From contig NZ_JWLC01000019.1 in the NCBI RefSeq assembly GCF_000813745.1, forward strand, positions 62,001-126,000: a stretch of 64,000 nucleotides of DNA, written 5' to 3'. Shown here piece after piece: positions 1 to 64,000 of this stretch. Below the pieces are notes generated by a model that searched no databases, was not told the origin of the DNA, and saw nothing but the letters and a program-made list of their open reading frames with translations. A program made the position numbers and the translations under genes. Origin of the DNA: Leisingera sp. ANG-M1. GTDB taxonomy: Bacteria; Pseudomonadota; Alphaproteobacteria; Rhodobacterales; Rhodobacteraceae. Numbering within the stretch: position 1 is the stretch's first letter; the number at the start of each line of letters is the position of its first letter.

Positions 1-77
1 TGGGCGCCAAGATCATCGGCCCCGATGCGGTCCGCGAGAAGCTGGGTCTGACCAAGCGCGCGCCGGTGGCGAAATAA
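1..77 (+). CDS. 3' end of a gene, possibly a beta-keto acid cleavage enzyme (dehydrocarnitine cleavage)
   Basis: Only the last 24 codons are present, ending in TAA at 75-77; the tail reads GAKIIGPDAVREKLGLTKRA and then PVAK. The reading frame is open to the window edge. In Rhodobacteraceae and other proteobacteria, carnitine dehydrogenase genes commonly follow a BKACE-family (DUF849) gene whose product cleaves 3-dehydrocarnitine with acetyl-CoA, and the 'IIGP..VRE.LGL' type of tail fits that family. The assignment rests mainly on the downstream neighbour, so it is an inference; the fragment is too short for any domain. Confidence 0.4.
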   Translation, partial: GAKIIGPDAVREKLGLTKRAPVAK

Positions 78-87
78 CCGGCAACCT

Positions 88-110
88 GGGGGTGCTGTGC
101 GTGCACCCCC
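88..110 (+). terminator. Stem-loop just after the truncated gene
   Basis: Perfect 8-bp arms GGGGGTGC (88-95) and GCACCCCC (103-110) with a 7-nt loop, 10 bases after the stop codon. No U-tract follows, so this is probably an mRNA 3'-end stabiliser or part of a compound terminator. A second perfect palindrome (ACCGCAGC/GCTGCGGT, 127-142) and a third stem-loop (153-170) follow. Confidence 0.45.
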
Positions 111-152
111 TGTACACCGCTTATGCACCGCAGCGCTGCGGTACGGGGCAAC

Positions 153-199
153 TTGGGGGCTCGCCCCCAAACCCCCAGGATATTTTTGGCCAGAAGAAG
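153..199 (+). repeat. Intergenic hairpin-plus-tail repeat, copy 1
   Basis: TTGGGGG (153-159), loop CTCG, CCCCCAA (164-170), then a C-rich stretch and a conserved-looking tail GGATATTTTTGGCCAGAAG up to about 199. A second copy with the same architecture and a closely similar tail lies on the - strand at 60020-60073. Both sit directly 3' of a gene, in the sense direction, which suggests a dispersed terminator-like element. I recall tails of this kind as frequent in Rhodobacteraceae intergenic DNA, but cannot verify that here. Confidence 0.5.
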
Positions 200-227
200 A
201 GCCGGGCGTTATTGAAAGGGAAATCAG

Positions 228-1649
228 ATGAAAACAGCAGCAATCATCGGCGGCGGGGTTATCGGCGGCGGCTGGGCCGCGCGGTTCCTTCTGAACGGCT
301 GGAATGTGCGGGTGTTCGACCCGGACCCGGAAGCGGAACGCAAGATCGGCGAAGTGCTGGCAAACGCCCGCCGCTCGCTGCCGTCGCTTTATGACAAGGC
401 ACTGCCCGCTGAGGGAGCGCTGACCTTCCACAATGACATGGCCGAGGCCGTGGCGGAGGCTTCCTGGATTCAGGAAAGCGTGCCGGAGCGGCTGGACCTG
501 AAGCACAAGATCCACGCGCAGATCCAAGAGCACGCGCCGGTAAGCGCGGTGATCGGCTCCTCCACTTCGGGCTTCAAGCCGTCGGAGCTGAACGAGCAGG
601 GCGCCCGCGCCGTGGTGGCGCATCCGTTCAACCCGGTCTACCTGCTGCCGCTGGTCGAGCTGGTGGGCGATGCGGACACTTGCGCACAAGCTTCGGACCT
701 GCTGCGCGAGGTGGGCATGTACCCGCTGACCGTGCGCAAGGAGATTGATGCGCATATCGCCGACCGGCTGCTGGAAGCGGTCTGGCGTGAAGGCCTGTGG
801 CTGATCAAGGACGGCATCTGCACCACCGAGGAGCTGGATGAATCGATCCGTATGGGCTTTGGCCTCCGCTGGGCGCAGATGGGCCTCTTTGAGACCTACC
901 GGATTGCCGGCGGCGAAGCGGGCATGAAGCACTTCATGGCGCAGTTCGGCCCGGCGCTGGAATGGCCCTGGACCAAGCTGATGGATGTGCCGGAGTTCAC
1001 CGACGAGCTGGTGGACCTGATCGCGGGCCAGTCGGATGCGCAATCGGGCCATCTGTCGATCCGTGAGCTGGAGCGCCTGCGCGACGACAACCTGGTCGGC
1101 ATGATGCGGGCGCTGAAAAAGTCCGGCAGCGGCGCCGGCGGCACCATAAACGCGCATGAGGCCACGCTGCCCACGCCGGAAGCGGCGGATCTGCCGGTGA
1201 CCGTCAGCCGCCCGGTGCCGCAGAGCTGGACAGACTACAACGGCCACATGAACGAGGCGCATTACACCGAGGCTTCGGCCCAGGCGACCGACCGTTTCAT
1301 GGAGATGATCGGCTGCGACGCGGAATACATCGCCGCGGGCGGCAGCTATTTCACCGTCGAGAACCACGTGCGCTTCCTGGATGAGCTGCATGAGGGTGAC
1401 GCGCTGACTGTCACCACTCAGGTGCTGCAGGGCGAAGGCAAGAAAATGCATCTGTTCCACCGCCTGCATGGCCCCGAGGGCAAGCTGGCGGCAACTGTGG
1501 AAACGCTGCTGCTGCATATGGACCTGAATGCCCGCGGCACGTCGCTGCCCTCACAGGACGTGGCGGACAAGCTGGCAAGCTATGCCGCGGCTCATGCAGG
1601 AATGCCGATGCCGGAGGGCGCCGGGCGCCACGTCGGCCAGCGCGGCTGA
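228..1649 (+). CDS. lcdH: Carnitine 3-dehydrogenase fused to a hotdog thioesterase
   Basis: A two-domain cytoplasmic protein of 473 aa. Residues 1 to about 320 form a 3-hydroxyacyl-CoA-dehydrogenase-like NAD enzyme: GGGVIGGG nucleotide loop at 8-15, HPFNP at about 132-136. It should oxidise L-carnitine to 3-dehydrocarnitine (EC 1.1.1.108). Residues from about 323 form a hotdog thioesterase with the WTDYNGHMN motif near 334-342. In this family the thioesterase is thought to release glycine betaine from betainyl-CoA made by the BKACE enzyme. The start is supported by AAAGGG upstream. The gene lies 3' of a possible BKACE gene and 5' of a BCCT carrier, which makes a carnitine-to-betaine module. 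Family assignment is confident; the symbol follows the usual L-carnitine dehydrogenase naming. Confidence 0.88.
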   Translation: MKTAAIIGGGVIGGGWAARFLLNGWNVRVFDPDPEAERKIGEVLANARRSLPSLYDKALPAEGALTFHNDMAEAVAEASWIQESVPERLDLKHKIHAQIQEHAPVSAVIGSSTSGFKPSELNEQGARAVVAHPFNPVYLLPLVELVGDADTCAQASDLLREVGMYPLTVRKEIDAHIADRLLEAVWREGLWLIKDGICTTEELDESIRMGFGLRWAQMGLFETYRIAGGEAGMKHFMAQFGPALEWPWTKLMDVPEFTDELVDLIAGQSDAQSGHLSIRELERLRDDNLVGMMRALKKSGSGAGGTINAHEATLPTPEAADLPVTVSRPVPQSWTDYNGHMNEAHYTEASAQATDRFMEMIGCDAEYIAAGGSYFTVENHVRFLDELHEGDALTVTTQVLQGEGKKMHLFHRLHGPEGKLAATVETLLLHMDLNARGTSLPSQDVADKLASYAAAHAGMPMPEGAGRHVGQRG

Positions 1650-1690
1650 GCTTGGGGCCGGCGGGTTTGCGGCCCGCTGGAATACCCCGC

Positions 1691-1729
1691 TGCGGGCTGG
1701 ATCTCCTCCCCGATTCCAGCCCGCATTTT
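1691..1729 (+). terminator. Stem-loop between carnitine dehydrogenase and BCCT genes
   Basis: Perfect arms GCGGGCTGG (1692-1700) and CCAGCCCGC (1716-1724) with a 15-nt loop, followed by ATTTT. It lies 42 nt after the lcdH stop, so it could uncouple expression of the carrier from the dehydrogenase. The 225-bp gap holds no other gene. Confidence 0.5.
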
Positions 1730-1874
1730 CGCGGCCGGTTCCGCCGGCTGCCCGGGGAGGCATTTCCGGAAACCAAGGCAATAGGGAGGGCTTCATCCCG
1801 TCTTGGCAGACCGGGCAGCTTTTCCGGGGCGGAGGACTCCGGGGGCTATTGCATAGGGACAAAGGGAGGACCAA

Positions 1875-3566
1875 ATGTCTGAAAGCAATTCAAACAGCCA
1901 CCTGGTGGCAAAGTCCGGTTTCTTTACCGGCCTGCACCCGGGAATGGGTATGGCGGCAAAGGCGATGATTGCCGCCTTTGTGATTTTCACTGTGTTGAAC
2001 GTCGAGTTTGCAGGCGGCCTTTACAAGTCGGTCCGCAGCTGGATCGAAGGCGGCCTGAGCTGGTATTACATCTCGGTTCTGGCCGGGATCATGTTCTTCT
2101 GCTTCTTCCTGATGTTCTCGAAGTTCGGCAGCCTGCGGCTGGGTGACGACAATTCACGGCCCGAATTCAGCAACTTCAGCTGGTTTGCGATGCTGTTTTC
2201 TGCCGGCATCGGTATCGGCATCCTGTTCTTTGGCGTTGCCGAGCCGATCTTCTACTTCGATAACTCGGCGGTTTGGGGCTATCCGAACAACCCCCATGCG
2301 GAGATGGCGGGCCATTCGGACATGGACATGCAGCGCGCGATTGACGCGATGCGGGTGACCTATTTCCACTGGGGTTTCCATGGCTGGGCGCTCTATGTGA
2401 TTGTTGGCCTGTGCCTGGCGTATTTCGGTTTCCGCAAAAAACTGCCGCTGACTATGCGTTCGGCGCTGTATCCGCTGATCGGCGAGAAGATCTATGGCCC
2501 CTGGGGGCACATGGTGGACCTGCTGGCGGTGTTTGGCTCGGTCTTTGGCATCGCGACCTCGCTGGGCCTGGGCACCAGCCAGATGGCTACCGGTCTCAAC
2601 GTGCTGTTCGGGCTGGAACCGACCGACACGCTGAAAATCGTGCTGATTGTGATTGTGACCATCATCGCAACGCTCTCCACCGTGTCCGGTGTGGGCAAAG
2701 GCATCCGGATCATCTCGGAATGGAATATCTGGCTGTCGATGTTCCTGCTGGCGGCCTTTGTGGTCATCGGCCCGCTGAAATGGCTGCTGGGCTTTTATGT
2801 GACCACCCTGGGTGACTACATCTGGAACTTCATTCCGATGGGTTTCTGGACCGCGAGCTCGGAAGAGAACATCGCCTGGCAGGGCGGCTGGACCATCTTC
2901 TACTGGGGCTGGTGGATCGCATGGGCGCCGATGGTGGGCATGTTCATCGCCCGTATCTCGCGCGGGCGGACCATCCGCGAGTTCATGGTGGGCGTGCTGT
3001 TCGTGCCAACCGCGATAGCGTTTTTCTGGCTGTGCATGTTCGGTGGCAACGCGATCTGGCAGGAGCTTAATATGGCAGGCGGCCCGGCGGCCGAAGGTGG
3101 TGCAGGCGTGATTGCCACAGTGCGCAACTGGGACCTGCCCGCGGCGCTTTACGGTACCATCGGCAATCTGGGCGCTACTTCCTGGCTGGGCGATCTGAGC
3201 TGGACGGCCTGGCCGCTGTCGGCGCTGGCAACCCTGCTCTTGTTCTCGTGGTTTGTGACTTCGGCAGACTCCGGCACCCTGGTGATCACCACCATGCTGT
3301 CGATGGGCGACGACAACCCGCCGAAGAAGTTCCGCATCATCTGGGGCGTTGGCATTGGGGCAACTGCAATTGTGCTGCTGAAGGCCGGGGGGTTGAGCGC
3401 TCTGCAGACCGCGTCGATTGCGGCCGCTTTCCCGATCTCCTTTGTGATCATCGGGATGACACTGGGGCTGTATAAGTCGCTGAAGACCGACCCGTCTGCA
3501 GCGCCGATCGCCGATGCGGCCTCTGCGCCGGACGGCACCCGTATGTCGCAGGATCTGCACGCCTGA
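1875..3566 (+). CDS. BCCT-family betaine/carnitine/choline transporter
   Basis: 563 aa, twelve predicted membrane helices, inner membrane. The BCCT signature region reads GGWTIFYWGWWIAWAPMVG followed by MFIARISRGRTIREF at about residues 335-370, and FSAGIGIGILFFGVAEPI marks the glycine-rich helix 3 region near 107-125. The family imports quaternary ammonium compounds with sodium or proton symport. The start has a strong AGGGAGG site. Its position just behind carnitine dehydrogenase makes L-carnitine or a related betaine the likely substrate, though BCCT specificity cannot be read from the sequence alone. A rho-independent terminator follows. Confidence 0.93.
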   Translation: MSESNSNSHLVAKSGFFTGLHPGMGMAAKAMIAAFVIFTVLNVEFAGGLYKSVRSWIEGGLSWYYISVLAGIMFFCFFLMFSKFGSLRLGDDNSRPEFSNFSWFAMLFSAGIGIGILFFGVAEPIFYFDNSAVWGYPNNPHAEMAGHSDMDMQRAIDAMRVTYFHWGFHGWALYVIVGLCLAYFGFRKKLPLTMRSALYPLIGEKIYGPWGHMVDLLAVFGSVFGIATSLGLGTSQMATGLNVLFGLEPTDTLKIVLIVIVTIIATLSTVSGVGKGIRIISEWNIWLSMFLLAAFVVIGPLKWLLGFYVTTLGDYIWNFIPMGFWTASSEENIAWQGGWTIFYWGWWIAWAPMVGMFIARISRGRTIREFMVGVLFVPTAIAFFWLCMFGGNAIWQELNMAGGPAAEGGAGVIATVRNWDLPAALYGTIGNLGATSWLGDLSWTAWPLSALATLLLFSWFVTSADSGTLVITTMLSMGDDNPPKKFRIIWGVGIGATAIVLLKAGGLSALQTASIAAAFPISFVIIGMTLGLYKSLKTDPSAAPIADAASAPDGTRMSQDLHA

Positions 3567-3591
3567 AACGGGGCAGATCGCTGAAACGAAG

Positions 3592-3622
3592 AGCGCCGGG
3601 CTGCTGAGGCCCGGCGCTGTTT
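3592..3622 (+). terminator. Rho-independent terminator after the BCCT gene
   Basis: AGCGCCGGG (3592-3600), loop, CCCGGCGCT (3610-3618), then GTTTTAT. It lies between the convergent BCCT gene and the - strand ridA-like gene. Confidence 0.85.
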
Positions 3623-3643
3623 TATCGTTTTGCCTGAGGGACC

Positions 3644-3988
3644 TTAGTCGCAGGCGGCAGTAACGATGATTTCGACCTTCAGGATTTCGCGCGCCAGTTT
3701 GGCTTCGCCGCAGGCACGCGCCGGTGCGTGGCCTTCGGGAACCCAGGCGTTCCAAACCTCGTTCAGCTCGGCGAAATAGGACATATCGGACAGCCAGATC
3801 ACGGTCTGCAGCAGGCGGGTTTTGTCGCTGCCGGCTTCTTCCAGCAGGGCGTCGACCTTGGCGAGGATTTCGCGGGTCTGCTCAGCCGCGGTTTCGGCCT
3901 CGGAGACCTGGCCGCTGAGATAGACAACGCCGTTGTGCTTGACGATTTTGCTGGCGCGGGCGGTGGTGCCGATACGGGTGATGGTCAT
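3644..3988 (-). CDS. RidA/YjgF family enamine/imine deaminase
   Basis: 114 aa from ATG at 3988, with AGAGGAAA upstream; a longer TTG start overlapping the neighbour is less likely. RidA proteins hydrolyse reactive enamine/imine intermediates to keto compounds plus ammonia. The Rid fold is recognisable: VVYLSGQV, the conserved Arg in APARACGE, and KVEI near the C-terminus, where the Glu matches the catalytic Glu of E. coli RidA by my alignment. It is the last gene of the amine-dehydrogenase operon, 17 bp after the FAD subunit gene. That fits disposal of imines made by the dehydrogenase. Confidence 0.88.
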   Translation of the reverse strand: MTITRIGTTARASKIVKHNGVVYLSGQVSEAETAAEQTREILAKVDALLEEAGSDKTRLLQTVIWLSDMSYFAELNEVWNAWVPEGHAPARACGEAKLAREILKVEIIVTAACD

Positions 3989-4005
3989 TGGGAAGTTTCC
4001 TCTGG

Positions 4006-5121
4006 TCAAAGAACCTTGCGGTCATAGCGGTTGATGCGGAAGGGGGAAAGGTCGAAACGGCTCCGTCCGGTAAGCACCAGATCAGCCATCGCCTGGCCGA
4101 CGATAGGGCCCATCTGGAAGCCGTGGGCGGAGAAGCCGAAGGCGTGGAAAGCGCGGTCTGCGTTTGCTGCGGGGCCGATCACGGGAAGGTTATCGGGCAT
4201 ATAGGCCTCAAGCCCCGCCCACATCCGGTTGATGCTGGCGCGGCGCATGATCGGGAAGAATTCCGCCGTAGTGCGTGCGGCGCAGGCGAGCTTTGCATAG
4301 TCCAGCCTGGTGCGGTTGCTGGCGCGGTCGGCAAAACCCTTTGCGCCGCCGCCGATCAGGACGGTTCCGTTTTCGAATTGCTTGAAGCTAAGCTGGCGGC
4401 TGACGGCCCCGACTACGGGGGAAGCAAAATGCGGTATCCGCGCAGTGATCATCAGCATCGGTGCGGCATGGCTGAGAGGCACATTGTCGCCGATCATCAG
4501 CGCAATCCGGTCGGCCCAAGCGCCGGCGCAATTGACGACGGTTTCCGCCTCATAGCGGTTCCTGGCCCCTTGAGCGAGCCAGGCGGCACCAATGCGGCGC
4601 AGGCCGATCAGCTCTTCGCCTTCGATGATCTGCGCACCGTAGCGTTCGGCGGCGTGGCGGAAAGCGCTGGTGGATTTGTAGGGGATGGCATAGCCGTCCT
4701 TCTCCGAGATGGCGCCGCCCGCGCAGTCGCGGCTCACATGCGGCAGGCGATCGAGCAGCTCGGCCCGGCTGAGGATGCGTTCGTGGGTGTAGCCTGCGGC
4801 CAGCATCTTCGCCTCGCGGGCGCGCAGGGTGGTCATGTCTGTCTGATCGGCGGCAATGTTGATGACACCCTGGCGGCGGAAGCCGGTGTTGTGCCCCAGC
4901 TCTTGGTCCAGGGTCTGCCACATCTCCATCGAGGCTTTGGATAGCGGCACCTCGGCCATGTCTCGGCCCAAGAGACGCACGCCGCCTGCATTGACGCCAG
5001 AGGCGTGGCGGCCGGCATAGTCCTTCTCCAGCAGGATCACTGAGGCGCCCCGGCGGGCCAGGTGATAGGCGGTGGCGCACCCCTGGATGCCGCCGCCGAT
5101 GATCAGGACGTCGGCTTTCAT
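4006..5121 (-). CDS. FAD-dependent amine dehydrogenase catalytic subunit (opine oxidase B / HcnC / D-hydroxyproline dehydrogenase beta type)
   Basis: 371 aa of the D-amino-acid oxidase (DAO) fold. The N-terminal Rossmann motif is IIGGGIQGCATAYHL with an acidic residue at the end of strand 2 (LLEK). A C-terminal GLEAYMPDNLPVIGP followed by GFSAHGFQMGP matches the glycine/sarcosine oxidase group. The start codon overlaps the stop of the next-upstream subunit gene (ATGA, 5118-5121), so the two are translationally coupled. The three-gene set (DAO subunit, NAD(P)-type FAD subunit with [2Fe-2S], small ferredoxin) is that of opine oxidases, hydrogen cyanide synthase and D-hydroxyproline dehydrogenase. 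The substrate is not evident; glycine-derived cyanide production cannot be excluded from sequence alone. Confidence 0.85.
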   Translation of the reverse strand: MKADVLIIGGGIQGCATAYHLARRGASVILLEKDYAGRHASGVNAGGVRLLGRDMAEVPLSKASMEMWQTLDQELGHNTGFRRQGVINIAADQTDMTTLRAREAKMLAAGYTHERILSRAELLDRLPHVSRDCAGGAISEKDGYAIPYKSTSAFRHAAERYGAQIIEGEELIGLRRIGAAWLAQGARNRYEAETVVNCAGAWADRIALMIGDNVPLSHAAPMLMITARIPHFASPVVGAVSRQLSFKQFENGTVLIGGGAKGFADRASNRTRLDYAKLACAARTTAEFFPIMRRASINRMWAGLEAYMPDNLPVIGPAANADRAFHAFGFSAHGFQMGPIVGQAMADLVLTGRSRFDLSPFRINRYDRKVL

Positions 5122-6527
5122 TCCGCGGCCTCCGCTTGTGCAGGGGCGGGCACGGCCTGGAAGCGGCTCAGCTCCTCCAGCGTTAGCAGGCGCTGGGGGC
5201 TGCGCAGGCGGTAGTAGCCAACGGCCTCGGGCGGTTCAGCCTGCCACTCGGCCAAGAGCCCGGTCACCATATGGCCGCATTGGCGGCCCTGGCAGGGGCC
5301 CATGCCGCAGCGTGTCAGGGATTTCAGTGCATTAGGGTCGCGGGCGCCCTGATTAAAACCGGCGCGCAGGTTCGCGAGGCTTTGCTCCTCGCAGCGGCAG
5401 ACCAATGTTTCCGGGTTTTGCGGCAGCCGGAAGGCACCGGCGGGGCGGTAGAGGCGGTCAAGGAAGGCGCGGAAGGGGGCCATGGCAGCGAGCCGGGCGG
5501 AGCCAGGAGCGGTCTGGCGGTCGCGCTCTCCTTCGCTTAGATGGCCAAGGCGGTGCAGGATGTTGAGCGCAGCCAGATCACCTGCGATGCGGGCGCCCTC
5601 TGCTCCGATGATCCCGGCGCCGTCTCCCGCGGCCGAGACATGCGGGACGGATGTTTGGCCCCAGGCATCGGCCTCGACCTGCCAGCAGAGCTGCTGCGGG
5701 TTCCAGCGGTGGGCCAGATCCATCGCGCGGGTCATGTTGAGGTTGGGCTGGACGCCATGATGCAGGAAGACGGTTTCTGAGGCGATCTCATAGGGTTGGC
5801 CGTTTGCGGTGAACCGCAGACCCTCGGCTTTATCCTCTCCCAGTATCTCCAGGCCTTCGGCAAAGCGGTACTGCGGGATGCCGGCGGCGCGGATCTCGCG
5901 CAGGAGGGCGAGGCCTTTTTTCAGCTGCCCGGCCTGGCGCAGGGCACCGGGCAGCAGCGGGACGGCGTTCAGGTAGTTTTGCCGCGGGGTGGTGTCGACC
6001 AGGGCGGCGACGGGCACGCCAAGGCGCAGGTATTGCGCCACGATCAGATAGAGCAGCGGGCCGGAGCCTGCGAAGACGGCGCCGTCGGCCACCGTGGCAT
6101 CGGACTTTAGCATCACTTGGGCGGCGCCGACGGTCATCACGCCGGGCAGGGTCCAGCCGGGGATGGGCATCGGGCGTTCCATCGCGCCGGGGCAGAGCAG
6201 CATCTCGCGGCAGTGCAGCTCATGGGTGTCGCCAAGGTGCGAGAACAAGACGCGGCCGTCATCGCCCAGGTGCCAAGCGTCGGCGCCGGTGAAACGGGTG
6301 ATCTCGGCGCGGTTGAATTCGGCAATCAGGGCCGCGCCGGCAGTGTAGTCCGGCCCCAGCACGCTGGCGTCCGGCAGAGGGCTGGCAGCGGCGGCGCGGT
6401 AGATCTGGCCGCCGACGCGGGCGCCGCGGTCCAGCACGGCAACATTGGCGCCGCCTTTGGCGAGCGCGATGGCGGCGGCCATGCCGGCAGGCCCGGCGCC
6501 GATGATGGCGCAGTCAAAGGCCTGCAT
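5118..6527 (-). CDS. FAD/[2Fe-2S] electron-transfer subunit (opine oxidase A / HcnB type)
   Basis: 469 aa pyridine-nucleotide-disulfide-oxidoreductase-like flavoprotein. The Rossmann motif IIGAGPAGMAAA is at 8-19. The C-terminal BFD-like [2Fe-2S] domain shows VCRC, then about 32 residues later CGMGPCQGRQC, which is the four-cysteine pattern of the HcnB/OoxA family. It should pass electrons from the DAO subunit toward the respiratory chain. It overlaps the upstream ferredoxin gene by 14 bp and the downstream DAO gene by 4 bp. The C-terminal extension is rich in Ala, Pro and Glu. Confidence 0.87.
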   Translation of the reverse strand: MQAFDCAIIGAGPAGMAAAIALAKGGANVAVLDRGARVGGQIYRAAAASPLPDASVLGPDYTAGAALIAEFNRAEITRFTGADAWHLGDDGRVLFSHLGDTHELHCREMLLCPGAMERPMPIPGWTLPGVMTVGAAQVMLKSDATVADGAVFAGSGPLLYLIVAQYLRLGVPVAALVDTTPRQNYLNAVPLLPGALRQAGQLKKGLALLREIRAAGIPQYRFAEGLEILGEDKAEGLRFTANGQPYEIASETVFLHHGVQPNLNMTRAMDLAHRWNPQQLCWQVEADAWGQTSVPHVSAAGDGAGIIGAEGARIAGDLAALNILHRLGHLSEGERDRQTAPGSARLAAMAPFRAFLDRLYRPAGAFRLPQNPETLVCRCEEQSLANLRAGFNQGARDPNALKSLTRCGMGPCQGRQCGHMVTGLLAEWQAEPPEAVGYYRLRSPQRLLTLEELSRFQAVPAPAQAEAAE

Positions 6528-6825
6528 CTGGTGCCCCCCTGTCTTCGGTGATGGTCTGGGTTGCGACTGTCATGCCTTCAGCCACCTGGCGCAGGCAGGC
6601 CTGCTGGTTGGGGAAGCCGTCGATGACCACCATGCATTCGAAACAGACGCCCATGGCGCAATAGGCGCTGCGGTCCTGGCCCGACAGAGCGGCGCGGCGG
6701 GTCACAGGCTGGCCGCAAAGCACCATGGCGGACCAGACCGATTGTCCGGCGGCGGCGGTCACGGCCTGGCCGTTGATTGTCAGCGTGATCTTGGGCGCGC
6801 TGTCTGAACGCAGGGATCGGAACAT
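6514..6825 (-). CDS. Small [2Fe-2S] ferredoxin subunit (HcnA/opine oxidase gamma type)
   Basis: 103 aa. Cysteines 56, 61, 64 and 77 form the plant-type ferredoxin pattern (CAMGVCFEC and later QQACLR). This small subunit precedes the two flavoprotein subunits in heterotrimeric amine dehydrogenases. It is the first gene of the enzyme cluster and follows an intercistronic terminator behind the TRAP binding-protein gene. Without such a subunit the complex would lack one of its two Fe-S relays, so the set here looks complete. Confidence 0.87.
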   Translation of the reverse strand: MFRSLRSDSAPKITLTINGQAVTAAAGQSVWSAMVLCGQPVTRRAALSGQDRSAYCAMGVCFECMVVIDGFPNQQACLRQVAEGMTVATQTITEDRGAPDAGL

Positions 6826-6850
6826 CGGCGGACCTCCATCGGGGATTGGG

Positions 6851-6887
6851 AAAAAGGGAAAGGCGGCGGGGAGGGCGCGCCTTTCCC
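6851..6887 (-). terminator. Intra-operon terminator between dctP-type gene and amine dehydrogenase genes
   Basis: On the - strand, GGGAAAGGCG (6887-6878), 12-nt loop, CGCCTTTCCC (6865-6856), then TTTTT (6855-6851). This is a full rho-independent terminator shape in a 77-bp gap between two co-directional genes. It probably attenuates read-through from the transporter genes into the dehydrogenase genes. Confidence 0.8.
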
Positions 6888-6902
6888 AAGTACGGGACTG
6901 GC

Positions 6903-7895
6903 TTACTCGGCGATCTTGTCGAGGATGGCTTGGCCCCAGTCCTGGCCGACATCTTCCAGCACCTGCGGCCAGACCTGGGCGCGCACGTGTTCGGCGGTGG
7001 CGGAGAGCTCGGCGTCGCTCAGCGAGACGATCTTGGCGCCGTTGTCCGCGAGCTTCTGCTCAAAAGCGCCCTGGTCGGCCTCGGCGGTTTGCCAGCGCTT
7101 GGCCTCAAACGCCACGGCGGCCTGCTCAAGGGCGGCGCGGTCGCCGTCGTTCAGCTCGGCAAGGGTGCCGGAGTTGATGATCATGTACCAGACCTCGAAG
7201 TGGGTGTTCACCGGCACATAAGTGGTGGTCACGTCGCGGAAGGAGGCGTAGTAACCCTCGGCACCCGAACCCACGACACCGTCAACCACGCCGGTCTGCA
7301 CCGCGGTGAAGGCTTCGGAGAAGGGGATCGGCGAGGAGATGTAGCCAAGCGCGTCGGCGGTCAGCTGGAAGCTCTTGATGCCGGGGACGCGGACCTTGAT
7401 GCCTTTGGCAGCAGAGGGATTGCCGGGGTCGACGGCATCGGTGTTCAGGGCGACGCCGCCGAAATAGACCGGGTAGGCGGCCAGCATGGTGATGTCTTGC
7501 TTGGCGTAAAGCTCCTTCATCGCGTCATAGATCGCGCCGCCGGGGCCGTAGATCTTTTTCGCCTCGGCCCAGTTGGAAGCGACATAGGGAAAGGCCGAGA
7601 TTTGCATCCGGCGGTCGACGGCGGTGGCAGCGGGCTGCACCGCCATGTCGATGGCGCCGACGGAAATGCGCTCCTGCACCGAGGTGTAGTCGCCGAGCGC
7701 CGAGGCGGGGAACAGGTTCAGTTCCAGCGAGCCGCTGGTGGCACCCGAGAGGTCCTCGGCAAAGGCGCGCAGCTCGTTGTCGATGGTGGCGCCCTGCGGG
7801 CGGATGTGGCTGAGCTTGAGCGTGTCAGCCATGGCCATGCCAGCGGTGGCGGCCAGGGCTGCGGCCATGCAGGTGGATTTCAGGAACGTCATCAT
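6903..7895 (-). CDS. TRAP transporter solute-binding protein (DctP family)
   Basis: 330 aa with a cleavable signal peptide (MMTFLKSTCMAAALAATAGMA then MADTLKLS). The mature part has the DctP fold features: LKVRVPGIKSFQ-like central strand (GIKVRVPGIKSFQ) and GVVDGVVGSGAEGYY. A strong GGAGGAG site supports the ATG at 7895. It is the third gene of the transporter set, after the small and large membrane subunits; binding proteins are more often first. It binds the imported substrate in the periplasm. With an opine/amino-acid-type dehydrogenase downstream, the ligand is likely a secondary amine acid, but this is inferred. Confidence 0.9.
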   Translation of the reverse strand: MMTFLKSTCMAAALAATAGMAMADTLKLSHIRPQGATIDNELRAFAEDLSGATSGSLELNLFPASALGDYTSVQERISVGAIDMAVQPAATAVDRRMQISAFPYVASNWAEAKKIYGPGGAIYDAMKELYAKQDITMLAAYPVYFGGVALNTDAVDPGNPSAAKGIKVRVPGIKSFQLTADALGYISSPIPFSEAFTAVQTGVVDGVVGSGAEGYYASFRDVTTTYVPVNTHFEVWYMIINSGTLAELNDGDRAALEQAAVAFEAKRWQTAEADQGAFEQKLADNGAKIVSLSDAELSATAEHVRAQVWPQVLEDVGQDWGQAILDKIAE

Positions 7896-7936
7896 GGGTT
7901 TTCTCCTCCGTGAGTGATGATGAATGCGGGGGCGGC

Positions 7937-9235
7937 TCAGTAGCCGAAGACGCGGGGCAGCCAGAGCGACAGGTCAGGCCAGAAGCTGGTGAGGAACACC
8001 ACCGGCAGGTAGCCGAGCAGGATCAGGGTCATGGCGGGGCGGATCACCTTGGTGACCGGCACCTGGCCGACGCGGGCGCCAAGGTAGAGGATCGAGGCAT
8101 AAGGTGGTGTGACGCCGCCCATCGCGGTGTTGACGCCCATGATCGCGGCGAACTGGATCGGGCTGACGCCGATCGCCTGCATCAGCGGCAGCAGGAGCGG
8201 CGCAATCAGGATGATGGCAGTAACGTCGTTCACCACCATGCCAACCAGGAATAAGAGGATGTTGATGAGGACGAGCAGCAGCGCCTTGTTCTCGGTGATC
8301 GAGAAGATGCCTTCGACGATCGCTTGCGGCACGCTTTCCAGCACAAACATCTGACTGAGGATCATCGAGAACAGGATCATCAGCATGATCGCGCCCACCG
8401 AGGTTGCCGCTTCGCGCCCCGCGCCGAGGAAGGTGCGGATGTCGAGGCCCTTGTAGATCAGGAAGCCGACGGGCACGGCGTAGATCACGGCGACGGCTGC
8501 GGCCTCGGTCGGGGTCATGATGCCGCCGTAGATGCCGCCGAGGATGATCACCGGCATCAAAAGCGCCGGGGTAGCCTTGAGCCCGCGGGTTGTGGCCTCG
8601 GACATGAAGGCCTGGCCTTTGAGCGGTTCGGCAAGCTGCAGCGGGAACTTGCGGGCCATGCGGATGTTCACCACCGAGAAGGAGGACATGATCAGCAGAC
8701 CCGGGCCGAGGGTGGCGAGGAAACAGGCGAGGATCGAGGTGTCGGTGACCCAGCCGTAGACGATCATGGTGACCGAGGGCGGAATCAGCAGGCCCAGCAG
8801 CGAGGCATTGGCGATGAGGGCTGTGGCGTATTCGCGGGGGTATCCCTGTTTCTCCATCTCGGGGATCAGCAGCGGGCCGATGGCGGCCACGCCGGTGAGG
8901 CCGGAGCCGGAGATCGCACCAATGAGGGCGCAGGACACAGTGGCGACAACGCCCAAGCCGCCGCGCAGGTGGCCGATGAAGATGTTGACGAAATTCAATA
9001 GCGAAGCAGCGATGCCGGAGACACTCATGATCGTGCCGGCCAGCACGAACAGCGGGATTGCCAGCAGTACCGGGTTGCCCAGCTGCTGGAATCCCCAGAG
9101 CATGTTGCCCTTCATCACCACGTCGCCAGCGAAATACATCACCATCAGACCGGCGCCAAAGCAGTAGGGGAGCGGCACGCCCAGGGTCAGCAGCAGGACC
9201 AGGACCAGAACGGCAAGGAGGGCAATCTCGATCAT
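7937..9235 (-). CDS. TRAP transporter large permease (DctM family)
   Basis: 432 aa from the ATG at 9235, one base after the stop of the small subunit gene. About twelve hydrophobic segments cover the protein. It carries DctM hallmarks such as GVPLPYCFGAGLMV, IPLFVLAG, LLGLLIPPSVTMIVYG and GGIYGGIMTPTEAAAVAVIYA. It forms the ion-coupled channel with the DctQ subunit. A longer start inside the previous gene exists but gives a charged, non-membrane N-terminus and is disfavoured. Confidence 0.93.
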   Translation of the reverse strand: MIEIALLAVLVLVLLLTLGVPLPYCFGAGLMVMYFAGDVVMKGNMLWGFQQLGNPVLLAIPLFVLAGTIMSVSGIAASLLNFVNIFIGHLRGGLGVVATVSCALIGAISGSGLTGVAAIGPLLIPEMEKQGYPREYATALIANASLLGLLIPPSVTMIVYGWVTDTSILACFLATLGPGLLIMSSFSVVNIRMARKFPLQLAEPLKGQAFMSEATTRGLKATPALLMPVIILGGIYGGIMTPTEAAAVAVIYAVPVGFLIYKGLDIRTFLGAGREAATSVGAIMLMILFSMILSQMFVLESVPQAIVEGIFSITENKALLLVLINILLFLVGMVVNDVTAIILIAPLLLPLMQAIGVSPIQFAAIMGVNTAMGGVTPPYASILYLGARVGQVPVTKVIRPAMTLILLGYLPVVFLTSFWPDLSLWLPRVFGY

Positions 9236-9236
9236 C

Positions 9237-9719
9237 TCAGGCTTCCTTTTGCGCCGGGAGGGGGGAGAACAGGGCACGGATATGCAGGGCCAGATGCCAG
9301 GCGGTGAAAGCCATCATCAGGACCATGCCGATGAACAGGGCGGCATCGACGTAGAAAGTCGGCAGGTAGAGCGTCGGACTTTCGCGCCAGACCCGCTGAG
9401 AATACTTCCAGAAGTCCCAGGCCCAGGAGGTGAGCCAGAGGCCGACGGTCAGGCTGATCACCTCACCGATGATGGCGAGCACCTGGTGCTGGCGTTCGGA
9501 GGACAGGAAGATCTCGAGCACGTTGGCGCGAATGTGGGTGTTCTCGCGCGAGGCGTTCACGGCGCCCAGCATGTAGAGCCAGAGTGTCGGGTAGAGCAGG
9601 CTTTCCTCCAGTCCCATCACCGGGATTTCCAGCACATAGCGGGTGATCACCTGGAAAAATTGGCCGAGCGCCACCAGGCAGATCAGCACTGTCAGCAGTA
9701 CACTGAAGGCGCGTGTCAT
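9237..9719 (-). CDS. TRAP transporter small permease (DctQ family)
   Basis: 160 aa from ATG at 9719, preceded by GGGAGGGG on the - strand. Four predicted helices, with the conserved pattern FFQVITRYVLEIPVMGLEES near the N-terminus. It pairs with the adjacent DctM protein. First gene of the operon; a divergent LysR gene lies 145 bp away, so the promoter and operator are expected at 9720-9864. Confidence 0.88.
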   Translation of the reverse strand: MTRAFSVLLTVLICLVALGQFFQVITRYVLEIPVMGLEESLLYPTLWLYMLGAVNASRENTHIRANVLEIFLSSERQHQVLAIIGEVISLTVGLWLTSWAWDFWKYSQRVWRESPTLYLPTFYVDAALFIGMVLMMAFTAWHLALHIRALFSPLPAQKEA

Positions 9720-9864
9720 GTTCCCCTCCCTTTTGGGCGGATACAGGCGGTGCATCCGTGGCAGGGAAACTTGCGGGTGCGAGGTATTAAGTCAAAGCGA
9801 TTAAATTGATTGATGAATAGGGTTGCTTTATGGTTTGTGAAAAATGTGAAGGAAATCAAAGGCC
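9720..9864. promoter_or_regulatory. Divergent promoter region, TRAP/amine-dehydrogenase operon and LysR gene
   Basis: 145 bp with an AT-rich core (about 9786-9850) that contrasts with the surrounding GC-rich DNA. A weak dyad TCAA (9792-9795) N10 TTGA (9806-9809) is visible in it. The divergent layout is typical for LysR autoregulation and activation of the target operon. No convincing -35/-10 pair can be fixed by eye. Confidence 0.45.
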
Positions 9865-10821
9865 ATGAACCTGAGCTTTCGTCAGCTACAGGCCTTCCGG
9901 GAGGTGATGCGGACCGGATCGGTGTCCGATGCGGCGCGAATTCTGGGGCGGACTCAGCCTGCGGTCTCTGCCTTAATCGCTAACCTTGAGAGCGAGCTGG
10001 GGATCAATTTGTTCCGCCGCCAGCGGGGAAAGATGGCACCGACGCCCGAGGCACAGTATTTTCTGAGCGAGGCGGAGGCGATCCTGGACCGGCTGGCGCT
10101 GTCGACCCGCACCATGCGCGAGATCGGGGCGCTGGCGAAAGGGAGGTTGAACATCGCCTGCATGCCGGCAGCGGCGAGCCTGCTGATGCCGCAGCTCTTG
10201 GGAGAGTTCCTGCAGGACAAGCCGGAGGTGCGGGCGTCCCTGATGATGCGGGCCTCGCCGGTGATCGAGGAATGGGTTGCCTCGCAGCAGTATGACATCG
10301 GGCTGGGCGAGACGCCAAAGCCGTCAGCGGCGATTGAGACGGTGGATTTTCAGATGGACTGCGTCTGTGCGATCCCTGCAGGCGATCCCCTGGCAGAGCT
10401 GGAAGCGGTAGAGGCGCGGCATCTGTCGGGCAAGCCGATGGCAGCGCTGCAAGAGGGGCACCCGAACCTGATTGCAACCTTGCGGGCGTTTGAGGCACAG
10501 AAGGCGCGGTTTGAGCATCGCTTCGAACTTCGGACCTTTCATCCGGCGCTGACTCTGGTGGAGAAGGGGCTGTGCTACTGCGTGTGCGATCCGATCACTG
10601 CCGCCGGGTACGTGAACATGCGGCCGGACCCGCGGCCGGTGGTGTTCCGGCCGTTTCGCCCTGGTGTGGCGCTGGAGGTATCAGTGATGCAGCCTGCGCA
10701 CCGGCCGCCCTCTGCATTGGCAAATGAGTTTGCCAAGCTCTTGGGGTCGGCCCTTGAGGGGATCAACGGGATGTTTCGTGCCGGGCCGCAGGACGGCCCG
10801 GCGCAGCGGGTCAAAGCTTGA
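9865..10821 (+). CDS. LysR-family transcriptional regulator (NocR/OccR-like)
   Basis: 318 aa. The winged HTH is at about residues 1-62: FRQLQAFREVMRTGSVSDAA and then ARILGRTQPAVSALIANLE. The effector-binding domain follows. The N-terminal style resembles the opine regulators NocR/OccR, which fits control of the divergent TRAP and opine-oxidase-type genes. Its 3' end overlaps the convergent aldehyde dehydrogenase gene by 11 bp. Confidence 0.88.
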   Translation: MNLSFRQLQAFREVMRTGSVSDAARILGRTQPAVSALIANLESELGINLFRRQRGKMAPTPEAQYFLSEAEAILDRLALSTRTMREIGALAKGRLNIACMPAAASLLMPQLLGEFLQDKPEVRASLMMRASPVIEEWVASQQYDIGLGETPKPSAAIETVDFQMDCVCAIPAGDPLAELEAVEARHLSGKPMAALQEGHPNLIATLRAFEAQKARFEHRFELRTFHPALTLVEKGLCYCVCDPITAAGYVNMRPDPRPVVFRPFRPGVALEVSVMQPAHRPPSALANEFAKLLGSALEGINGMFRAGPQDGPAQRVKA

Positions 10822-12196
10822 TCACCGCCATTTTGTCTTGGGTCATGTCATGCATGGTGTAGCCGATACCGCCGGTGTTGTAGCCGGACTGGCGGCGGCC
10901 GGCGAAGGGCATCCAGTCAACGCGGAAGGCGGTGTGGTCGTTGACCATGACCGCGGTGGCGTCGAGCTGGCGGACGGCCTGCATGGCGGTGTCCAGGCTT
11001 TGGGTGAAGACCGCGGCCTGGAAGGCGAAGGGCAGATTGTTTGCAGTTTCAAAGGCTTCCTCGACGCTGTTGGTGCTGTAGACGCAGATCACCGGGCCAA
11101 AGATTTCCAGCTGCGAGACGCGGGCGTCTGCAGGCGGGTCCAATAGAACGGTTGGCGCGTAGGTGGTTTCACCGAGGCGTTTTCCTCCTGTGAGCAGCTT
11201 GGCGCCGCCGTTTACGGCCTCGTTCACCCATTCCTCGATCCGGTCGACCTCGCCGGGGCGGATCAGCGGGCCGCAGTCGGTGGTGGGATCTGTGGCGTCA
11301 CCGACTTTCAGCGCATTCGCGGCCTCTGCCAGTTTCTGCGCGATCTCTTCGGCTTTGGCAGAGGGAGCGAACACGCGCTGAACCGAAACACAGACCTGGC
11401 CGGAGTGGTAGAAACCGCCCTTGGCCAAGGCCGGGATCATGGCATCGGTATCCGCGTCTTCACCCACGATCACAGGCGCCGCGCCGCCGTGTTCCAAGGC
11501 GCAGCGGGTCCCGGGAGCGAGTTTGGAGCGCAGCATCCAGCCGACGCGGGCGGAGCCGATGAACGAGAAGAAACCAACGCGGGTGTCGGTGATCATCTGC
11601 TCGGCGACCTCGTTACTGCAGACCACGGAGCGGCACCAGTCCTGCGGCAATCCGGCCTCGTGCAGCATGGCAACAAAGGCCTGGCACGAGAGCGGTGTGT
11701 CCATTGCCGGTTTGACGATCACCGGGCAGCCTGTGGCGACGGCGGGCGCCACCTGGTGCACGATCAGGTTCAGCGGGTGGTTGAAGGCGCTGGCGGCCAC
11801 CACCACGCCGATCGGCTCGCGCTGGGTAAAGGCGATGCGGCCCGCGCCTGCGGCAGTCAGATCCATCGGGATTTCCTTACCGGTCATCTGGCCGATCTCA
11901 TGAACGCATAGCTCCACCCCGTCGATGGCGCGTTTGACCTCGACCTTGGCGTCGACCAGCGGCTTGCCGCCCTCGCTGGCGATCAGCAGGGCCAGCTCGT
12001 CAAAGCGCGCCTCCATCAGCCGAGCGGTTTTCTTGAGGATTTCGATGCGCTGATAGGCAGGCAGCCAGGCGCTGCGCTGGCGGAAGAGGCCATGCGCAGT
12101 GTCCAGCATTGCGTCGATCTGTTCCCAGCTGCTGGTCTCGACGGTGCCGATGCGTTCCAGGCTGTAGGGATTCACGACTTCTACGGTTTTGCTCAT
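10811..12196 (-). CDS. NAD(P)-dependent aldehyde dehydrogenase
   Basis: 461 aa. The catalytic Cys lies in GQVCVSVQRVF, the Glu in LEHGGAAPV, and the cofactor loop in FIGSARVGW. The ATG at 12196 overlaps the stop of the upstream ThDP-enzyme gene (ATGA), so the two are coupled; a GTG nine bases earlier is possible but poorly spaced. It should oxidise an aldehyde to the acid. The aldehyde may come from the ThDP enzyme in the same operon, but its identity is unknown. Confidence 0.88.
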   Translation of the reverse strand: MSKTVEVVNPYSLERIGTVETSSWEQIDAMLDTAHGLFRQRSAWLPAYQRIEILKKTARLMEARFDELALLIASEGGKPLVDAKVEVKRAIDGVELCVHEIGQMTGKEIPMDLTAAGAGRIAFTQREPIGVVVAASAFNHPLNLIVHQVAPAVATGCPVIVKPAMDTPLSCQAFVAMLHEAGLPQDWCRSVVCSNEVAEQMITDTRVGFFSFIGSARVGWMLRSKLAPGTRCALEHGGAAPVIVGEDADTDAMIPALAKGGFYHSGQVCVSVQRVFAPSAKAEEIAQKLAEAANALKVGDATDPTTDCGPLIRPGEVDRIEEWVNEAVNGGAKLLTGGKRLGETTYAPTVLLDPPADARVSQLEIFGPVICVYSTNSVEEAFETANNLPFAFQAAVFTQSLDTAMQAVRQLDATAVMVNDHTAFRVDWMPFAGRRQSGYNTGGIGYTMHDMTQDKMAVIKL

Positions 12197-13857
12197 ATCA
12201 GACACGCCTTTGCTGCCAGTTCGTCAATCAGGACGCGCTGATTTTCGCTGTAATCGACGGGGACATCAATCAGATGCACGCCGCCCGCGGCAAAGGCGGC
12301 CTCGAAGGTGGGCGCGAGGTCTTCGGTGCGGGTGATCCGGTGGCCGGTGGCACCATAGCTGTTGGCATACTGCACAAAATCAGGATTGTTGAACTCCAGC
12401 CCCCAGTCGTCAAAGCCCGCGTGCGATTGCTTCCAGCGGATCATGCCGTAGGAGCTGTCGTTTAGCACCGTGACCACCAGGTTGAGGTTCAGGCGGACAG
12501 CAGTTTCCAACTCTTGGCTGTTCATCATAAAGCCGCCGTCACCGCAGATCGCCATCACCCGCCGGTTCGGGTAGAGCTTGGCCGCCATCATCGCCGAGGG
12601 CAGGCCCGCACCCATTGTCGCCAGGGCGTTGTCTAGTAGCACGGTGTTGGGCTGATAAGCCTTGTAGTTCCGGGCGTACCAGATTTTGTAGATGCCATTA
12701 TCCAGTGCGATGATATCGCAGTCTGCCATCACTTTGCGGGTGTCCGCGACCAGACGCTGCGGAATGATCGGGAAGCGGGGGTCTTCCGAGCCTTCGGAGG
12801 TGTGTTTCTCAGTCTCTTGCTTGATGCGCTGGAAGTAGCCGCGGTCGAAATCCAAGGGGCCGCCAAGGATTTCACCCAGGCGGGTGATGGATTGGGCGAG
12901 GTCGCCGACCACCTCGACCTGCGGGAAGTAAACCTGGTCGACCTGGGCGGCCTTGTAGTTCACATGGATGACCTTGGTGCCGCCCTCCTCCATGAAGAAG
13001 GGCGGTTTTTCGACCACGTCGTGGCCAACGTTGATAATCAGGTCGGCGCGGTCGATGGCGCAGTGCAGGTAGTCGCCATCGGACAGCGCAGCGGTGCCCA
13101 GAAACAGGTCCGAACGCTCGTCGATCACCCCTTTGCCCATCTGGGTGTTGAAGAAGGGGATTTGCGCCGCCTCGGCAAAGGCGCTGAGGGCGGAGCGGGC
13201 ATCCTTGCGGTTGGCGCCGGCCCCCAGCAGCAGCAGGGGCATCTTGGCGTTGCGGATCAGCTCGGCCGCTTCGTTCAGCACGGTGTCGCCGGCCACCGCG
13301 TAATGGCGGGGGTGGGGCTGTAGAACGGGTTCGTCGGTGTCCTCGGCGGCAATGTCTTCGGGCAGTTCCAGCAGGACCGCGCCGGGGCGTTCCTCTTCGG
13401 CGACACGGAAGGCCTCGCGGATCAGGGCGGGGATGGTGTTGCCGTGCACGATCTGCTTGGACATCTTGCAGATCGGGGCGAACAGGCCGACCACGTCGAT
13501 GATCTGGAACTGGCCTTGTTTCGATTTCTTGATCGGCTTCTGGCCGGTGATCATGATCAGCGGCATGCCGCCCAGATGGGCATAAGCCGCAGGGGTGGCA
13601 AAATTGGTGGCGCCGGGGCCAAGCGTGGCCATGCAGACACCGGCCTTGCCGGTGAGGCGGCCATAGGTGGCGGCCATGAAAGCGGCGCCTTGTTCGTGGC
13701 GGGTCAGAACCAGCTCAATTTTCGAAGTGCGCAGAGATTCCAGCACGTCGAGGTTTTCCTCGCCGGGGACGGCGAAGATATAGTCGACGCCTTCTGCCTC
13801 AAGGGCGGCGACTAGTAGATCGGAGGCTTTGACGGCAGCGGAACGGGTGTCAGGCAT
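12193..13857 (-). CDS. Thiamine-diphosphate enzyme, acetolactate synthase-like
   Basis: 554 aa with the three-domain ThDP fold. The catalytic Glu motif is RHEQGAAFMA near residue 53. The ThDP/Mg motif starts GDGGFMMN in the C-terminal domain and is followed by VTVLNDSSYGMI. Family members include acetolactate synthases and decarboxylases or lyases acting on 2-oxo acids. No ilvN-type regulatory subunit is present and the partners are an aldehyde dehydrogenase and a GltS-like protein. A catabolic 2-oxo acid reaction is therefore more likely than branched-chain synthesis, but this is inferred. Confidence 0.85.
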   Translation of the reverse strand: MPDTRSAAVKASDLLVAALEAEGVDYIFAVPGEENLDVLESLRTSKIELVLTRHEQGAAFMAATYGRLTGKAGVCMATLGPGATNFATPAAYAHLGGMPLIMITGQKPIKKSKQGQFQIIDVVGLFAPICKMSKQIVHGNTIPALIREAFRVAEEERPGAVLLELPEDIAAEDTDEPVLQPHPRHYAVAGDTVLNEAAELIRNAKMPLLLLGAGANRKDARSALSAFAEAAQIPFFNTQMGKGVIDERSDLFLGTAALSDGDYLHCAIDRADLIINVGHDVVEKPPFFMEEGGTKVIHVNYKAAQVDQVYFPQVEVVGDLAQSITRLGEILGGPLDFDRGYFQRIKQETEKHTSEGSEDPRFPIIPQRLVADTRKVMADCDIIALDNGIYKIWYARNYKAYQPNTVLLDNALATMGAGLPSAMMAAKLYPNRRVMAICGDGGFMMNSQELETAVRLNLNLVVTVLNDSSYGMIRWKQSHAGFDDWGLEFNNPDFVQYANSYGATGHRITRTEDLAPTFEAAFAAGGVHLIDVPVDYSENQRVLIDELAAKACLI

Positions 13858-13898
13858 GGGGGCTCCTGTTCAATAAATTTGTGAGTTCGGAGAAGAGG

Positions 13899-15407
13899 TT
13901 ATTCAGCGGCTTGCTGCTGCTCGGGTTCGGGGTACAGTTCGTCCATGGAGACCGAGCGGCCGTTATCAAGTACGATCCGAGCGTGGTAGCGTTTCAAGAG
14001 CCGCGGCTCGGCAGCGCCGCAGCTGTGGGCGATGATGCCGACCTCCTTTTTCATGTTCTTGGCGTAGTAGGCCACGCGTTCGGATTTGCTAGCAGGATCG
14101 AGGCCGAACTGCAGCTTGGGGTCATGGGTGGTTATGCCGGTGGGGCAGGTGTTCTTGTTGCACTGCAGGGCCTGGATGCAGCCCAGGGCAAACATGAAGC
14201 CGCGGGCGGAGTTCACGAAATCCGCGCCGGCGCAGAAAGCCCAGGCAACTTCGGACGGGTTGATCAGTTTGCCGCTGGCACAGACCTTGATGCGCTCGCG
14301 CAGGCCGTGGCGTTTCAGAATGTCGACGGCCAGCGGCAGGCTTTCGCGCAGCGGCATGCCCATGTTGTCGATCAGGCTCATCGGAGCGGCGCCGGTGCCG
14401 CCGTCGGCGCTGTCTATGGTGATGAAGTCCGGGGCGCTTTCGGGGCCGCGTTTTTGGATTTCCCGGCACAGAGAGTCGAGGAAGCCATAGGCGCCGATAA
14501 CCGTCTTGAAGCCCACCGGCTTGCCGGTCACGCCGCGGACATAAGCGATCATGTCCAAGAGGTCGTCGACGCAGTCGACTTCAGGGTGGCGGTTGGGGCT
14601 GATAGCGTCCTGACCAGGTTTCAGGCCGCGGATTTCGGCGATTTCCTCGGTCACTTTGGCGCCGGGCAGGATGCCGCCTTTGCCGGGCTTGGCGCCCTGG
14701 CTCAGCTTGATTTCGAACATGCGGACACTGTCGTGGCCGGCAACCTTGCGCAGCTTGTCCTCGTCAAAGCCGCCTTCGGGCTTGCGCACGCCAAACTTGC
14801 CAGTGCCGATCTGGAACACGATGTCGGCGCCGCTTTCCAAGTGATAGGGCGACAGGCCGCCCTCGCCGGTGTTGATCCAGATGCCCGCCTTTTTGGCGCC
14901 TTGCGACAAGGCGCGGACGGCCGGGACCGAAATGGCGCCATAGCTCATGCCGGAGATGTTGAAGAAGGAATCCGTGGTGTAGGGGTGGCGTGTGTAGGGG
15001 CCGATAGTGACGGCGGAGGGCTCCTTGGCGTCCTGTTCCAGCGTCGGGAAGGGGCAGTTCACGAAATAGACGGTGCCGGTCGACCGCAGGTCACGGGTGG
15101 AGCCGAAGGCGACGGTGGAGTCGACGTTCTTGGCCGCCCGGTAGGCCCAGGAGCGTTCGGCCCGGTTGAAAGGCATCTCCTCGCGGTCGAGCGCAAAGAA
15201 GTACTGCCGGAAGAACTCGCCCATATGTTCAAAGAAATAACGGAAGCGGGCGACGACCGGGTAGTTGCGGCGCAGGGTGCTTTCGGTCTGGGTCTTGTCG
15301 CGGAAATAGATCACCACCAGCCACAAGACGCCGGCACCAACGGCAAAGATGAACGCATAAGACAGGAATTCGAGCAGTGCGAGCACAATGCTGGATATCT
15401 GAGACAT
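13899..15407 (-). CDS. Membrane-anchored FMN/[3Fe-4S] glutamate synthase-like protein
   Basis: 502 aa from ATG at 15407 with AAGGAG upstream. One N-terminal transmembrane helix (about 7-35) precedes a GltB-type FMN barrel (about 115-460). The GltS [3Fe-4S] cysteines are kept: C410, C416 and C421 (GCIQALQCNKNTCPTG). The glutaminase domain of true GltB is absent, so ammonia or another amine donor would be needed. It is the first gene of an operon with the ThDP enzyme (41-bp gap) and aldehyde dehydrogenase. Stand-alone proteins of this kind have no well-defined reaction. Confidence 0.85.
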   Translation of the reverse strand: MSQISSIVLALLEFLSYAFIFAVGAGVLWLVVIYFRDKTQTESTLRRNYPVVARFRYFFEHMGEFFRQYFFALDREEMPFNRAERSWAYRAAKNVDSTVAFGSTRDLRSTGTVYFVNCPFPTLEQDAKEPSAVTIGPYTRHPYTTDSFFNISGMSYGAISVPAVRALSQGAKKAGIWINTGEGGLSPYHLESGADIVFQIGTGKFGVRKPEGGFDEDKLRKVAGHDSVRMFEIKLSQGAKPGKGGILPGAKVTEEIAEIRGLKPGQDAISPNRHPEVDCVDDLLDMIAYVRGVTGKPVGFKTVIGAYGFLDSLCREIQKRGPESAPDFITIDSADGGTGAAPMSLIDNMGMPLRESLPLAVDILKRHGLRERIKVCASGKLINPSEVAWAFCAGADFVNSARGFMFALGCIQALQCNKNTCPTGITTHDPKLQFGLDPASKSERVAYYAKNMKKEVGIIAHSCGAAEPRLLKRYHARIVLDNGRSVSMDELYPEPEQQQAAE

Positions 15408-15867
15408 GGTTTCCGTCGCTCCTTCAAGGGGTTTATCGGGCAGGTCTTGTTGCCGCCCTGGCAATTGTCACTACAGAATGCGCATGCTGCCTGCGCATTG
15501 CATTCACGTGCTGATCACATCCTGCGGAGCAGCAAAGCAGCAGCGGGCAAAGGGCCGCCGGTCTATAGCGTCCGGCTGAGGCGGCGGGCAGGGAGCAGCA
15601 CTGGGCGCGCGGTGCCGCCTTTGGAGTGTGCGTCAGCAGCCTGGAGGATGTCCAGACCAGGCCGGGTCATGCGGCAGGGATGAAAAGCCCGGCTTGCGCC
15701 TGGCAGCGCAGCCGGTACCGCCGCGCAGGGCGGCTTAATCAGAATTGTCATGCGGCACTCTTGTTGAGGTTTCGGCCGAGACTAAGGCAAATTTCTATGA
15801 CGTTTGCTTATGGAATGTATAACCCGGTCGCCAGGCGATTGTCCTGCCTAGGCTTCTGGTCGCAACA
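15408..15867. other. 460-bp intergenic region
   Basis: No convincing gene. It should hold the promoter of the GltS-like operon (see the dyad at 15477-15499) and the 3' end of the RTX gene transcript. No clear rho-independent terminator for the RTX gene was found; a weak AGGC/GCCT hairpin at about 15831-15852 is the only candidate. Confidence 0.5.
15477..15499. promoter_or_regulatory. Perfect dyad upstream of the GltS-like operon
   Basis: AATGCGCA (15477-15484), 7-nt spacer, TGCGCATT (15492-15499), about 70 bp upstream of the start at 15407. It has no U-tract and lies in the expected promoter zone, so an operator is more likely than a terminator. The regulator is unknown; none is encoded next to this operon. 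Confidence 0.4.
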
Positions 15868-18369
15868 CTAGGCCGCAGTCAAAGACTGCAAGTCGCGCCG
15901 TTTGAGGGAGTGGCGCGCCAGGCCGCCGTAAACATTGCTGACCTGCCGCCGCCCGCGGCCGCCTTGCAGGCCGGCCGCCGCCGCCAGTTCCGGAAAGAGG
16001 CCGAACAGCTCCAGCCTGTCCTGAAACCGCAGCCCGCGCAGCGCTTCGGGACCGGGCCAGAAAGTCTCGGTTGCAATGCCTTCTGCAAAAATCACTTCAT
16101 GCCGCTCAGTCATGAGGTGCACATAGGTGACCGGTTTTACAGATCGGACCAGTTGCGCGCAGGCGGCGTCAACCTCTGCCAGCAGTTTTGCCGGCAGGAA
16201 GCACTCGTCCTGGCGGCTGCCTGGGTCAAAGGCCCGGCGCCCGGCCAGCAGGCGGTGCTGGGGAGAGAGCAGCATCGGCCGCTCGGGGGACAGCAGCCCG
16301 CCTGGGTGCAGGCAATAAGGCTTCAAATGGGGATTTTGCTCCAGTTCGGCCGGGCTCAATGAGCGTTTACCGACCCAGAGAACCGGCTGAAAGCCATTGT
16401 CAGCAGTTTGCAGCAGATCTCCCGCGCGGATCTGCCCTGCGGGTACCGCGCCGCGTTTGGTGGCGATCAGGACATCTGGCGTAAAGCAGGGCACGCCCGC
16501 AGCAAAAAGCTGCGGCCCGCTTGAAATCTGGGACGGGGCGACCCCTTCCAGTACCAGCTTTTCACCTCCCGGGAAGGACAGCAGCGCATTGCCGGACCCG
16601 TCGTCGGTGACAGAGACGTCCCAGGCGCGAACGGCCCCAAGCGGTCCGCTGCCTCCGGTCAGCTCGGACACATCGAGCTGATCGTTGTAGAACCCGTCGC
16701 TGTCATCGTCACCGATGTTGAAGTCGCTGACGGTGTCGATGCCGCCGGACGCGGTCAGGACCAGCTCGTCATACCCGGTGCCGCTGGTGATCGAGTCATT
16801 GCCCGCCCCGAAAGTGACAGTGTCGTCGCCTGCCCCGGCGTCGATCTGCACGCCGGCCGAGTCCGCCGAAGCGTCCACCACGTCGGCTTGGTCTGTCAGT
16901 TCCAGCGCTTCGATCTCAGAAAAGGTGATGGTATCGGAACCATCGGAGATCGTGCCGGCTTCATCTCCGGTATAGGTGACCGTCAGCCCGGAGGTGACGG
17001 CAGTAAGATCGACCGTGTCCTGGTCGGTTCCGGCCTCGCCGCCTTCCAAAGTATCGTTGCCAAAGCCGTCTGACATTTCAAAGGTGTCAGCGTCGGCCTC
17101 GCCGTACATCAGGTCCGCGTCTGCGCCGCCGATCAGCAAGTCGTTGTCATTGCCGCCGTACAAGGTGTCATTGCCGGCGCCGCCGTCCAGCGTGTCATTG
17201 CCGTCGGTTGCCACGATGCTGTCGTTGCCGACACCGCCGACCAGGCTGTCGTCCCCGGCCGAGTTCATCAGTGTGTCGTCGCCTTCGCCGCCGATCAGGG
17301 TATCGTTGCCCAGCCCGGTAGTCAGGCTGTCGTTGCCCGCACCGCCTTCGATGTAGTCATCCCCGTCGCCGCCTGCGAGTGTGTCGCCGCCTTCGCCGCC
17401 GATAATGGTGTCCGCGCCTTCGCCGCCTTCGATGAGGTCGTCGCCGTCGCCGCCGTCAAGACTGTCGTTGCCATCCTCACCGAACAGGGAGTCATCCCCC
17501 CCTTGGCCGAAGACAACATCGTCGCCTTCGCCGGCCATAATCGTGTCGGCCCCTTGTTCGATCGGAGTGACAACCGCGTCGTCGATCATGTCGCCGGACA
17601 GTGTGAAGCCCGCCAGGCCTTCGCGGGTCTGCAGCGTGAATTCGATCGAAGACCGGTCTTCGAACCCGGCAGAGAACCAAGCGTCCTGATCGGTGTAGCT
17701 GTTTTGCTCGGACCCTGTGGCAGTCACCATGCTGCCGTCGACCGCGGTGGCCAGTGATGTATCCGATGCGACGCCAAAGGAGGTGAAACTGTTGCCGTCG
17801 ATGATTACGGCTTCGGCATCGCCATAGCCGCTGTTGTCGTCAACGTCGTTGAAAGTCGCGGTAGAGTTCAGATAGACCGGCTCACCCGTGTCCGGATCGT
17901 AGAATTCAAGCCGGAAGGTGGCCTGGTCTCCCGGGTCGTCGCCGTCCAGCAGGATTTCGGCACCGGCCGTGTAGCCGAATTCAACCGACATGTCCGGGTT
18001 GGACTTCTCGACCAGAACCAGCTTGCCCCAGACTTTGGTGCCGTCGTCCAGAGTCGCGATGTCTCTGAAGACGGCATAATCGCCGGCCGAGCCATCCGAA
18101 CCGTCGTGGGAAATGCTCTGGATGTTGTTGATGTCCAGCACTAGCGGCGAGGCGTCCAGGCCCTGTTCGAAGCCGTCGCCCATGTCACCATAAACGGTGT
18201 CATTGCCTGCGCCGGACTCGATGACGTCATTGCCTTCTTCACCGGCAACTGTGTCCTGACCTGCCCCGGCTTCGATGGTGTCGTCGCCGGTGGTGCCGTC
18301 CATTTTGTCGTTGCCCGCCGAGCCAGTCATGCTGGCGACAAGATCATCGACCCAATCCGGTGTAGCCAT
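15868..18369 (-). CDS. RTX repeat protein with C-terminal Hint domain
   Basis: 833 aa, very acidic, no classical signal peptide. Calcium-binding GGxGxDxxx nonapeptide repeats occur at about 15-62, 272-445 and 505-535. A non-repeat domain lies at about 70-270. From about 626 a Hint (Hedgehog/intein-type, Hint_2) domain begins with GVPCFTPDVLIAT (Cys628) and includes SPQHRLLAG near 702-710. RTX proteins are normally exported by type I secretion; no TolC/HlyBD genes are nearby. The Hint domain may cut the protein at Cys628. Such proteins are frequent in roseobacters and their role is mostly unknown. The gene stands alone and is unrelated to the catabolic neighbours. Confidence 0.87.
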   Translation of the reverse strand: MATPDWVDDLVASMTGSAGNDKMDGTTGDDTIEAGAGQDTVAGEEGNDVIESGAGNDTVYGDMGDGFEQGLDASPLVLDINNIQSISHDGSDGSAGDYAVFRDIATLDDGTKVWGKLVLVEKSNPDMSVEFGYTAGAEILLDGDDPGDQATFRLEFYDPDTGEPVYLNSTATFNDVDDNSGYGDAEAVIIDGNSFTSFGVASDTSLATAVDGSMVTATGSEQNSYTDQDAWFSAGFEDRSSIEFTLQTREGLAGFTLSGDMIDDAVVTPIEQGADTIMAGEGDDVVFGQGGDDSLFGEDGNDSLDGGDGDDLIEGGEGADTIIGGEGGDTLAGGDGDDYIEGGAGNDSLTTGLGNDTLIGGEGDDTLMNSAGDDSLVGGVGNDSIVATDGNDTLDGGAGNDTLYGGNDNDLLIGGADADLMYGEADADTFEMSDGFGNDTLEGGEAGTDQDTVDLTAVTSGLTVTYTGDEAGTISDGSDTITFSEIEALELTDQADVVDASADSAGVQIDAGAGDDTVTFGAGNDSITSGTGYDELVLTASGGIDTVSDFNIGDDDSDGFYNDQLDVSELTGGSGPLGAVRAWDVSVTDDGSGNALLSFPGGEKLVLEGVAPSQISSGPQLFAAGVPCFTPDVLIATKRGAVPAGQIRAGDLLQTADNGFQPVLWVGKRSLSPAELEQNPHLKPYCLHPGGLLSPERPMLLSPQHRLLAGRRAFDPGSRQDECFLPAKLLAEVDAACAQLVRSVKPVTYVHLMTERHEVIFAEGIATETFWPGPEALRGLRFQDRLELFGLFPELAAAAGLQGGRGRRQVSNVYGGLARHSLKRRDLQSLTAA

Positions 18370-18910
18370 AAATCAATTCGGCCTTCTATCTGGCGCGGGG
18401 TAATGCACGCGCGGTAGTGAACTGTCTGCAGGCGCATTGCCGGTGGGGCCGGCTGCGGTAGGAAACCGATACGCGACTGCGGATAAAGAAACGTAAACCC
18501 CGCACAAACTTTGCACCCCGGAGACGCGGGCAAGGCTTTGAAGAGACTGTGCCTGTTGGGCATGGCAGCCTCTTTAATTTTTTTGATACTATTTGACAGA
18601 ATACCGGAAGAAGCACCGGGACGGGGCCTGTCCGGTATCTTACCGCATTGCGGCATTGGCCGAAAATTCTAAGCGGTCAGGCGGGCTTTGACCTGAGAGG
18701 GCCCGCTCTTGTGGCGGCAGGAACCGAAAACCGGTCTGAACCGCCTGAGCAACGGAAGGTTCGAAGCAGCCAGGTATCCGTGGCCGCGCCCAAAGGGGCT
18801 GAAACCAAGAGGCCGTATTTGTCCGCTCGCGGCATCCAAGGGTTTTGCTTGCGCTGCGGCAGGGCTCCTGGATACCGCGACCTAGGGTGATGCTTTGCTG
18901 CGGCCCCGTT
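18370..18910. other. 541-bp intergenic region upstream of the RTX gene
   Basis: No confident gene. An AT-rich stretch (about 18570-18605) that contrasts with the flanks may hold the RTX promoter about 200-230 bp upstream of its start. A short - strand frame (start near 18563, about 78 codons, overlapping the RTX start in another frame) has a weak AAGAGG site but no recognisable content. No clear terminator for the SDR operon ending at 18911 was found. Confidence 0.4.
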
Positions 18911-19645
18911 TCAATAAGTGGCCCGGCCGCCAGATAGGTCAAAGACCGCACCGGTATTGAACGAACAGGCGTCCGAAGACAGCCACATCGCCAATTCCGC
19001 CGCTTCTTGCACCAGCCCCAGACGTTTCATTGGAGACTTGTCGATCATGATCTGCACGAAGTCCGGAGTCATCTGGTCGAGGATGGCCGTTTTCACGGCT
19101 GCCGGTGCGATGCAGTTCACCCGGATAGCGGTTTCGGCCAGTTCCTTGGCCAAGGACTTGGTGAAGCCGATCACACCTGCTTTGGCCGCGGAATAGGCGG
19201 AGGCGTTGGGCGTGCCTTCCTTGCCCGCCAGCGACGCCATGTTGACGATCCGTCCGTAGCCGTTTTCCTGCATCACCGGGACTACAGCGCGGGCCAGATG
19301 GAAGGTGCCGGTAAGGTTGACCTCGATGATCCGCGCCCAGGTGTCCGGGTCGTATTCCGTGACCGGTACAGTCGGCCCGGCAAACCCGGCGTTATGCGAC
19401 AAGAAGTTGATACCGCCAAAGGCGGCGCGGGTCTTTGCCACGGCGGCGGCGATCTCTACGGGATCGCTGATGTCCACCTGGCAAAAACCCGCGCCTTCGG
19501 GTGTTTGGGCGGGTTCGGTTAGATCCCAGATCATCACCTGCGCCCCCGCGGCGGAGTAGTGGCGGGCGATTTCGGCGCCGATCCCCGCTGCGCCGCCCGT
19601 CACAACCGCAACGCGGCCCGAAAAGTCATAGTTTACATTGGTCAT
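18911..19645 (-). CDS. Short-chain dehydrogenase/reductase
   Basis: 244 aa classical SDR. Cofactor motif TGGAAGIGAEIA at 16-27, NAG in SHNAGFAG, and the active site Ser plus YSAAK (SAYSAAKAGVIGF). NAD(P)-dependent oxidation of a hydroxyl group is expected; the substrate is unknown. It is the third gene of an SDR-cupin-SDR operon, 9 bp after the cupin gene. Confidence 0.87.
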   Translation of the reverse strand: MTNVNYDFSGRVAVVTGGAAGIGAEIARHYSAAGAQVMIWDLTEPAQTPEGAGFCQVDISDPVEIAAAVAKTRAAFGGINFLSHNAGFAGPTVPVTEYDPDTWARIIEVNLTGTFHLARAVVPVMQENGYGRIVNMASLAGKEGTPNASAYSAAKAGVIGFTKSLAKELAETAIRVNCIAPAAVKTAILDQMTPDFVQIMIDKSPMKRLGLVQEAAELAMWLSSDACSFNTGAVFDLSGGRATY

Positions 19646-19654
19646 TCTGGCGTC

Positions 19655-20185
19655 TCAGCGGATGAAGGTTTTCACGTAGTCAGCCCCCAGGCCAACCTTC
19701 TCGAAATGGGCGCGGCACATGTCGATCTTGGTGAAGACGTCCTCGTATCCCAGGTGATTGCCGTCCGGGTCGACGTAGTACATGACGCCGTTCACTTGGA
19801 AATAAGTGATCATCTCGTCGACATCATCGGGCACAACCAAAGTGTGGGTTTCTCCCGGCGGCTCAAACACATAGCCGCCTGCGCGGGCTTCCCAATCATG
19901 CTCGAGGTAGTGCCAGCGGCCCTTCAGCACGAACCCATGCACCGCGTTCGGGTGGCGGTGGCGCGACAGCACGCCGGATTTGGTCACCTTCAAGAGGTTC
20001 ATCCAGTAGCCTTGGCTGACGTTCAGGCAGAGCGGGCGGAAGAAGACGTGCTCGGCCTGCTGCACCCACATGCGCGGGTCATCTTCCGCCAATGCATCCG
20101 GGATCACGATCTCCGGCAGCGCATCCTGTGGCATCGGGTGCTTGTAAGGAACCCGCGGGTTTTCGTCTTCACTTACCAGTGGCAT
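19655..20185 (-). CDS. Cupin, 2,4'-dihydroxyacetophenone dioxygenase-like
   Basis: 176 aa single cupin of the family that includes 2,4'-dihydroxyacetophenone dioxygenase and ChrR-like proteins. Metal-binding candidates are HRHPNAVHG (HxH) and GETHTLVV. A good AAAAGGAAG site supports the start. It lies between two SDR genes and may cleave or isomerise an oxidised intermediate made by them. The aromatic substrate of the named enzyme should not be assumed. Confidence 0.7.
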   Translation of the reverse strand: MPLVSEDENPRVPYKHPMPQDALPEIVIPDALAEDDPRMWVQQAEHVFFRPLCLNVSQGYWMNLLKVTKSGVLSRHRHPNAVHGFVLKGRWHYLEHDWEARAGGYVFEPPGETHTLVVPDDVDEMITYFQVNGVMYYVDPDGNHLGYEDVFTKIDMCRAHFEKVGLGADYVKTFIR

Positions 20186-20203
20186 CTAAGCTTCCTTTTC
20201 AGT

Positions 20204-20905
20204 TCAGGCGGCAGCGTAGCCGCCATCGACATTGAGAATGGTGCCGGTCACAAATCCGGCAGCTTCGGAGGCGAGGAACAGCGCCGGGCCAATCAGGTCC
20301 TCCGGCTTGCCCCAGCGGCCCATCGGTGTGCGCGACAGGATCGCGGCGCTGCGGTCTTCATCTTCGCGGAGATCTTTGGTCAGCGGTGTGGAGATCCAGC
20401 CCGGCGCCAAGGCGTTCACCCGGATCCCGTCAGCGGCATAGGCAATGGCAAGCGATTTTGTGAGCTGTGCAATGCCGCCTTTCGAGGCCGCATAGCCCGG
20501 AACGAGACCGCCGCCGAAGTAGCTCAGCATTGAGGCGATATTGATGATTGCCCCTTTGCTTTCCCTCAGCAAGGGCCTCGCGGAGGCGCAAACCCGCATG
20601 GTGCCAATCAGATTGATGTCCACCACTTCCGCAAACACATCCGGCTCCAGCTCAGCGCCGCGCCGTATCACGCCGGCAGCATTCACCAGAACGGTCAGAC
20701 TGGAAAAACCGGCCAGCAGAGCTCCAATCGCCGCCGCGTCCGTGACATCCAGAGACCGGAAGCCCAAGCCCGGCTCTGGCTCCGGCAAGGGGCCGAGGCC
20801 TGCTGCGGTTACACTGTAGCCGGCTGAGGCAAAGCCGCGGGCTATTGCGAGACCTAAACCGCTTGTGCCGCCTGTCACTAGAACTTCAGGATGTGTTTTT
20901 TCCAT
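20204..20905 (-). CDS. Short-chain dehydrogenase/reductase
   Basis: 233 aa classical SDR. TGGTSGLGLAIA near the N-terminus, NAAG in VLVNAAGVIRRG, and YAASKGG as the catalytic Tyr-Lys. First gene of the SDR-cupin-SDR operon, 18 bp before the cupin gene. It is divergent from the IclR-type regulator gene, which is the likely local regulator. The substrate is unknown; the ending MVPVTN-type frames on the other strand are shadows. Confidence 0.87.
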   Translation of the reverse strand: MEKTHPEVLVTGGTSGLGLAIARGFASAGYSVTAAGLGPLPEPEPGLGFRSLDVTDAAAIGALLAGFSSLTVLVNAAGVIRRGAELEPDVFAEVVDINLIGTMRVCASARPLLRESKGAIINIASMLSYFGGGLVPGYAASKGGIAQLTKSLAIAYAADGIRVNALAPGWISTPLTKDLREDEDRSAAILSRTPMGRWGKPEDLIGPALFLASEAAGFVTGTILNVDGGYAAA

Positions 20906-21018
20906 TGCCTGCTCCAGTTAATGACCATATTGTGGACAAGGATTCGATATATGGACATGGTACGGTTGCCGCACCCGCTGTCAATCCGCCCGTTGGTGTG
21001 CGGCCGGTGGAGAATGAG
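20906..21018. promoter_or_regulatory. Divergent control region, SDR operon and IclR gene
   Basis: 113 bp, AT-rich at its centre. A dyad CCATAT (20925-20930) and ATATGG (20949-20954) flanks an 18-bp spacer containing TTGTGGACAA, and could be the IclR operator. No promoter can be fixed with confidence. Confidence 0.4.
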
Positions 21019-21786
21019 ATGGCGAAACAGGTTCAAGGGACCCAGAGCTTTGCCCGCAGTATCGGGCTGCTGCAGCACATTGCGGACCGGAGGGAGCCGC
21101 CTGGATTGCAGGATTTGCTGGCGGAATGCGGTTTTACACGGCCCACGCTCTACCGGCTGCTTGCAGGGCTGGAGGCCGAGGAACTGATAACCAGAACGGC
21201 CGACCGCAAGTACAAGCCCGGCTTGCGGCTGATTTCGCTCGCGCGCCGGGCGCTTGGCCAGTCGGACATCCGTGACCTGGCCCGCCCGCATTTGGAGAAG
21301 CTGAGGGATGTGACCGGGGAAACCGTGCATTTGGCAGTGCGCAGCGGCGGCGGGCTGGTTTACATCGACAAAATAGAAAGCCGCGAAACCGTGCGGATGA
21401 ATTCGACAATCGGCACGCCGGTGCCCTTGCATTCAAGCGGTGTCGGAAAGGCCTATCTGGCCGCCTTGCCGCAGCAGGAATGCGCCGAACTGCTTGAGGG
21501 TATCGAATTGATACCGGTTACGCCCTTCACAACAACGGATCCGCGCGCTCTGGCCAGCCAGATTGAACTGTGCCGGAAACGCGGGTTCATCTTTGATGAT
21601 CAGGAAAATGAAGTGGGTATTGTTTGCTTTGGAGCTGCAATCATGAATGAGAGCGGTCAGCCGGCGGCAGCGGTCAGTGTTTCCGTGCCGCTTTTCCGGC
21701 TGCGGGAGGACCGCAATAGCTATGCGGCTCCGCTTTTGGAGTGCGTGAAAGATGTCTCTGCCCGGATCGGTGTCGCTTTCGGTTAG
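21019..21786 (+). CDS. IclR-family transcriptional regulator
   Basis: 255 aa from ATG at 21019, with GGTGGAG 6 nt upstream. An earlier in-frame start would add 58 residues unlike the family and run into the divergent gene. N-terminal winged HTH (LQDLLAECGFTRPTLYRLLA) and C-terminal effector domain with GTPVPLHSSGVGKAYLAALP. It probably controls the divergent SDR-cupin-SDR operon. The next gene downstream is convergent. Confidence 0.88.
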   Translation: MAKQVQGTQSFARSIGLLQHIADRREPPGLQDLLAECGFTRPTLYRLLAGLEAEELITRTADRKYKPGLRLISLARRALGQSDIRDLARPHLEKLRDVTGETVHLAVRSGGGLVYIDKIESRETVRMNSTIGTPVPLHSSGVGKAYLAALPQQECAELLEGIELIPVTPFTTTDPRALASQIELCRKRGFIFDDQENEVGIVCFGAAIMNESGQPAAAVSVSVPLFRLREDRNSYAAPLLECVKDVSARIGVAFG

Positions 21787-21840
21787 TGGCAATGCCCCAA
21801 GCCGCTGGCTTTCTGTGCCGTCCCGCCCGGGCAAGCGGGC

Positions 21841-24426
21841 CTAGATTGGGGCTGCGTCTGTCTGCTTGCGGCGGCGCGCAAGCTGGACGAAAACGATCAT
21901 CATCAGAGTGGCATAAGCGGGGATGTGGAACCATTCTTTAGCCATCCGGACGGCTGGTTGCCTGAGCTCCAGTACCTGCCAGTCAAAATCGATACCCCAT
22001 TTCTGCGCCGGGCTGTTGAACGCCACGTTTTCTACAAAGACGCCATCTGCCCCGAGCCGCATCTCAAGCCCTGCTGCCGCCAGCAGCCGTTCTTCCCCCA
22101 CGGCGCCGGACTGGCCCAGCGGGATGGCCACTTTGCGGGTCACGATGTCGCCGCTGAAGTTCTCGCCCGTCATCAGCATCTGAATCTGGGCGCCATCCCC
22201 GGCCTTTTCGGCGACCTGATGGATCGCTCGCGGATCGGCGGAAACAAACGGCGGCTGGACCCGGTCGAGCCAGAAGGCCGGGCGCAGCAGCGACAGGGCG
22301 ATGATGACCAGCAGCGCGCTTTCCAGCTTGTGGTTCTTGACCAGGAAAAAGCCCTGTGTTGCTGCCGCGAAAACACACATCGCAATCGTGGCTGAGACGA
22401 TGATCAGCGCCGCCGACCACCAGCTTTCCACCCCGATCAGCAGCATCTCCGGGTTCATCACAAAGATGAACGGCAGTATGGCGGTGCGCAGGGAGTAGTA
22501 AAAGGCCTGCACGCAGGTTTTCATCGGGTCTGAACGCGCCACCGCAGCGCCGGCAAAGCTGTCGACCGCGACCGGCGGCGTGGTGCCGGACATCAGCCCG
22601 AAATAGAAGACGAACAGATGCACCGCAAAGAGCGGGATCACCAGCCCGTTTTGCGCGGCCAGTGTCACCAGCGGCTGCGCCATGACGCTGGCCACCACGA
22701 TGTAGTTTGCCGTGGTCGGAAGCCCCATGCCCAGCACAATGCACATCAGCGCGGTGAACAGCAGCATCAGCATCACGTTGCCGCCCGCGACCGCGTCGAT
22801 GATCTCGGTCATCAAGAGCCCCAGACCGGTGAGCGAGACCACTCCCACGATAATGCCGGCAGCTCCCATGGCCACCGCGATGCCGACCATGTTGCGAGAG
22901 CCTGCGATCATCCCCCCGATCAGGTCGGCGAATCCTTGGCGCAGCTCTCCGCCACTGGCGGTCTTGCGGAAATGGGCCAGCAGCGGCTTCTGAGTCAGCA
23001 TGATCGCAACCATCACGACAATGGCCCAGCTGACCGCAAGCCCGGGCGACAGGCGCTGGATCATCAGGCACCAGATCAGCACCCCGATCGGCAGGGCAAA
23101 GTGCAGCCCTGCCATCAGGGTCGGCTTCAGCTTTGGGATCTCGATCAGCGGCGCGTTGGGGTCGTCGATCTCCAGTTCGGGATAGCGCGCTGCGATCTTC
23201 AACAGCCAGACGTAAAGGACAGTCATCAGCACGGCTGCCACTGGCGTCGCGTATTCACCTGCGACCAGGCCAAGGCCGGTGGCAACAGCGTAGACCAGTC
23301 CGCTGACCAGCGCCAGCGAGCCAAAGCCGAAGAGGAACCGGCCGAGGCCTTGCAGCAGGGTGCTTTCCTGCACCTTGGCCAGCACGGGCATGTTGGCTTT
23401 CACCGCTTCCAGATGGACGATGTAGAAGAGGCCGATGTAGCTGACGATGGCGGGTACAAAGGCATGAACCACCACTTCGAAATAGGTGATGCCGACAAAT
23501 TCGGTCATCAGGAAAGCCGCGGCCCCCATCACCGGCGGCATGATCTGGCCGTTGATGGAGGAGGAGACCTCGATAGCGCCGGCCTTCTCGCCGGAAAAGC
23601 CGATCCGCTTCATCAGCGGGATGGTGAAGGTGCCTGTGGTCACCACGTTGGCGATGGCCGAGCCGGAGATCAGCCCGGTAAGGCCAGAGGAGACCACGGC
23701 CGCCTTGGCCGGGCCGCCCCGCAGATGGCCAAGCATGGAAAACGACAGCTTGATGAAGAAGTTGCCCGCGCCGCCCTTGTCCAGGAGCGCACCGAACAGC
23801 ACGAAGAGAAAGATGAAGCTGTTGGAGACGCCCAGGGGCAGGCCAAAGACGCCCTCGGTTGTCAGCCACATGTGGTCGACATAGCGGTTGAGCGAAAAGC
23901 CGCGATGCGAGATCAGCTCGGGCAGCAAGGGCCCGGTAAAGACATAAACGGTGAAAACGGCGGCGACGATCACCAGGGACAGGCCCAGCACCCGCCGGGT
24001 CAGCTCCAGCACCAGTGCCATGCCCAGCAATGAGGCGATGGTTTCAGCCGGGGTACGGAGGCCGCCTGCGTTGTCCACTACCTCCCGGTAGAAGACCAGG
24101 ATATAGAGCGCGCAGCCCGCCGCCGCGACTGCCAGCACCCAATCATAGATAGGGATATGCCGGCGCGGCGCACGCAGGAAGGCCGGGAAGGTCATGAAGC
24201 CTAGGAACAGCGCAAAGGCCAAGTGAATCGCGCGCTGCTGGCTGTCGTCGATCAGTCCGATCCCGGTCAAAAAGGGCAGGGGGGAAGCCATATAAAGCTG
24301 GTAGAGCGGCCAGGCCAGCGCCACTGAGAGCACAATTTTGCGGGCCAGCCCGGACGGGTCCCGCGCACCGGTGTCATTCTCGGCGATCAGCTCGCCAAGC
24401 TGTTCCTGATGGGATGTATCGGTCAT
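21841..24426 (-). CDS. TRAP transporter fused permease (4TM/12TM, TAXI type) with C-terminal DUF3394-like domain
   Basis: 861 aa from ATG at 24426 with an AGGGGGGAA site. Both permease subunits are fused in one chain, as in TAXI-TRAP systems: the DctQ-like part is N-terminal and the DctM-like part includes SGLTGLISGSAIANVVTTG and TPPVAVDSFAGAAVARSDP. The last ~130 residues form a soluble DUF3394/PDZ-like domain (GADGVFVENVAFNSPAQKWG) followed by a final helix. It works with the TAXI binding protein encoded just upstream. The substrate may match the divergent amine oxidoreductase operon, but this is inferred. Confidence 0.92.
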   Translation of the reverse strand: MTDTSHQEQLGELIAENDTGARDPSGLARKIVLSVALAWPLYQLYMASPLPFLTGIGLIDDSQQRAIHLAFALFLGFMTFPAFLRAPRRHIPIYDWVLAVAAAGCALYILVFYREVVDNAGGLRTPAETIASLLGMALVLELTRRVLGLSLVIVAAVFTVYVFTGPLLPELISHRGFSLNRYVDHMWLTTEGVFGLPLGVSNSFIFLFVLFGALLDKGGAGNFFIKLSFSMLGHLRGGPAKAAVVSSGLTGLISGSAIANVVTTGTFTIPLMKRIGFSGEKAGAIEVSSSINGQIMPPVMGAAAFLMTEFVGITYFEVVVHAFVPAIVSYIGLFYIVHLEAVKANMPVLAKVQESTLLQGLGRFLFGFGSLALVSGLVYAVATGLGLVAGEYATPVAAVLMTVLYVWLLKIAARYPELEIDDPNAPLIEIPKLKPTLMAGLHFALPIGVLIWCLMIQRLSPGLAVSWAIVVMVAIMLTQKPLLAHFRKTASGGELRQGFADLIGGMIAGSRNMVGIAVAMGAAGIIVGVVSLTGLGLLMTEIIDAVAGGNVMLMLLFTALMCIVLGMGLPTTANYIVVASVMAQPLVTLAAQNGLVIPLFAVHLFVFYFGLMSGTTPPVAVDSFAGAAVARSDPMKTCVQAFYYSLRTAILPFIFVMNPEMLLIGVESWWSAALIIVSATIAMCVFAAATQGFFLVKNHKLESALLVIIALSLLRPAFWLDRVQPPFVSADPRAIHQVAEKAGDGAQIQMLMTGENFSGDIVTRKVAIPLGQSGAVGEERLLAAAGLEMRLGADGVFVENVAFNSPAQKWGIDFDWQVLELRQPAVRMAKEWFHIPAYATLMMIVFVQLARRRKQTDAAPI

Positions 24427-24440
24427 GGCTTCCCCCCTCT

Positions 24441-24473
24441 GCTTGGAGCCGGGATGGATGCCCGGCTCCAAGC
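24441..24473 (-). terminator. Intercistronic hairpin between TAXI binding-protein and permease genes
   Basis: Perfect 13-bp arms GCTTGGAGCCGGG (24441-24453) and CCCGGCTCCAAGC (24461-24473) with a 7-nt loop. On the - strand it is followed by a purine-rich stretch containing the permease ribosome site, not a U-tract. It most likely protects the binding-protein mRNA or reduces permease synthesis. Confidence 0.7.
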
Positions 24474-24497
24474 AGTCTTGTATTTGTTATTCGAGAC

Positions 24498-25478
24498 TTA
24501 CTTGATCAGGCCGACTTCGCGGAAATAGCGCTCGGCGCCCGGATGGAAGGGGACAGAGCGGCCATTGGCAACGGCACCCTCGCGGGTCACGGCGACATAA
24601 AGGGTCGACTGCGCCTTGAAGTCTTCGAAGTTGTCGAAGACCGATTTCACCAGGTTGTAGATCACTTCTTCATCGGCATCAGCAGAGGCCACCAAGGTGG
24701 CCGGCAGTCCCCAGGTCACCCGCTCTTCGTCCTGGCCGCGGTAGGTGCCGGCCGGGATGATGGATTTGCCGTAATAAGGGAACTCCGCGATCATCGCGTC
24801 GATGGTGGCATCGTTCCAGTTCAGCACGGTGCTGTCGCAGGTATTGGTGGCCTCGGTGATCGAGGATGCAGTTACGCCGGTGGTATAGAAGAAGGCGTCG
24901 ATCTTGCCGTCGCAGAGCGCCTGCGCCTGCTCGCGCGAAGTCAGGCGGGTGGCCTGGCCGAAATAGGCTTCGGCATCGGTGCCATAACGCGACAGGGCAA
25001 ACCCCATGGTGGCTTCCTGGCCGGAACCAGCGTTGCCGACATTCACAATTTTGCCTTTCAGGCCGGCGAAGTCAGAGACGCCCAGTTCGCCCTTGGCCAC
25101 CAGATGCGCGGTGTCCAGGTGCAGCGAGAACAGGAAGCGCAGGTCCTGGTTGGCGCCGTTTTCCTCAAACTTGGAGGAACCGTTGTAGGAGTGGTAGAGC
25201 CAGTCCGCCTGGGCGATGGCTACGTCCATTTCGCCGGCCTGGATTGAGCGCAGGTTGGCCACCGAGCCGCCGGTGGATTCGACGGTGCAGCGCACGTTGT
25301 GGCCCTGGGTTTTGCGGCTTTTGTTCAGCACGTTGCAGATGAAACCGCCGGTCGGATAGTAGCCGCCGCCGATGCCGGCGGTGCCGATATTGACGAATTT
25401 GCGCTCCGCCGCAGCGGTGCCAGATGCCATGACCGCGGCAGTGCCCGCGGCAAAGGCCAGTTTCAATAGTTTGCTCAT
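24498..25478 (-). CDS. TAXI-family TRAP solute-binding protein
   Basis: 326 aa, signal peptide about 1-23 (MSKLLKLAFAAGTAAVMASG). The TAXI signature is clear: FVNIGTAGIGGGYYPTGGF, then STGGSVANLRSIQAGEMDVA and VNVGNAGSGQEATM. Periplasmic ligand capture for the fused permease. It is preceded by gntR in the same direction (42-bp gap), so the regulator, binding protein and permease probably form one operon. Confidence 0.93.
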   Translation of the reverse strand: MSKLLKLAFAAGTAAVMASGTAAAERKFVNIGTAGIGGGYYPTGGFICNVLNKSRKTQGHNVRCTVESTGGSVANLRSIQAGEMDVAIAQADWLYHSYNGSSKFEENGANQDLRFLFSLHLDTAHLVAKGELGVSDFAGLKGKIVNVGNAGSGQEATMGFALSRYGTDAEAYFGQATRLTSREQAQALCDGKIDAFFYTTGVTASSITEATNTCDSTVLNWNDATIDAMIAEFPYYGKSIIPAGTYRGQDEERVTWGLPATLVASADADEEVIYNLVKSVFDNFEDFKAQSTLYVAVTREGAVANGRSVPFHPGAERYFREVGLIK

Positions 25479-25520
25479 GGTCTTCTCCCTGTGGTGTTTG
25501 AATGTTCGGGGGTAAAAGTG

Positions 25521-26177
25521 TCAGCCGCTTCTGCGCAGGAAGGCAGCGACCTCTTTCTTGGTGGTTTCGATATGCTGGCGCAGAAGTTCCGCAGCCTTGG
25601 GCGTGTCGCTGCGCTGGCAGGCCTGCAGGATCGCCGCATGTTCCCGGTTGGGCCGCTCTGCGCCGCTGGCTTCGGTGACCAGCAAACGCAAATAGGGGCC
25701 CAGCTTTTGCTGCAGATCGGTGATCATCGACAGCAGCACCGGGTTGCCGCAGGGCTCATAAAGCATGTGGTGAAAGCGGCGGTTCATCTCGCTCCACGCG
25801 ACGATGCTGGCATCGCAGGTGTAGCCGTCCAGCAGCGCCGCCATCTCGCGGAAATCGGCATCGATCATGTTTTCGACCGCCAGTTCCAGCGCCCGGCATT
25901 CCAGTGCCACCCGGATGTCCAAAAGCTGCAGGATCTCGGCCTCGGACATGCGCCGGACCGTGGCGCCACGGTTTTTGCGGAAGGTGACCAGCCCTTCGAC
26001 CTCCAGACGCCGCAGGGCCTCGCGCACCGGGATCTTGCTGACCCCATGGGTGCGGGCGATCTCGTTCTGGCGCAGCGGCTCCTCGGCGGCCAGCGCACCC
26101 GACAGGATACTGTCCTTCAGGGTCCGGTAGATCGGATCGGCGGCGCTGGCGCCCTTGTGTTTCGTGGGATCGGTCAC
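25521..26177 (-). CDS. GntR-family (FCD) transcriptional regulator
   Basis: 218 aa. The N-terminal winged HTH includes RQNEIARTHGVSKIPVREAL, and the C-terminal FCD domain has the metal/ligand helices around WSEMNRRFHHMLYE. It is a close paralogue of the GntR protein at 29774-30427: the HTH and FCD cores are nearly the same throughout. It is divergent from the FAD oxidoreductase operon and first in the TAXI-TRAP operon, so it probably controls both from the shared region 26178-26307. Confidence 0.9.
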   Translation of the reverse strand: MTDPTKHKGASAADPIYRTLKDSILSGALAAEEPLRQNEIARTHGVSKIPVREALRRLEVEGLVTFRKNRGATVRRMSEAEILQLLDIRVALECRALELAVENMIDADFREMAALLDGYTCDASIVAWSEMNRRFHHMLYEPCGNPVLLSMITDLQQKLGPYLRLLVTEASGAERPNREHAAILQACQRSDTPKAAELLRQHIETTKKEVAAFLRRSG

Positions 26178-26211
26178 TGGATTTCCTAATTTGGATTTGA
26201 ACCTTGCAAAT

Positions 26212-26241
26212 CGTATACGTTTTTGTCAACTTGTAATACAA
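26212..26241. promoter_or_regulatory. Candidate GntR operators in the divergent region
   Basis: Two palindromes lie in the 130-bp gap: CGTATACG (26212-26219) and TTGTAATACAA (26231-26241). FadR/FCD-type GntR proteins often bind GTATAC-centred or TTGTA/TACAA sites. Their place between the regulator gene and the FAD oxidoreductase operon supports an operator role. Confidence 0.5.
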
Positions 26242-26307
26242 CACTAATGCGTCTTCCTCTGGCTCAGCCGGAAGCGCAGGCAAGCTCACACGGGAAAGAA
26301 ACGGGTC

Positions 26308-27483
26308 ATGAAGCGGGACATTGCAATCATCGGCGGCGGGATCATGGGTTCCGCAGCGGCGTACTTCCTCAGCAAATCAGGACAGGCGGGCAACGTCGTG
26401 GTGATCGAGCCCGATCCCGGCTATCAGCATGCCACAACACCGCAGGGCGCAGGCGGTGTGCGGCAGCAGTTCAGCGTTGCCGAAAACATCGACCAATCGC
26501 GCAACAGCCTGGAATTCTACAAGAATTGGGAGACCTACATGGCCGGCGTGCCGGATCTGCCTGATCTGAATTTCCGCGAGGAGGGCTATCTGTTTGTCGT
26601 CACCAAGGAGGGCGAGGCCACCCTGCGCCGCAATCAGGCGCTGCAGGAAAAGCACGGGGTGGACGCGCAGCTGATTTCCTATGACGAGGTCCGACGCCGC
26701 TTCCCTTCAATCAACCGCGACGACATCGTTCTGGGCTGTCACACGCCCGATGACGGCTGGATTGATCCCAATGCGGGCCTCTGGGGCTTTCGCCGCGCGG
26801 CCGAGCACTTCGGCGCCGAATACATCCGCGCCCGCGTGAGCGGCATCGAATCAGACGCAACCAAAGTCCGCTCCCTGACGCTGGACAGCGGCCAGGTGAT
26901 CGAGGCGGATTTTGTCATCAACACCGCCGGTCCTTGGGCGGCGCAGATCGCCGGGATGACCGGTGCGCATTTGCCTGTTGTCCCGATGTGCCGGGTCCAG
27001 CACTTCTGGAAATGCGCGCATGAGATCGAGCCGTTGCCGCTGGTCAAGGACGAAAGCGGTATGTTCTTCCGGCCCGAAGGTGACGGTTTCGCCGGCGGCC
27101 GGCCCAGTTTCGACATTGCGCCCGGCTTTGTTGATGACATCTACTCTGGCTTCTTTGCTAATTATTTCGAGGAAACCATCTGGCCGATGATGGCCGCCCT
27201 GGTGCCCAAGTTCGAGGACCTCAAGCTACAGCGCAGCTGGTTCGGCCACTACGCTCAGAACACGCTCGACGGCAATATGATCATCGGCAAATACTCTCCA
27301 GGCCACGACAACATCATCACCGCCTGCGGCTTTTCCGGCCATGGCATCATGCATGCCCCCGCCGTCGGCCGGGCGCTGTCCGAGCTGGCCCTGACCGGCC
27401 GCTACCAGAGCCTGGACCTGACCCGCCTGGAGTACTCGCGGGTTGAACAGAACGCCCCCCTTGCCGAAATCGGCATCAAGTAA
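26308..27483 (+). CDS. FAD-dependent amine/amino acid oxidoreductase (DAO family)
   Basis: 391 aa. FAD motif IIGGGIMGSAAAYFLS at 6-21, then AATTPQGAGGVRQQF-type region (HATTPQGAGGVRQQF) where sarcosine-oxidase relatives bind flavin. C-terminal CGFSGHGIMHAPAVG completes the DAO fold. It should oxidise a C-N bond of an amino acid or N-methylated amine. It is first in an operon with a second DAO protein (12-bp gap), proC and gntR. The presence of proC suggests that the product is a cyclic imine such as a pyrroline carboxylate. Confidence 0.85.
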   Translation: MKRDIAIIGGGIMGSAAAYFLSKSGQAGNVVVIEPDPGYQHATTPQGAGGVRQQFSVAENIDQSRNSLEFYKNWETYMAGVPDLPDLNFREEGYLFVVTKEGEATLRRNQALQEKHGVDAQLISYDEVRRRFPSINRDDIVLGCHTPDDGWIDPNAGLWGFRRAAEHFGAEYIRARVSGIESDATKVRSLTLDSGQVIEADFVINTAGPWAAQIAGMTGAHLPVVPMCRVQHFWKCAHEIEPLPLVKDESGMFFRPEGDGFAGGRPSFDIAPGFVDDIYSGFFANYFEETIWPMMAALVPKFEDLKLQRSWFGHYAQNTLDGNMIIGKYSPGHDNIITACGFSGHGIMHAPAVGRALSELALTGRYQSLDLTRLEYSRVEQNAPLAEIGIK

Positions 27484-27495
27484 GGACCGCTGTAC

Positions 27496-28860
27496 ATGTC
27501 TTCGAACAGCCGCATCGCCGTGATCGGCACCGGGATCATCGGGATCTCCACCGCTTATTACCTGGCGCGCAACCATGGCTGCCGCAATATCACCCTGATC
27601 GACTGCGGCCAGCCGATGGCTTTCACCTCAGCCCAGTCCGGCGAGAACTACCGCAACTGGTGGCCGCATCCGGCCATGGTCGGCTTCACCAACCGCAGCA
27701 TCGACCTGCTGGAAGAGGTAGCGCTCGAAAGCGGCAACCGCATCAGCATGAACCGCCGCGGCTATGCGCTGGCGACCCGCAGGACCGAAATCTCCGATCT
27801 GGTGGGGCAACTGCACGACGGGCTCGGCGCCGATGCGGAGCGCCTGCTGCGTTATCATCAGGGCGCCGCTTCCGGCAGCTACCACGGTTTTGACAAGCCC
27901 GATTGGGAGGGGGTGCCGGACGGCGTCGACATCCTGCAGAACCAGGATCTGATCCGCAGCCATTTCCCCGGCTATGATCCGGAGGTTCAGACCATCATCC
28001 ACATCCGCCGCGGCGGCGATATCAGCGGCCAGCAGCTCGGCATGCATATGCTCGACTTCCTGCGCGAGGCGGGGGCCAGGCGGGTCATCGGCGAGGTGCA
28101 GGCGATTTCGCAGGGCGAAGGTTACCGGATCGAACTCTACGGTGGAGAGGGTACCCGCACCCTTGAGGCGGACCGGATCGTCAATGCCGCCGGGCCTTTT
28201 GCAGGCCGCATCGCCCGGATGCTGGGGGTGGAACTGCCGATCCACTGCACTTTCCAGCAGAAGATCGCCTTTGAGGACAAGCTTGGCGCCATTCCGCGGT
28301 CGCAGCCATTTTCCATAGACCTGGATGGCCAGCGGATCGACTGGTCCGAGGAAGAGCGCGCCATGCTGGCTGAGGATCCGGAGTTTGCCTGGCTGGCGGG
28401 CGGCATGCCCGGCGCCATCCATTGCCGCCCCGACGGCGGCGACAGGGGCAGCTGGATCAAGCTTGGCTGGGCCTACAATGAAGCCCCGGCCGAGCCCGCC
28501 TGGGAGCCGCCGCTGGATGATAACTTCCCCGATATCGTGCTGCGCGGCGCGGCGCGGCTGAACCCGGCACTCAAGGCCTATTACGGCCAGCTGCCGCGCG
28601 GCATGCATCATTACGGCGGCTGGTACGCGATGACCGAGGAGAACTGGCCGCTGATCGGGCCGATGGGACCGGAGGGCGCCTACATGAATGCGGCACTGTC
28701 GGGCTATGGCACCATGGCGGCCTGCGCCAGCGGCGAGCTGTGCGCCGCCTGGATTGCCGAGGGAGAGCTGCCGGATTATGCCCGCAACTTCTCGCTTGCC
28801 CGTTACGATGATGCGATACTGATGGCCGATCTGCATGACGCCAACAAAGGCGTGCTCTGA
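27496..28860 (+). CDS. Second FAD-dependent oxidoreductase (DAO family)
   Basis: 454 aa. IGTGIIGISTAYYLA at 10-24 is the flavin loop; SAQSGENYRNWWPHPAM replaces the usual DAO flavin segment, and ENWPLIGPMG followed by LSGYGTMAACASG closes the fold. It is longer than its neighbour and only distantly related, so the pair may act in series or as subunits. An 11-bp gap leads to proC. The substrate is unknown. Confidence 0.83.
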   Translation: MSSNSRIAVIGTGIIGISTAYYLARNHGCRNITLIDCGQPMAFTSAQSGENYRNWWPHPAMVGFTNRSIDLLEEVALESGNRISMNRRGYALATRRTEISDLVGQLHDGLGADAERLLRYHQGAASGSYHGFDKPDWEGVPDGVDILQNQDLIRSHFPGYDPEVQTIIHIRRGGDISGQQLGMHMLDFLREAGARRVIGEVQAISQGEGYRIELYGGEGTRTLEADRIVNAAGPFAGRIARMLGVELPIHCTFQQKIAFEDKLGAIPRSQPFSIDLDGQRIDWSEEERAMLAEDPEFAWLAGGMPGAIHCRPDGGDRGSWIKLGWAYNEAPAEPAWEPPLDDNFPDIVLRGAARLNPALKAYYGQLPRGMHHYGGWYAMTEENWPLIGPMGPEGAYMNAALSGYGTMAACASGELCAAWIAEGELPDYARNFSLARYDDAILMADLHDANKGVL

Positions 28861-28871
28861 GGGCTAGGGAT

Positions 28872-29690
28872 ATGACCACAATCATTCTCGCCGGCGCGGG
28901 CCGGATGGGCGGCGCCCTGCTGCGCGGCTGGATGGCCGCGCTGGGGGAGGGGCTGCGGATCTATGCCGTCGACCCGCACGCCTCCGAGACGCTTGACGAT
29001 ATTGCCGCTGCCGCGCCCGGTCAGCCGCAGTTCTGCCATGCGGCCACCGCCGCTGATCTGCCGGAGAACCTCATTGCCGATGCCATCGTGGCGGCCTGCA
29101 AGCCGCAGCTGACCCATGCCGCTCTGCAGTCTCTGTCCGGCTGTGCAGGGCCAGATACGCTGGTGGTCTCGGTCGCTGCCGGGGTGCCGCTCAGCACCCT
29201 GCAGAGTGTCTTTGCCGCGCCATCCCCGGCGGTGCGTGCCATGCCCAATATCGGCGCGACGCTGGGCTGCTCCGCTACCGCCGCTGCTGCCAGCCCTGAT
29301 TGCACCGTGCCTCACCGCGCTCTTGTGGAGCGGCTGTTCAGGGCCGTGGGAAGTTTCTCCTGGCTGGCCCGGGAGGAGGATCTGCACACGGTGACCGCCC
29401 TTTTCGGCAGCGGCCCAGCCTATGTCTTTGCCATGTGCGAGGCGATGATTGCTGCAGCTCAAGCGCAGGGGCTGGCCCCTGACACTGCCCGCGCGCTGGC
29501 CATCGCCACCGTCGCCGGCGCGGGCCGCTTGCTGCAGGAGACACCGGAACCGGCCCGGCTGCGCGAAACCGTCACCAGCCCCAACGGAACCACCGCTGCC
29601 GGGCTGCAGGCCCTTGGGGATAGCGGCCTGGCGGATGCCGTGTCTGCTGCCATCTCTGCCGCCGGAGCGCGGTCTCGTGAATTGTCCTAA
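28872..29690 (+). CDS. proC: Pyrroline-5-carboxylate reductase family protein
   Basis: 272 aa. NAD(P) motif LAGAGRMGGALL at 6-17; the P5CR signatures FGSGPAYVFAMCEAM and VTSPNGTTAAGLQAL are intact. The classic reaction reduces pyrroline-5-carboxylate to proline. In this operon of amine oxidoreductases it may instead reduce a related cyclic imine made during catabolism, which would make it a dedicated paralogue and not the biosynthetic ProC. That second point is inferred. Confidence 0.87.
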   Translation: MTTIILAGAGRMGGALLRGWMAALGEGLRIYAVDPHASETLDDIAAAAPGQPQFCHAATAADLPENLIADAIVAACKPQLTHAALQSLSGCAGPDTLVVSVAAGVPLSTLQSVFAAPSPAVRAMPNIGATLGCSATAAAASPDCTVPHRALVERLFRAVGSFSWLAREEDLHTVTALFGSGPAYVFAMCEAMIAAAQAQGLAPDTARALAIATVAGAGRLLQETPEPARLRETVTSPNGTTAAGLQALGDSGLADAVSAAISAAGARSRELS

Positions 29691-29692
29691 GG

Positions 29693-29704
29693 ATGTCATG
29701 ACAT
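29693..29704. promoter_or_regulatory. Palindrome upstream of the second gntR
   Basis: ATGTCATGACAT is a perfect 12-bp palindrome, directly after the proC stop and 70 bp before the gntR start. Possible operator for autoregulation by one of the two paralogous GntR proteins. It does not share sequence with the sites at 26212-26241. Confidence 0.4.
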
Positions 29705-29773
29705 TGCCACCCCCGCCTATTTGCTGTTGACTGACCGTCACAGGCGGCAGGCAGCAAGAGGGCAGGGCTGGAC

Positions 29774-30427
29774 ATGGGGGACAACCGGACGATCCGGCCA
29801 ACGGCGGAACCAATTTATGAGGCCCTGAAGGAGCAAATCATTGAGGGTGAACTGGCCCCGGGCGAGCCTCTGCGCCAGGACGAGATCGCCCGCCAACACG
29901 GCGTCAGCAAGATCCCGGTCCGCGAAGCCCTGCTGAAGCTCGAGGTCGACGGCTACGTCCTGATGCGCAAGAACCGCGGCGCCATCGTTCGTGAAGTCAC
30001 TGCTGAAGAGATTCTCCACATCATGGACATTCGCGTCGCGCTGGAGTGCAAAGCGCTGGAGCTGTCGATTCCGAATATGATCGCTTCGGATTTTACGGCA
30101 GCGTGGGCGATACTGGATGAATACTCCAGCCAGACAGAGCCAGCCCATTGGAGCGAAATGAACATCCGCTTTCATCAAGCCTTGTATGAGCCCTGCTCCA
30201 ACCCTCTCCTGCTGCAGATGATCACGGACCTGCAGCAGAGGATTGGCCCCCAGCTGCGCCTTCTTGTCACTCAGGTCAGCGGTCTGGAACGGCCGCAGGA
30301 GGAGCACAAGGCCATTCTGCGGGCCTGTGAAACTGGTTGTATCGAAGAGGCCGTTGATCTCCTTCGTCAGCACATCCAAACGACCAAAAAGGAGACGGCG
30401 GCCCAGATGAGAAGGGGTGCGGCCTAG
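29774..30427 (+). CDS. GntR-family (FCD) transcriptional regulator, paralogue of the 25521-26177 gene
   Basis: 217 aa. HTH RQDEIARQHGVSKIPVREAL and FCD core WSEMNIRFHQALYEPCSNPLLLQMITDLQQ (shown only by its ends: WSEMNIRFHQALYE and LLLQMITDLQQ). It aligns over nearly its whole length with the GntR protein that opens the divergent operon. It closes the FAD oxidoreductase-proC gene set. Two related regulators bracketing one catabolic unit suggests duplication with divided control, for instance of transport versus enzymes. Confidence 0.9.
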   Translation: MGDNRTIRPTAEPIYEALKEQIIEGELAPGEPLRQDEIARQHGVSKIPVREALLKLEVDGYVLMRKNRGAIVREVTAEEILHIMDIRVALECKALELSIPNMIASDFTAAWAILDEYSSQTEPAHWSEMNIRFHQALYEPCSNPLLLQMITDLQQRIGPQLRLLVTQVSGLERPQEEHKAILRACETGCIEEAVDLLRQHIQTTKKETAAQMRRGAA

Positions 30428-30570
30428 CTGAAGACAGCTCTGCTGTTCACATCAGTCTCTGGTAGGCCGGCACTATGCTGTTGAGCAGAGCGCCATGGGG
30501 CTGGCTGAGAGAACGGGACCAAGCCGTTCGTGGGCTGTGCGGCGGGTACGCCAGTCAGCGGTTTAAGCCG

Positions 30571-30593
30571 ATTGCCGCCTAAGGGGCGGCAAT
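30571..30593 (+). terminator. Stem-loop downstream of the second gntR
   Basis: ATTGCCGCC (30571-30579), loop TAAGG, GGCGGCAAT (30585-30593), then CATATTCG. A 9-bp perfect stem in the 283-bp gap between convergent genes. The U-tract is weak. Nothing else was recognised in this gap. Confidence 0.55.
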
Positions 30594-30710
30594 CATATTC
30601 GTTTCATCACAGGACAGCGGCTGTTCGCATCACGGCCAGCACCAAAGCCGGCGCGGTGAAGTCCAAGCTTGCAGACCTGCTCTGGACGGCCGCAATCTAT
30701 TAGCCCGGCT

Positions 30711-31751
30711 TCAGGAGCTCTTGCCCGCCGCATGCATTTGACGTTTGCGGTCCCGGGTGCGCCGGGTCGCCGCTTCGGAGCCGTCATGATAGGTGCCGAA
30801 CCACTTGTCCCAGGGCATTTCAGCGTTGCCGTAGTTGCACTCGTAGTAGCGGTGGTGCAGCTGGTGGAAGAAAGCGCCGAGCAGCAGCGCCTGACGGTCC
30901 TTGGCCCAGATCGCCTCGTAGCCCGAATGCGAGGAGGCAGCACCGAGCATCAGCCAGTAGCCGAGGAACAGCATGTGCACCGGGTGGCTGGGCAGCACCA
31001 GCACGATCAGGATGGCGCTAAGGTAGCCCGCGGCCTCGACCGGGTGCATCGACATGCCGGACCAAGGGCCGGTGTTGACGTTGCGGTGATGCACCGCGTG
31101 GACGTGACGGTAGATGAAGGGCTGATGCAGGAACAGATGCACTACGTAGAAATGGAAGCTTTGCCAGATCGCCAGCACCGGGAACAGGGCGATGAACCAG
31201 ATCGGGTGGGCTGCAAAACTGAGCGTGCCGATATATTCATTGGCATAGATCCAGCGCAGGACGCATTCCAGAATTGACAGGAAGGTCGCGCCGAAGACCA
31301 TGGAATAATACATGTTGTCCCAGGTCTGGTAGCCGAATTTATAAAGCGCGTTCCTGCGTTTAGCATAAGGGCGGGGGTCGTATTTCAACAGTTTGCCCTG
31401 GCCGTCGATGCCGTAGAACCACAGATGCAACCCGCCGGCCACGATCAAAAGCAGCACCCAGTTGCGCAGGAACACCCAGGCCATCCAATCAAAAGCGAAC
31501 CCGGCCTGCGCCGTGGTGACGGGCTGCAGCCAGAAAGACACTGCAAAGGCCAGCGCCACATAGATCGAGCGGTCGGAGACCTGCAGCCAGTTCTGCCACA
31601 GCCATTTCGCAAGCGTGCCCGGCTTGGGCGGCCAGTGCCAGTAGGGCGCGTGCTTCACCGGCAGATCAGGGTGCCAGTGCCATTCGCGGCTCATCGGACC
31701 GGGATCCTGGCGTTCGGTGTGCGGGGAAGCGTTTATGTCGGTTGTGGTCAT
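30711..31751 (-). CDS. Fatty acid hydroxylase / sterol desaturase family membrane protein
   Basis: 346 aa with four or five membrane helices. The three histidine boxes of the di-iron family are present: HLFLH, HAVHH and HQLHHRYYE, in order in the C-terminal half. The family hydroxylates or desaturates lipids (for example sterols, fatty acids, carotenoids, ceramides). The protein continues CNYGNAEMPWDKWFGT, which is typical of the family C-terminus. It is divergent from a LysR gene; the substrate is unknown. Confidence 0.88.
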   Translation of the reverse strand: MTTTDINASPHTERQDPGPMSREWHWHPDLPVKHAPYWHWPPKPGTLAKWLWQNWLQVSDRSIYVALAFAVSFWLQPVTTAQAGFAFDWMAWVFLRNWVLLLIVAGGLHLWFYGIDGQGKLLKYDPRPYAKRRNALYKFGYQTWDNMYYSMVFGATFLSILECVLRWIYANEYIGTLSFAAHPIWFIALFPVLAIWQSFHFYVVHLFLHQPFIYRHVHAVHHRNVNTGPWSGMSMHPVEAAGYLSAILIVLVLPSHPVHMLFLGYWLMLGAASSHSGYEAIWAKDRQALLLGAFFHQLHHRYYECNYGNAEMPWDKWFGTYHDGSEAATRRTRDRKRQMHAAGKSS

Positions 31752-31864
31752 GGCGCGGCGGCCTCCCTGATACAGCGATCCTTTAGACGAAGAGATAAGA
31801 GCGTGGCGCGAGCAAAGTAAAATGAGTAAAACAGGGCGGAATCACAAAGAAATTTTGGTGCTTA

Positions 31865-32734
31865 ATGCGAAAACTGCCCAATCTGGTCTGGTTGCGCTCG
31901 TTTGAGAGCGCAGCGCAGCATCTGAGTTTCACCGAGGCGGCGCAGGAGCTCGGGATGACCCAGACTGCCGTCAGCCTGCATGTGCGCTCGCTGGAGGCGG
32001 AGCTGGGCTGCAAGCTGTTCACCCGTGCGGCGCGGCGGCTGACATTGACCGAGACGGGCAAGGCCTATGCCTACTCGCTGCGGCAGGCGTTGGGGGATAT
32101 GGCGATTTCCACCGCAAGCCTGTTTGGTGCCGAGACAGAGCAGGTTCTGACCGTCCGGGTGCCGATGTCGACCGCAGGTCTGTGGCTGGCACACAGGTTG
32201 CCGGAATTTGCTGAACGGCATGCAGGCATTTCGGTGCGTATGGTGTCCAACATCTGGGCGGGAACCGAAGCGCCGGAGAATGTCGATGTGGAGCTGCGCT
32301 TTGGCTCAGGCGGCTGGGATGGCGGCGAGGTGCGGAGGATTTCGCAAGAGAGGCTGGTTCCGGTGCGTGCGGCGGGCAGCGGAATTCTCAGCCCAGAGGC
32401 CTTGCGGCAGGGCCCGGTGGTTCAAATCCTCGGGTTTGAGGATATGTTGCTGCGGTATCTGAACGCCCACGGCTGCGCACCGCTGCAGGAGGCAGCCAGG
32501 TTTGCGGTGGATACAACGGTGGCAGCGCTCGACATTGTTGCAGCAGGCGGCGGTTATGCCGTGGTCGTGGAGCGGTTTGCCCGCATGGCGATAGAAACAG
32601 GCAAGGCCATTTCCATTGCCGGGGATCCGGTGCCGGTCGATCAGGCACACTATCTGGTCAGCGTGCCCGCCCGGGCGTCCAGCGAGGCCGCGAAGCAGCT
32701 GTTCGAGGCCTGGCTTGAAGAGGTGTTTGCCTGA
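31865..32734 (+). CDS. LysR-family transcriptional regulator (GcvA-like)
   Basis: 289 aa. HTH at about 6-64 (FESAAQHLSFTEAAQELGMT then QTAVSLHVRSLE), which is the GcvA/AmpR-like subgroup. The ribosome site is weak (TTGGTG). It is 113 bp from the divergent sterol-desaturase-family gene, its probable target. Convergent with the MetX-like gene 8 bp downstream. Confidence 0.87.
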   Translation: MRKLPNLVWLRSFESAAQHLSFTEAAQELGMTQTAVSLHVRSLEAELGCKLFTRAARRLTLTETGKAYAYSLRQALGDMAISTASLFGAETEQVLTVRVPMSTAGLWLAHRLPEFAERHAGISVRMVSNIWAGTEAPENVDVELRFGSGGWDGGEVRRISQERLVPVRAAGSGILSPEALRQGPVVQILGFEDMLLRYLNAHGCAPLQEAARFAVDTTVAALDIVAAGGGYAVVVERFARMAIETGKAISIAGDPVPVDQAHYLVSVPARASSEAAKQLFEAWLEEVFA

Positions 32735-32742
32735 GCCTGCGG

Positions 32743-33756
32743 CTAGTCCTCCAGCAGTTCGCGGATGCTGGCATCCAGCTGCGCGGTGAAGCCTGGGTCA
32801 TTGCCCGGGTTGGCGGCGCAATGGCCCCAGGGAGAGTCATAGGGGCGGAAAATTGCGTTGGGCATGTGGCGGGCTTCTATCTCATTGTCTTCCGGCGGGA
32901 AGTAGAGATCCTGGGTGCAGGGCATTAGGATGGCGCGGGCCTTGATGGCCTTGAGGGCGGCCTGGAAATCGCCGTTGTAGAGCGGCCCGGCGGAGATGTC
33001 GCCCGCTTGCCAGGTGGCAAGTTTGGCCAGCAGGTTGTTTGCATCCCAGCCCTGCACATGGTCCTGCTCCCAATCCTGCAGCAGGTCCTCGATGGTCTCG
33101 AACCCAAGCTGCCGGTAGAGATGCTCGCGGTAGAAGGTTTGCGAAAACGCCCAGCCGGCATAGACCCGGCCAAAGGCTTTGAGCCCGGCTTCGGGCGGGC
33201 TGGTGTAGTTGCCGCTGTTCCAGTTCTGGTCGGCGCAGAGGGCGGATTTCACGCCTTCGAGGAAAACGAAGTTATGCGGCGAGGTTTTGGCCGAAGCGCA
33301 GAACGGCAGGATCGCCTGAACCATGTCCGGGTATTGCGCCGCCCATTGGTAAGATTGGCAGCCCGCCATCGACCAGCCTGCGACCAGGGCGATTTGCTCG
33401 ATGCCGAGGTGATCGTGGATCAGCCGGTGCTGGGCGGCGATGTTGTCCCACATCTCCACCAGCGGGAAGCGGGGGCCGTCCTGCGGGGCAGGGGTGTTGG
33501 AGGGTGAGGAGGAGCGGCCGTTGCCGAACAGATTGGGGCTGACGATGAAATGCTTTGCGGGGTCTATGGCGCGGCCGGGGCCGAAGAAGCCCTCGTTGCG
33601 GGAATTGGTGCCGGTGTAGAAGGTGGGCAGTACAATGACATTGTCGCGCGCGGGCGAGAGGGTGCCATAGGTCTGATAGGCGAGCTTGGCGTCTTTCAGG
33701 ACGTCTCCTGACAGCAGCGGGAAGTCTCCCAGGTCTAAGATTTCGTAATCCGGCAT
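32743..33756 (-). CDS. Alpha/beta-hydrolase, homoserine O-acetyltransferase (MetX)-like
   Basis: 337 aa alpha/beta-hydrolase. The nucleophile elbow reads GWSMAGCQS (Ser in GxSMxG, as in MetX-type acyltransferases). N-terminal AYQTYGTLSPARDNVIVLPT and FYTGTNSR fit the MetX group. The acid and His are probably the Asp of CTQDLYFPPEDN and the His of SPWGHCAANPG. Whether it acetylates or hydrolyses is not clear, since many such paralogues are not methionine enzymes. It is separated from the BCCT gene by a hairpin (33790-33817). Confidence 0.75.
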   Translation of the reverse strand: MPDYEILDLGDFPLLSGDVLKDAKLAYQTYGTLSPARDNVIVLPTFYTGTNSRNEGFFGPGRAIDPAKHFIVSPNLFGNGRSSSPSNTPAPQDGPRFPLVEMWDNIAAQHRLIHDHLGIEQIALVAGWSMAGCQSYQWAAQYPDMVQAILPFCASAKTSPHNFVFLEGVKSALCADQNWNSGNYTSPPEAGLKAFGRVYAGWAFSQTFYREHLYRQLGFETIEDLLQDWEQDHVQGWDANNLLAKLATWQAGDISAGPLYNGDFQAALKAIKARAILMPCTQDLYFPPEDNEIEARHMPNAIFRPYDSPWGHCAANPGNDPGFTAQLDASIRELLED

Positions 33757-33789
33757 TTTGAGGCTCTTTTGGTTTGTATAACTGAGATT

Positions 33790-33817
33790 GCCCCCGGCCT
33801 GTCTTTAAGCCGGGGGC
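33790..33817 (-). terminator. Stem-loop after the eight-gene Rieske/BCCT operon
   Basis: GCCCCCGGC (33790-33798) and GCCGGGGGC (33809-33817) with a 10-nt loop, 7 bp past the BCCT stop. The stem is very stable; no U-tract on the - strand. Likely 3' end of the operon transcript. Confidence 0.65.
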
Positions 33818-33823
33818 GAGAGT

Positions 33824-35476
33824 TTACTCTGCGGGGGTCACGCGTTCTTCGTCGTGGCGGGCGCGCATGCCGTCGCGGATCACTGCTTTGAACAGGGCGA
33901 TACCCATCAGCGCCATCACCACCGAGAAGGGCAGCGCGCCGATGATCATCGCGGTGTTGATCGCGCCCAGGCCTCCGGCCGCCAGCAGGGTGCCGATCAC
34001 CAGCGTCAGGGCGGCGCCCCAGACGATGATGTGGATCTTGGGCTTCTGCTGCGCATCGCCGCCGGCTGCGATGGTGTTGATGATCAGCACTGCCGAGTCC
34101 GCCGAGGTCACCAGATAGGTGAGCAGCAGCACAACGATGACAACGGTCATCAGCAGCGCCAAGCCGGAGGGCAGCATGTGGTTGATCATTGCAAACAGCT
34201 GCGAGGACAGGCCCGCGCCGGTGATCGCATCACCTGCATCGCCGTTCAGGGTCAGGTCGATGGCGGTGCCGCCGACAAAGGTGAACCAGACAAAACACAT
34301 CAGCGACGGCACGATCATCGCACCCAGTACGTATTCGCGGAAGGTGCGGCCGCGGGAAATGCGGGCCAGGAACAACCCGACAAAGGGGGCAAAGGCGATC
34401 CACCAGGCCCAGTAGAAGATGGTCCAGCCGCCCTGCCAGCCAGCCAGCTGGGTGGCGACGCTGTCTGCCACGCCGTCGCCTTTCCAGACGGTGACCGCCA
34501 TGGCCGGGAAGGCGGTCACATAGTCCCAGAGGCCGATGAAAAGGCTTTTGAGCGCAAAGACCGTCGAGCCGAAGATCAGGAAGAAGGCGAGCAGGAAGAA
34601 CGACAGCCCCATATTGATGTTGGAGAGCCACTTGATCCCCTTGCCGACGCCAGACAACGCCGAGAGGGTGGAGGCCAGCATCACAATGCCAAGGGCGATA
34701 ATCATCGCGGTGATGGTGGGGGCCCCCTCGGCGTCCATCATCCATTCGGCACCGGTGATGTTGAAGATGCCGGAGGCAAATTGCGACACGCCATAGCCCA
34801 GCGTCACCGAGACGCCGAGGATGGTGGCAATCACCGAGACGATGTCGATAACATGGCCCAAGGGGCCCGAAAGCGCATTGCCGAACAGCGGCGCCAAGCC
34901 GGAACGGATAGTCAGCGGCAGCCCGCGGGAATAGCTGAAAAAGCCGAGTGCCAGACCGACAATCGCGTAGCAGCCCCAGGCCGAGAACCCCCAGTGCATG
35001 AAGGACCAGCGGTAGGCAGGGCGGACGTTCTCGGCGGTGGAGCCTTCGGCCAGACCCTGGATCACATCCGGGTTGGTGCCGAAATGGTAAAGCGGCTCAG
35101 CCGTGGCATAGGTCAGCATGCCGATGCCGATCCCGGCACCGAACATCATGGAAAACCAGGAAAAATTGGAAAACTCGGGCTTTTCGTCTGCCGCACCCAG
35201 CTTCAGCCGCCCGGTGGCGGGCCATAGCGCCAAAGCGACACAGACCACGATATAGAACGCCATCACATACATGTACCAGCTGCCGGTGTTGGCATCGATG
35301 GCGCCACGGATGCTTTTCAGCACCGCGCCTGCCTGATCCGGCCAGACCGCGGCCCAGAGGATCAGGAGGCCAATGGCGATTTTGGAGCCCAGGGCGACCA
35401 TCCTGTTGAACCCGCGGTAGAAGCCCTGGTCATGGGTCTCTATGTGCAGGTCCGTCATCGGTGGCTTTATCGGCAT
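33824..35476 (-). CDS. BCCT-family quaternary ammonium transporter
   Basis: 550 aa from ATG at 35476 (AGGAAGGA upstream), twelve predicted helices. The BCCT core GGWTIFYWAWWIAFAPFVGL with FLARISRGRTFREYVLG follows the same pattern as the BCCT at 1875-3566, and GIGIGMLTYATAEP marks the glycine-rich segment. Last gene of the operon, behind an ABC importer. Two different importer types in one operon suggest uptake of two substrates, or of one substrate at different concentrations. The 109-bp gap before it holds small inverted repeats (GGCCCG/CGGGCC at 35537-35550). Confidence 0.93.
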   Translation of the reverse strand: MPIKPPMTDLHIETHDQGFYRGFNRMVALGSKIAIGLLILWAAVWPDQAGAVLKSIRGAIDANTGSWYMYVMAFYIVVCVALALWPATGRLKLGAADEKPEFSNFSWFSMMFGAGIGIGMLTYATAEPLYHFGTNPDVIQGLAEGSTAENVRPAYRWSFMHWGFSAWGCYAIVGLALGFFSYSRGLPLTIRSGLAPLFGNALSGPLGHVIDIVSVIATILGVSVTLGYGVSQFASGIFNITGAEWMMDAEGAPTITAMIIALGIVMLASTLSALSGVGKGIKWLSNINMGLSFFLLAFFLIFGSTVFALKSLFIGLWDYVTAFPAMAVTVWKGDGVADSVATQLAGWQGGWTIFYWAWWIAFAPFVGLFLARISRGRTFREYVLGAMIVPSLMCFVWFTFVGGTAIDLTLNGDAGDAITGAGLSSQLFAMINHMLPSGLALLMTVVIVVLLLTYLVTSADSAVLIINTIAAGGDAQQKPKIHIIVWGAALTLVIGTLLAAGGLGAINTAMIIGALPFSVVMALMGIALFKAVIRDGMRARHDEERVTPAE

Positions 35477-35585
35477 TCGTATTTCCTTCCTGTCGGTATT
35501 TTTGATGCCTTGCGTTTGCCGCAAGTGCGGATTTGCGGCCCGTTCGGGCCAGCGGAGTTCGTGAAGTCCCTATTTCACGTATCGG

Positions 35586-36383
35586 TCAGGCGTCTTCTTC
35601 CTGTTTGGCTTCGTTGCGCATCAGATGCATGATCTCGCGCTCGCATTCGGGGTAGCCTTCGAGCTCGACCAGATCCTCTTTGCTGCGGATCTCTTTGCCT
35701 TTCTTGAAGTCCAGTTCGAGGATGGTCTTGAGGCGTCCCGGGTGGGCCGACAGGAAGACGATGCGGTCGGCGAGGAAGATCGCCTCCTGAATGTCGTGGG
35801 TGACCAGCAGGATGGTGGTCTGGGTGGTGCGCATAATGTCCAGCAGCATTTCCTGCATGTGCCAGCGGGTTTCCGCATCGAGTGCGCCGTAGGGCTCGTC
35901 CATCAGCAGGATTTCCGGTGCGTTGGCCAGGGTGCGGGCGATGGCGACCCGCTGCTTCATGCCGCCCGACAGGGTCTTGGGGTAGGCGTCGCGGAACTTT
36001 GTCAGATGCACCAGGTCGATGTAGTGCAGCGCGCGCTCGCGGCGTTCCGCCTTGGGGATACCGTTCAGCTTCATGCCGTATTCGACGTTCTCCAGCACCG
36101 TCAGCCAAGGAAACGATGTGTAGCTTTGAAACACCATGCCGCGTTCGCGGGCCGGGCCGTGGATCGGCCGGCCCTCCAGGCTGAGAGTGCCGCTGGTGGG
36201 GGTATGGAGGCCCGCGACGATATTCAAGAGCGTGGACTTGCCGCAGCCCGAGGGCCCCAGCAGCACGCACAGCTCGTTGCGGGCCACCGAGAAGGACACA
36301 TCGCGCAAGGCTTCGACCCCGCCGCCGCGTGTGGGGAATGTCTTGCAGACATTCTGGACGGATAGAATGGTGCTGGATTGCAT
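35586..36383 (-). CDS. ABC transporter ATP-binding protein (NitT/TauT family)
   Basis: 265 aa. Walker A GPSGCGKST, signature LSGGMKQRVAIAR and Walker B EILLMDEPYGALD are intact, followed by the switch His in VTHDIQEAIFLADR. The family energises uptake of taurine, sulfonates, nitrate, cyanate or pyrimidine precursors. It is in one operon with the binding protein (30-bp gap) and permease. Confidence 0.92.
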   Translation of the reverse strand: MQSSTILSVQNVCKTFPTRGGGVEALRDVSFSVARNELCVLLGPSGCGKSTLLNIVAGLHTPTSGTLSLEGRPIHGPARERGMVFQSYTSFPWLTVLENVEYGMKLNGIPKAERRERALHYIDLVHLTKFRDAYPKTLSGGMKQRVAIARTLANAPEILLMDEPYGALDAETRWHMQEMLLDIMRTTQTTILLVTHDIQEAIFLADRIVFLSAHPGRLKTILELDFKKGKEIRSKEDLVELEGYPECEREIMHLMRNEAKQEEDA

Positions 36384-36413
36384 GATGCGCCCCTCTTTGC
36401 TGGTTTCTGTGGA

Positions 36414-37469
36414 TCAGCCGCGGTAGCCGCTGTCGTAAAGCTCCTTGTGCAGGGTGCATTCGACGCCGGTTTCGGGCGCTTTGACCTCCTGGATCAGGCC
36501 GAATTTGACCCACCATTCGCTGACCAGGTTCCAGTGGTCAGACATCTGGCCGTTGGTCTGCTCAAACGGGGGATTGCCTGGGGCGGCACCGCAGAACTGC
36601 GCCGCTTCGATGAAGTCGTAGACATAGAGGCCGCCATCCAGAGAGGTGCCGTCCTTGCCCAGAACCAGCTCAACGTCGGCGATGCTCATCCCCATGCCCT
36701 TGGCGATGATCTCGTTGCCTTCTGTTGGGTTCTGCTTCCACCAGGCAATGGCGTCATACATCGCTTGCATGGTCTTCAGGGCCACGTCGCGGCGGTCGTT
36801 GATCAGCGCGTTGCTCATATAGTGGCCGTCGGCGACTACTGCGTTCTTCAGCCAGAAGGGTTCGTCGGACTGGGTCAGGATGCTGGAGCCTTCCAGGGCT
36901 TTCAGCGTGTTGGTGCCGTAGGGTTCCCAGAACTCAGAGGCCGCCACGCCGCCGCCGATCATGGCGGCAAAGGCATCATCGGCGATGATGTTGCGGTAGA
37001 CGACCGAGTCATAGGCGGCGCCGTTCTGTTCCAGCCACATGGCGACATAGATCTGTGCCAGCCCGCCTTCGAGCACGGCGACCTCTTTCCCGGCCAGGTC
37101 GGCGGCGCTTTCGATACCGGGGCCTGCGACGACCTTGTCGGTGCCGTTCGAGAGGTTGCCAAAGGCCACCAGCTTGACCGGCAGGCCGCGCTCGACGCCG
37201 ACCGGGGTGAATTCGGCAGTGGAAGAGACCACGTCAAGCTGGCCTGCAGCAACCAGGTTGAAGCTTTCATAGGGGTCTTCGATGGTCTGGTACTGGATGT
37301 CCAGATCCGGGGCGAGGCCCTTTTCCGCCGCGATGTGCCAGAAGCCGTAGCCCGGCCAGGTGAAGCCCGCGATCTTGACGCTTTCTGCGGCCCATACGGG
37401 GGCGGCGGCGCCTGCCAGTGCTAAGGCTGCGATGCAGCCACTGGCGGATTTCAGCAGTTTCTTGGTCAT
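36414..37469 (-). CDS. ABC transporter substrate-binding protein (NitT/TauT family)
   Basis: 351 aa. Signal peptide about 1-28 (ending AAAPVWAAESVKI). The family pattern VKIAGFTWPGYGFWHIAAEK and DVVSSTAEFTPVGVERGLPV is clear. ATG at 37469 is chosen over a GTG six bases upstream because AGGGAGG is then better spaced. Several aromatic residues (FTWPGYGFWH) may form a cation-binding cage, which would suit quaternary amines. This is inferred. Confidence 0.88.
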   Translation of the reverse strand: MTKKLLKSASGCIAALALAGAAAPVWAAESVKIAGFTWPGYGFWHIAAEKGLAPDLDIQYQTIEDPYESFNLVAAGQLDVVSSTAEFTPVGVERGLPVKLVAFGNLSNGTDKVVAGPGIESAADLAGKEVAVLEGGLAQIYVAMWLEQNGAAYDSVVYRNIIADDAFAAMIGGGVAASEFWEPYGTNTLKALEGSSILTQSDEPFWLKNAVVADGHYMSNALINDRRDVALKTMQAMYDAIAWWKQNPTEGNEIIAKGMGMSIADVELVLGKDGTSLDGGLYVYDFIEAAQFCGAAPGNPPFEQTNGQMSDHWNLVSEWWVKFGLIQEVKAPETGVECTLHKELYDSGYRG

Positions 37470-37536
37470 CGTCACGATACCTCCCTTGCGACGTCATTTT
37501 TTTGTTTGGTGTGTTTTAAAGTTCTGCTCCGGCTCC

Positions 37537-38382
37537 TCAGGAATATTCGTCGAGATACTGGAACGCGCGGCGGTGCAGCGCCCGCAGCAGGTAGTCGAAG
37601 ATCAGCCCCAGAAGACCGATCACCAGGATGCCGGCCATGATCTGATCCACATGCAAGAAGCGTTTGGCGCGCATCATCATGGCGCCGATGCCGGCGTCTG
37701 CGGCGGTGATCTCTGCGATCACCAGATAGGTCCAGCTGACCGCCAGCATCTGGCGCATGGCGATCACGATGTTGGGCAGGGCGGCGGGGACAACGACGGT
37801 GCGCAGCACCTGCCAGCGGGAGCCGCCCAGGGTCACGGATGTGTTGATCAGATCCTTGGGAACGGCTTTGGTGTGGTCTGCAATCAGGGTGATCAGGAAC
37901 CAGATCACGCCGATAAACAGCAGTGCCAGTTTTTGGGCGTCGCCCGCCCCGAACCACATCAGCAACAGGGGAATGAAGGACGGGGCGGGCAGGTAACGCC
38001 AAGCCGAGACGAAGGGGGAGAAAAACGCTTCGACCGATTTGAACGCGCCCATCAGAATGCCGAGCGGCACCGCAACTGCGCAGGCCAGGGCAAAGCTGAA
38101 CATCACCCGCCAGACGCTGATCAGCACATCACCGAGAAAACCTTGCTCGGTGAAGAGCGTGTAGAGCGCTGTCAGGACCTTGCCGGGCCCTGGCAGCAGG
38201 ATTGCGGGCATCACGCCGGACCAGGCGGCGATCTGCCAGATGGCAAAGAACAGGACCCAGACCGCTACCCCGAGGGTGAGGCGCCAGGAAGCGGGGATGT
38301 CCGATTTGAACTCGAAGATCCGCAGTTTCGGGCGCGTGTCCTTGGCCCGGGTTGCTGGTAAAGTCCGAAGGGCCTGGGTCAT
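37537..38382 (-). CDS. ABC transporter permease (NitT/TauT family)
   Basis: 281 aa, six or so helices. The cytoplasmic EAA loop region is present around NTSVTLGGSRWQVLRTVVVP and AALPNIVIAMRQML. It forms the membrane channel with the ATPase and binding protein downstream. It follows the glutamine-synthetase-like gene by 24 bp. Confidence 0.91.
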   Translation of the reverse strand: MTQALRTLPATRAKDTRPKLRIFEFKSDIPASWRLTLGVAVWVLFFAIWQIAAWSGVMPAILLPGPGKVLTALYTLFTEQGFLGDVLISVWRVMFSFALACAVAVPLGILMGAFKSVEAFFSPFVSAWRYLPAPSFIPLLLMWFGAGDAQKLALLFIGVIWFLITLIADHTKAVPKDLINTSVTLGGSRWQVLRTVVVPAALPNIVIAMRQMLAVSWTYLVIAEITAADAGIGAMMMRAKRFLHVDQIMAGILVIGLLGLIFDYLLRALHRRAFQYLDEYS

Positions 38383-38406
38383 GGGTCTGTCCTTTGCTGG
38401 GAGGGA

Positions 38407-39849
38407 TTAGTAGAGGCGCAGGTATTCCTGCACTTCCCAGTCGGTGACCGACTGGTGGTAGCGCTCCCATTCATCGTTCTTGTATTCCAGGAACGACTTG
38501 CGCATCACCGGGCCCATCACGTGTTCGGCCATCTCGTCATGGCGCAGTGCCTCGATGGCGTTGAACAGCGTGCGGGGCAGGCGGCGGATGCCCAGTTCCT
38601 GCAGTTCGGCTTCGGTCTTCGAGTACAGATCGAAGTCGGTCGGTTTGCCCGGGTCGATCTTGTTCTTGATGCCCTTCAGCGCGCAGCTCAGGTGCATCGC
38701 CATCGCAAGGTAGACATTCATGGTCATGTCGCAGGCGCGGTTTTCGATGCAGTGGCGGCTTTGCGGCAGCCGGAACTGGGCGGAACGGTTGTTGAAGCCG
38801 TAAGTGATGTTGGTCGGCGCCCAGGTGACGGTGCCGCCTTCGAAACCGCCCACCCGCGGCACCAGGCCGTTGTAGGAGTTCACGGTCGGGCAGGTGATCG
38901 CGGTGATCGCCTCGGCGTGCTGCATCAGGCCGCCCACGGCCCAGCGGCTTTCGTCGGACCAATCGCTGCCATCGGCGGTTTCAAAGATGTTCTCACCCGG
39001 GCGGCTGTCATGCTGCATCGACATGTTGATATGCGCACCGGAGCGCCAGTCGCCCACCGTCGGCTTCGGCATGAAGGTCACGAACATGCCGTGTTTCTTG
39101 GCCACTTCCTTGAGGGTGATGCGCAGGAAGGCCAGCCGGTCGGACATTTCCAGCATGTTGGTATAGTGGAAATCCAGCTCGAACTGGGAATAGGCGCCCT
39201 CGGCAACCACGTCGTGCAGGTTCCAGCCCAAGCCTTCGATGATGTCGATCATGTCCTTCAGGAAGGGCATCGAGTCGATGGAGTATTCCACGTCATAGCC
39301 AAAGGCCTGGCGGCGCGGGGAGATGGCCTTGCCCAGATCGTCGTCGAAGGCTTTCACCGGCAGGCCGTTTTCGTCGTATTTCATGACGATGAATTCAGGC
39401 TCGACGCCGGCAAAACCGCTGTAGCCTTCCAGTTTGGCCTCATGCATGGCGCGCTTCAGGGCCTGGCGCGAGCAGACGTTATACGGCGCGTCTTCCCAGT
39501 AAAGGTCCGAGAAGATGATCGCCATCGAGTTGTCCCAGGGGCAGACATAGACGGCGTCCAGATCCGGTACCACCACCTGGTCGCTGTCGGCGGGGCTGAG
39601 TTCCGGCACAAAGGAGATCGAGTGCACGGCGAACTGCGGGCCCTTGCCGAGGCAGAGCGGTTCGAAGTCGCTCATCGGCACCGGCTTGGTCTTAGGGATG
39701 CCGTGCAGGTCGATCCAGGCGGCCATCACGTATTTGACGCCGGCCGCTTCCAGCTGCTCGCGCACCTCGGGGATGCGGGGGCGGTTGCGCTCCACGGCGT
39801 CGTGGAAGCTTTCGTAATAGATCTTCTCTTCGGGATTTGCTTTCAGCAT
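38407..39849 (-). CDS. Glutamine synthetase family ligase (gamma-glutamyl-amine ligase type)
   Basis: 480 aa from ATG at 39849 with AAGGGAGG. GS landmarks are present: GVEPEFIVM (metal Glu), SGAHINMSM (ammonia/metal site), NNRSAQFRLP (ATP/glutamate Arg pattern) and ENRACDMTMNVYLAMAMHL. The fold is that of GS-I/GlnT-type enzymes, many of which join glutamate to an amine other than ammonia. Gene context (Rieske oxygenase, VOC, EutQ-like cupin, amine importers) favours a catabolic gamma-glutamylation of an amine product. The amine is unknown; ordinary glutamine synthesis is unlikely but not excluded. Confidence 0.83.
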   Translation of the reverse strand: MLKANPEEKIYYESFHDAVERNRPRIPEVREQLEAAGVKYVMAAWIDLHGIPKTKPVPMSDFEPLCLGKGPQFAVHSISFVPELSPADSDQVVVPDLDAVYVCPWDNSMAIIFSDLYWEDAPYNVCSRQALKRAMHEAKLEGYSGFAGVEPEFIVMKYDENGLPVKAFDDDLGKAISPRRQAFGYDVEYSIDSMPFLKDMIDIIEGLGWNLHDVVAEGAYSQFELDFHYTNMLEMSDRLAFLRITLKEVAKKHGMFVTFMPKPTVGDWRSGAHINMSMQHDSRPGENIFETADGSDWSDESRWAVGGLMQHAEAITAITCPTVNSYNGLVPRVGGFEGGTVTWAPTNITYGFNNRSAQFRLPQSRHCIENRACDMTMNVYLAMAMHLSCALKGIKNKIDPGKPTDFDLYSKTEAELQELGIRRLPRTLFNAIEALRHDEMAEHVMGPVMRKSFLEYKNDEWERYHQSVTDWEVQEYLRLY

Positions 39850-39885
39850 CAGTCGTCCTCCCTTGAATGGCAATATGCTGCTGGC

Positions 39886-39998
39886 CGCTGACCGGGGACC
39901 GGTCAGCGCTGTTTTCGTTTTCCTTGTTTGCAGTTACCTGGCGAAAAAGGCGGGCAACCCGTCACCCGGGGCGCGGACTAGGGTGCCCAGTCGCCAGG
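39886..39998 (-). promoter_or_regulatory. Two stem-loops in the cupin-to-ligase gap
   Basis: CGCTGACCGG (39886-39895), loop GGA, CCGGTCAGCG (39899-39908) is a perfect 10-bp hairpin. A larger dyad CCTGGCGA (39937-39944) and TCGCCAGG (39991-39998) encloses an inner GGGCACCC/GGGTTGCCC arm pair, followed on the - strand by GCCTTTTT. The inner element looks like an attenuator or processing site in an otherwise tightly packed operon. Confidence 0.45.
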
Positions 39999-40009
39999 AG
40001 CGGCGTTTC

Positions 40010-40408
40010 TTAGCCCGGGACAAAGTCCGACGGGTCGATGCCCGGGACCTCGGTGATCCCGGCCAGCTGTTTCCAGTTGTGCGGATAGGCGGCGTAGAAG
40101 ATCACGCATTTGCCGTCCGCCTCATAAGAGATGTGGTTGTCCTTGGGCACAAACAGCACGTCGCCGCGGTTGCAGATGTATTCCTTGCCGTCGCAGACCA
40201 GCCGGAAGGTGCCCTCCAGGCAGTAGATGATCTCGTCGCAGGTCAGGTCCCACGGCACCTTGATGTTATTCAGAACATTGATGCCGCCGCACATGGACTT
40301 GCTGAATTCGCTGGTGACCATCGGCTTGATGTAGGTGTCGCTGTCGCCCATGGAGTCATAGCGCTCCTGGACCAGGTCGAATTTGAAAAGCTGCGGTTGA
40401 TCGCCCAT
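40010..40408 (-). CDS. EutQ-like cupin protein
   Basis: 132 aa cupin. CDEIIYCLEGTFRLVCDGKE and YICNRGDVLFVPKDNHISYE follow the EutQ/ethanolamine-utilization cupin pattern. The 3-bp gap from the VOC gene shows co-translation. EutQ itself is an acetate kinase-like cupin in ethanolamine metabolism; here the role is open. The usual HxH metal pair is not obvious, so it may not be a classical metallo-cupin. Confidence 0.75.
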   Translation of the reverse strand: MGDQPQLFKFDLVQERYDSMGDSDTYIKPMVTSEFSKSMCGGINVLNNIKVPWDLTCDEIIYCLEGTFRLVCDGKEYICNRGDVLFVPKDNHISYEADGKCVIFYAAYPHNWKQLAGITEVPGIDPSDFVPG

Positions 40409-40411
40409 GGG

Positions 40412-40849
40412 TTACTTCCCCTCGCTGGCCAGGTGTTTCAGAATGCTTTCGTTCAGTTCGACCTTGTAGCCGTCCGGATCTTCGCAGAAGGCGATGATCC
40501 GGGTGCCGTTCTTCATCGGTCCCGGCGGGCGGGTGATGTTGACGCCGGCCGCTGCCAGCTGCTCACAGGCGGCATAGACGTCCGGGGTTTCGATGCAGAT
40601 GTGGCCCCAGCCGTTGCCCTTGTCGTAAGGCTCTTTCTGATCCCAGTTCGCAGTCAGCTCTAGCGTAGGGGATTCCGCCTCCGGGCCGTAGCCGATGAAG
40701 GTGTTGGTGAATTTGCCTTCGGGGTAGTCGGTGCGGCGCAGCACCTCCATGCCCAGAATTCCGCAGTAGAATTCCAGCGATTTCTCCATGTCCATCACCC
40801 GCATCATCGTGTGGGCCAGGCGGAAACCCTTGGAAATGGGTTCACTCAT
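40412..40849 (-). CDS. VOC-superfamily protein, glyoxalase I-like
   Basis: 145 aa. The lactoylglutathione lyase pattern is clear: RLAHTMMRVMDMEKSLEFYC, LELTANWDQKEPYDKGNGWG and HICIETPDVYAAC. Metal-ligand candidates are His13 (RLAHTM), a Glu in LELTANW, His of GHICIE and Glu of KVELNE. It lies between the Rieske and EutQ-like genes with gaps of 19 and 3 bp. It may detoxify a 2-oxoaldehyde formed in the pathway, or have another VOC role. Confidence 0.83.
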   Translation of the reverse strand: MSEPISKGFRLAHTMMRVMDMEKSLEFYCGILGMEVLRRTDYPEGKFTNTFIGYGPEAESPTLELTANWDQKEPYDKGNGWGHICIETPDVYAACEQLAAAGVNITRPPGPMKNGTRIIAFCEDPDGYKVELNESILKHLASEGK

Positions 40850-40868
40850 GTGTCGTCTTCCTCTTGGT

Positions 40869-41972
40869 TCAGGCGTTTGCCGGAGCAGTGGCGATGTCGC
40901 GTTCGATCATGTCCTGGAAGGCGCGGACACTGTCTTCCCAGGCCGGCGACAGCAGCCCGCCGTCATTGGCAACCGGGGACTTGCGGCCCTCGTACATGCG
41001 TTCGACCATCTCGTGGTCTTCCTTGTGGACGTCCCACCACAGGTCCTTCAGGCCCTGGATTTCCTCTGCGCTCAATTCCTGCCCCTCGGTGGTATAAAGC
41101 GCGCGGTACTGGCGCATCTTGCCGGGACCGACGGGCACGTTCAGGTAGACTCCCAGCTGATCCGGGAAATAGCGGCCCAGGATGAAGTTGGGATAGAGCG
41201 TCAGATAGCGCGAGCTGACCGCAAGGCTGCCTGCGGTACCGACCTCTTCCTTCAGGTCTACCGCGCTGCCGAGGCAGTTGCCGTCGGTGATGGTGTAATG
41301 ATCCTCCAGCGGCTGGTCGGTGGTCGAGGAATGCACGAACTGGACATGGTAGGGCTCAATGAAGTTCTCCATGATCAGTTTCCAGTTGGTGTCGATCTCG
41401 CCGAAATCGAGCAGGCCGATCGGCTCCAGCTTATCGTAGTTGATGCCCTCCAGGCGGCTGATCAGCGGCGCGGCGTAATCTTCAAACTCGGGCGCGTTGC
41501 CGTCCAGATTGACGAAGATCCAGTCTTGCCAGACATGGGTGCGGACCGGCTTTAGGCGGTGTTCCTTCAGGTCGAAACCGTCGAACTCCTGCTTGCCGGT
41601 GCCGGCGAAATGCGGCGCGGCACGCAGCCGGCCTTCCAGATCATAGGCCCAGGCGTGATAGGGGCAGCGGATCAGCTTGCCGACATTCTTGGGCTTGTCG
41701 ACCAGGGTCATGCAGCGGTGCAGGCAGACGTTGTGAAACACCTGGATGCCGCCGTCCTGGCCGCGCACCGTCAGCAGCGGCAGGCCGGCGCAGCTAACCG
41801 GGTGGGCGTCTCCCGGATCGGCCACTTGATGGGCGAACCCGATGAACACCCAGTTCTTGGACAGCACGGTCTGGCATTCCTTCTGCCAGAACTCCTCGCT
41901 GCGGTATGCCTCGGCGGTCAGCCCGTGTTCCGGCCCTTCGGCAAGTTTTGTCTTTTCCTCGGCAATTGTCAT
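40869..41972 (-). CDS. Rieske non-heme iron oxygenase, quaternary-amine/N-demethylase-like
   Basis: 367 aa from ATG at 41972 with AAGGGAGG. Rieske cluster ligands C83-x-H85 (VCLHRC) and C103-x2-H106 (CPYHAW). The mononuclear site is NFIEPYHVQFVH: H209 and H214 as ligands and Glu206 where most Rieske ring oxygenases have the bridging Asp. A Glu at this place is also found in carnitine oxygenase CntA and related quaternary-amine enzymes. First gene of the eight-gene operon and divergent from an Lrp-type regulator. No dedicated reductase gene lies in the window, so electrons must come from elsewhere. Confidence 0.87.
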   Translation of the reverse strand: MTIAEEKTKLAEGPEHGLTAEAYRSEEFWQKECQTVLSKNWVFIGFAHQVADPGDAHPVSCAGLPLLTVRGQDGGIQVFHNVCLHRCMTLVDKPKNVGKLIRCPYHAWAYDLEGRLRAAPHFAGTGKQEFDGFDLKEHRLKPVRTHVWQDWIFVNLDGNAPEFEDYAAPLISRLEGINYDKLEPIGLLDFGEIDTNWKLIMENFIEPYHVQFVHSSTTDQPLEDHYTITDGNCLGSAVDLKEEVGTAGSLAVSSRYLTLYPNFILGRYFPDQLGVYLNVPVGPGKMRQYRALYTTEGQELSAEEIQGLKDLWWDVHKEDHEMVERMYEGRKSPVANDGGLLSPAWEDSVRAFQDMIERDIATAPANA

Positions 41973-42393
41973 TATTCCTCCCTTCGACACTGCCACATGC
42001 GGGGGCCTTTCCAAGGCTTCCGCATGGATTGTGTCCCTGCTCCGGGCTGGCCTGTGTGCAGATCCTTGGCCGGTTTCGCAGGGCCCGGGTTGATGTTTGC
42101 GAAAATCGCACGGTCTGGCAATAGTTTTTTGCGATATTCGTGATGAATCGTAAAAATTGGCTGTGAATCAAGGAGCGCGGGGCAAGTTTCACCAGGTTGA
42201 AATTCGAATTTCGCACGTTTGGCGGGTGTGTTTTTCCGGGAATCGCAATTTTTGAAGCGATTCCCTACCGGTTTCTGCCCGGTTGATCCGGCTGACAAAT
42301 GGGCGGCTGGAAAGATTTCCGGGCGGCAAATTGCGGATTCCTGCGCCTTGGCGTAATCTCGGTTGCGGAAATAGCAGACGAGCAGCAGGGCAG
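41973..42393. promoter_or_regulatory. 421-bp divergent control region of the Rieske operon and lrp-type gene
   Basis: No gene. AT-rich for this genome between about 42085 and 42265, and packed with dyads built from GCGA/TCGC half-sites, described as a separate feature. Both genes have strong ribosome sites at the edges. Confidence 0.7.
42098..42265. promoter_or_regulatory. Cluster of four dyads, probable Lrp-type operator array
   Basis: Four inverted repeats: TGCGA-AAA-TCGCA (42098-42110); TTTTGCGAT (42127-42135) with ATCGTAAAA (42147-42155), one mismatch; perfect palindrome GAAATTCGAATTTC (42199-42212), followed by GCAC; and GGGAATCGC (42238-42246) with GCGATTCCC (42257-42265), perfect. Centres lie at about 42104, 42141, 42206 and 42252. 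Multiple phased sites are typical for octameric Lrp-family regulators. Confidence 0.65.
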
Positions 42394-42930
42394 ATGGCAG
42401 GAAAACAGCAGAATTCCTCCCGCGTGAAGCGGACCAATCAAAGCATCCGGTCGCCGGGAGACGACCTCAACCAGCAGATCATCCGGCTGCTGCAGCAGGA
42501 CGGGCGGATGGCGTTTTCGGAGATCGCCCAGAAGCTGGATGTGTCCGAAGGCACCATCCGCAACCGGGTGAGCGGCCTGCGCGAGAACAACATGCTGCGG
42601 ATTGTGGCGATGTCGGATCCGGTGGCGACGGAATACACCACGGACGCGATGATCGGCGTCAATGTTGCTTCGGGTGTCACCCCGCGGCAGGTGGCGGACC
42701 GGCTGCAGAAGGATCCGCGGGTGGTCTTCATCCTGTGGGTGGCGGGGCGTTATGACCTGATTGTCGAACTGGTGAGCGACGACGGCGATGCGCTGAAGCG
42801 GTTCCTGGAGCATGAGATCCACGGCAGCAGCGATATCGCCGAAGCCGATGTCATGCTGGGGCTGCAGAACTTCAAGAACCAGTTCCTGTTGAAGCGCGAC
42901 ATGCCGGAGGACAGCCCGGCAGACGGCTGA
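42394..42930 (+). CDS. Lrp/AsnC-family transcriptional regulator
   Basis: 178 aa from ATG at 42394 (AGGG upstream). The frame extends upstream but those codons lack the family pattern. HTH at about 25-75: DDLNQQIIRLLQQDGRMAFS and EIAQKLDVSEGTIRNRVSGL. The C-terminal RAM domain includes VVFILWVAGRYDLIVELVSDD. An N-terminal 20-residue basic tail (MAGKQQNSSRVKRTNQ) is longer than in Lrp. It probably senses an amino-acid-like intermediate and controls the divergent Rieske operon. Confidence 0.9.
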   Translation: MAGKQQNSSRVKRTNQSIRSPGDDLNQQIIRLLQQDGRMAFSEIAQKLDVSEGTIRNRVSGLRENNMLRIVAMSDPVATEYTTDAMIGVNVASGVTPRQVADRLQKDPRVVFILWVAGRYDLIVELVSDDGDALKRFLEHEIHGSSDIAEADVMLGLQNFKNQFLLKRDMPEDSPADG

Positions 42931-42954
42931 GATTTTGGGGCAGGGGGCTCCCAC

Positions 42955-42987
42955 CTGTGGCTGCATCTTTTCCAAGATGCCTCACAG
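42955..42987. terminator. Hairpin between convergent lrp-type and lysR genes
   Basis: CTGTG (42955-42959)/CACAG (42983-42987) outside and GCATCTT (42963-42969)/AAGATGC (42974-42980) inside with loop TTCC. Bidirectional terminator candidate; no U-tract. Confidence 0.5.
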
Positions 42988-43025
42988 TTGGGCGTAGCGC
43001 CGGGCTGACGCCCGACGCGGTTGCG

Positions 43026-43937
43026 TCAAGGTTCCACGCCGGCGGCTGGGCTGGATTGGCAGCAATCCTTCACGTCCTGAACAAACAGCTCAACTGCCCG
43101 GCGGTGCACCTGGATGCGGCGGGTGGCGAGGCAGAAGGGGGAATGCCAGCGTAACAGCGGATGGCGGAGTTCGCGCAGTTTGCCGCTGGCAACCCAGGCC
43201 TGCGCATAATGCGCCGGCAGCGGGCCGAGGTACTGGCCGGTTTCAATCAGCATGGCCATGGCCTCCATATTGGCGACCACTGCCTTAGGTTCAGGGCTGC
43301 CGAGGTCGGGGGAAACCAGCATGTCATAGGAACGCTGGCAGAGCGGGTAGGTCGCCACCTGCTGCGGGCTGACCTCTGCAGCCGGCAGGGCGAACAACGG
43401 GTGGGTCCGGCCGCAGTAGAGATAGTGTTCTTCGGTGCAGAGCTCCTCATAGGCCAGATCGGCTATCTGGTTGCGGAACGGGGCGATGGCCGCGTGCAGC
43501 TCGCCGGTGATCAGCTGCTGGGTCAGATCGGCAGGCGAGGCCACGACAATTTCCAGCCGGACCTCGTTTGGGCGGGCGAGGAAACGCTGAAGCGCCTGGG
43601 AAAGATTGAGCCCGGGCAGGCTGTTGACCGCATCCACCATTCCGATGCGCAGGTCGCCGGTCACTGCGTCGCGCAATTCCAGCAGTTCAGCGTCGAAATC
43701 ACGGGCGCTGCGCAATATGTCGCGGGCTTTCTGATAAGCGATCTCGCCGCGTTCGGTCAGGCGGAAGCCGCCGCGGCCGCGTTCGCAGACCCGGTAGCCC
43801 AGCGAGGTCTCCAGATCGCGGATGCGGATGCTGATGGCGGACTGGGTGATCCCAAGTGCATATTGCGCATCGGAAAAGCCGCCGCATTCCACTACGGTGA
43901 CAAAGGTTTCCAGCAGTGTGTTGCGCAGCAGTTTCAT
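43026..43937 (-). CDS. LysR-family transcriptional regulator
   Basis: 303 aa. HTH at about 1-62 (FVTVVECGGFSDAQYALGIT then QSAISIRIRDLE), effector domain with DLRIGMVDAVNSLPGLNLSQ. It is divergent from the TRAP-ureohydrolase operon, 143 bp apart, with a nested dyad between them. It is the likely activator of that operon. Confidence 0.88.
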   Translation of the reverse strand: MKLLRNTLLETFVTVVECGGFSDAQYALGITQSAISIRIRDLETSLGYRVCERGRGGFRLTERGEIAYQKARDILRSARDFDAELLELRDAVTGDLRIGMVDAVNSLPGLNLSQALQRFLARPNEVRLEIVVASPADLTQQLITGELHAAIAPFRNQIADLAYEELCTEEHYLYCGRTHPLFALPAAEVSPQQVATYPLCQRSYDMLVSPDLGSPEPKAVVANMEAMAMLIETGQYLGPLPAHYAQAWVASGKLRELRHPLLRWHSPFCLATRRIQVHRRAVELFVQDVKDCCQSSPAAGVEP

Positions 43938-43966
43938 GGCGCGCCTCCTTTTGGCGGTCAGCGGCT

Positions 43967-44006
43967 ATTACATAAATCTTCCTCATGTGAAGATAATCAA
44001 TGTAAT
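43967..44006. promoter_or_regulatory. Nested dyad, probable LysR operator
   Basis: Outer arms ATTACAT (43967-43973) and ATGTAAT (44000-44006); inner arms ATCTTC (43976-43981) and GAAGAT (43989-43994) with a 7-bp spacer. The inner pair contains TTC-N7-GAA, which satisfies the LysR T-N11-A rule, and the two dyads are nearly concentric (43985 and 43986.5). Confidence 0.65.
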
Positions 44007-44080
44007 ATTTTTTCATGCATCAGCCTGTGCTGATCTGTTCTCCGACCTTTGTCAACCATGCCAACTGGGAGGAGACCCGC

Positions 44081-45097
44081 ATGGCCTTTACCTTGAAAAC
44101 CCTGAAAGCCACCGCTGCCGCGGCGCTGCTGAGCCTGGCGCCGGCGGCTGTGTTTGCCGAAGACTGGAAATTCGCCATCGAGGAGATTCCGGGCTCGATC
44201 ATGGATGCCTATGCGCAGGAGTTCAAAAAGCGCATTGAGGCGGCGACCGACGGCGATGTGACCGTGACCGTCTATCCGATGGGCACACTGGGCACCCCGA
44301 CCGAGACCGTCGAGCAGGCTGCCGATGGCATCATCCAGCTGACCAACGTCTCGATCGGCAACCTCGGCACCATTGTACCGGAAAGCCAGGTGTTCCTGCT
44401 GCCTTACCTGCTGCCCTCTGATCCAGCAGCGATCTCGAAGATCCTCAGCAGCTCGGACACCATCTATGGTGACCTGAATGCGGACTTCCAGAAGCGCGGC
44501 CTGGAAGTGATGACTATGTATTCTGAAGGCCCGCAGGTCTGGACCACCAACCGCGAGATCCGGACCCCGGAGGATTTTGAGAACTTCAAGATGCGGGTGA
44601 TGGTGTCGCCGATCCTGCTGGAAACATATAAAAACATGGGCGCGAGCCCGACTCCGCTGCCGTTTGGCGAAGTGTTCGGTGCGCTGCAGCTGGGTGCAGT
44701 CGACGGCCAGGTGAACCCGATCCCGACCATTGAGGAAATGAAGTTCTATGAAGTCACCAGCCACCTGATCTGGGCTGGCGAGCAGGAACTGGTCACCACC
44801 GTTGTCGCAGGCTCCGACTGGTTTGCCACCCTGACCCCGGAGCGCCAGCAACTGGTGCGTGACACCATGGCGGATATGACCGGCTTCATTGACGGCGTGG
44901 TCACCGACTTCAACCAGGCCCGCCTGGACGTGATCAAGGCAGCCAAGCCGGACATCGGCCTGGTGGTTCTGACCGAAGAAGAGCGTGACGTCTTCCGTGC
45001 CCGTTCGGGCGACACTGCCGCGGCTTATGTTGAGACCGCAGGCGCCCGCGGCCAGGAGCTGCTGGACGCGCTGCAGGCAGAGCTGGCGGGCAACTGA
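44081..45097 (+). CDS. TRAP transporter solute-binding protein (DctP family)
   Basis: 338 aa from ATG at 44081 (GGGAGGAG upstream). Signal peptide about 1-26 (ending AAVFAEDWK). DctP features: FENFKMRVMVSPILLETYKN, and FGEVFGALQLGAVDGQVNPI for the ligand-binding strand and hinge. The conserved Arg of KMRVM should bind a carboxylate. First gene of the TRAP-ureohydrolase operon. Confidence 0.92.
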   Translation: MAFTLKTLKATAAAALLSLAPAAVFAEDWKFAIEEIPGSIMDAYAQEFKKRIEAATDGDVTVTVYPMGTLGTPTETVEQAADGIIQLTNVSIGNLGTIVPESQVFLLPYLLPSDPAAISKILSSSDTIYGDLNADFQKRGLEVMTMYSEGPQVWTTNREIRTPEDFENFKMRVMVSPILLETYKNMGASPTPLPFGEVFGALQLGAVDGQVNPIPTIEEMKFYEVTSHLIWAGEQELVTTVVAGSDWFATLTPERQQLVRDTMADMTGFIDGVVTDFNQARLDVIKAAKPDIGLVVLTEEERDVFRARSGDTAAAYVETAGARGQELLDALQAELAGN

Positions 45098-45108
45098 TCC
45101 CGCTTTCA

Positions 45109-45134
45109 GGCCTCGCGCGCATTTGTGCGGGGCC
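45109..45134 (+). terminator. Intercistronic hairpin between dctP- and dctQ-type genes
   Basis: GGCCTCGC (45109-45116) and GCGGGGCC (45127-45134) with one G.U pair and a 10-nt loop, in the 55-bp gap. It probably raises the binding-protein to permease ratio. Confidence 0.5.
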
Positions 45135-45152
45135 GCACCAAGGGAGGATATC

Positions 45153-45764
45153 ATGCAAGACGGCAATTCCGCTCCCTTCGGCTTTCTGGGAAAGATTGAC
45201 GGTGCCATCGGGCGTATCGAGGTCTGGATCCTGGGCTGGGGGATCATCCTGATGGCTGCCAACACAATCGCCAATGTCTTTGGCCGCTATGTGTTCAACC
45301 AGTCGATCTATTTCTCTGAAGAACTGAACGAGTTCCTGATTGTCATCGTCACCTTCATGGGGCTTGGCTATGCCACCCGCAAGGGCATCCACATCCGCAT
45401 GTCCGCGATCTATGACGCGCTTCCGGTGAAAATGCGCAAGGGGCTGATGGTGGTTATTGCCGCGACCACCGCGGTGATGATGGCGCTGCTGGCCTGGTAC
45501 GCGCTGGAATATGTGCAGAAGGTCGCCAGCCGCGGCCGCATCACCCCGGCGCTGCAGGTGCCGCTGTACCTGACTTACGTCTGGGTGGTGATCGGGCTGG
45601 CGCTAACCTCGTTCCAGTATCTGCTGACCGCGCTGCGCAACCTGAATTTCGCCGAGGAGGAGATCTATGTCTCCTACCTGGAGGTGGACAGCTACGAAGA
45701 TCCGGAAACCGCCGCCGCCATTCAACGCCATGAAGAAACTGCTGGCGGGGAGGAAAAGCAATGA
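45153..45764 (+). CDS. TRAP transporter small permease (DctQ family)
   Basis: 203 aa from ATG at 45153 with AGGGAGG; a longer frame begins inside the previous gene and is rejected. Four predicted helices with NVFGRYVFNQSIYFSEELNE in the usual place. An unusually long acidic tail (DSYEDPETAAAIQRHEETAG) extends the C-terminus. The stop overlaps the next start (ATGA). Confidence 0.9.
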   Translation: MQDGNSAPFGFLGKIDGAIGRIEVWILGWGIILMAANTIANVFGRYVFNQSIYFSEELNEFLIVIVTFMGLGYATRKGIHIRMSAIYDALPVKMRKGLMVVIAATTAVMMALLAWYALEYVQKVASRGRITPALQVPLYLTYVWVVIGLALTSFQYLLTALRNLNFAEEEIYVSYLEVDSYEDPETAAAIQRHEETAGGEEKQ

Positions 45765-47041
45765 CCGAACTGATGCTTGCTGTCATGATCCTGCTCTTGC
45801 TGGCAGGGTTCCCGATGAAGATGCCGCTGATCTCGGCCGCGGTGCTGGGCTTCCTGGTCTACTTCCCGACCATGAACATGCAGATCCTGATCCAGCAGAT
45901 GATCGGCGGGGTGAAGCCCTCTGCGCTGATTGCGGTGCCGATGTTCATCCTGGCCGCTGACATCATCACCCGCGGCCATTCCGCCAACCGGCTGATCGAC
46001 GTCGTGATGAGCTTCATGGGCCATATCAAGGGCGGGCTGGCGATCTCGGTGACCTCGGCCTGCGCGCTTTTCGGCGCGGTCTGCGGCTCGACCCAGGCCA
46101 CCGTGGTGGCGATCGGCGGCGCGATGCGGCCCAGGATGCTGAAATCGGGCTACAAGGACAGCTTTGCCATCGGTCTGATCGTGAATGCGGCTGACCTTGC
46201 CTATCTGATCCCGCCGTCGATCGGCATGATCATCTATGGCGTGGTGTCGGGCACCTCGATCTCGCAGTTGTTCATCGCCGGCATCGTGCCGGGGCTGCTG
46301 ATCGTGGCGCTGTTTTCGGCCTATTGCATGTATTACGCCTATCGCCACGACATCCCTGTGCTGCCGCGCGAAGGGTGGGGCCAGCGCTTCACCGCCATGC
46401 GCCGGGCACTGTGGCCGATGGGCTTTCCGGCGATCATCGTCGGCGGCATCTATGGCGGGGTGTTCTCGCCGACCGAAGCTGCCGCGATCTGTGTGCTTTA
46501 TGCTGCTGTACTTGAGGTGCTGATCTTCCGCTCGGTCCGCTTGCGCGATCTTTGGGACATTGCTCTGTCAACCGGTGCTATCACCTCAGTGGTGTTCATC
46601 CTGATCGCGGCAGGCGCGGCCTTCAGCTGGACGCTGAGCTTTGCCCAGGTGCCGCAGCAGATCATTGCCTCGCTGGGGCTGAACGATGCCGGGCCGCTGA
46701 TGGTTCTCCTGGCCGTGAACGTGGCCTTCTTCGTGGGCTGCATGTTCGTGGACTCGATTGTGGTGATCCTGATCCTGGTGCCGATCTTCGCACCGATGAT
46801 CAAAGCGGCTGGCCTCGATCCGGTGCTGGTCGGCGTGCTGATCACCCTGCAGGTGGCCATCGGTGCCGCAACCCCGCCTTTCGGTTGCAACCTGTTCACC
46901 GCCATCGCAGTCTTCCGCAGACCGTTTGTCGAAGTGGTACGCGGTGTGCCACCCTTCCTCATCATCCTTCTGATCGTGACCGGGCTGCTGGTCGCCTTCC
47001 CGCAAATCGCTCTGTTCCTGCCGGAACTGGCTTACCGCTAA
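45761..47041 (+). CDS. TRAP transporter large permease (DctM family)
   Basis: 426 aa, about twelve helices. DctM landmarks: SACALFGAVCGSTQATVVAI, LAYLIPPSIGMIIYGVVSG and GGIYGGVFSPTEAAAICVLY. Functions with the DctQ and DctP proteins. It is followed by the ureohydrolase gene after 21 bp, so uptake and hydrolysis are co-expressed. Confidence 0.93.
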   Translation: MTELMLAVMILLLLAGFPMKMPLISAAVLGFLVYFPTMNMQILIQQMIGGVKPSALIAVPMFILAADIITRGHSANRLIDVVMSFMGHIKGGLAISVTSACALFGAVCGSTQATVVAIGGAMRPRMLKSGYKDSFAIGLIVNAADLAYLIPPSIGMIIYGVVSGTSISQLFIAGIVPGLLIVALFSAYCMYYAYRHDIPVLPREGWGQRFTAMRRALWPMGFPAIIVGGIYGGVFSPTEAAAICVLYAAVLEVLIFRSVRLRDLWDIALSTGAITSVVFILIAAGAAFSWTLSFAQVPQQIIASLGLNDAGPLMVLLAVNVAFFVGCMFVDSIVVILILVPIFAPMIKAAGLDPVLVGVLITLQVAIGAATPPFGCNLFTAIAVFRRPFVEVVRGVPPFLIILLIVTGLLVAFPQIALFLPELAYR

Positions 47042-47062
47042 AACAAGAAACTGGAGAGAAAC

Positions 47063-48028
47063 ATGTCTGGACACGGTTACGAATCCGGCCGCCTGAACCT
47101 GCCCTTTGTTGGCATCGCCACCTTCGGCAAGAAGCCCTACGTCGAGGACTGGGACAACATCAACGCCGACGTCGCCATCCTGGGCGCGCCGTTTGACTTT
47201 GGCTGCCAATTCCGCTCCGGCGCGCGTTTCGGCCCGCGGGCGGTGCGTGAGGCCTCGACACTGTTCAGCTTCGGCCACGCCGGCGCCTATGACCACGAGG
47301 ATGATGCCACCTATCTGGGCGAGGAGGTGCGGATTGTTGACTTGGGCGACGCCGATATCATCCACACCAAGACCGAGGAAAGCCACGCCAACATCGAATA
47401 CGGCGTCAAGAAGATCCTGGGTGCGGGCGCCATTCCGGTGACCATCGGCGGCGACCACTCGGTCAACATCCCCTGCATCAACGCTTACAAGGAAGACTGC
47501 GCCAAGAACGGTCCGATCCATGTGATCCAGATCGACGCGCATCTGGACTTTGTTGACGAGCGCAAGGGTGTCACCGATGGCCACGGCAACCCGATGCGCC
47601 GCGCGATTGAGAAAGACTATGTCTCCGGCATGACCCAGCTGGGCATCCGCAACGTCTCTTCCACAGCCAAAGAAGGCTACATCGACGCCCGCGAGCGCGG
47701 CTCGGACATCCTGTCGGTGCGGCAGGTGCGCAAGCTGGGCACGGACGCGGTGCTGGACCGCATCCCCGAAGGCGCGCGTTATTACGTGACCATCGACATC
47801 GACGCCTTCTGCCCCTCGATTGCGCCCGGCACCGGCACCCCGAGCCACGGCGGTTTCCAGTATTACGATGTGCTGGAAATCCTGCAGGGGCTGTCTAAGC
47901 GCGGTGACGTGGTTGGCATCGACCTGGTGGAAGTGGCACCGGCCTATGACCCGGCCGAAAGCACCCAGATCCTGGCGGCGCAGCTGCTGCTGAACTTCAT
48001 CGGCTTCATCTTCCACAACAAGAAATAA
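47063..48028 (+). CDS. Ureohydrolase (agmatinase/guanidino-acid hydrolase family)
   Basis: 321 aa. Binuclear Mn site: H132 (GGDHS), D158, H160 and D162 (DAHLD), D245 and D247 (TIDIDAFCPSIAPGTGTP). The usual D at the third place of the last motif is Cys250. The family hydrolyses agmatine, guanidinobutyrate, guanidinopropionate or similar guanidino compounds to urea plus an amine. Co-transcription with a TRAP system, which prefers organic acids, favours a guanidino acid over agmatine; this is an inference. A strong terminator follows. Confidence 0.87.
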   Translation: MSGHGYESGRLNLPFVGIATFGKKPYVEDWDNINADVAILGAPFDFGCQFRSGARFGPRAVREASTLFSFGHAGAYDHEDDATYLGEEVRIVDLGDADIIHTKTEESHANIEYGVKKILGAGAIPVTIGGDHSVNIPCINAYKEDCAKNGPIHVIQIDAHLDFVDERKGVTDGHGNPMRRAIEKDYVSGMTQLGIRNVSSTAKEGYIDARERGSDILSVRQVRKLGTDAVLDRIPEGARYYVTIDIDAFCPSIAPGTGTPSHGGFQYYDVLEILQGLSKRGDVVGIDLVEVAPAYDPAESTQILAAQLLLNFIGFIFHNKK

Positions 48029-48069
48029 GTCTCCTCCCGCTTACCCTTGCATTCGCAAGGAAGCGGAAA

Positions 48070-48110
48070 ACCTGGCACGCCCCTCTCCCATTGGCGTGCC
48101 AGGTGTTTTT
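48070..48110 (+). terminator. Rho-independent terminator after the ureohydrolase gene
   Basis: ACCTGGCACGCC (48070-48081), 11-nt loop, GGCGTGCCAGGT (48093-48104), then GTTTTTG. Perfect 12-bp stem plus U-tract. Confidence 0.93.
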
Positions 48111-48122
48111 GTTTGGTTTGGC

Positions 48123-48217
48123 GTTTTGGCCAAAACCTCGCGGAATGATGGCGAAAAAATCGCTCCTTTGATCCCAGCTCTCTCCCAAGAATTGATGGAA
48201 CGGCAATCTGATTTGCC
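48123..48217. promoter_or_regulatory. Palindromes in the hyuA promoter region
   Basis: GTTTTGGCCAAAAC (48123-48136) is a perfect 14-bp palindrome. GCGA-N5-TCGC (48151-48163) resembles the GCGA/TCGC dyads upstream of the lrp-type gene. GGCAA-N6-TTGCC (48202-48217) is a third dyad 27 bp before the hyuA start. They lie past the ureohydrolase terminator, so hyuAB probably has its own promoter. Confidence 0.5.
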
Positions 48218-48243
48218 CATGCAATCTTTGAGAGGAGCAACAG

Positions 48244-50325
48244 GTGAGCGAACGCAAACCGGGCCGCCTGGCGGTGGATATTGGCGGCACATTTACCGAT
48301 GTGGCATTGGATTTGGAGGGGCGTCTGGTCACAGCCAAGACGCTGACCACTCCGGCGCAGCCGATCGAAGGCGTGCTGAACGGTATCCGCTCGGTCGTCG
48401 AGAGCGCGGGTATTTCTCCAAGCCAAATCGGCACCATCATTCACGGCACCACCCTGGCCTCAAACGCGCTGATTGAGCGCAAGGGGGCCAGGACCGGTTT
48501 CATCACCACCAAGGGCTTCCGCGACATCCTCGAGATTGCTTATGAGCGGCGGTATGACCAGTATGACCTGATGATCGACAAGCCCGAGATGCTGGTGGGC
48601 CGCGATCATTGCTGGACGGTGGCGGAAAGGATGGATGCCACCGGCGCGGTGATCAGCCCGCTGGATGAGGCGAGCCTGCAGCCGGTGATCAAGGAGATCC
48701 GCGTGCAAGGTATTGAAAGCGTTGCGGTTTGCCTGCTGCACTCCTACTTGAACCCAGCCCACGAGCGGCGGGTGCGGGATCTGCTGCAGGCGGCCTGCCC
48801 AGAGGTCTCGGTGACGCTGTCCTCGGATGTTTGTCCGGAAATCCGCGAATATGACCGCGCCTGCACCGCCATCGGCAATGCCTACATCAAACCGCTGATG
48901 AGCGCTTATCTGACCGGGCTGTCGGGGGCGATTGAGGATGAGGGGCTGGAGGCCTCGCTGTTCATCATGACCTCGGGCGGTGGCATGACCACGTTGGAGA
49001 CCGCGATCCAAGCGCCGATCCGGCTGGTGGAGTCGGGACCCTCGGGCGGGGCGATCCTGGCCTGCCAAGTGGCCGAGCAATGCGGCGTGGAAAAGGTAGT
49101 GGCCTTTGACATGGGTGGCACTACTGCCAAGTTGTGCCTGATCGAGAATTACAAGCCGCACCGCTCGCGCCAGTTCGAAATCGCCCGTGCGGCGCGGTTC
49201 ATCAAGGGGTCTGGCCTGCCGGTACGCATTCCGGTGATCGAGATGATCGAGATCGGCGCCGGCGGCGGTTCGATTGCCCGCATTGATGCGCTGGGACGCA
49301 TTGCCGTGGGACCGGACAGTGCAAGTTCTGACCCCGGGCCGGTATGCTATGGCAAGGGCGGCACGCTGCCGACGGTAACCGACAGCGACCTGGTTCTTGG
49401 CTATCTGGACCCGGACAACTTTGCCGAGGGCCGGTTCCGGCTGGACCGCAGCGGCGCGGTGAACGCGGTGGCAGAGCAGATTGGCGCGCCGCTGGGCTTT
49501 GAAGCAACCGTCGCGGCCTATGGGATTTCGCAGCTGGTGGATGAAAGCATGGCCAATGCCGCCCGCGTCCATGCCGCTGAATGGGGCCAGGAGGTAGCGG
49601 GCGGCACCCTGATCGCCACCGGCGGCAACGGCCCGCTGCATGCCAGCCGCATTGCCAACAAGACCGGCATCGACCGGGTGATCATCCCGCGCTCGCCGGG
49701 GGTGGGCTCGGCCATTGGCTTCCTCAGCGCGCCGGTGTCTTATGAAATTATCCGCTCGCTCTACTGCCGCCCGAGCGCATTTGACGTGGACGCGGTCTCA
49801 CAGTTGATCGCGGATATGGAGGCGGAAGCCCGCGGTATTGTGCGCGCGGGTGCACGGGACGGTGAACTGGACGAAAGACGCGTGGCCTTCATGCGCTATG
49901 ACGGGCAGGGACACGAGCTGGAGGTGGCGGTGCCGACAGGTCCGGTTACCGCGGAAACCGGCGAGGTCCTGCGGCGCAACTTTGAAGACATGTATCTGGA
50001 GATGTTCGGCCGGCTGGTGCCCGGCGTCGATATCGAGATCATCAACTGGGCGTTTGTGGCGGCCACCAAATCCACGCCTCCTGCCGCAGCCAGCCTGCCG
50101 ACCGAAACCCGCGATGCACCGCCCAGCGGCGAGGCCAAGGTCTACTCGCGCCGGGATGAGGCGATGATCACCATCGCCACCTTCACCCGCGCGGATCTGG
50201 CCGTGGGCGACCGGGTGCAAGGCCCGGCCCTGATTGCCGAGGCACAGACCACAACGCTGGTGGACCACGGTTTCGAGGCGGTGATCGACACCGCAGAAAA
50301 TATTGTCATCACCCGGATCGGCTGA
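48244..50325 (+). CDS. hyuA: Hydantoinase/oxoprolinase subunit A (ATP-binding)
   Basis: 693 aa with a GTG start, supported by GAGGAG 6 nt upstream. ASKHA-type motifs are VDIGGTFTDVA at 11-21 and DMGGTTAKLCL near 289-299; IIHGTTLASNALIERKGA is the family signature. The A subunit binds ATP and the B subunit completes the active site. Known members act on N-methylhydantoin, 5-oxoproline, or carboxylate acetone/acetophenone. With a ureohydrolase and an amine-acid importer nearby, a hydantoin or ureido-type ring is the more likely substrate here. Confidence 0.9.
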   Translation: MSERKPGRLAVDIGGTFTDVALDLEGRLVTAKTLTTPAQPIEGVLNGIRSVVESAGISPSQIGTIIHGTTLASNALIERKGARTGFITTKGFRDILEIAYERRYDQYDLMIDKPEMLVGRDHCWTVAERMDATGAVISPLDEASLQPVIKEIRVQGIESVAVCLLHSYLNPAHERRVRDLLQAACPEVSVTLSSDVCPEIREYDRACTAIGNAYIKPLMSAYLTGLSGAIEDEGLEASLFIMTSGGGMTTLETAIQAPIRLVESGPSGGAILACQVAEQCGVEKVVAFDMGGTTAKLCLIENYKPHRSRQFEIARAARFIKGSGLPVRIPVIEMIEIGAGGGSIARIDALGRIAVGPDSASSDPGPVCYGKGGTLPTVTDSDLVLGYLDPDNFAEGRFRLDRSGAVNAVAEQIGAPLGFEATVAAYGISQLVDESMANAARVHAAEWGQEVAGGTLIATGGNGPLHASRIANKTGIDRVIIPRSPGVGSAIGFLSAPVSYEIIRSLYCRPSAFDVDAVSQLIADMEAEARGIVRAGARDGELDERRVAFMRYDGQGHELEVAVPTGPVTAETGEVLRRNFEDMYLEMFGRLVPGVDIEIINWAFVAATKSTPPAAASLPTETRDAPPSGEAKVYSRRDEAMITIATFTRADLAVGDRVQGPALIAEAQTTTLVDHGFEAVIDTAENIVITRIG

Positions 50326-50337
50326 GGAGGAACAGAC

Positions 50338-52059
50338 ATGACCGAGACCCAGAACTCCGCTGCCGCCGAGATCGAGCTGCAGGTGATGTGGAACCGCCTG
50401 CAATCGGTGGTGGACGAGCAGGCGCAGGCGCTGATGCACACCGCCTTCAGCCCCATCGTGCGTGAAAGCGGCGATATTTCCGCCGGCGTCTTCGACGTGC
50501 AGGGCCGGATGCTGGCCCAGGCGGTGACCGGCACGCCAGGGCACATCAACACAATGGCGGAATCGGTGAAATACTTCACCGAGTATTTTCCGCCCGAGAC
50601 CATGGCCGAAGGCGATACCTATCTGACCAACGATCCCTGGCTGGGGTCGGGGCACCTCAATGATTTTGTGCTGGTGCAGCCGTCGTTTCTGGACGGCAAG
50701 CTGGTCGGCATGGTCTCCTGCACCTCGCATCTGGTCGACCTTGGCGGGCTTGGCATGGGGCCGGATGGATCGGATGTTTATGACGAGGGCCTGTTGATCC
50801 CGCCGATCAAGCTGGTCGATGCCGGTGCTATGAACGAGACCCTGCTGGCGCTGATCAAGTCGAACTCGCGCGCGCCGTTCCAGAACGAGGGCGACGTCTA
50901 TGCGCTGATTGCCTGCTGCGACGTGGCCTCGGCCCGGCTGGCGGCGATGATGAAGGAGCTGGAGATCACCTCGCTGGACCGGGTGGGCGCGTATATCTTT
51001 GACACCTCGCGGCGCATCACCGAAGCCGCCATCGCCGAGGTGCCGGACGGCACCTACACCTACACCATGCGGGTGGATGGCTATGATTTCGAGATCGACA
51101 TGGTGGCCACCATGACCGTCGAGGGCAGCAAGCTGAAGGTTGATTTCGGCGGCTCCTCGCCCTGTTCGCGCTATGGCATCAACGTGCCCTTGAACTATGC
51201 CACCGCCTATTCGGTATTCGGCTTGCGCTGCATCTTTGCACCTGAAGTGCCGAACAACGCGGGCTCCTTGGGCTGTTTCGAGATCACCGCGCCGGAGGAG
51301 GGCTGCATTCTGAATGCACCGCGCCCGGCGCCGGTGGCGCAGCGGCATATTCTGGGGCAGATCATGCCGGATCTGATGTACGGCTGCCTGCATCAGGCGA
51401 TTCCGGACCGGATCCCGGCCGAAGGTTCCTCCTGCATGTACGACCTGCCGCTGCGCGGCGGGTTCGAGATGAACAAGGGCCAGGGGGCAACAAAGTATGC
51501 GGTCGAGGTAACCCACAACGGTGGCACCGGCGCCCGGCCCGGCAAGGACGGGCTGTCGGTGGCGGCCTTCCCAAGCGGCGTTTACGGTGCGCAGGTGGAG
51601 ATCACCGAGAGCGTGGCGCCCTTGCTGTTCCGCCGCCGTGAGCTGCGCGCAGACTCGGGCGGGGCGGGCAAGTACCGCGGCGGTCTTGGCCAAAACATCG
51701 AACTGGAAAGCCGCGAGAACCAGCCGATCACCCTGTTTGCCACCGTCGACCGTGTGAAGTTCCCGGCGCTTGGCCGCGACGGGGGCCTGTCCGGCGCGCC
51801 TGGGGTGCTGCGCCTGATGCACGCAGAGCAGATGCTGAACGGCAAGGGCAAGCAGGAAATCCCCGCGGGTGAAGTCTTTGACTTCCGCACCCCCGGCGGT
51901 GGCGGTCTGGGGGATCCCAAGGAGCGACCGGCGGAGCTAGTGGCCGAAGACGTGCGTCTGGGGCTGGTGAGCCGCGAAGCCGCACAGCGGGACTATGGCG
52001 TTGCCCTGACCCCGGGCGGAGAGGTGGATGCGCAAGCCACGCAAAGCTTGCGGGGCTGA
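50338..52059 (+). CDS. hyuB: Hydantoinase/oxoprolinase subunit B
   Basis: 573 aa, 12 bp after hyuA. The HyuB signature is complete: TYLTNDPWLGSGHLNDFVLV near residues 95-115 and SCTSHLVDLGGLGMGPDG shortly after, with the conserved His and Asp metal candidates. The C-terminal GGAGKYRGGLGQNIELESRE and FRTPGGGGLGDP are typical. It forms the heteromeric ATP-dependent hydrolase or carboxylase with HyuA. Confidence 0.91.
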   Translation: MTETQNSAAAEIELQVMWNRLQSVVDEQAQALMHTAFSPIVRESGDISAGVFDVQGRMLAQAVTGTPGHINTMAESVKYFTEYFPPETMAEGDTYLTNDPWLGSGHLNDFVLVQPSFLDGKLVGMVSCTSHLVDLGGLGMGPDGSDVYDEGLLIPPIKLVDAGAMNETLLALIKSNSRAPFQNEGDVYALIACCDVASARLAAMMKELEITSLDRVGAYIFDTSRRITEAAIAEVPDGTYTYTMRVDGYDFEIDMVATMTVEGSKLKVDFGGSSPCSRYGINVPLNYATAYSVFGLRCIFAPEVPNNAGSLGCFEITAPEEGCILNAPRPAPVAQRHILGQIMPDLMYGCLHQAIPDRIPAEGSSCMYDLPLRGGFEMNKGQGATKYAVEVTHNGGTGARPGKDGLSVAAFPSGVYGAQVEITESVAPLLFRRRELRADSGGAGKYRGGLGQNIELESRENQPITLFATVDRVKFPALGRDGGLSGAPGVLRLMHAEQMLNGKGKQEIPAGEVFDFRTPGGGGLGDPKERPAELVAEDVRLGLVSREAAQRDYGVALTPGGEVDAQATQSLRG

Positions 52060-52078
52060 GGCGCGCAAACCTATGCTG

Positions 52079-52107
52079 GCCGGGGCGGCGGCGCATGCCG
52101 CCCCGGC
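52079..52107 (+). terminator. Strong hairpin between hyuB and the enolase-superfamily gene
   Basis: GCCGGGGCGGC (52079-52089), 7-nt loop, GCCGCCCCGGC (52097-52107), then TCTTCCC. Perfect 11-bp stem with only a weak U-tract, 20 bp past the hyuB stop. It separates hyuAB from the downstream three-gene set, at least partly. Confidence 0.65.
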
Positions 52108-52131
52108 TCTTCCCATCAGCAGCGGTGCAGA

Positions 52132-53274
52132 ATGAAAATCACCTCGATCTCCCCCTATATCCTGCCCGGCATGCCCAGCCCCGACGGCTGGGCGGAGATC
52201 AAGCCATTCTTGTTTGTGCGGCTTGAAACCGATGCCGGCATCACCGGCTGGGGCGAGGTCTATGCGCTCGACAACCGTATCGGGGCGCTGGCGGTGCAGG
52301 TCATGGAGTTCGCCCATCTGCTGACTGGACGCGACGCTGCAGATATCCGGGGCTTGCGCCGGTTTGCATTGCGGGAGTTCTCCGAGAACCGCGCCGACCT
52401 CTCCCTGCTTTGTGCCTTCAGCGGCATTGAAATTGCCCTGTGGGACGCGCTTGGCCAGCATCTGAACGCGCCGGTCTGCACGCTGCTGGGCGGGTCGCCG
52501 GCGCATCCTTTGCCGCTTTATGCCAATTTCTGGAGTGCATACGCTCCGGCGGGGGCGGACGTGGTTCGACGCGCGCAGGCCCTGACGGGTAAAGGCTACA
52601 AGGCGGTCAAGATCTACCCGATGCAGCAGGGCAGCGTTGCGGCGGGTGCGGAACTGGTCCGCGAAGTGCGTGCCGCGCTGGGGCCGGACGTCAAGATCAT
52701 GGTGGACCTCAGCGGCCAGCCGGACCCGCAAGCCGCTCTGGATCTGGCAGAACTCATCCGGGACTATAACATTGCTTGGTTCGAAGAGCCGGTGGACTCC
52801 AGCGATCTGCGGCTGCTGGCGGAGCTAACCGGCAAGATCCCCCTGCCGGTGGTCAGCGGCGAGCGGCTGGCCGGCAAAACGGCCTTTGCCGATCTGCTGC
52901 AGCATCGGGCGGCCAATATTCTGAACCCGGATATCGCTGCTTGCGGCGGCATCCTGGAGTTCACCGAGATTGCGGCGATGGCTGCCGCTCTTTCGGTGGA
53001 GGTCACCCCGCATAATTACAACAGCTCCGGCATTGCGATGGCCGCAATGCTGCATGCGGCGGCCTGCAGCAGCAATTGCAGGATCTCCGAGCACTTTCCG
53101 CATTTTGATGCCGCAACGGATGGGTTGATTGATACCGGGATCATGATTGTGGAGAGTGCCGCGCAGCTGCCGGCCCGCCCCGGCCTGGGTGTAAATGTCA
53201 ATCTGACCGCACTGGAACAGCGGGCCTTGACTGCGGTGCAATGGATCGAACGGCAATTGGGCGGGGCAAGCTGA
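52132..53274 (+). CDS. Enolase-superfamily enzyme (mandelate racemase/muconate lactonizing type)
   Basis: 380 aa. Metal ligands D192 (MVDLSG), E218 (WFEEPV) and E244 (SGERLAG). A His294-Asp267 dyad (TPHNYNSSG and NPDIAACGG) points to the mandelate racemase subgroup. On the opposite face the usual KxK appears as K160-I-Tyr162 (GYKAVKIYP), so the second Lys is missing. The reaction begins with proton removal alpha to a carboxylate; racemisation, dehydration or epimerisation are all possible. It is coupled to the downstream regulator (TGATG overlap). Confidence 0.86.
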   Translation: MKITSISPYILPGMPSPDGWAEIKPFLFVRLETDAGITGWGEVYALDNRIGALAVQVMEFAHLLTGRDAADIRGLRRFALREFSENRADLSLLCAFSGIEIALWDALGQHLNAPVCTLLGGSPAHPLPLYANFWSAYAPAGADVVRRAQALTGKGYKAVKIYPMQQGSVAAGAELVREVRAALGPDVKIMVDLSGQPDPQAALDLAELIRDYNIAWFEEPVDSSDLRLLAELTGKIPLPVVSGERLAGKTAFADLLQHRAANILNPDIAACGGILEFTEIAAMAAALSVEVTPHNYNSSGIAMAAMLHAAACSSNCRISEHFPHFDAATDGLIDTGIMIVESAAQLPARPGLGVNVNLTALEQRALTAVQWIERQLGGAS

Positions 53275-54269
53275 TGGCGGCGGGACTGGCCGGCAGCAGC
53301 GAGATGTTCGGCTTCCTGCTGTGCCCGGGCCATCCAATGCTGTCGGTCTCGGCGGCGATCGACGTGCTGGCATTGGCGAATTACGTCGGCGGCCGGCAAC
53401 TGTACTCTTGGTGCACCATCAGCCAGCAGGATGGCATGGTGCAATCAATGAACGGGCTGAACGTGCAGGCGGACTACAGTCTCAAGGACGCGCCCTATCT
53501 CTCTACCGCCATTGTCTGCTGCGGCATCGACGGCCACCAGCAGGCCACGTCCGAGGTGCTGGCCTGGCTGCGACGGGTCAAGGCCGGGGGCACCAGTGTC
53601 GGGGCGGTCTCCACCGGCAGCTGGGTGCTGGCGCGGGCGGGGCTCTTGGAGGGGCGCCGCTGCACTATCCACTGGGAGGACCGGGCGCCGTTCCGGGAGA
53701 CCTTCCCGGACCTGAATGTGACCGAGGCGATTTTTGAAACCGACGGGCCGGTGTTCACCTGCTCCGGCGGTACCGCGGTGGTGGATCTGACGCTGACCTT
53801 TGTGGCGGCCGCACATGGCATCGACCTCGCCAACAAGGTGGCCGAGCAGCTGCTGCATGACGCCATCCGCTCCCCCGCGGCAGCTGCCGCACTGAATCAG
53901 CGGCGCAGGCTGGGCATCACCAACCCGCATGTACGCAAAGCGGTGCAGATCATGGAACGCAACCTGGAAGACCCGATTCCGCTGCCGGAAATCGCCGTCG
54001 CCACCGGCCTGTCGCAGCGGCATTTGGACCGGCTGTTCCACGCCCACTTGGGGCGCAGCCCGAAACGCTATTATCTGGAATGCCGCTTGCGCCTGGCGCG
54101 GTCGCTGATCCGGCAGACCGATCTGCCGGTATTTGAAACCGCGCTGGCCTGCGGGTTTTCCTCCTCATCTTATCTCGCCAAATGGTACGTGCAGCAGTTT
54201 GGCTCCACCCCGCTGGAAGAGCGCCGGGCCTTTGCTGCGGCGGCTGCCAGTCATGACAAGGACCTTTGA
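53274..54269 (+). CDS. GlxA/GbdR-type regulator (DJ-1-like domain plus AraC HTH)
   Basis: 331 aa from ATG at 53274, overlapping the previous stop by one base. Residues about 10-190 form the GATase1/DJ-1-like sensor (GSWVLARAGLLEGRRCTIHW). The AraC-type double HTH covers about 225-320 (LPEIAVATGLSQRHLDRLFH). Well-studied relatives include GbdR, CdhR, SouR and ArgR, which respond to betaine, carnitine, sarcosine and arginine. This supports a nitrogen-compound effector here. Confidence 0.88.
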   Translation: MAAGLAGSSEMFGFLLCPGHPMLSVSAAIDVLALANYVGGRQLYSWCTISQQDGMVQSMNGLNVQADYSLKDAPYLSTAIVCCGIDGHQQATSEVLAWLRRVKAGGTSVGAVSTGSWVLARAGLLEGRRCTIHWEDRAPFRETFPDLNVTEAIFETDGPVFTCSGGTAVVDLTLTFVAAAHGIDLANKVAEQLLHDAIRSPAAAAALNQRRRLGITNPHVRKAVQIMERNLEDPIPLPEIAVATGLSQRHLDRLFHAHLGRSPKRYYLECRLRLARSLIRQTDLPVFETALACGFSSSSYLAKWYVQQFGSTPLEERRAFAAAAASHDKDL

Positions 54270-54271
54270 TC

Positions 54272-54655
54272 ATGCCGATCTCCGTGAAAATCACGCCTGG
54301 AGCCCCCGCAGGTGCCGGGCCCTATTCCCAAGCCGTTCGGGCAGGGGACTTCCTGTTTCTGTCGGGTATTGGCTCGCTGAATGTGGAGACGCATGAAATC
54401 CAAGGAACGACCGCGGCTGAGCAGCTGCGGATTACCATGGAGCACATCCAGGCGATCCTGGCCGCCCACGGCGCCTCGCTGAAGGATGTGGTGAAGATGG
54501 GGCTCTATCTGCAGGACCCTGAGGACTACGAAGAAGCCAATGCCGCCTATGCGGAATTCTTCGAGGAACCCTATCCCGCTCGGCTGAGCGTTGGCGCCGG
54601 GCAGGTCTGGGAGATGAAGGTGAAGCTGGACTGCGTGGCGTACCTGGGTGATTAG
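54272..54655 (+). CDS. RidA/YjgF family protein, variant active site
   Basis: 127 aa from ATG at 54272 with AAGGA upstream; a TTG two codons earlier overlaps the previous stop. Rid fold: PAGAGPYSQAVRAGDFLFLS, the conserved Arg in YPARLSVGAG. Near the C-terminus the sequence is MKVKLDCVAY, so the place of the catalytic Glu of E. coli RidA reads Lys by my alignment. It may belong to a Rid subgroup without imine deaminase activity. Its stop overlaps the stop of the convergent ABC ATPase gene. Confidence 0.85.
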   Translation: MPISVKITPGAPAGAGPYSQAVRAGDFLFLSGIGSLNVETHEIQGTTAAEQLRITMEHIQAILAAHGASLKDVVKMGLYLQDPEDYEEANAAYAEFFEEPYPARLSVGAGQVWEMKVKLDCVAYLGD

Positions 54656-56283
54656 CCGGTTGCCGGATTGGTGCCGGCCTCCCGGCTGGCCGCCAGCCGG
54701 GTCAGCCAGTCTGGATCCATTTCCGGAACCGAGGTCAGCAGCAGGCGGGTATATTCGGGATGCGGCGGCGACAAGATTTCCTCCTTGGGGCCTTGCTCTA
54801 CCACCTTGCCCTTGTGCATCACCACAATCTCATCCGAGATCGCCTGCACCGTGGCGATGTCATGAGTGATGAACAGGTAGGAGATGCCGCACTCCTTTTG
54901 CAGCCGCATCAGCAGTCTCAAGATGCCCTCCTGCACGATCTGGTCCAGGGCCGAGGTAACCTCGTCGCAGATGATCACATCCGGCTCCGCCGCCAGCGCC
55001 CGGGCAATGCAGACCCGCTGCTTCTGGCCGCCGGAGAGCTCTGAGGGCAGGCGGTCGTAGAAATCCGCCCCCAGTTCGATCTGCTCCAGCAGTTCCAGCA
55101 CCCGCGCCTCGGCGGCGGCGCCCGTCAGGCCGTGGTAGAACTCCAGTGGCCGCCTGATGATCTCTCCCACGGTGTGGCGCGGGTTCATGGCGGTGTCAGC
55201 CATCTGGTAGATCATCTGGATGCGGCGCAGCTGCTGTTTGCTGCGTCCCTTCAGGCCTGGCGGCAGGGCGGAGCCCTCAAACACCACCTGCCCGCGCCGC
55301 GGCGGCAGCAGTCCCATGATGACACGGGCAGTTGTGGACTTGCCGGAGCCAGACTCGCCGACGATTGAGACGGTGCGGCCGCGGGGCAGGCGGATGGTGA
55401 CATCGTCCAGCACCTTGACCGTGCCATAGGCAGCATCGACGCTGTCGACTGCCAGTACGGTTTCGCTGGCGGGTTTGGTCACCTTCTCCAGCTTGCGCAC
55501 CGACCAGAGCGAGCGGGTATAGGCTTCCTTCGGGGCGGAGAGCATGTTGCGTGCTGGGGCTTCCTCGACCTCTTGGCCATGGCGCAGCACCTTGATGGTG
55601 TCGGCCATCTGCGCCACCACGGCAAGGTCATGCGTGATATAGATCGCAGCGGTGTTGTGCTGTTCGACAATGCGGCGCATGGCCAGCAGAACCTCGGCCT
55701 GAGTAGTCACATCCAGGGCGGTGGTGGGTTCGTCAAAGACAATCAGGTCCGGCTGCGGCAGCATCGCCATGGCGGTCATCACCCGCTGCAGCTGGCCGCC
55801 GGAGACCTGATGCGGGTACCGCAGGCCGATCTGGTCTGGCTCAGGAAGCGACATTGCCTGGTAAAGACCGCGCGCGGCGCCCCTGGCCTCGGAAGCACTG
55901 AAAAGCCCCTCGCGGATGGCGGCATTGGCAGTTTGCGTAATCAGCCGGTGCGCCGGGTTGAAAGAGGCCGCGGCCGATTGCGCCACATAGGTCAGCCGGG
56001 TGCCCCAGAGCCTGCGTTTTTCCGCCTCGGAGGCGGTGCGCAGATCCGTGTCGCCAAACCGGATGGAGCCGCCGCTGATCCGGCAGCCCGCGCGCACAAA
56101 ACCCATAGCCGCCAGCCCCAGCGTCGACTTGCCGGCCCCGGATTCTCCGATCAGCCCCAGCACCTCGCCCCGGTGCAGGGTCAGGTCCACGCCCTTGACA
56201 ATCGGGTTCCAATGCTCGTCCGAAAACCCCTCGATGCGGACATCACGCATCTCCAGAAGTACATCCTGTGTCTTACTGCTCAT
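54652..56283 (-). CDS. Fused double ATPase of a peptide/opine-type ABC importer
   Basis: 543 aa holding two complete ABC domains, equal to DppD plus DppF. Domain 1: GESGAGKST, VSGGQLQRVMTAM, LIVFDEPTTALD. Domain 2 (from about 270): GESGSGKST, LSGGQKQRVCIARAL, VIICDEVTSALD. Last gene of the importer operon; it overlaps the second permease gene by 11 bp and the convergent RidA-type gene by 4 bp. Confidence 0.93.
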   Translation of the reverse strand: MSSKTQDVLLEMRDVRIEGFSDEHWNPIVKGVDLTLHRGEVLGLIGESGAGKSTLGLAAMGFVRAGCRISGGSIRFGDTDLRTASEAEKRRLWGTRLTYVAQSAAASFNPAHRLITQTANAAIREGLFSASEARGAARGLYQAMSLPEPDQIGLRYPHQVSGGQLQRVMTAMAMLPQPDLIVFDEPTTALDVTTQAEVLLAMRRIVEQHNTAAIYITHDLAVVAQMADTIKVLRHGQEVEEAPARNMLSAPKEAYTRSLWSVRKLEKVTKPASETVLAVDSVDAAYGTVKVLDDVTIRLPRGRTVSIVGESGSGKSTTARVIMGLLPPRRGQVVFEGSALPPGLKGRSKQQLRRIQMIYQMADTAMNPRHTVGEIIRRPLEFYHGLTGAAAEARVLELLEQIELGADFYDRLPSELSGGQKQRVCIARALAAEPDVIICDEVTSALDQIVQEGILRLLMRLQKECGISYLFITHDIATVQAISDEIVVMHKGKVVEQGPKEEILSPPHPEYTRLLLTSVPEMDPDWLTRLAASREAGTNPATG

Positions 56284-57193
56284 CGCGCAACCCGCTGGAT
56301 TTGTGGAGGAACCAGTCGGCAGTGAAGTTCACGCCAACAGTGATCATGGCAATTGCCCCGGCCGGGATCAGCGGGGTGATGGCGGCGCTGAGGTCATATT
56401 TTGCAAATTGGATCAGCTGCGCCGTCTCCCGCACCATCGAGCCCCAGTCCGCGGTGGGCGGCTGGATGCCGACACCCAGGAACGACAGCGAGGCGATAGT
56501 CAGGAACACAAAGCAGAAGCGCAGACCGAATTCCGCCACCAGCGGCGGCAGGATATTCGGCAGGATCTCGCGCCGCATGATCCAGCCCAGCCCCTCGCCG
56601 CGCACTCTTGCGGCTTCGATGTAATCCATCACCACCACGTTGACGCTGACGGCGCGGGTCAGCCGGAAGACGCGGGTGGAGTCCAGAAGCGCAATGATCA
56701 GGATCAGGCTGGCGGCGGAAGAGCCGAACACCGACAGCAGCATCAGCGCAAAGATAAGGCTGGGGATTGCCATCACCACGTCCACCCCGCGGCTGAGGAT
56801 CTGATCCAGCCAGCCTCGGCTGATTGCTGCCATCAGCCCCAGCCCGCCGCCGATGGCAAAGGCCAGCAGGGTGGTCAGCAGTGCGATGCCGATGGTATTG
56901 CGGGCGCCGTAGATCAGCCGCGAGAGGATGTCGCGTCCGATCTGATCAGTGCCCAGCCAATGTTCAGCGCTCCAGGGCGCGTAAGGCTGCGGCAGGATCT
57001 CAGCTTCGCCGTAAGGCGCGATCAGCGGTGCAAACAGTGCCATGGCGGCATAGAACAGGATGATTGAAAGGCCAATCTTTGCAGAGGCTGGCGCTTTCAT
57101 AAGCTCCAGCTGCAGACGTTGCCAGCGGGTGCGGCGGATACGCAGGCGGCCTGCCTCAGCCGCTGCAGAGTAGGTGTGTGACGTGTCAGTCAT
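56273..57193 (-). CDS. ABC transporter permease (DppC family)
   Basis: 306 aa. N-terminal helix after a basic stretch (RLRIRRTRWQRLQLELMKAP), then the typical DppC segment LGTDQIGRDILSRLIYGAR and the EAA loop YIEAARVRGEGLGWIMRREI. It overlaps the DppB-type stop by 4 bp (ATGA). Forms the channel with the DppB-type protein. Confidence 0.92.
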   Translation of the reverse strand: MTDTSHTYSAAAEAGRLRIRRTRWQRLQLELMKAPASAKIGLSIILFYAAMALFAPLIAPYGEAEILPQPYAPWSAEHWLGTDQIGRDILSRLIYGARNTIGIALLTTLLAFAIGGGLGLMAAISRGWLDQILSRGVDVVMAIPSLIFALMLLSVFGSSAASLILIIALLDSTRVFRLTRAVSVNVVVMDYIEAARVRGEGLGWIMRREILPNILPPLVAEFGLRFCFVFLTIASLSFLGVGIQPPTADWGSMVRETAQLIQFAKYDLSAAITPLIPAGAIAMITVGVNFTADWFLHKSSGLRDEQ

Positions 57194-58170
57194 TTCGGAT
57201 GCAGCAGCCTTGGGTTGGTGATGATGCCGATGACATCGGCTAGGAGATTCAACAGGATATAGGCGGCAGCAAAGATCAGCGCGCAGGCCTGCACCACCGG
57301 GATATCGCGGGAGCTCACCGCATCTACCATCAGCTGGCCGACACCGGGGTAGACAAACACCACTTCGACCACGACCACGCCGACCACCAGATAGGCGAGG
57401 TTGAAGGCGATCACCGTGGCAATCGGCGCCCAGGCGTTGGGCAGCGCGTGGCGCAGGATTACCCGCCTCGGGCTTTCGCCTGCCAGGCGCGCCATCTCGA
57501 TATGGGGGCTGGCCAGCAGGCTGATGATCGCGGCCCGCGTCATCCGCATCATATGGGCGACAATCACCAGAGTCAGGGTCAGCGCCGGCAGCACGGATTT
57601 ATATAGCCGCTCCCCCAGCGCCATTTCCGGCTCTACCGCTGCCAGCGACGGGAACAGCGCCCAGAGCGTGCCCAGGAACAGGATCAGGATGTAGGCGACA
57701 AAGAATTCGGGGAAAGAAATTGTGACCAGCGTGCCGGCGCTGGCCAGCCGGTCATAAAGCGAGTTGCGCCACAGCGCAGAGGTGATGCCCAAAAACAGCG
57801 CCAGCGGAACCGCGATGGCGGCGGTGACCGAGGCCAGGAACAGTGTGTTGGCCAGCCTTGGCGCTACCAGCTCTGCTACCGGCCGCGAGCGGTCGATGCC
57901 GGAACTGGAGCGCCCGGAAAACGAGGTCCCGAGATCCCCGGTGGCCAGTGCGCCAATCCAGTCGAGATAGCGCAGCGCCGCCGGCCGGTCCAAACCCAGC
58001 TCTTGCCGGAACGCCTCCACGGCGTCTTCGGTGGCGGACTGACCCAGCACCGCCTGGCCGAAGTCGCCCGGCAGCATGCTGACAGCGCAGAAGATGACAA
58101 CCGAGACCATGAACAAGGTCAGTACGCCAAGCATCAAGCGCTTGAGGACAGTGGATAATACTGGGTGCAA
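57190..58170 (-). CDS. ABC transporter permease (DppB family), TTG start
   Basis: 326 aa from TTG at 58170, which has AGGGAGG seven bases upstream and opens directly onto the first helix (VLSTVLKRLMLGVLTLFMVS). A much longer in-frame ATG start would add a non-membrane leader and is rejected. FRQELGLDRPAALRYLDWIG and the EAA loop (HIEMARLAGESPRRVILRHA) are as in DppB proteins. Confidence 0.9.
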   Translation of the reverse strand: MHPVLSTVLKRLMLGVLTLFMVSVVIFCAVSMLPGDFGQAVLGQSATEDAVEAFRQELGLDRPAALRYLDWIGALATGDLGTSFSGRSSSGIDRSRPVAELVAPRLANTLFLASVTAAIAVPLALFLGITSALWRNSLYDRLASAGTLVTISFPEFFVAYILILFLGTLWALFPSLAAVEPEMALGERLYKSVLPALTLTLVIVAHMMRMTRAAIISLLASPHIEMARLAGESPRRVILRHALPNAWAPIATVIAFNLAYLVVGVVVVEVVFVYPGVGQLMVDAVSSRDIPVVQACALIFAAAYILLNLLADVIGIITNPRLLHPK

Positions 58171-58368
58171 GCCCGGCCCTCCCTGTGGTGTTGCATGACC
58201 GCTTGAATAGGCAAGCGTGGGTGCTGCGATACGCTCCAGCTTATGAAACCGTAACGCCGGGCAAGTGAGGAATCGGACATTCCCTGGTCCAAAAACTCGC
58301 GTTTCTGCCGGAATGCCGCTTCTAGGCTGCCTTCCCATGACGGGCACAGATCCAGGGAGGAAAGACGG
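58171..58368. promoter_or_regulatory. Divergent promoter region of the ABC importer
   Basis: 198 bp between the permease operon (- strand) and the binding-protein gene (+ strand). A small dyad GCTTG (58201-58205) N6 CAAGC (58212-58216) is visible. No regulator gene adjoins this region, so control may come from the TetR-type gene at 60102 or the GlxA/GbdR-type gene at 53274. Confidence 0.35.
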
Positions 58369-59976
58369 ATGGCGGACAACAAACAGCAGTTTATTTCAGC
58401 AAAAAGGGTGCAGCTGGCGGCAGGCGGCATTTCCCGCCGCACCTTCATGACGTCGATGGTTGCGGCCGGGGTTTCTGTGCCGCTGGCACTCAGCTGGGCG
58501 GAACAGGTGCGGGCGGCAACGCCGCAGAGGGGCGGGCTGTTCCGGGCAGGCTTGGGCAGCGGCTCCACCACTGACAGTCTGGATCCGGCGACCTATGAAG
58601 GCACGATCAACGCCTCGCTGGCCTTCATGTATGCCAATAACCTGGTCGAAGTGGACCACACCGGCGGCCTGGTGCCGGAATTGGCGGAAAGTTTCGAGTC
58701 CAAAGATGCTAAAACCTGGGTGTTCAACCTGCGCCAAGGTGTGGAGTTCCACAACGGCAAGACACTGGCACCCGAAGACGTCATCGCCTCAATCAACCAT
58801 CACCGCGGCGAGGGATCGAAATCCGCCGTTGGCGGGCTGGTGAAACAGATCAAGCAGATGCGCGCCGATGGCAATGCAGTGGTTTTCGAACTGGAAACCG
58901 GCAACGCCGATTTCCCCTATGTTCTCAGCGATTACCACCTGATCATCCTGCCTGCGCAGGACGGTGTGATCGATCCGGTGTCGGGCATCGGCACCGGCGG
59001 CTACAGGATCGGAAAATTCGAACCGGGGGTTCGCACCGAGGCCAGCCGCAACCCCAACTACTGGAAAGAAGGCGCGGCTCACTTCGAAGAAGTGGAGCTG
59101 TTATCGATTATCGACACCACGGCGCGCCAGAATGCGGTGATCAATGGCGAAGTCGACGCCATCGATCGGGTCGACCCGAAAACCGTAGCCTTGCTGTCGC
59201 GGGTGCCTACACTGAACGTGGTCGAAAAAACCAGCACCCTTCACTATACCTTCCCGATGCGGGCGGATGCGGCGCCGTTTGACAATTACGATCTGCGCAT
59301 GGCGGTCAAATGGGCGGTGAACCGGCAGGAACTGGTCGACAAGATCTTGCTTGGTCATGGGTCGGTTGGCAACGACCACCCGATTTCCACCGCCAACCGC
59401 TATCACGCTTCGGACTTGCCCCAGCGCGAGTTCGACCCGGACAAAGCGGCGCATCATTTCAAAAAGTCTGGCCACAGCGGCCCGCTGCAACTGTCGGCAG
59501 CGGAAACCGCCTTTGCCGGCGCGGTGGATGCGGCCCAGCTGATTGCTGCCTCGGCCGCGCAGGCCGGTATCGAAGTCCAGGTGGTGCGCGAACCCAATGA
59601 CGGCTATTGGTCGAACGTGTGGAACCGCAAACCCTGGACCGCCAGCTTCTGGAGCGGCCGCCCGACCGAGGACTGGATGTTTGCCTCCGGCTATGTGGCG
59701 GAAACCGAATGGAACGAAACTGCTTGGCGCGGCAGCGCGGCCGCCAAACGCTTCAATGCGGTGGTCACCGAAGCGCGAACCGAACTAGACAGCAGCAAAC
59801 GCCGAACGCTCTATGCCGAGGCTCAGACGCTGGTGCATGATGATGGCGGCGCCCTGGTGCCGATGTTTGCCAATCACATCATGGGCGTGTCCAAGACTGT
59901 CGGCCACGGTCCGGACATTGCCGCGAACTGGGAGCTGGATGGCGCCAAGGCGGCCGAGCGCTGGTGGAAGGTGTAA
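58369..59976 (+). CDS. ABC transporter substrate-binding protein, peptide/opine family (SBP family 5), Tat substrate
   Basis: 535 aa. A twin-arginine signal SRRTF at about 22-26 followed by a hydrophobic stretch indicates Tat export as a folded protein. Family features: SLDPATYEGTINASLAFMYA, then VPELAESFESKDAKTWVFNL and VEFHNGKTLAPEDVIASI. It supplies the divergent DppB/C/ATPase importer. The family binds peptides, opines, nickel or small amines; the ligand cannot be read here. Confidence 0.92.
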   Translation: MADNKQQFISAKRVQLAAGGISRRTFMTSMVAAGVSVPLALSWAEQVRAATPQRGGLFRAGLGSGSTTDSLDPATYEGTINASLAFMYANNLVEVDHTGGLVPELAESFESKDAKTWVFNLRQGVEFHNGKTLAPEDVIASINHHRGEGSKSAVGGLVKQIKQMRADGNAVVFELETGNADFPYVLSDYHLIILPAQDGVIDPVSGIGTGGYRIGKFEPGVRTEASRNPNYWKEGAAHFEEVELLSIIDTTARQNAVINGEVDAIDRVDPKTVALLSRVPTLNVVEKTSTLHYTFPMRADAAPFDNYDLRMAVKWAVNRQELVDKILLGHGSVGNDHPISTANRYHASDLPQREFDPDKAAHHFKKSGHSGPLQLSAAETAFAGAVDAAQLIAASAAQAGIEVQVVREPNDGYWSNVWNRKPWTASFWSGRPTEDWMFASGYVAETEWNETAWRGSAAAKRFNAVVTEARTELDSSKRRTLYAEAQTLVHDDGGALVPMFANHIMGVSKTVGHGPDIAANWELDGAKAAERWWKV

Positions 59977-60019
59977 AGCAGCAGGGTAAAAGGAACGGGG
60001 CTGCAAGGTCCCTAAACCG

Positions 60020-60073
60020 CAGCTTCTTTCTGGTCGAAAATACTCCGGGGAGCGCGAGGGGCAGGTCCCTCGC
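60020..60073 (-). repeat. Intergenic hairpin-plus-tail repeat, copy 2
   Basis: On the - strand: GCGAGGG (60073-60067), 6-nt loop, CCCTCGC (60060-60054), then CCCCGGAGTATTTTCGACCA and GAAAGAAG down to 60020. The same plan and tail occur at 153-199. It lies just 3' of the TetR gene in the sense direction, and so may end the mttB-tetR transcript. Confidence 0.5.
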
Positions 60074-60101
60074 CTTTGCCGCTGACGCAAAGAGCCCGGC
60101 T

Positions 60102-60773
60102 TCAGCGTTCCATTTTCTGTTCCGCAAAGGCGCGGGCGGCGGCAACAGCCTCGGGGTCCGGTTCTGCACCGGTAAAGCCCAGCAGGTAGCCCTCCAGCCG
60201 TGCGGTGCGGGCTTTCATTGGCTCGCGGACCTCCAATGCGTGGTAGCCGCATTGCATGAAATAGAGGATCCGCGCCCGCGCGTCGGCGTCATAAGCAGTA
60301 TATCCATGGCGCTGAAACATGGCTGTGACGGCCTCCAGCCGCTGTGCGTCTGCGGCATCTATCCGGTTGCGGACTTTGCCGTCCCGCCGCGACCACTCCC
60401 GCACCGCGAAGTCAAGGTTGGCGTCGAACAGCCCCGGGTCGACAAAGCAGCGGAAAAAGTTGCAGACCGCCCAGGAAATGTTGTCAGCCGGCAATTCGCA
60501 ATGGGTGAGGATTGGCTCGGTATTGCGGGCCTCCCAGTCGTCCAGGAGCGCTTCCAGAAGGTGTTTGCGGCTTTTGAAGTACCAGTAGAAGCTCGAGCGT
60601 GAGACGCCGAGGCGCTCGCCGATGGCGAGCACCTTGACCCCAGCCACACCGTCACTGATCAACAGGTCGCGGGCGACATTCAGCCAGTCTTCAGGCGTGA
60701 CCTTCACATGGCCGGTGAGCGGCTCCTTGTCCGGGTTGTCCCGGTGCAGAACAGAGCCTGCGTGTTTGGCCAT
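60102..60773 (-). CDS. TetR-family transcriptional regulator
   Basis: 223 aa. HTH at about 28-75 (LAIGERLGVSRSSFYWYFKS followed by RKHLLEALLDDW). An extended basic/polar N-terminus of about 25 residues precedes it. It is one base after the mttB-type gene and therefore probably the last gene of that operon, with autoregulation likely. Confidence 0.88.
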   Translation of the reverse strand: MAKHAGSVLHRDNPDKEPLTGHVKVTPEDWLNVARDLLISDGVAGVKVLAIGERLGVSRSSFYWYFKSRKHLLEALLDDWEARNTEPILTHCELPADNISWAVCNFFRCFVDPGLFDANLDFAVREWSRRDGKVRNRIDAADAQRLEAVTAMFQRHGYTAYDADARARILYFMQCGYHALEVREPMKARTARLEGYLLGFTGAEPDPEAVAAARAFAEQKMER

Positions 60774-60774
60774 T

Positions 60775-62331
60775 TCAGCTCTCCGGTGGGGCGCCGCCTT
60801 CCGCGGTGCGCTTGGCGATGAAGCTCTTCAGGGCATCAACGCGGGTGTCGTCTGTCTGGGGCCGGTTATCATAAGAGAGGATTTCCTTCCAGACCTGGGT
60901 GGCGCGCTGGTTGGCGTCAAGGCTGCCGCGTTCCGTCCAGGTGCCGAAATTGGCATAGTCATGCACCACAGGCTCGTAGAACTCGGTATTGTAGCGCGCC
61001 ATGGTTTGCTGGGTGGCAAAGAAGTGGCCGCTGGGCTCCACTTCCTTCAGTGCGGTTTCATAGCCGATTTCATCCGTGCCTGCCTGGGCGCCTGCGCAAA
61101 GTTCGGCAATCATATTCAGCACTTCGGCATCGGTGATCAGCTTTTCATAGGACACCGAGAGTCCGCCTTCCAGCCAGCCGGCTGAATGGATCACCACGGT
61201 GGCCCCGGCCATCAGGCAGCCCCACAGGCCCATTTGGTTTTCATTGGCGGCCTGCACGTCGTTGGTATTGGAGGCGGAGCCGGCCGCCGAGCGCCAGGGC
61301 AGGCCGAGGAAGCGTGCCAGCTGGCCTGCGGCCAGCGAGGCTTGGAAATGCGGCGGTGTGCCAAAGGCAGGCGCGCCAGACTTCATATCGACGTTCGAGG
61401 TGAAGGTGCCGTAGCAGACCGGCGCGCCGGGGTTTGTCAGCTGGGTCAGGGTGATGGCCGCCAGCACCTCGGCATGGCTGAGGGTGATGGAACCCGCGAC
61501 CGTGATCGGTGCCATTGCACCCATCAGTGTGAAAGGCGTGACGATGGACAATTGCCTGTGGCGGGCAAAGTCAATCAGGCCTTGCGCCATCGGAATGTCC
61601 AGCGTGCGCGGGCTGTTGGTGTTGATAATTGTGTAGCAGTGCGGCGCGGCCTGGAACTCCGCGTCCGAGACGCCGCGGAAATCGCGGATCATCTCGAAAC
61701 AGTCCATCACCTGCGGTGTGCCGCGGGAATAGATGAATGGGAACTTGTCCGTTTGGGTCATCTGCGCCTCGGTGGTGAAGTAGTGGCGCAGATGGGTGGG
61801 GACGTCCTGCGGCTCCACCTGGGGCGAGATCATGTGGAAGACGTCGAAGTGATGGGTGAGCTTCAGGTACTCCAGATAGTCCTGGGCCGAGCCCGGACGC
61901 CGCCCGCGCTCCAAGTCAGTGGCATTGGGCGCGCCGGCGCCGGCCTGGAACACAAGGCTGCCCAGTTCCAGGGTGATGTCGCGGTCGCGGCTGCCCGCCC
62001 GGCAGTTGATCGAGCGGGGTGCCGTGGCCAGCGCCGCCTCGATAATGTCGCGGCCGATATAGACCATCTCAGTGTCTTCATCGACGCGGGCGCCGCCCTT
62101 GGCATAGATCTTGCGGGCTTCAGGCAGCAGCACTTTCATGCCCAGTTCTTCGAGCATCTTGAGCGCGGTTTCATGCATGTCTGCAATCTGATGCGCCGGG
62201 AAGACTTCCATCAGCGGGAAGGGGTTCTTCAACTGGCGGTAATTCACATAACGCTGAGGGGCAGGGGCGGCCTCCGCACCCCGTCCTCTGCGGCGGCGTC
62301 CGCGGGCGGCGCTGTCGTTTTCGATACTCAT
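60775..62331 (-). CDS. MttB-family methyltransferase, non-pyrrolysine type
   Basis: 518 aa in one frame with no internal amber codon, so it is a non-pyrrolysine member of the trimethylamine methyltransferase family (the MtgB-like side). Family segments include GAPNATDLERGRRPGSAQDY and FGTPPHFQASLAAGQLARFL. Such proteins transfer a methyl group from a quaternary or N-methyl amine, usually to a corrinoid protein. No MttC-type corrinoid protein and no RamA-like activator are encoded in this window. An Arg-rich N-terminus (RGRRRRGRG) is notable. Four bases separate it from the GcvT-fused dehydrogenase gene. Confidence 0.88.
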   Translation of the reverse strand: MSIENDSAARGRRRRGRGAEAAPAPQRYVNYRQLKNPFPLMEVFPAHQIADMHETALKMLEELGMKVLLPEARKIYAKGGARVDEDTEMVYIGRDIIEAALATAPRSINCRAGSRDRDITLELGSLVFQAGAGAPNATDLERGRRPGSAQDYLEYLKLTHHFDVFHMISPQVEPQDVPTHLRHYFTTEAQMTQTDKFPFIYSRGTPQVMDCFEMIRDFRGVSDAEFQAAPHCYTIINTNSPRTLDIPMAQGLIDFARHRQLSIVTPFTLMGAMAPITVAGSITLSHAEVLAAITLTQLTNPGAPVCYGTFTSNVDMKSGAPAFGTPPHFQASLAAGQLARFLGLPWRSAAGSASNTNDVQAANENQMGLWGCLMAGATVVIHSAGWLEGGLSVSYEKLITDAEVLNMIAELCAGAQAGTDEIGYETALKEVEPSGHFFATQQTMARYNTEFYEPVVHDYANFGTWTERGSLDANQRATQVWKEILSYDNRPQTDDTRVDALKSFIAKRTAEGGAPPES

Positions 62332-62335
62332 GGCG

Positions 62336-64000
62336 TTAACCTCTCATCGCTGTGCCGGAGGGATCATAGGGGGAGGCGGCAATGACGCGCGCAGGGCGCT
62401 CCTGCCCAACGATGTGCACTGCCAGTTCTGTGCCTTCTGCTGCGGCCTCACGGTCGACCATCGCCATGGCGAGCGATTTGCCCGTGGTGTGGCCAAAGCC
62501 GCCGGAGGTGACAAAGCCCACGCGCTTGCCGTTCTGCCAGACTGGTTCATAGCCGCTTGCGTCGGCGTCTGTTGCGTTGACCTCGATTGGTACAACGATT
62601 TGCGCCGGGCCGCCTTCCTCGCGTTCTTTCAACGCGGCTTCGCGGCCGATGAAGTCTTTCTCCCAATTGATCCAGCGGTCCATGCCGGTTTGTGCAGCAG
62701 TGTAGCCCTGGGTGAATTCAGCACTCCAGATGCCGAAGCTCTTTTCCAGCCGCAGGCTGAGGAGCGCGTTGAAACCGTATTCGCGGATGCCAAGGTCCGC
62801 GCCAGCCTCCAGCAGGGTTTCGCGCAGGGTGATGTGCTCGGCAGCGGAGCTGTGGAGTTCATAACCTAGCTCTCCGGCAACCGAGAGCCGGCCCACTTTG
62901 ACCCGCAGCATGCCGATGTCCAGCGTGGTGCAGCCCATGAAAGACAGCTCGGCAATCGGACCATCTGTCAGATTCTCCAAGACTTTACGGCTGTTGGGGC
63001 CGGAGAGACTGAAGCCGGTGATGGCATCGGTCACGTCGCGTACCTTGACGCCGTCGCCCATATGATCCTGGAACCAGCGCATGTGCCATTCGCGCAGGTA
63101 GTAGCTGCCCATGATCCACCAGCTGCCGTCACCCCAATTGAACACGGTGAGGTCGCCTTTGAGACGCCCTTCCGGCGATAGCATCGGCGCCAGTTTGGCG
63201 CGGCCGGGTTTAGGCAATTTCGAGGCCATGATCCGGTCGAGCCAGACCTCGGCGCCGAGGCCGGAGACTTCGAACCGGGAAAAGGCGGAGATGTCCAAGA
63301 GGCCGACATTCTCACGCACGGCCTTGCATTCCTCTGCGACGATTTCAAAGGCGTTGGAACGTTTCAGTGTTGGAGTTTCGGTGAAATCACCCGAGGGGGC
63401 AAAATAGAGCGGGATTTCCAGCCCGTAGCTTGCGCCCCAGCGGCAGCCAGCGGCACTCATGCCGTCATAGGCGGGAGCCTTTTTCAGCGGGCGGCCTGCG
63501 GGCAGCTGCTCGTTCGGGTAGGTCATCACAAAGCGGCGGGTGTAGAACTGGCCGGTGGTTTCTTTGATGAAGCGTTTGTTCTGGGCGTAGTCGCCAAAGC
63601 GCGCCACATCCATGCCAAAGACATCCGCCTCCGGCTCGCCGTGGATCATCCATTCGGCCAGCGACTTGCCGACACCGCCGCCCTGCAGGAACCCCGCCAT
63701 CACACCGCAGGCACACCAGTAGCCGGGCTTGCCGCGCACCGGGCCGACCAGCGGGTTGCCGTCAGGCGCAAAGGTGAAGGCGCCGTTGACCCATGTTTTT
63801 ACGCCGGTGGTTTGCAGGGCGGGGTAGCGTTCGAAGCCCAGCGTCAGTTCGCGCTCGATCCGGTCGGGGTCCTCCTGCTGCAGCTCAAACCCGTACTCCC
63901 ACGGTGCGCCGTCCATCATCCAGTGCTCGTGGTCGATCTCGTAGATGCCCAGCAGGATGCCCTTCTGGTCCTGGCGCATATAGGTGAATCCTTCGAGGTC
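62336..64000 (-). CDS. FAD-dependent dehydrogenase with GcvT domain (dimethylglycine/sarcosine dehydrogenase-like), N-terminus outside the window
   Basis: 554 codons lie in the window plus the stop; the frame continues past 64000, where the last codons read DLEGFTY before the first internal Met. The DAO-type tail (VNGAFTFAPDGNPLVGPV, then GVMAGFLQGGGVGKSLAEWM) ends near residue 125 of the visible part. From about 200 onward it is a GcvT/aminomethyltransferase domain (SGPNSRKVLENL, LRLEKSFGIWSAEFTQGYTA). It should oxidise an N-methyl amine and pass the one-carbon unit to tetrahydrofolate. It is the first visible gene of the mttB-tetR operon. Confidence 0.88.
   Translation of the reverse strand, partial: DLEGFTYMRQDQKGILLGIYEIDHEHWMMDGAPWEYGFELQQEDPDRIERELTLGFERYPALQTTGVKTWVNGAFTFAPDGNPLVGPVRGKPGYWCACGVMAGFLQGGGVGKSLAEWMIHGEPEADVFGMDVARFGDYAQNKRFIKETTGQFYTRRFVMTYPNEQLPAGRPLKKAPAYDGMSAAGCRWGASYGLEIPLYFAPSGDFTETPTLKRSNAFEIVAEECKAVRENVGLLDISAFSRFEVSGLGAEVWLDRIMASKLPKPGRAKLAPMLSPEGRLKGDLTVFNWGDGSWWIMGSYYLREWHMRWFQDHMGDGVKVRDVTDAITGFSLSGPNSRKVLENLTDGPIAELSFMGCTTLDIGMLRVKVGRLSVAGELGYELHSSAAEHITLRETLLEAGADLGIREYGFNALLSLRLEKSFGIWSAEFTQGYTAAQTGMDRWINWEKDFIGREAALKEREEGGPAQIVVPIEVNATDADASGYEPVWQNGKRVGFVTSGGFGHTTGKSLAMAMVDREAAAEGTELAVHIVGQERPARVIAASPYDPSGTAMRG

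Follow-up and report, generated by a model that had tools for sequence, protein, structure and literature searches.

Introduction

Ligases that resemble glutamine synthetase (GS) act on organic amines in several described systems, and some of these come close to the operon analysed here. The clusters for aniline and 1-naphthylamine (AtdA, TdnQ, NpaA1) reportedly include a Rieske dioxygenase in the same pathway as a GS-like ligase, so the pairing is not new, contrary to the original prediction for this locus, which took the two enzymes as starting points of routes never joined. The accessible part of PMC11335346 describes GS-like gamma-glutamyl ligases in both pathways. Compared with them, our locus has one Rieske subunit, with a VOC protein, a cupin, and an alpha/beta-hydrolase in addition, the ligase is changed at the position of R321 of Salmonella GS, and no class I amidotransferase gene was seen in the operon. 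The pathway of GMAS, NMGS, and NMGDH also has a GS-superfamily ligase with residues of the organic-amine type, and its genes adjoin some relatives of our operon, whereas the ligase studied here branches separately and has altered residues at the glutamate site. Among solved structures, the Rieske protein best matches those of carnitine monooxygenase CntA and stachydrine demethylase Stc2, and MetX-like esterases form the family of the hydrolase, which is here linked to a GS-like ligase. The published homarine operon, homABCDER, is said to comprise five enzymes and a regulator. In a literature search covering few subscription papers, no entry found named the present gene set, and the accessible parts of PMC9723723 and PMC9038784 held nothing on the cluster's genes. 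This gene set stays together in a bacterial group with many marine members and probably breaks down a nitrogen-containing small molecule.

Organisation of the operon

The window (the whole stretch of 64,000 nucleotides that was analysed, from a Leisingera-like genome) holds eight co-directional genes on the minus strand, mostly with short gaps, and a divergent Lrp/AsnC-type regulator, all at the positions of the original prediction. They are listed below with the control region, a hairpin, and a further gene; each Pfam match lies above its gathering score, and fractions give the loci in which the orthologue lies by the GS-like gene.

42394..42930, plus strand: Lrp/AsnC-type regulator (HTH_AsnC-type, AsnC_trans_reg; 40/44)
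41973..42393, no strand: divergent control region, about 420 bp, between the regulator and Rieske starts
40869..41972, minus strand: Rieske non-haem iron oxygenase, alpha subunit only (Rieske, Ring_hydroxyl_A; 37/44)
40412..40849, minus strand: VOC protein of the glyoxalase I type (Pfam Glyoxalase, TIGR00068; 36/44)
40010..40408, minus strand: single-domain EutQ-like cupin (Pfam EutQ; 29/44)
39951..39968, minus strand: terminator-like hairpin in the cupin-GS gap (pattern match only)
38407..39849, minus strand: GS-superfamily ligase of a separate clade (Pfam Gln-synt_C)
37537..38382, minus strand: ABC importer permease, TauC/SsuC-like (BPD_transp_1; optional neighbour)
36414..37475, minus strand: ABC importer substrate-binding protein, NMT1/SsuA-like (NMT1; 11/44)
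35586..36383, minus strand: ABC importer ATPase (ABC_tran; optional neighbour)
33824..35476, minus strand: BCCT-family importer (Pfam BCCT; 3/44)
32743..33756, minus strand: alpha/beta-hydrolase, MetX-type esterase relative (PRK07581 family; core gene, 42/44)

Judged by eye, the likely starts are the ATG codons at 41972 (Rieske), 35476 (BCCT), and 42394 (regulator); the regulator start given earlier, 42283, is an upstream TTG, and it is the corrected starts that set the length of the control region. Intergenic gaps measure 3-61 bp, except for 160 bp between the cupin and GS genes and 109 bp between the ATPase and BCCT genes, and the co-directional hydrolase gene follows 67 bp after BCCT. The hairpin of the cupin-GS gap (39968-39951) points in the operon direction and is not evidence by itself, because the number of terminator-like sites in the region is not above chance (13, against 9.1 +/- 3.5 in shuffles). 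A simple scan of 32300-43100 for sigma-70-type promoters gave 0 matches, where 2.8 were expected.

Conservation and variation of the gene set

We compared 44 loci recovered via the GS-like gene, leaving out of the counts repeats and short pieces (L054-L058, L062-L069, and L077); L078 is counted for GS, and the counts of the other genes cover loci other than L078. The regulator, Rieske, VOC, cupin, and hydrolase genes recur with the GS-like gene at the frequencies listed, which confirms that the genes are a conserved unit and the operon is real; the linkage that the original prediction expected in other genomes is there. We judge that it exceeds chance, since the same genes accompany the GS-like gene in several genera whose loci differ in their outer flanks. 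The composition first proposed left out the hydrolase and treated the variable importers as part of the core. The hydrolase is a member of the unit, because no gene is found beside the GS-like gene more often than the hydrolase orthologue, and the importers are optional, with genes of a betaine-type importer (ProX/W/V-type) near some members. The cupin was not recovered in L034-L041, and at L036, the one locus inspected, an eroded frame takes its place, so this gene looks dispensable.

The GS gene is at times found in other company. Of 54 loci with this gene, 12 have no Rieske gene and 13 no VOC gene, some of these being cut contigs. The GS gene lies beside a second Rieske gene and a D-2-hydroxyacid dehydrogenase gene in L032, L033, L042, and L074, a guanidinopropionase-like gene in L060, and class I amidotransferase and Amt transporter genes in L071 and L072. 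These arrangements suggest that the step of the GS-like enzyme and the hydrolase may serve several routes. They also bear on a guanidino pathway, in which an arginase-family enzyme would yield an omega-amino acid or amine for further processing by the GS-like enzyme and the hydrolase. The L060 gene, on a plasmid, is 3-guanidinopropionase-like (401 bits to 3nip) and directly upstream of GS, the same plasmid carries an arginine-deiminase-family gene and a carbamoylase-type gene, and a second genome (L054, among the loci excluded from the counts) has the same guanidinopropionase-like neighbour; in three Leisingera-type loci, including the window, a TRAP importer and an agmatinase-family gene stand on the regulator side. 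However, such neighbours are rare (agmatinase and SpeB2 in 2 each of 53 tabulated loci), whereas Rieske and VOC genes are present in most, and in the window the TRAP and agmatinase genes form a unit of their own next to a LysR-type gene. We therefore reject this pathway, which is very improbable as an account of the operon.

Neighbourhood of the N-methylglutamate pathway

Genes similar to those of the N-methylglutamate (NMG) pathway (MgsABC, sometimes GMAS, names given only by similarity and gene order) adjoin the cluster in 13 of the 44 loci. E.g., L034-L036 and L039-L041 encode on one strand a PuuR-like regulator, MgsA, MgsB, MgsC, Rieske, VOC, GS, hydrolase, and Lrp. NMG-type genes also lie beside the cluster in two genomes of 1.4 Mb from a different family (GC 0.33-0.34 in the stretches examined), where GS is immediately preceded by a class I amidotransferase gene. 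A ligase of the GMAS/GlnT type is encoded as a second gene, either in the same stretch (L018, L019, L023, L030, L031, L071, L072) or elsewhere in the genome (L006 and the Leisingera source genome). In the window, no MgsABC genes stand beside the operon. Together with the betaine-type importers and the matches of the Rieske protein to CntA and Stc2, these neighbours support the methylated-amine setting of the original prediction.

The operon could instead be the published one for homarine (N-methylpicolinate), an identification that we hold to be improbable. Its core of five enzymes and a regulator, the latter last in several loci, fits the number of genes that the hom operon reportedly has and often their order; it has members in 1.4-Mb genomes and betaine-type importers. 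Moreover, the accessible part of PMC13390433 has N-methylglutamate dehydrogenase taking part in homarine catabolism, a shared link to NMG metabolism. Against this stands Ruegeria pomeroyi, which removes homarine quickly according to the accessible part of PMC12817926, where the strain is unnamed. A search of strain DSS-3 (G778) with the GS and Rieske proteins found no member of the GS clade (best match 32%) and a best Rieske match of 33%, an argument that draws on one genome and one published drawdown result and presupposes that there is only one pathway. Inspection of the GMAS/Mgs region of DSS-3, and of two stretches of this genome that carry other Rieske genes, gave no result.

Proteins associated with the ligase

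The Rieske protein has the CxH/CxxH cluster motif and an invariant E206-x2-H209-x4-H214 in the family alignment. CntA is its best solved match by sequence (93 bits, about 22% identity), and CntA and Stc2 lead the fold comparison, made with a predicted model of moderate quality (pLDDT 65.7). An apparent bridging Glu matches E205 of CntA, whereas E206-P-Y-H-V replaces E205-C-Y-H-C, without the Cys-X-X-Cys pair that some group V quaternary-ammonium Rieske oxygenases are described as having near the iron. Unlike these systems, the operon contains no reductase gene. The VOC protein passes the cut-off of TIGR00068 (145.4 bits, cut-off 120) and falls below those of two other glyoxalase I models, NF007629 and NF050074; its H/E/H/E positions, which we take to be metal ligands, are conserved in 41 aligned relatives. 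The cupin passes the Pfam EutQ domain (67.4, cut-off 21) and scores 60.4 bits against the full-length EutQ model NF012001, below the cut-off of 193. Ethanolamine utilisation was rejected, as only this EutQ-like domain points there; among the neighbours identified, none is named as another eut gene. The hydrolase matches the MetX-like esterase family with 220 bits (PRK07581; PDB 5e4y and 5d6o, presumably the esterases named MekB and CgHLE), and its motifs GWSM, D, and GH are conserved in the family alignment. The substrate-binding protein has no solved relative by sequence, and its structure model was discarded (pLDDT 37.5).

A ligase clade altered at glutamate-binding positions

In the tree, the GS-like proteins group in a clade to themselves (support 100/99), outside GlnA and GMAS, the GMAS/GlnT rows being a different group; 56 of 77 rows were used, the 21 dropped being mostly near-duplicates, and several own-genome paralogues sit on long branches with unsure placement. 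At the ammonia positions, the alignment has A74 for D50 and W343 for E327, in line with the changes of organic-amine ligases. On account of this separate clade and these changes, to which those of the glutamate site add, we reject an ordinary ammonia-using glutamine synthetase, in agreement with the original prediction. The metal ligands E129, E131, E212, E220, H269, and E357 are kept (E150, E152, E217, E224, H273, and E369) and invariant in 9 alignment rows.

The original prediction also had the ligase glutamylate an amine, which fares less well. The accessible part of PMC6529630 lists E131, N264, G265, R321, and R359 as glutamate-binding residues of Salmonella GS, and three of the five are replaced in the window's ligase: W268, R269, and G328 stand at N264, G265, and R321, whereas E131 and R359 are kept as E152 and R371. 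The position of R321 is Gly in all 57 rows of the clade and Arg in all 20 others, GMAS-type rows included. With glutamate-site residues altered and this one changed clade-wide, gamma-glutamylation is doubtful, and the acyl substrate may be other than glutamate.

A ligase like GMAS, PuuA, or AtdA1 might still glutamylate the amine, binding glutamate in a changed way, with the hydrolase or an unlinked enzyme removing the glutamyl group; we consider this rather unlikely. The retained glutamate-site and metal-ligand positions would suit it, as would the ammonia residues, the best PDB match (the glutamate-methylamine ligase 9qur, 239 bits), and the amidotransferase gene of the two 1.4-Mb genomes, placed as in gamma-glutamyl pathways. 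Furthermore, other gamma-glutamyl ligases that have been characterised (Haloferax GlnA-2, GlnA4) differ at N264 and G265 as well, as far as their accessible descriptions go, so that, set against characterised enzymes, only the R321 change is distinctive. Yet in those descriptions PauA7, GlnA4, and Haloferax GlnA-2 retain R321. The ligase scores 356.7 bits against TIGR03105, below the cut-off of 469.6.

A putative catabolic route

We tentatively favour, with slightly less than even confidence, an operon for the breakdown of a small zwitterionic amine of the N-methyl or N-alkyl type, linked to the NMG pathway, whose reactions, step order, and substrate we infer as follows: 1) a betaine-like compound would be imported by one of the interchangeable importers (ABC, BCCT, or ProXWV-type); 2) the Rieske oxygenase, with an unlinked reductase, would oxidise it next to the nitrogen, releasing a methylated amine together with an aldehyde; 3) the VOC protein, and the cupin where present, would handle the reactive carbonyl compound so formed; 4) the GS-like enzyme would couple an organic amine, at the expense of ATP, to a carboxylate that is probably not ordinary glutamate; 5) the hydrolase would act on the product of the ligase or of the VOC protein; and 6) nitrogen at the level of methylamine would enter the NMG pathway. 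The Lrp-type protein would be the local regulator. Should this substrate be an N-methyl compound that is abundant in the sea, the operon would serve as a marker of its consumers, which, in view of the two 1.4-Mb genomes, may include bacteria with small genomes.

It is conceivable, though on balance doubtful, that the GS-like protein founds a family of GS-fold ligases activating a non-glutamate carboxylate (R321 to G, with a new Arg, G265 to R), that ligase and partner hydrolase make up a module supplied by oxidases or ureohydrolases that act upstream and can replace one another, and that the whole leads from an N-methylated metabolite into the NMG pathway by a route not described before. One of the oldest enzyme families would gain in chemical range through a clade whose glutamate pocket has changed uniformly. 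GS-like ligases are routinely annotated as glutamine synthetases or taken for gamma-glutamyl ligases; the three plasmid copies carry the annotation 'glutamine synthetase family protein'. The clade has a sequence marker, DWRx(G/A)AHIN, by which it can be found.

Organisation, conservation and rarity of the operon

The eight co-directional genes described in the original prediction were all found, on the minus strand and with the Lrp/AsnC gene divergent; its list held for these eight and omitted the hydrolase gene. The features with new or improved coordinates, and the ligase on which the analysis centres, are:

32743-33756, minus strand, alpha/beta-hydrolase gene, next in the operon direction
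improved start 35476, minus strand, BCCT importer gene
38407-39849, minus strand, gene of the glutamine synthetase (GS)-like ligase
improved start 41972, minus strand, Rieske oxygenase gene
improved start 42394, divergent, Lrp regulator gene

The gap between the EutQ-like cupin and GS-like genes spans 160 bp and contains a terminator-like hairpin that does not exceed the chance expectation for the region.

A pattern-based scan with the GS-like protein (one genome per species), which divergent members can escape, gave 44 distinct loci, mostly from Ruegeria, Leisingera, Roseovarius, Roseibium/Labrenzia, and MAGs named Boseongicola or Silicimonas; the closest named locus is that of Leisingera sp. 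ANG-Vp (99%). Orthologues in the fetched flanks, where some contigs end early, were counted for the hydrolase (42/44), Lrp (40), Rieske (37), VOC (36), cupin (29), and substrate-binding protein (11), and 3 of these loci have BCCT. Once 10 loci from plasmids and other genomes are included, the respective counts over 54 loci are 48, 47, 42, 41, 31, and 13 (locus L078 lay outside the scan for other genes, and its hydrolase was seen separately). The core therefore consists of the GS-like ligase with the regulator, Rieske, VOC, and hydrolase, as a rule joined by the cupin, and the importers are optional. The linkage of the GS-like gene to the Rieske gene and its neighbours, on which the original prediction depended, thus extends to other genomes. 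The orthologue scan of fetched flanks recovered no cupin in loci L034-L041; L036, the only one of them examined, has an eroded reading frame at the cupin position (6338-6727), with a weak alignment (27% over 84 residues).

The GS-like gene is rare. It was found in 6 of 394 Rhodobacteraceae genomes drawn (E <= 1e-120) and in 8 of 385 drawn from the class (exact motif), own genome included in both; in a phylum draw of 398 genomes, many of the same class, it occurred in the own genome only, and a reversed-pattern control gave zero in the class and phylum draws. Among 72,556 plasmids, 3 carry it at >90% identity. In the own genome (5.37 Mb), the GS superfamily has 8 matches and the Rieske protein of the operon has 13.

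A distinct clade of GS-like ligases

Pfam finds Gln-synt_C in the GS-like protein, with Gln-synt_N under its cut-off, and five NCBIfam models match it, all below their cut-offs (TIGR03105, 356.7 vs 469.6 bits; GlnA, 304.5 vs 429). The best solved relative is the glutamate-methylamine ligase 9qur. In a tree of 56 of the 77 rows, the GS clade (38 rows) forms one side of a branch with support 100/99, separated from both GlnA and the GMAS/GlnT rows, so the protein lies outside ordinary GlnA, as the original prediction supposed. The clade's tree neighbour is a Rhodococcus GS-like protein, whose gene is followed by a gamma-glutamyl-GABA-hydrolase-family gene.

Salmonella GS binds glutamate through E131, N264, G265, R321, and R359, with counterparts in PauA7 and GlnA4 (PMC6529630). 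The window ligase keeps E131 and R359 (as E152 and R371) and replaces N264 by W268, G265 by R269, and R321 by G328. In all 57 clade rows, a few near-identical, Gly takes the R321 position and Arg that of G265, although the latter column is circular for the 7 rows (L070-L076) found via a motif containing R269, not for the other 50. Outside the clade, Arg321 is kept in 20/20 rows, and the G265 position holds Gly in 19 of them and Ala in the other one. The distinctive change of the clade is the loss of R321, because N264 and G265 also differ in characterised gamma-glutamyl ligases: Haloferax GlnA-2 has G and T at these positions, and GlnA4 has E at N264. The metal-ligand positions are invariant, and D50 and E327 are replaced by A74 and W343, positions at which organic-amine ligases are comparable. 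The protein is thus likely to be a functional ATP-dependent ligase acting on an organic amine, with the carboxylate partner held in another way than glutamate is in its relatives. The glutamylation step of the original prediction becomes doubtful, given the replacement of N264, G265, and R321.

The other enzymes

The Rieske protein carries the cluster and iron-site motifs. Its best solved sequence match is CntA (93 bits), and CntA and Stc2 lead the fold comparison of a moderate model (pLDDT 65.7; <50 at residues 82-139 and 207-254). It has the bridging glutamate, but lacks the Cys-X-X-Cys pair of some group V Rieske enzymes. The operon holds no reductase gene; four loci have a ferredoxin-type gene close to the cluster (L010, L020, assigned to Pfam Fer2, L026, and L060). 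The VOC protein passes one glyoxalase I cut-off (TIGR00068) and falls below those of two narrower models. The hydrolase is a PRK07581-family protein (457.8 bits vs cut-off 332), and PDB 5e4y and 5d6o are close to it.

Alternative partners and known pathways

Within 10 kb of the cluster, and named by similarity, N-methylglutamate pathway genes were found: MgsC-type in 13/44 loci, MgsA and MgsB in 12/44, and GMAS/GlnT-type in 5/44. On a Rhizobium plasmid, MgsABC/GMAS-type genes adjoin a dimethylamine monooxygenase gene. MgsABC- and GMAS-type genes also stand near the GS-like gene in two genomes of 1.4 Mb from another family, whose size and GC (0.33-0.34 in the fetched stretches) suggest SAR11-like bacteria. 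There, the genes for an Amt transporter, a class I amidotransferase, the GS-like ligase, and the hydrolase are consecutive (L071 7964-13050; L072 8061-13213), and no Rieske, VOC, or cupin was found in the 19 kb fetched around them. In L032, L033, L042, and L074, the Rieske gene is missing and a second, LigXa-like Rieske and a D-2-hydroxyacid dehydrogenase are present; L060, also without the Rieske gene, has an arginase-family pair, one member being 3-guanidinopropionase-like. Other enzymes may thus stand in for the absent Rieske gene, and the GS-like protein and hydrolase resemble a ligase-hydrolase module whose upstream steps can be exchanged. The LigXa-like Rieske and dehydrogenase genes also occur near the GS gene in L043 and L048. 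At L060 (3213-11065, Alisedimentitalea scapharcae plasmid), where Rieske, VOC, and cupin were not found, arginine-deiminase-family and carbamoylase-type genes, a glycine-betaine-type importer, and the two arginase-family genes lie directly upstream of the GS-like gene.

The core of five enzymes and a regulator fits the gene count of the homarine operon, reportedly published as homABCDER, yet we consider it unlikely that the two are the same. Ruegeria pomeroyi depletes spent medium of homarine (PMC12817926, at species level), yet its DSS-3 genome, searched for a GS clade member, gave none, and has no close Rieske protein (best 33%). N-methylglutamate dehydrogenase takes part in homarine catabolism (PMC13390433).

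The original prediction saw in the Rieske oxygenase and the GS-like ligase the start points of two different known amine routes. In itself the pairing has precedents: aniline and 1-naphthylamine gene clusters hold a Rieske dioxygenase. GS-like gamma-glutamyl ligases act in both pathways (PMC11335346). The novelty, subject to confirmation, would lie in the GS-like ligase clade and its conserved operon.

Other genes of the window

Adjoining the operon, TRAP importer genes and an arginase-family gene (agmatinase TIGR01230, 184.9 bits vs cut-off 174.3) occupy 44015-48028 (plus strand), with a LysR gene at 43026-43937 (minus strand); L009 and L059 have the same TRAP importer and arginase-family neighbours. 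Reading of the sequence further points to:

15868-18369, minus strand, 833-aa calcium-binding repeat (RTX-like) protein with Hint-like C-terminus
48244-52059, plus strand, two large hydantoinase/oxoprolinase A and B-like genes, then an enolase-superfamily-like gene
60775-62331, minus strand, trimethylamine-methyltransferase-family-like gene adjoining a large FAD/GcvT-like gene

A gene annotated with the trimethylamine-methyltransferase family name also lies near L059.
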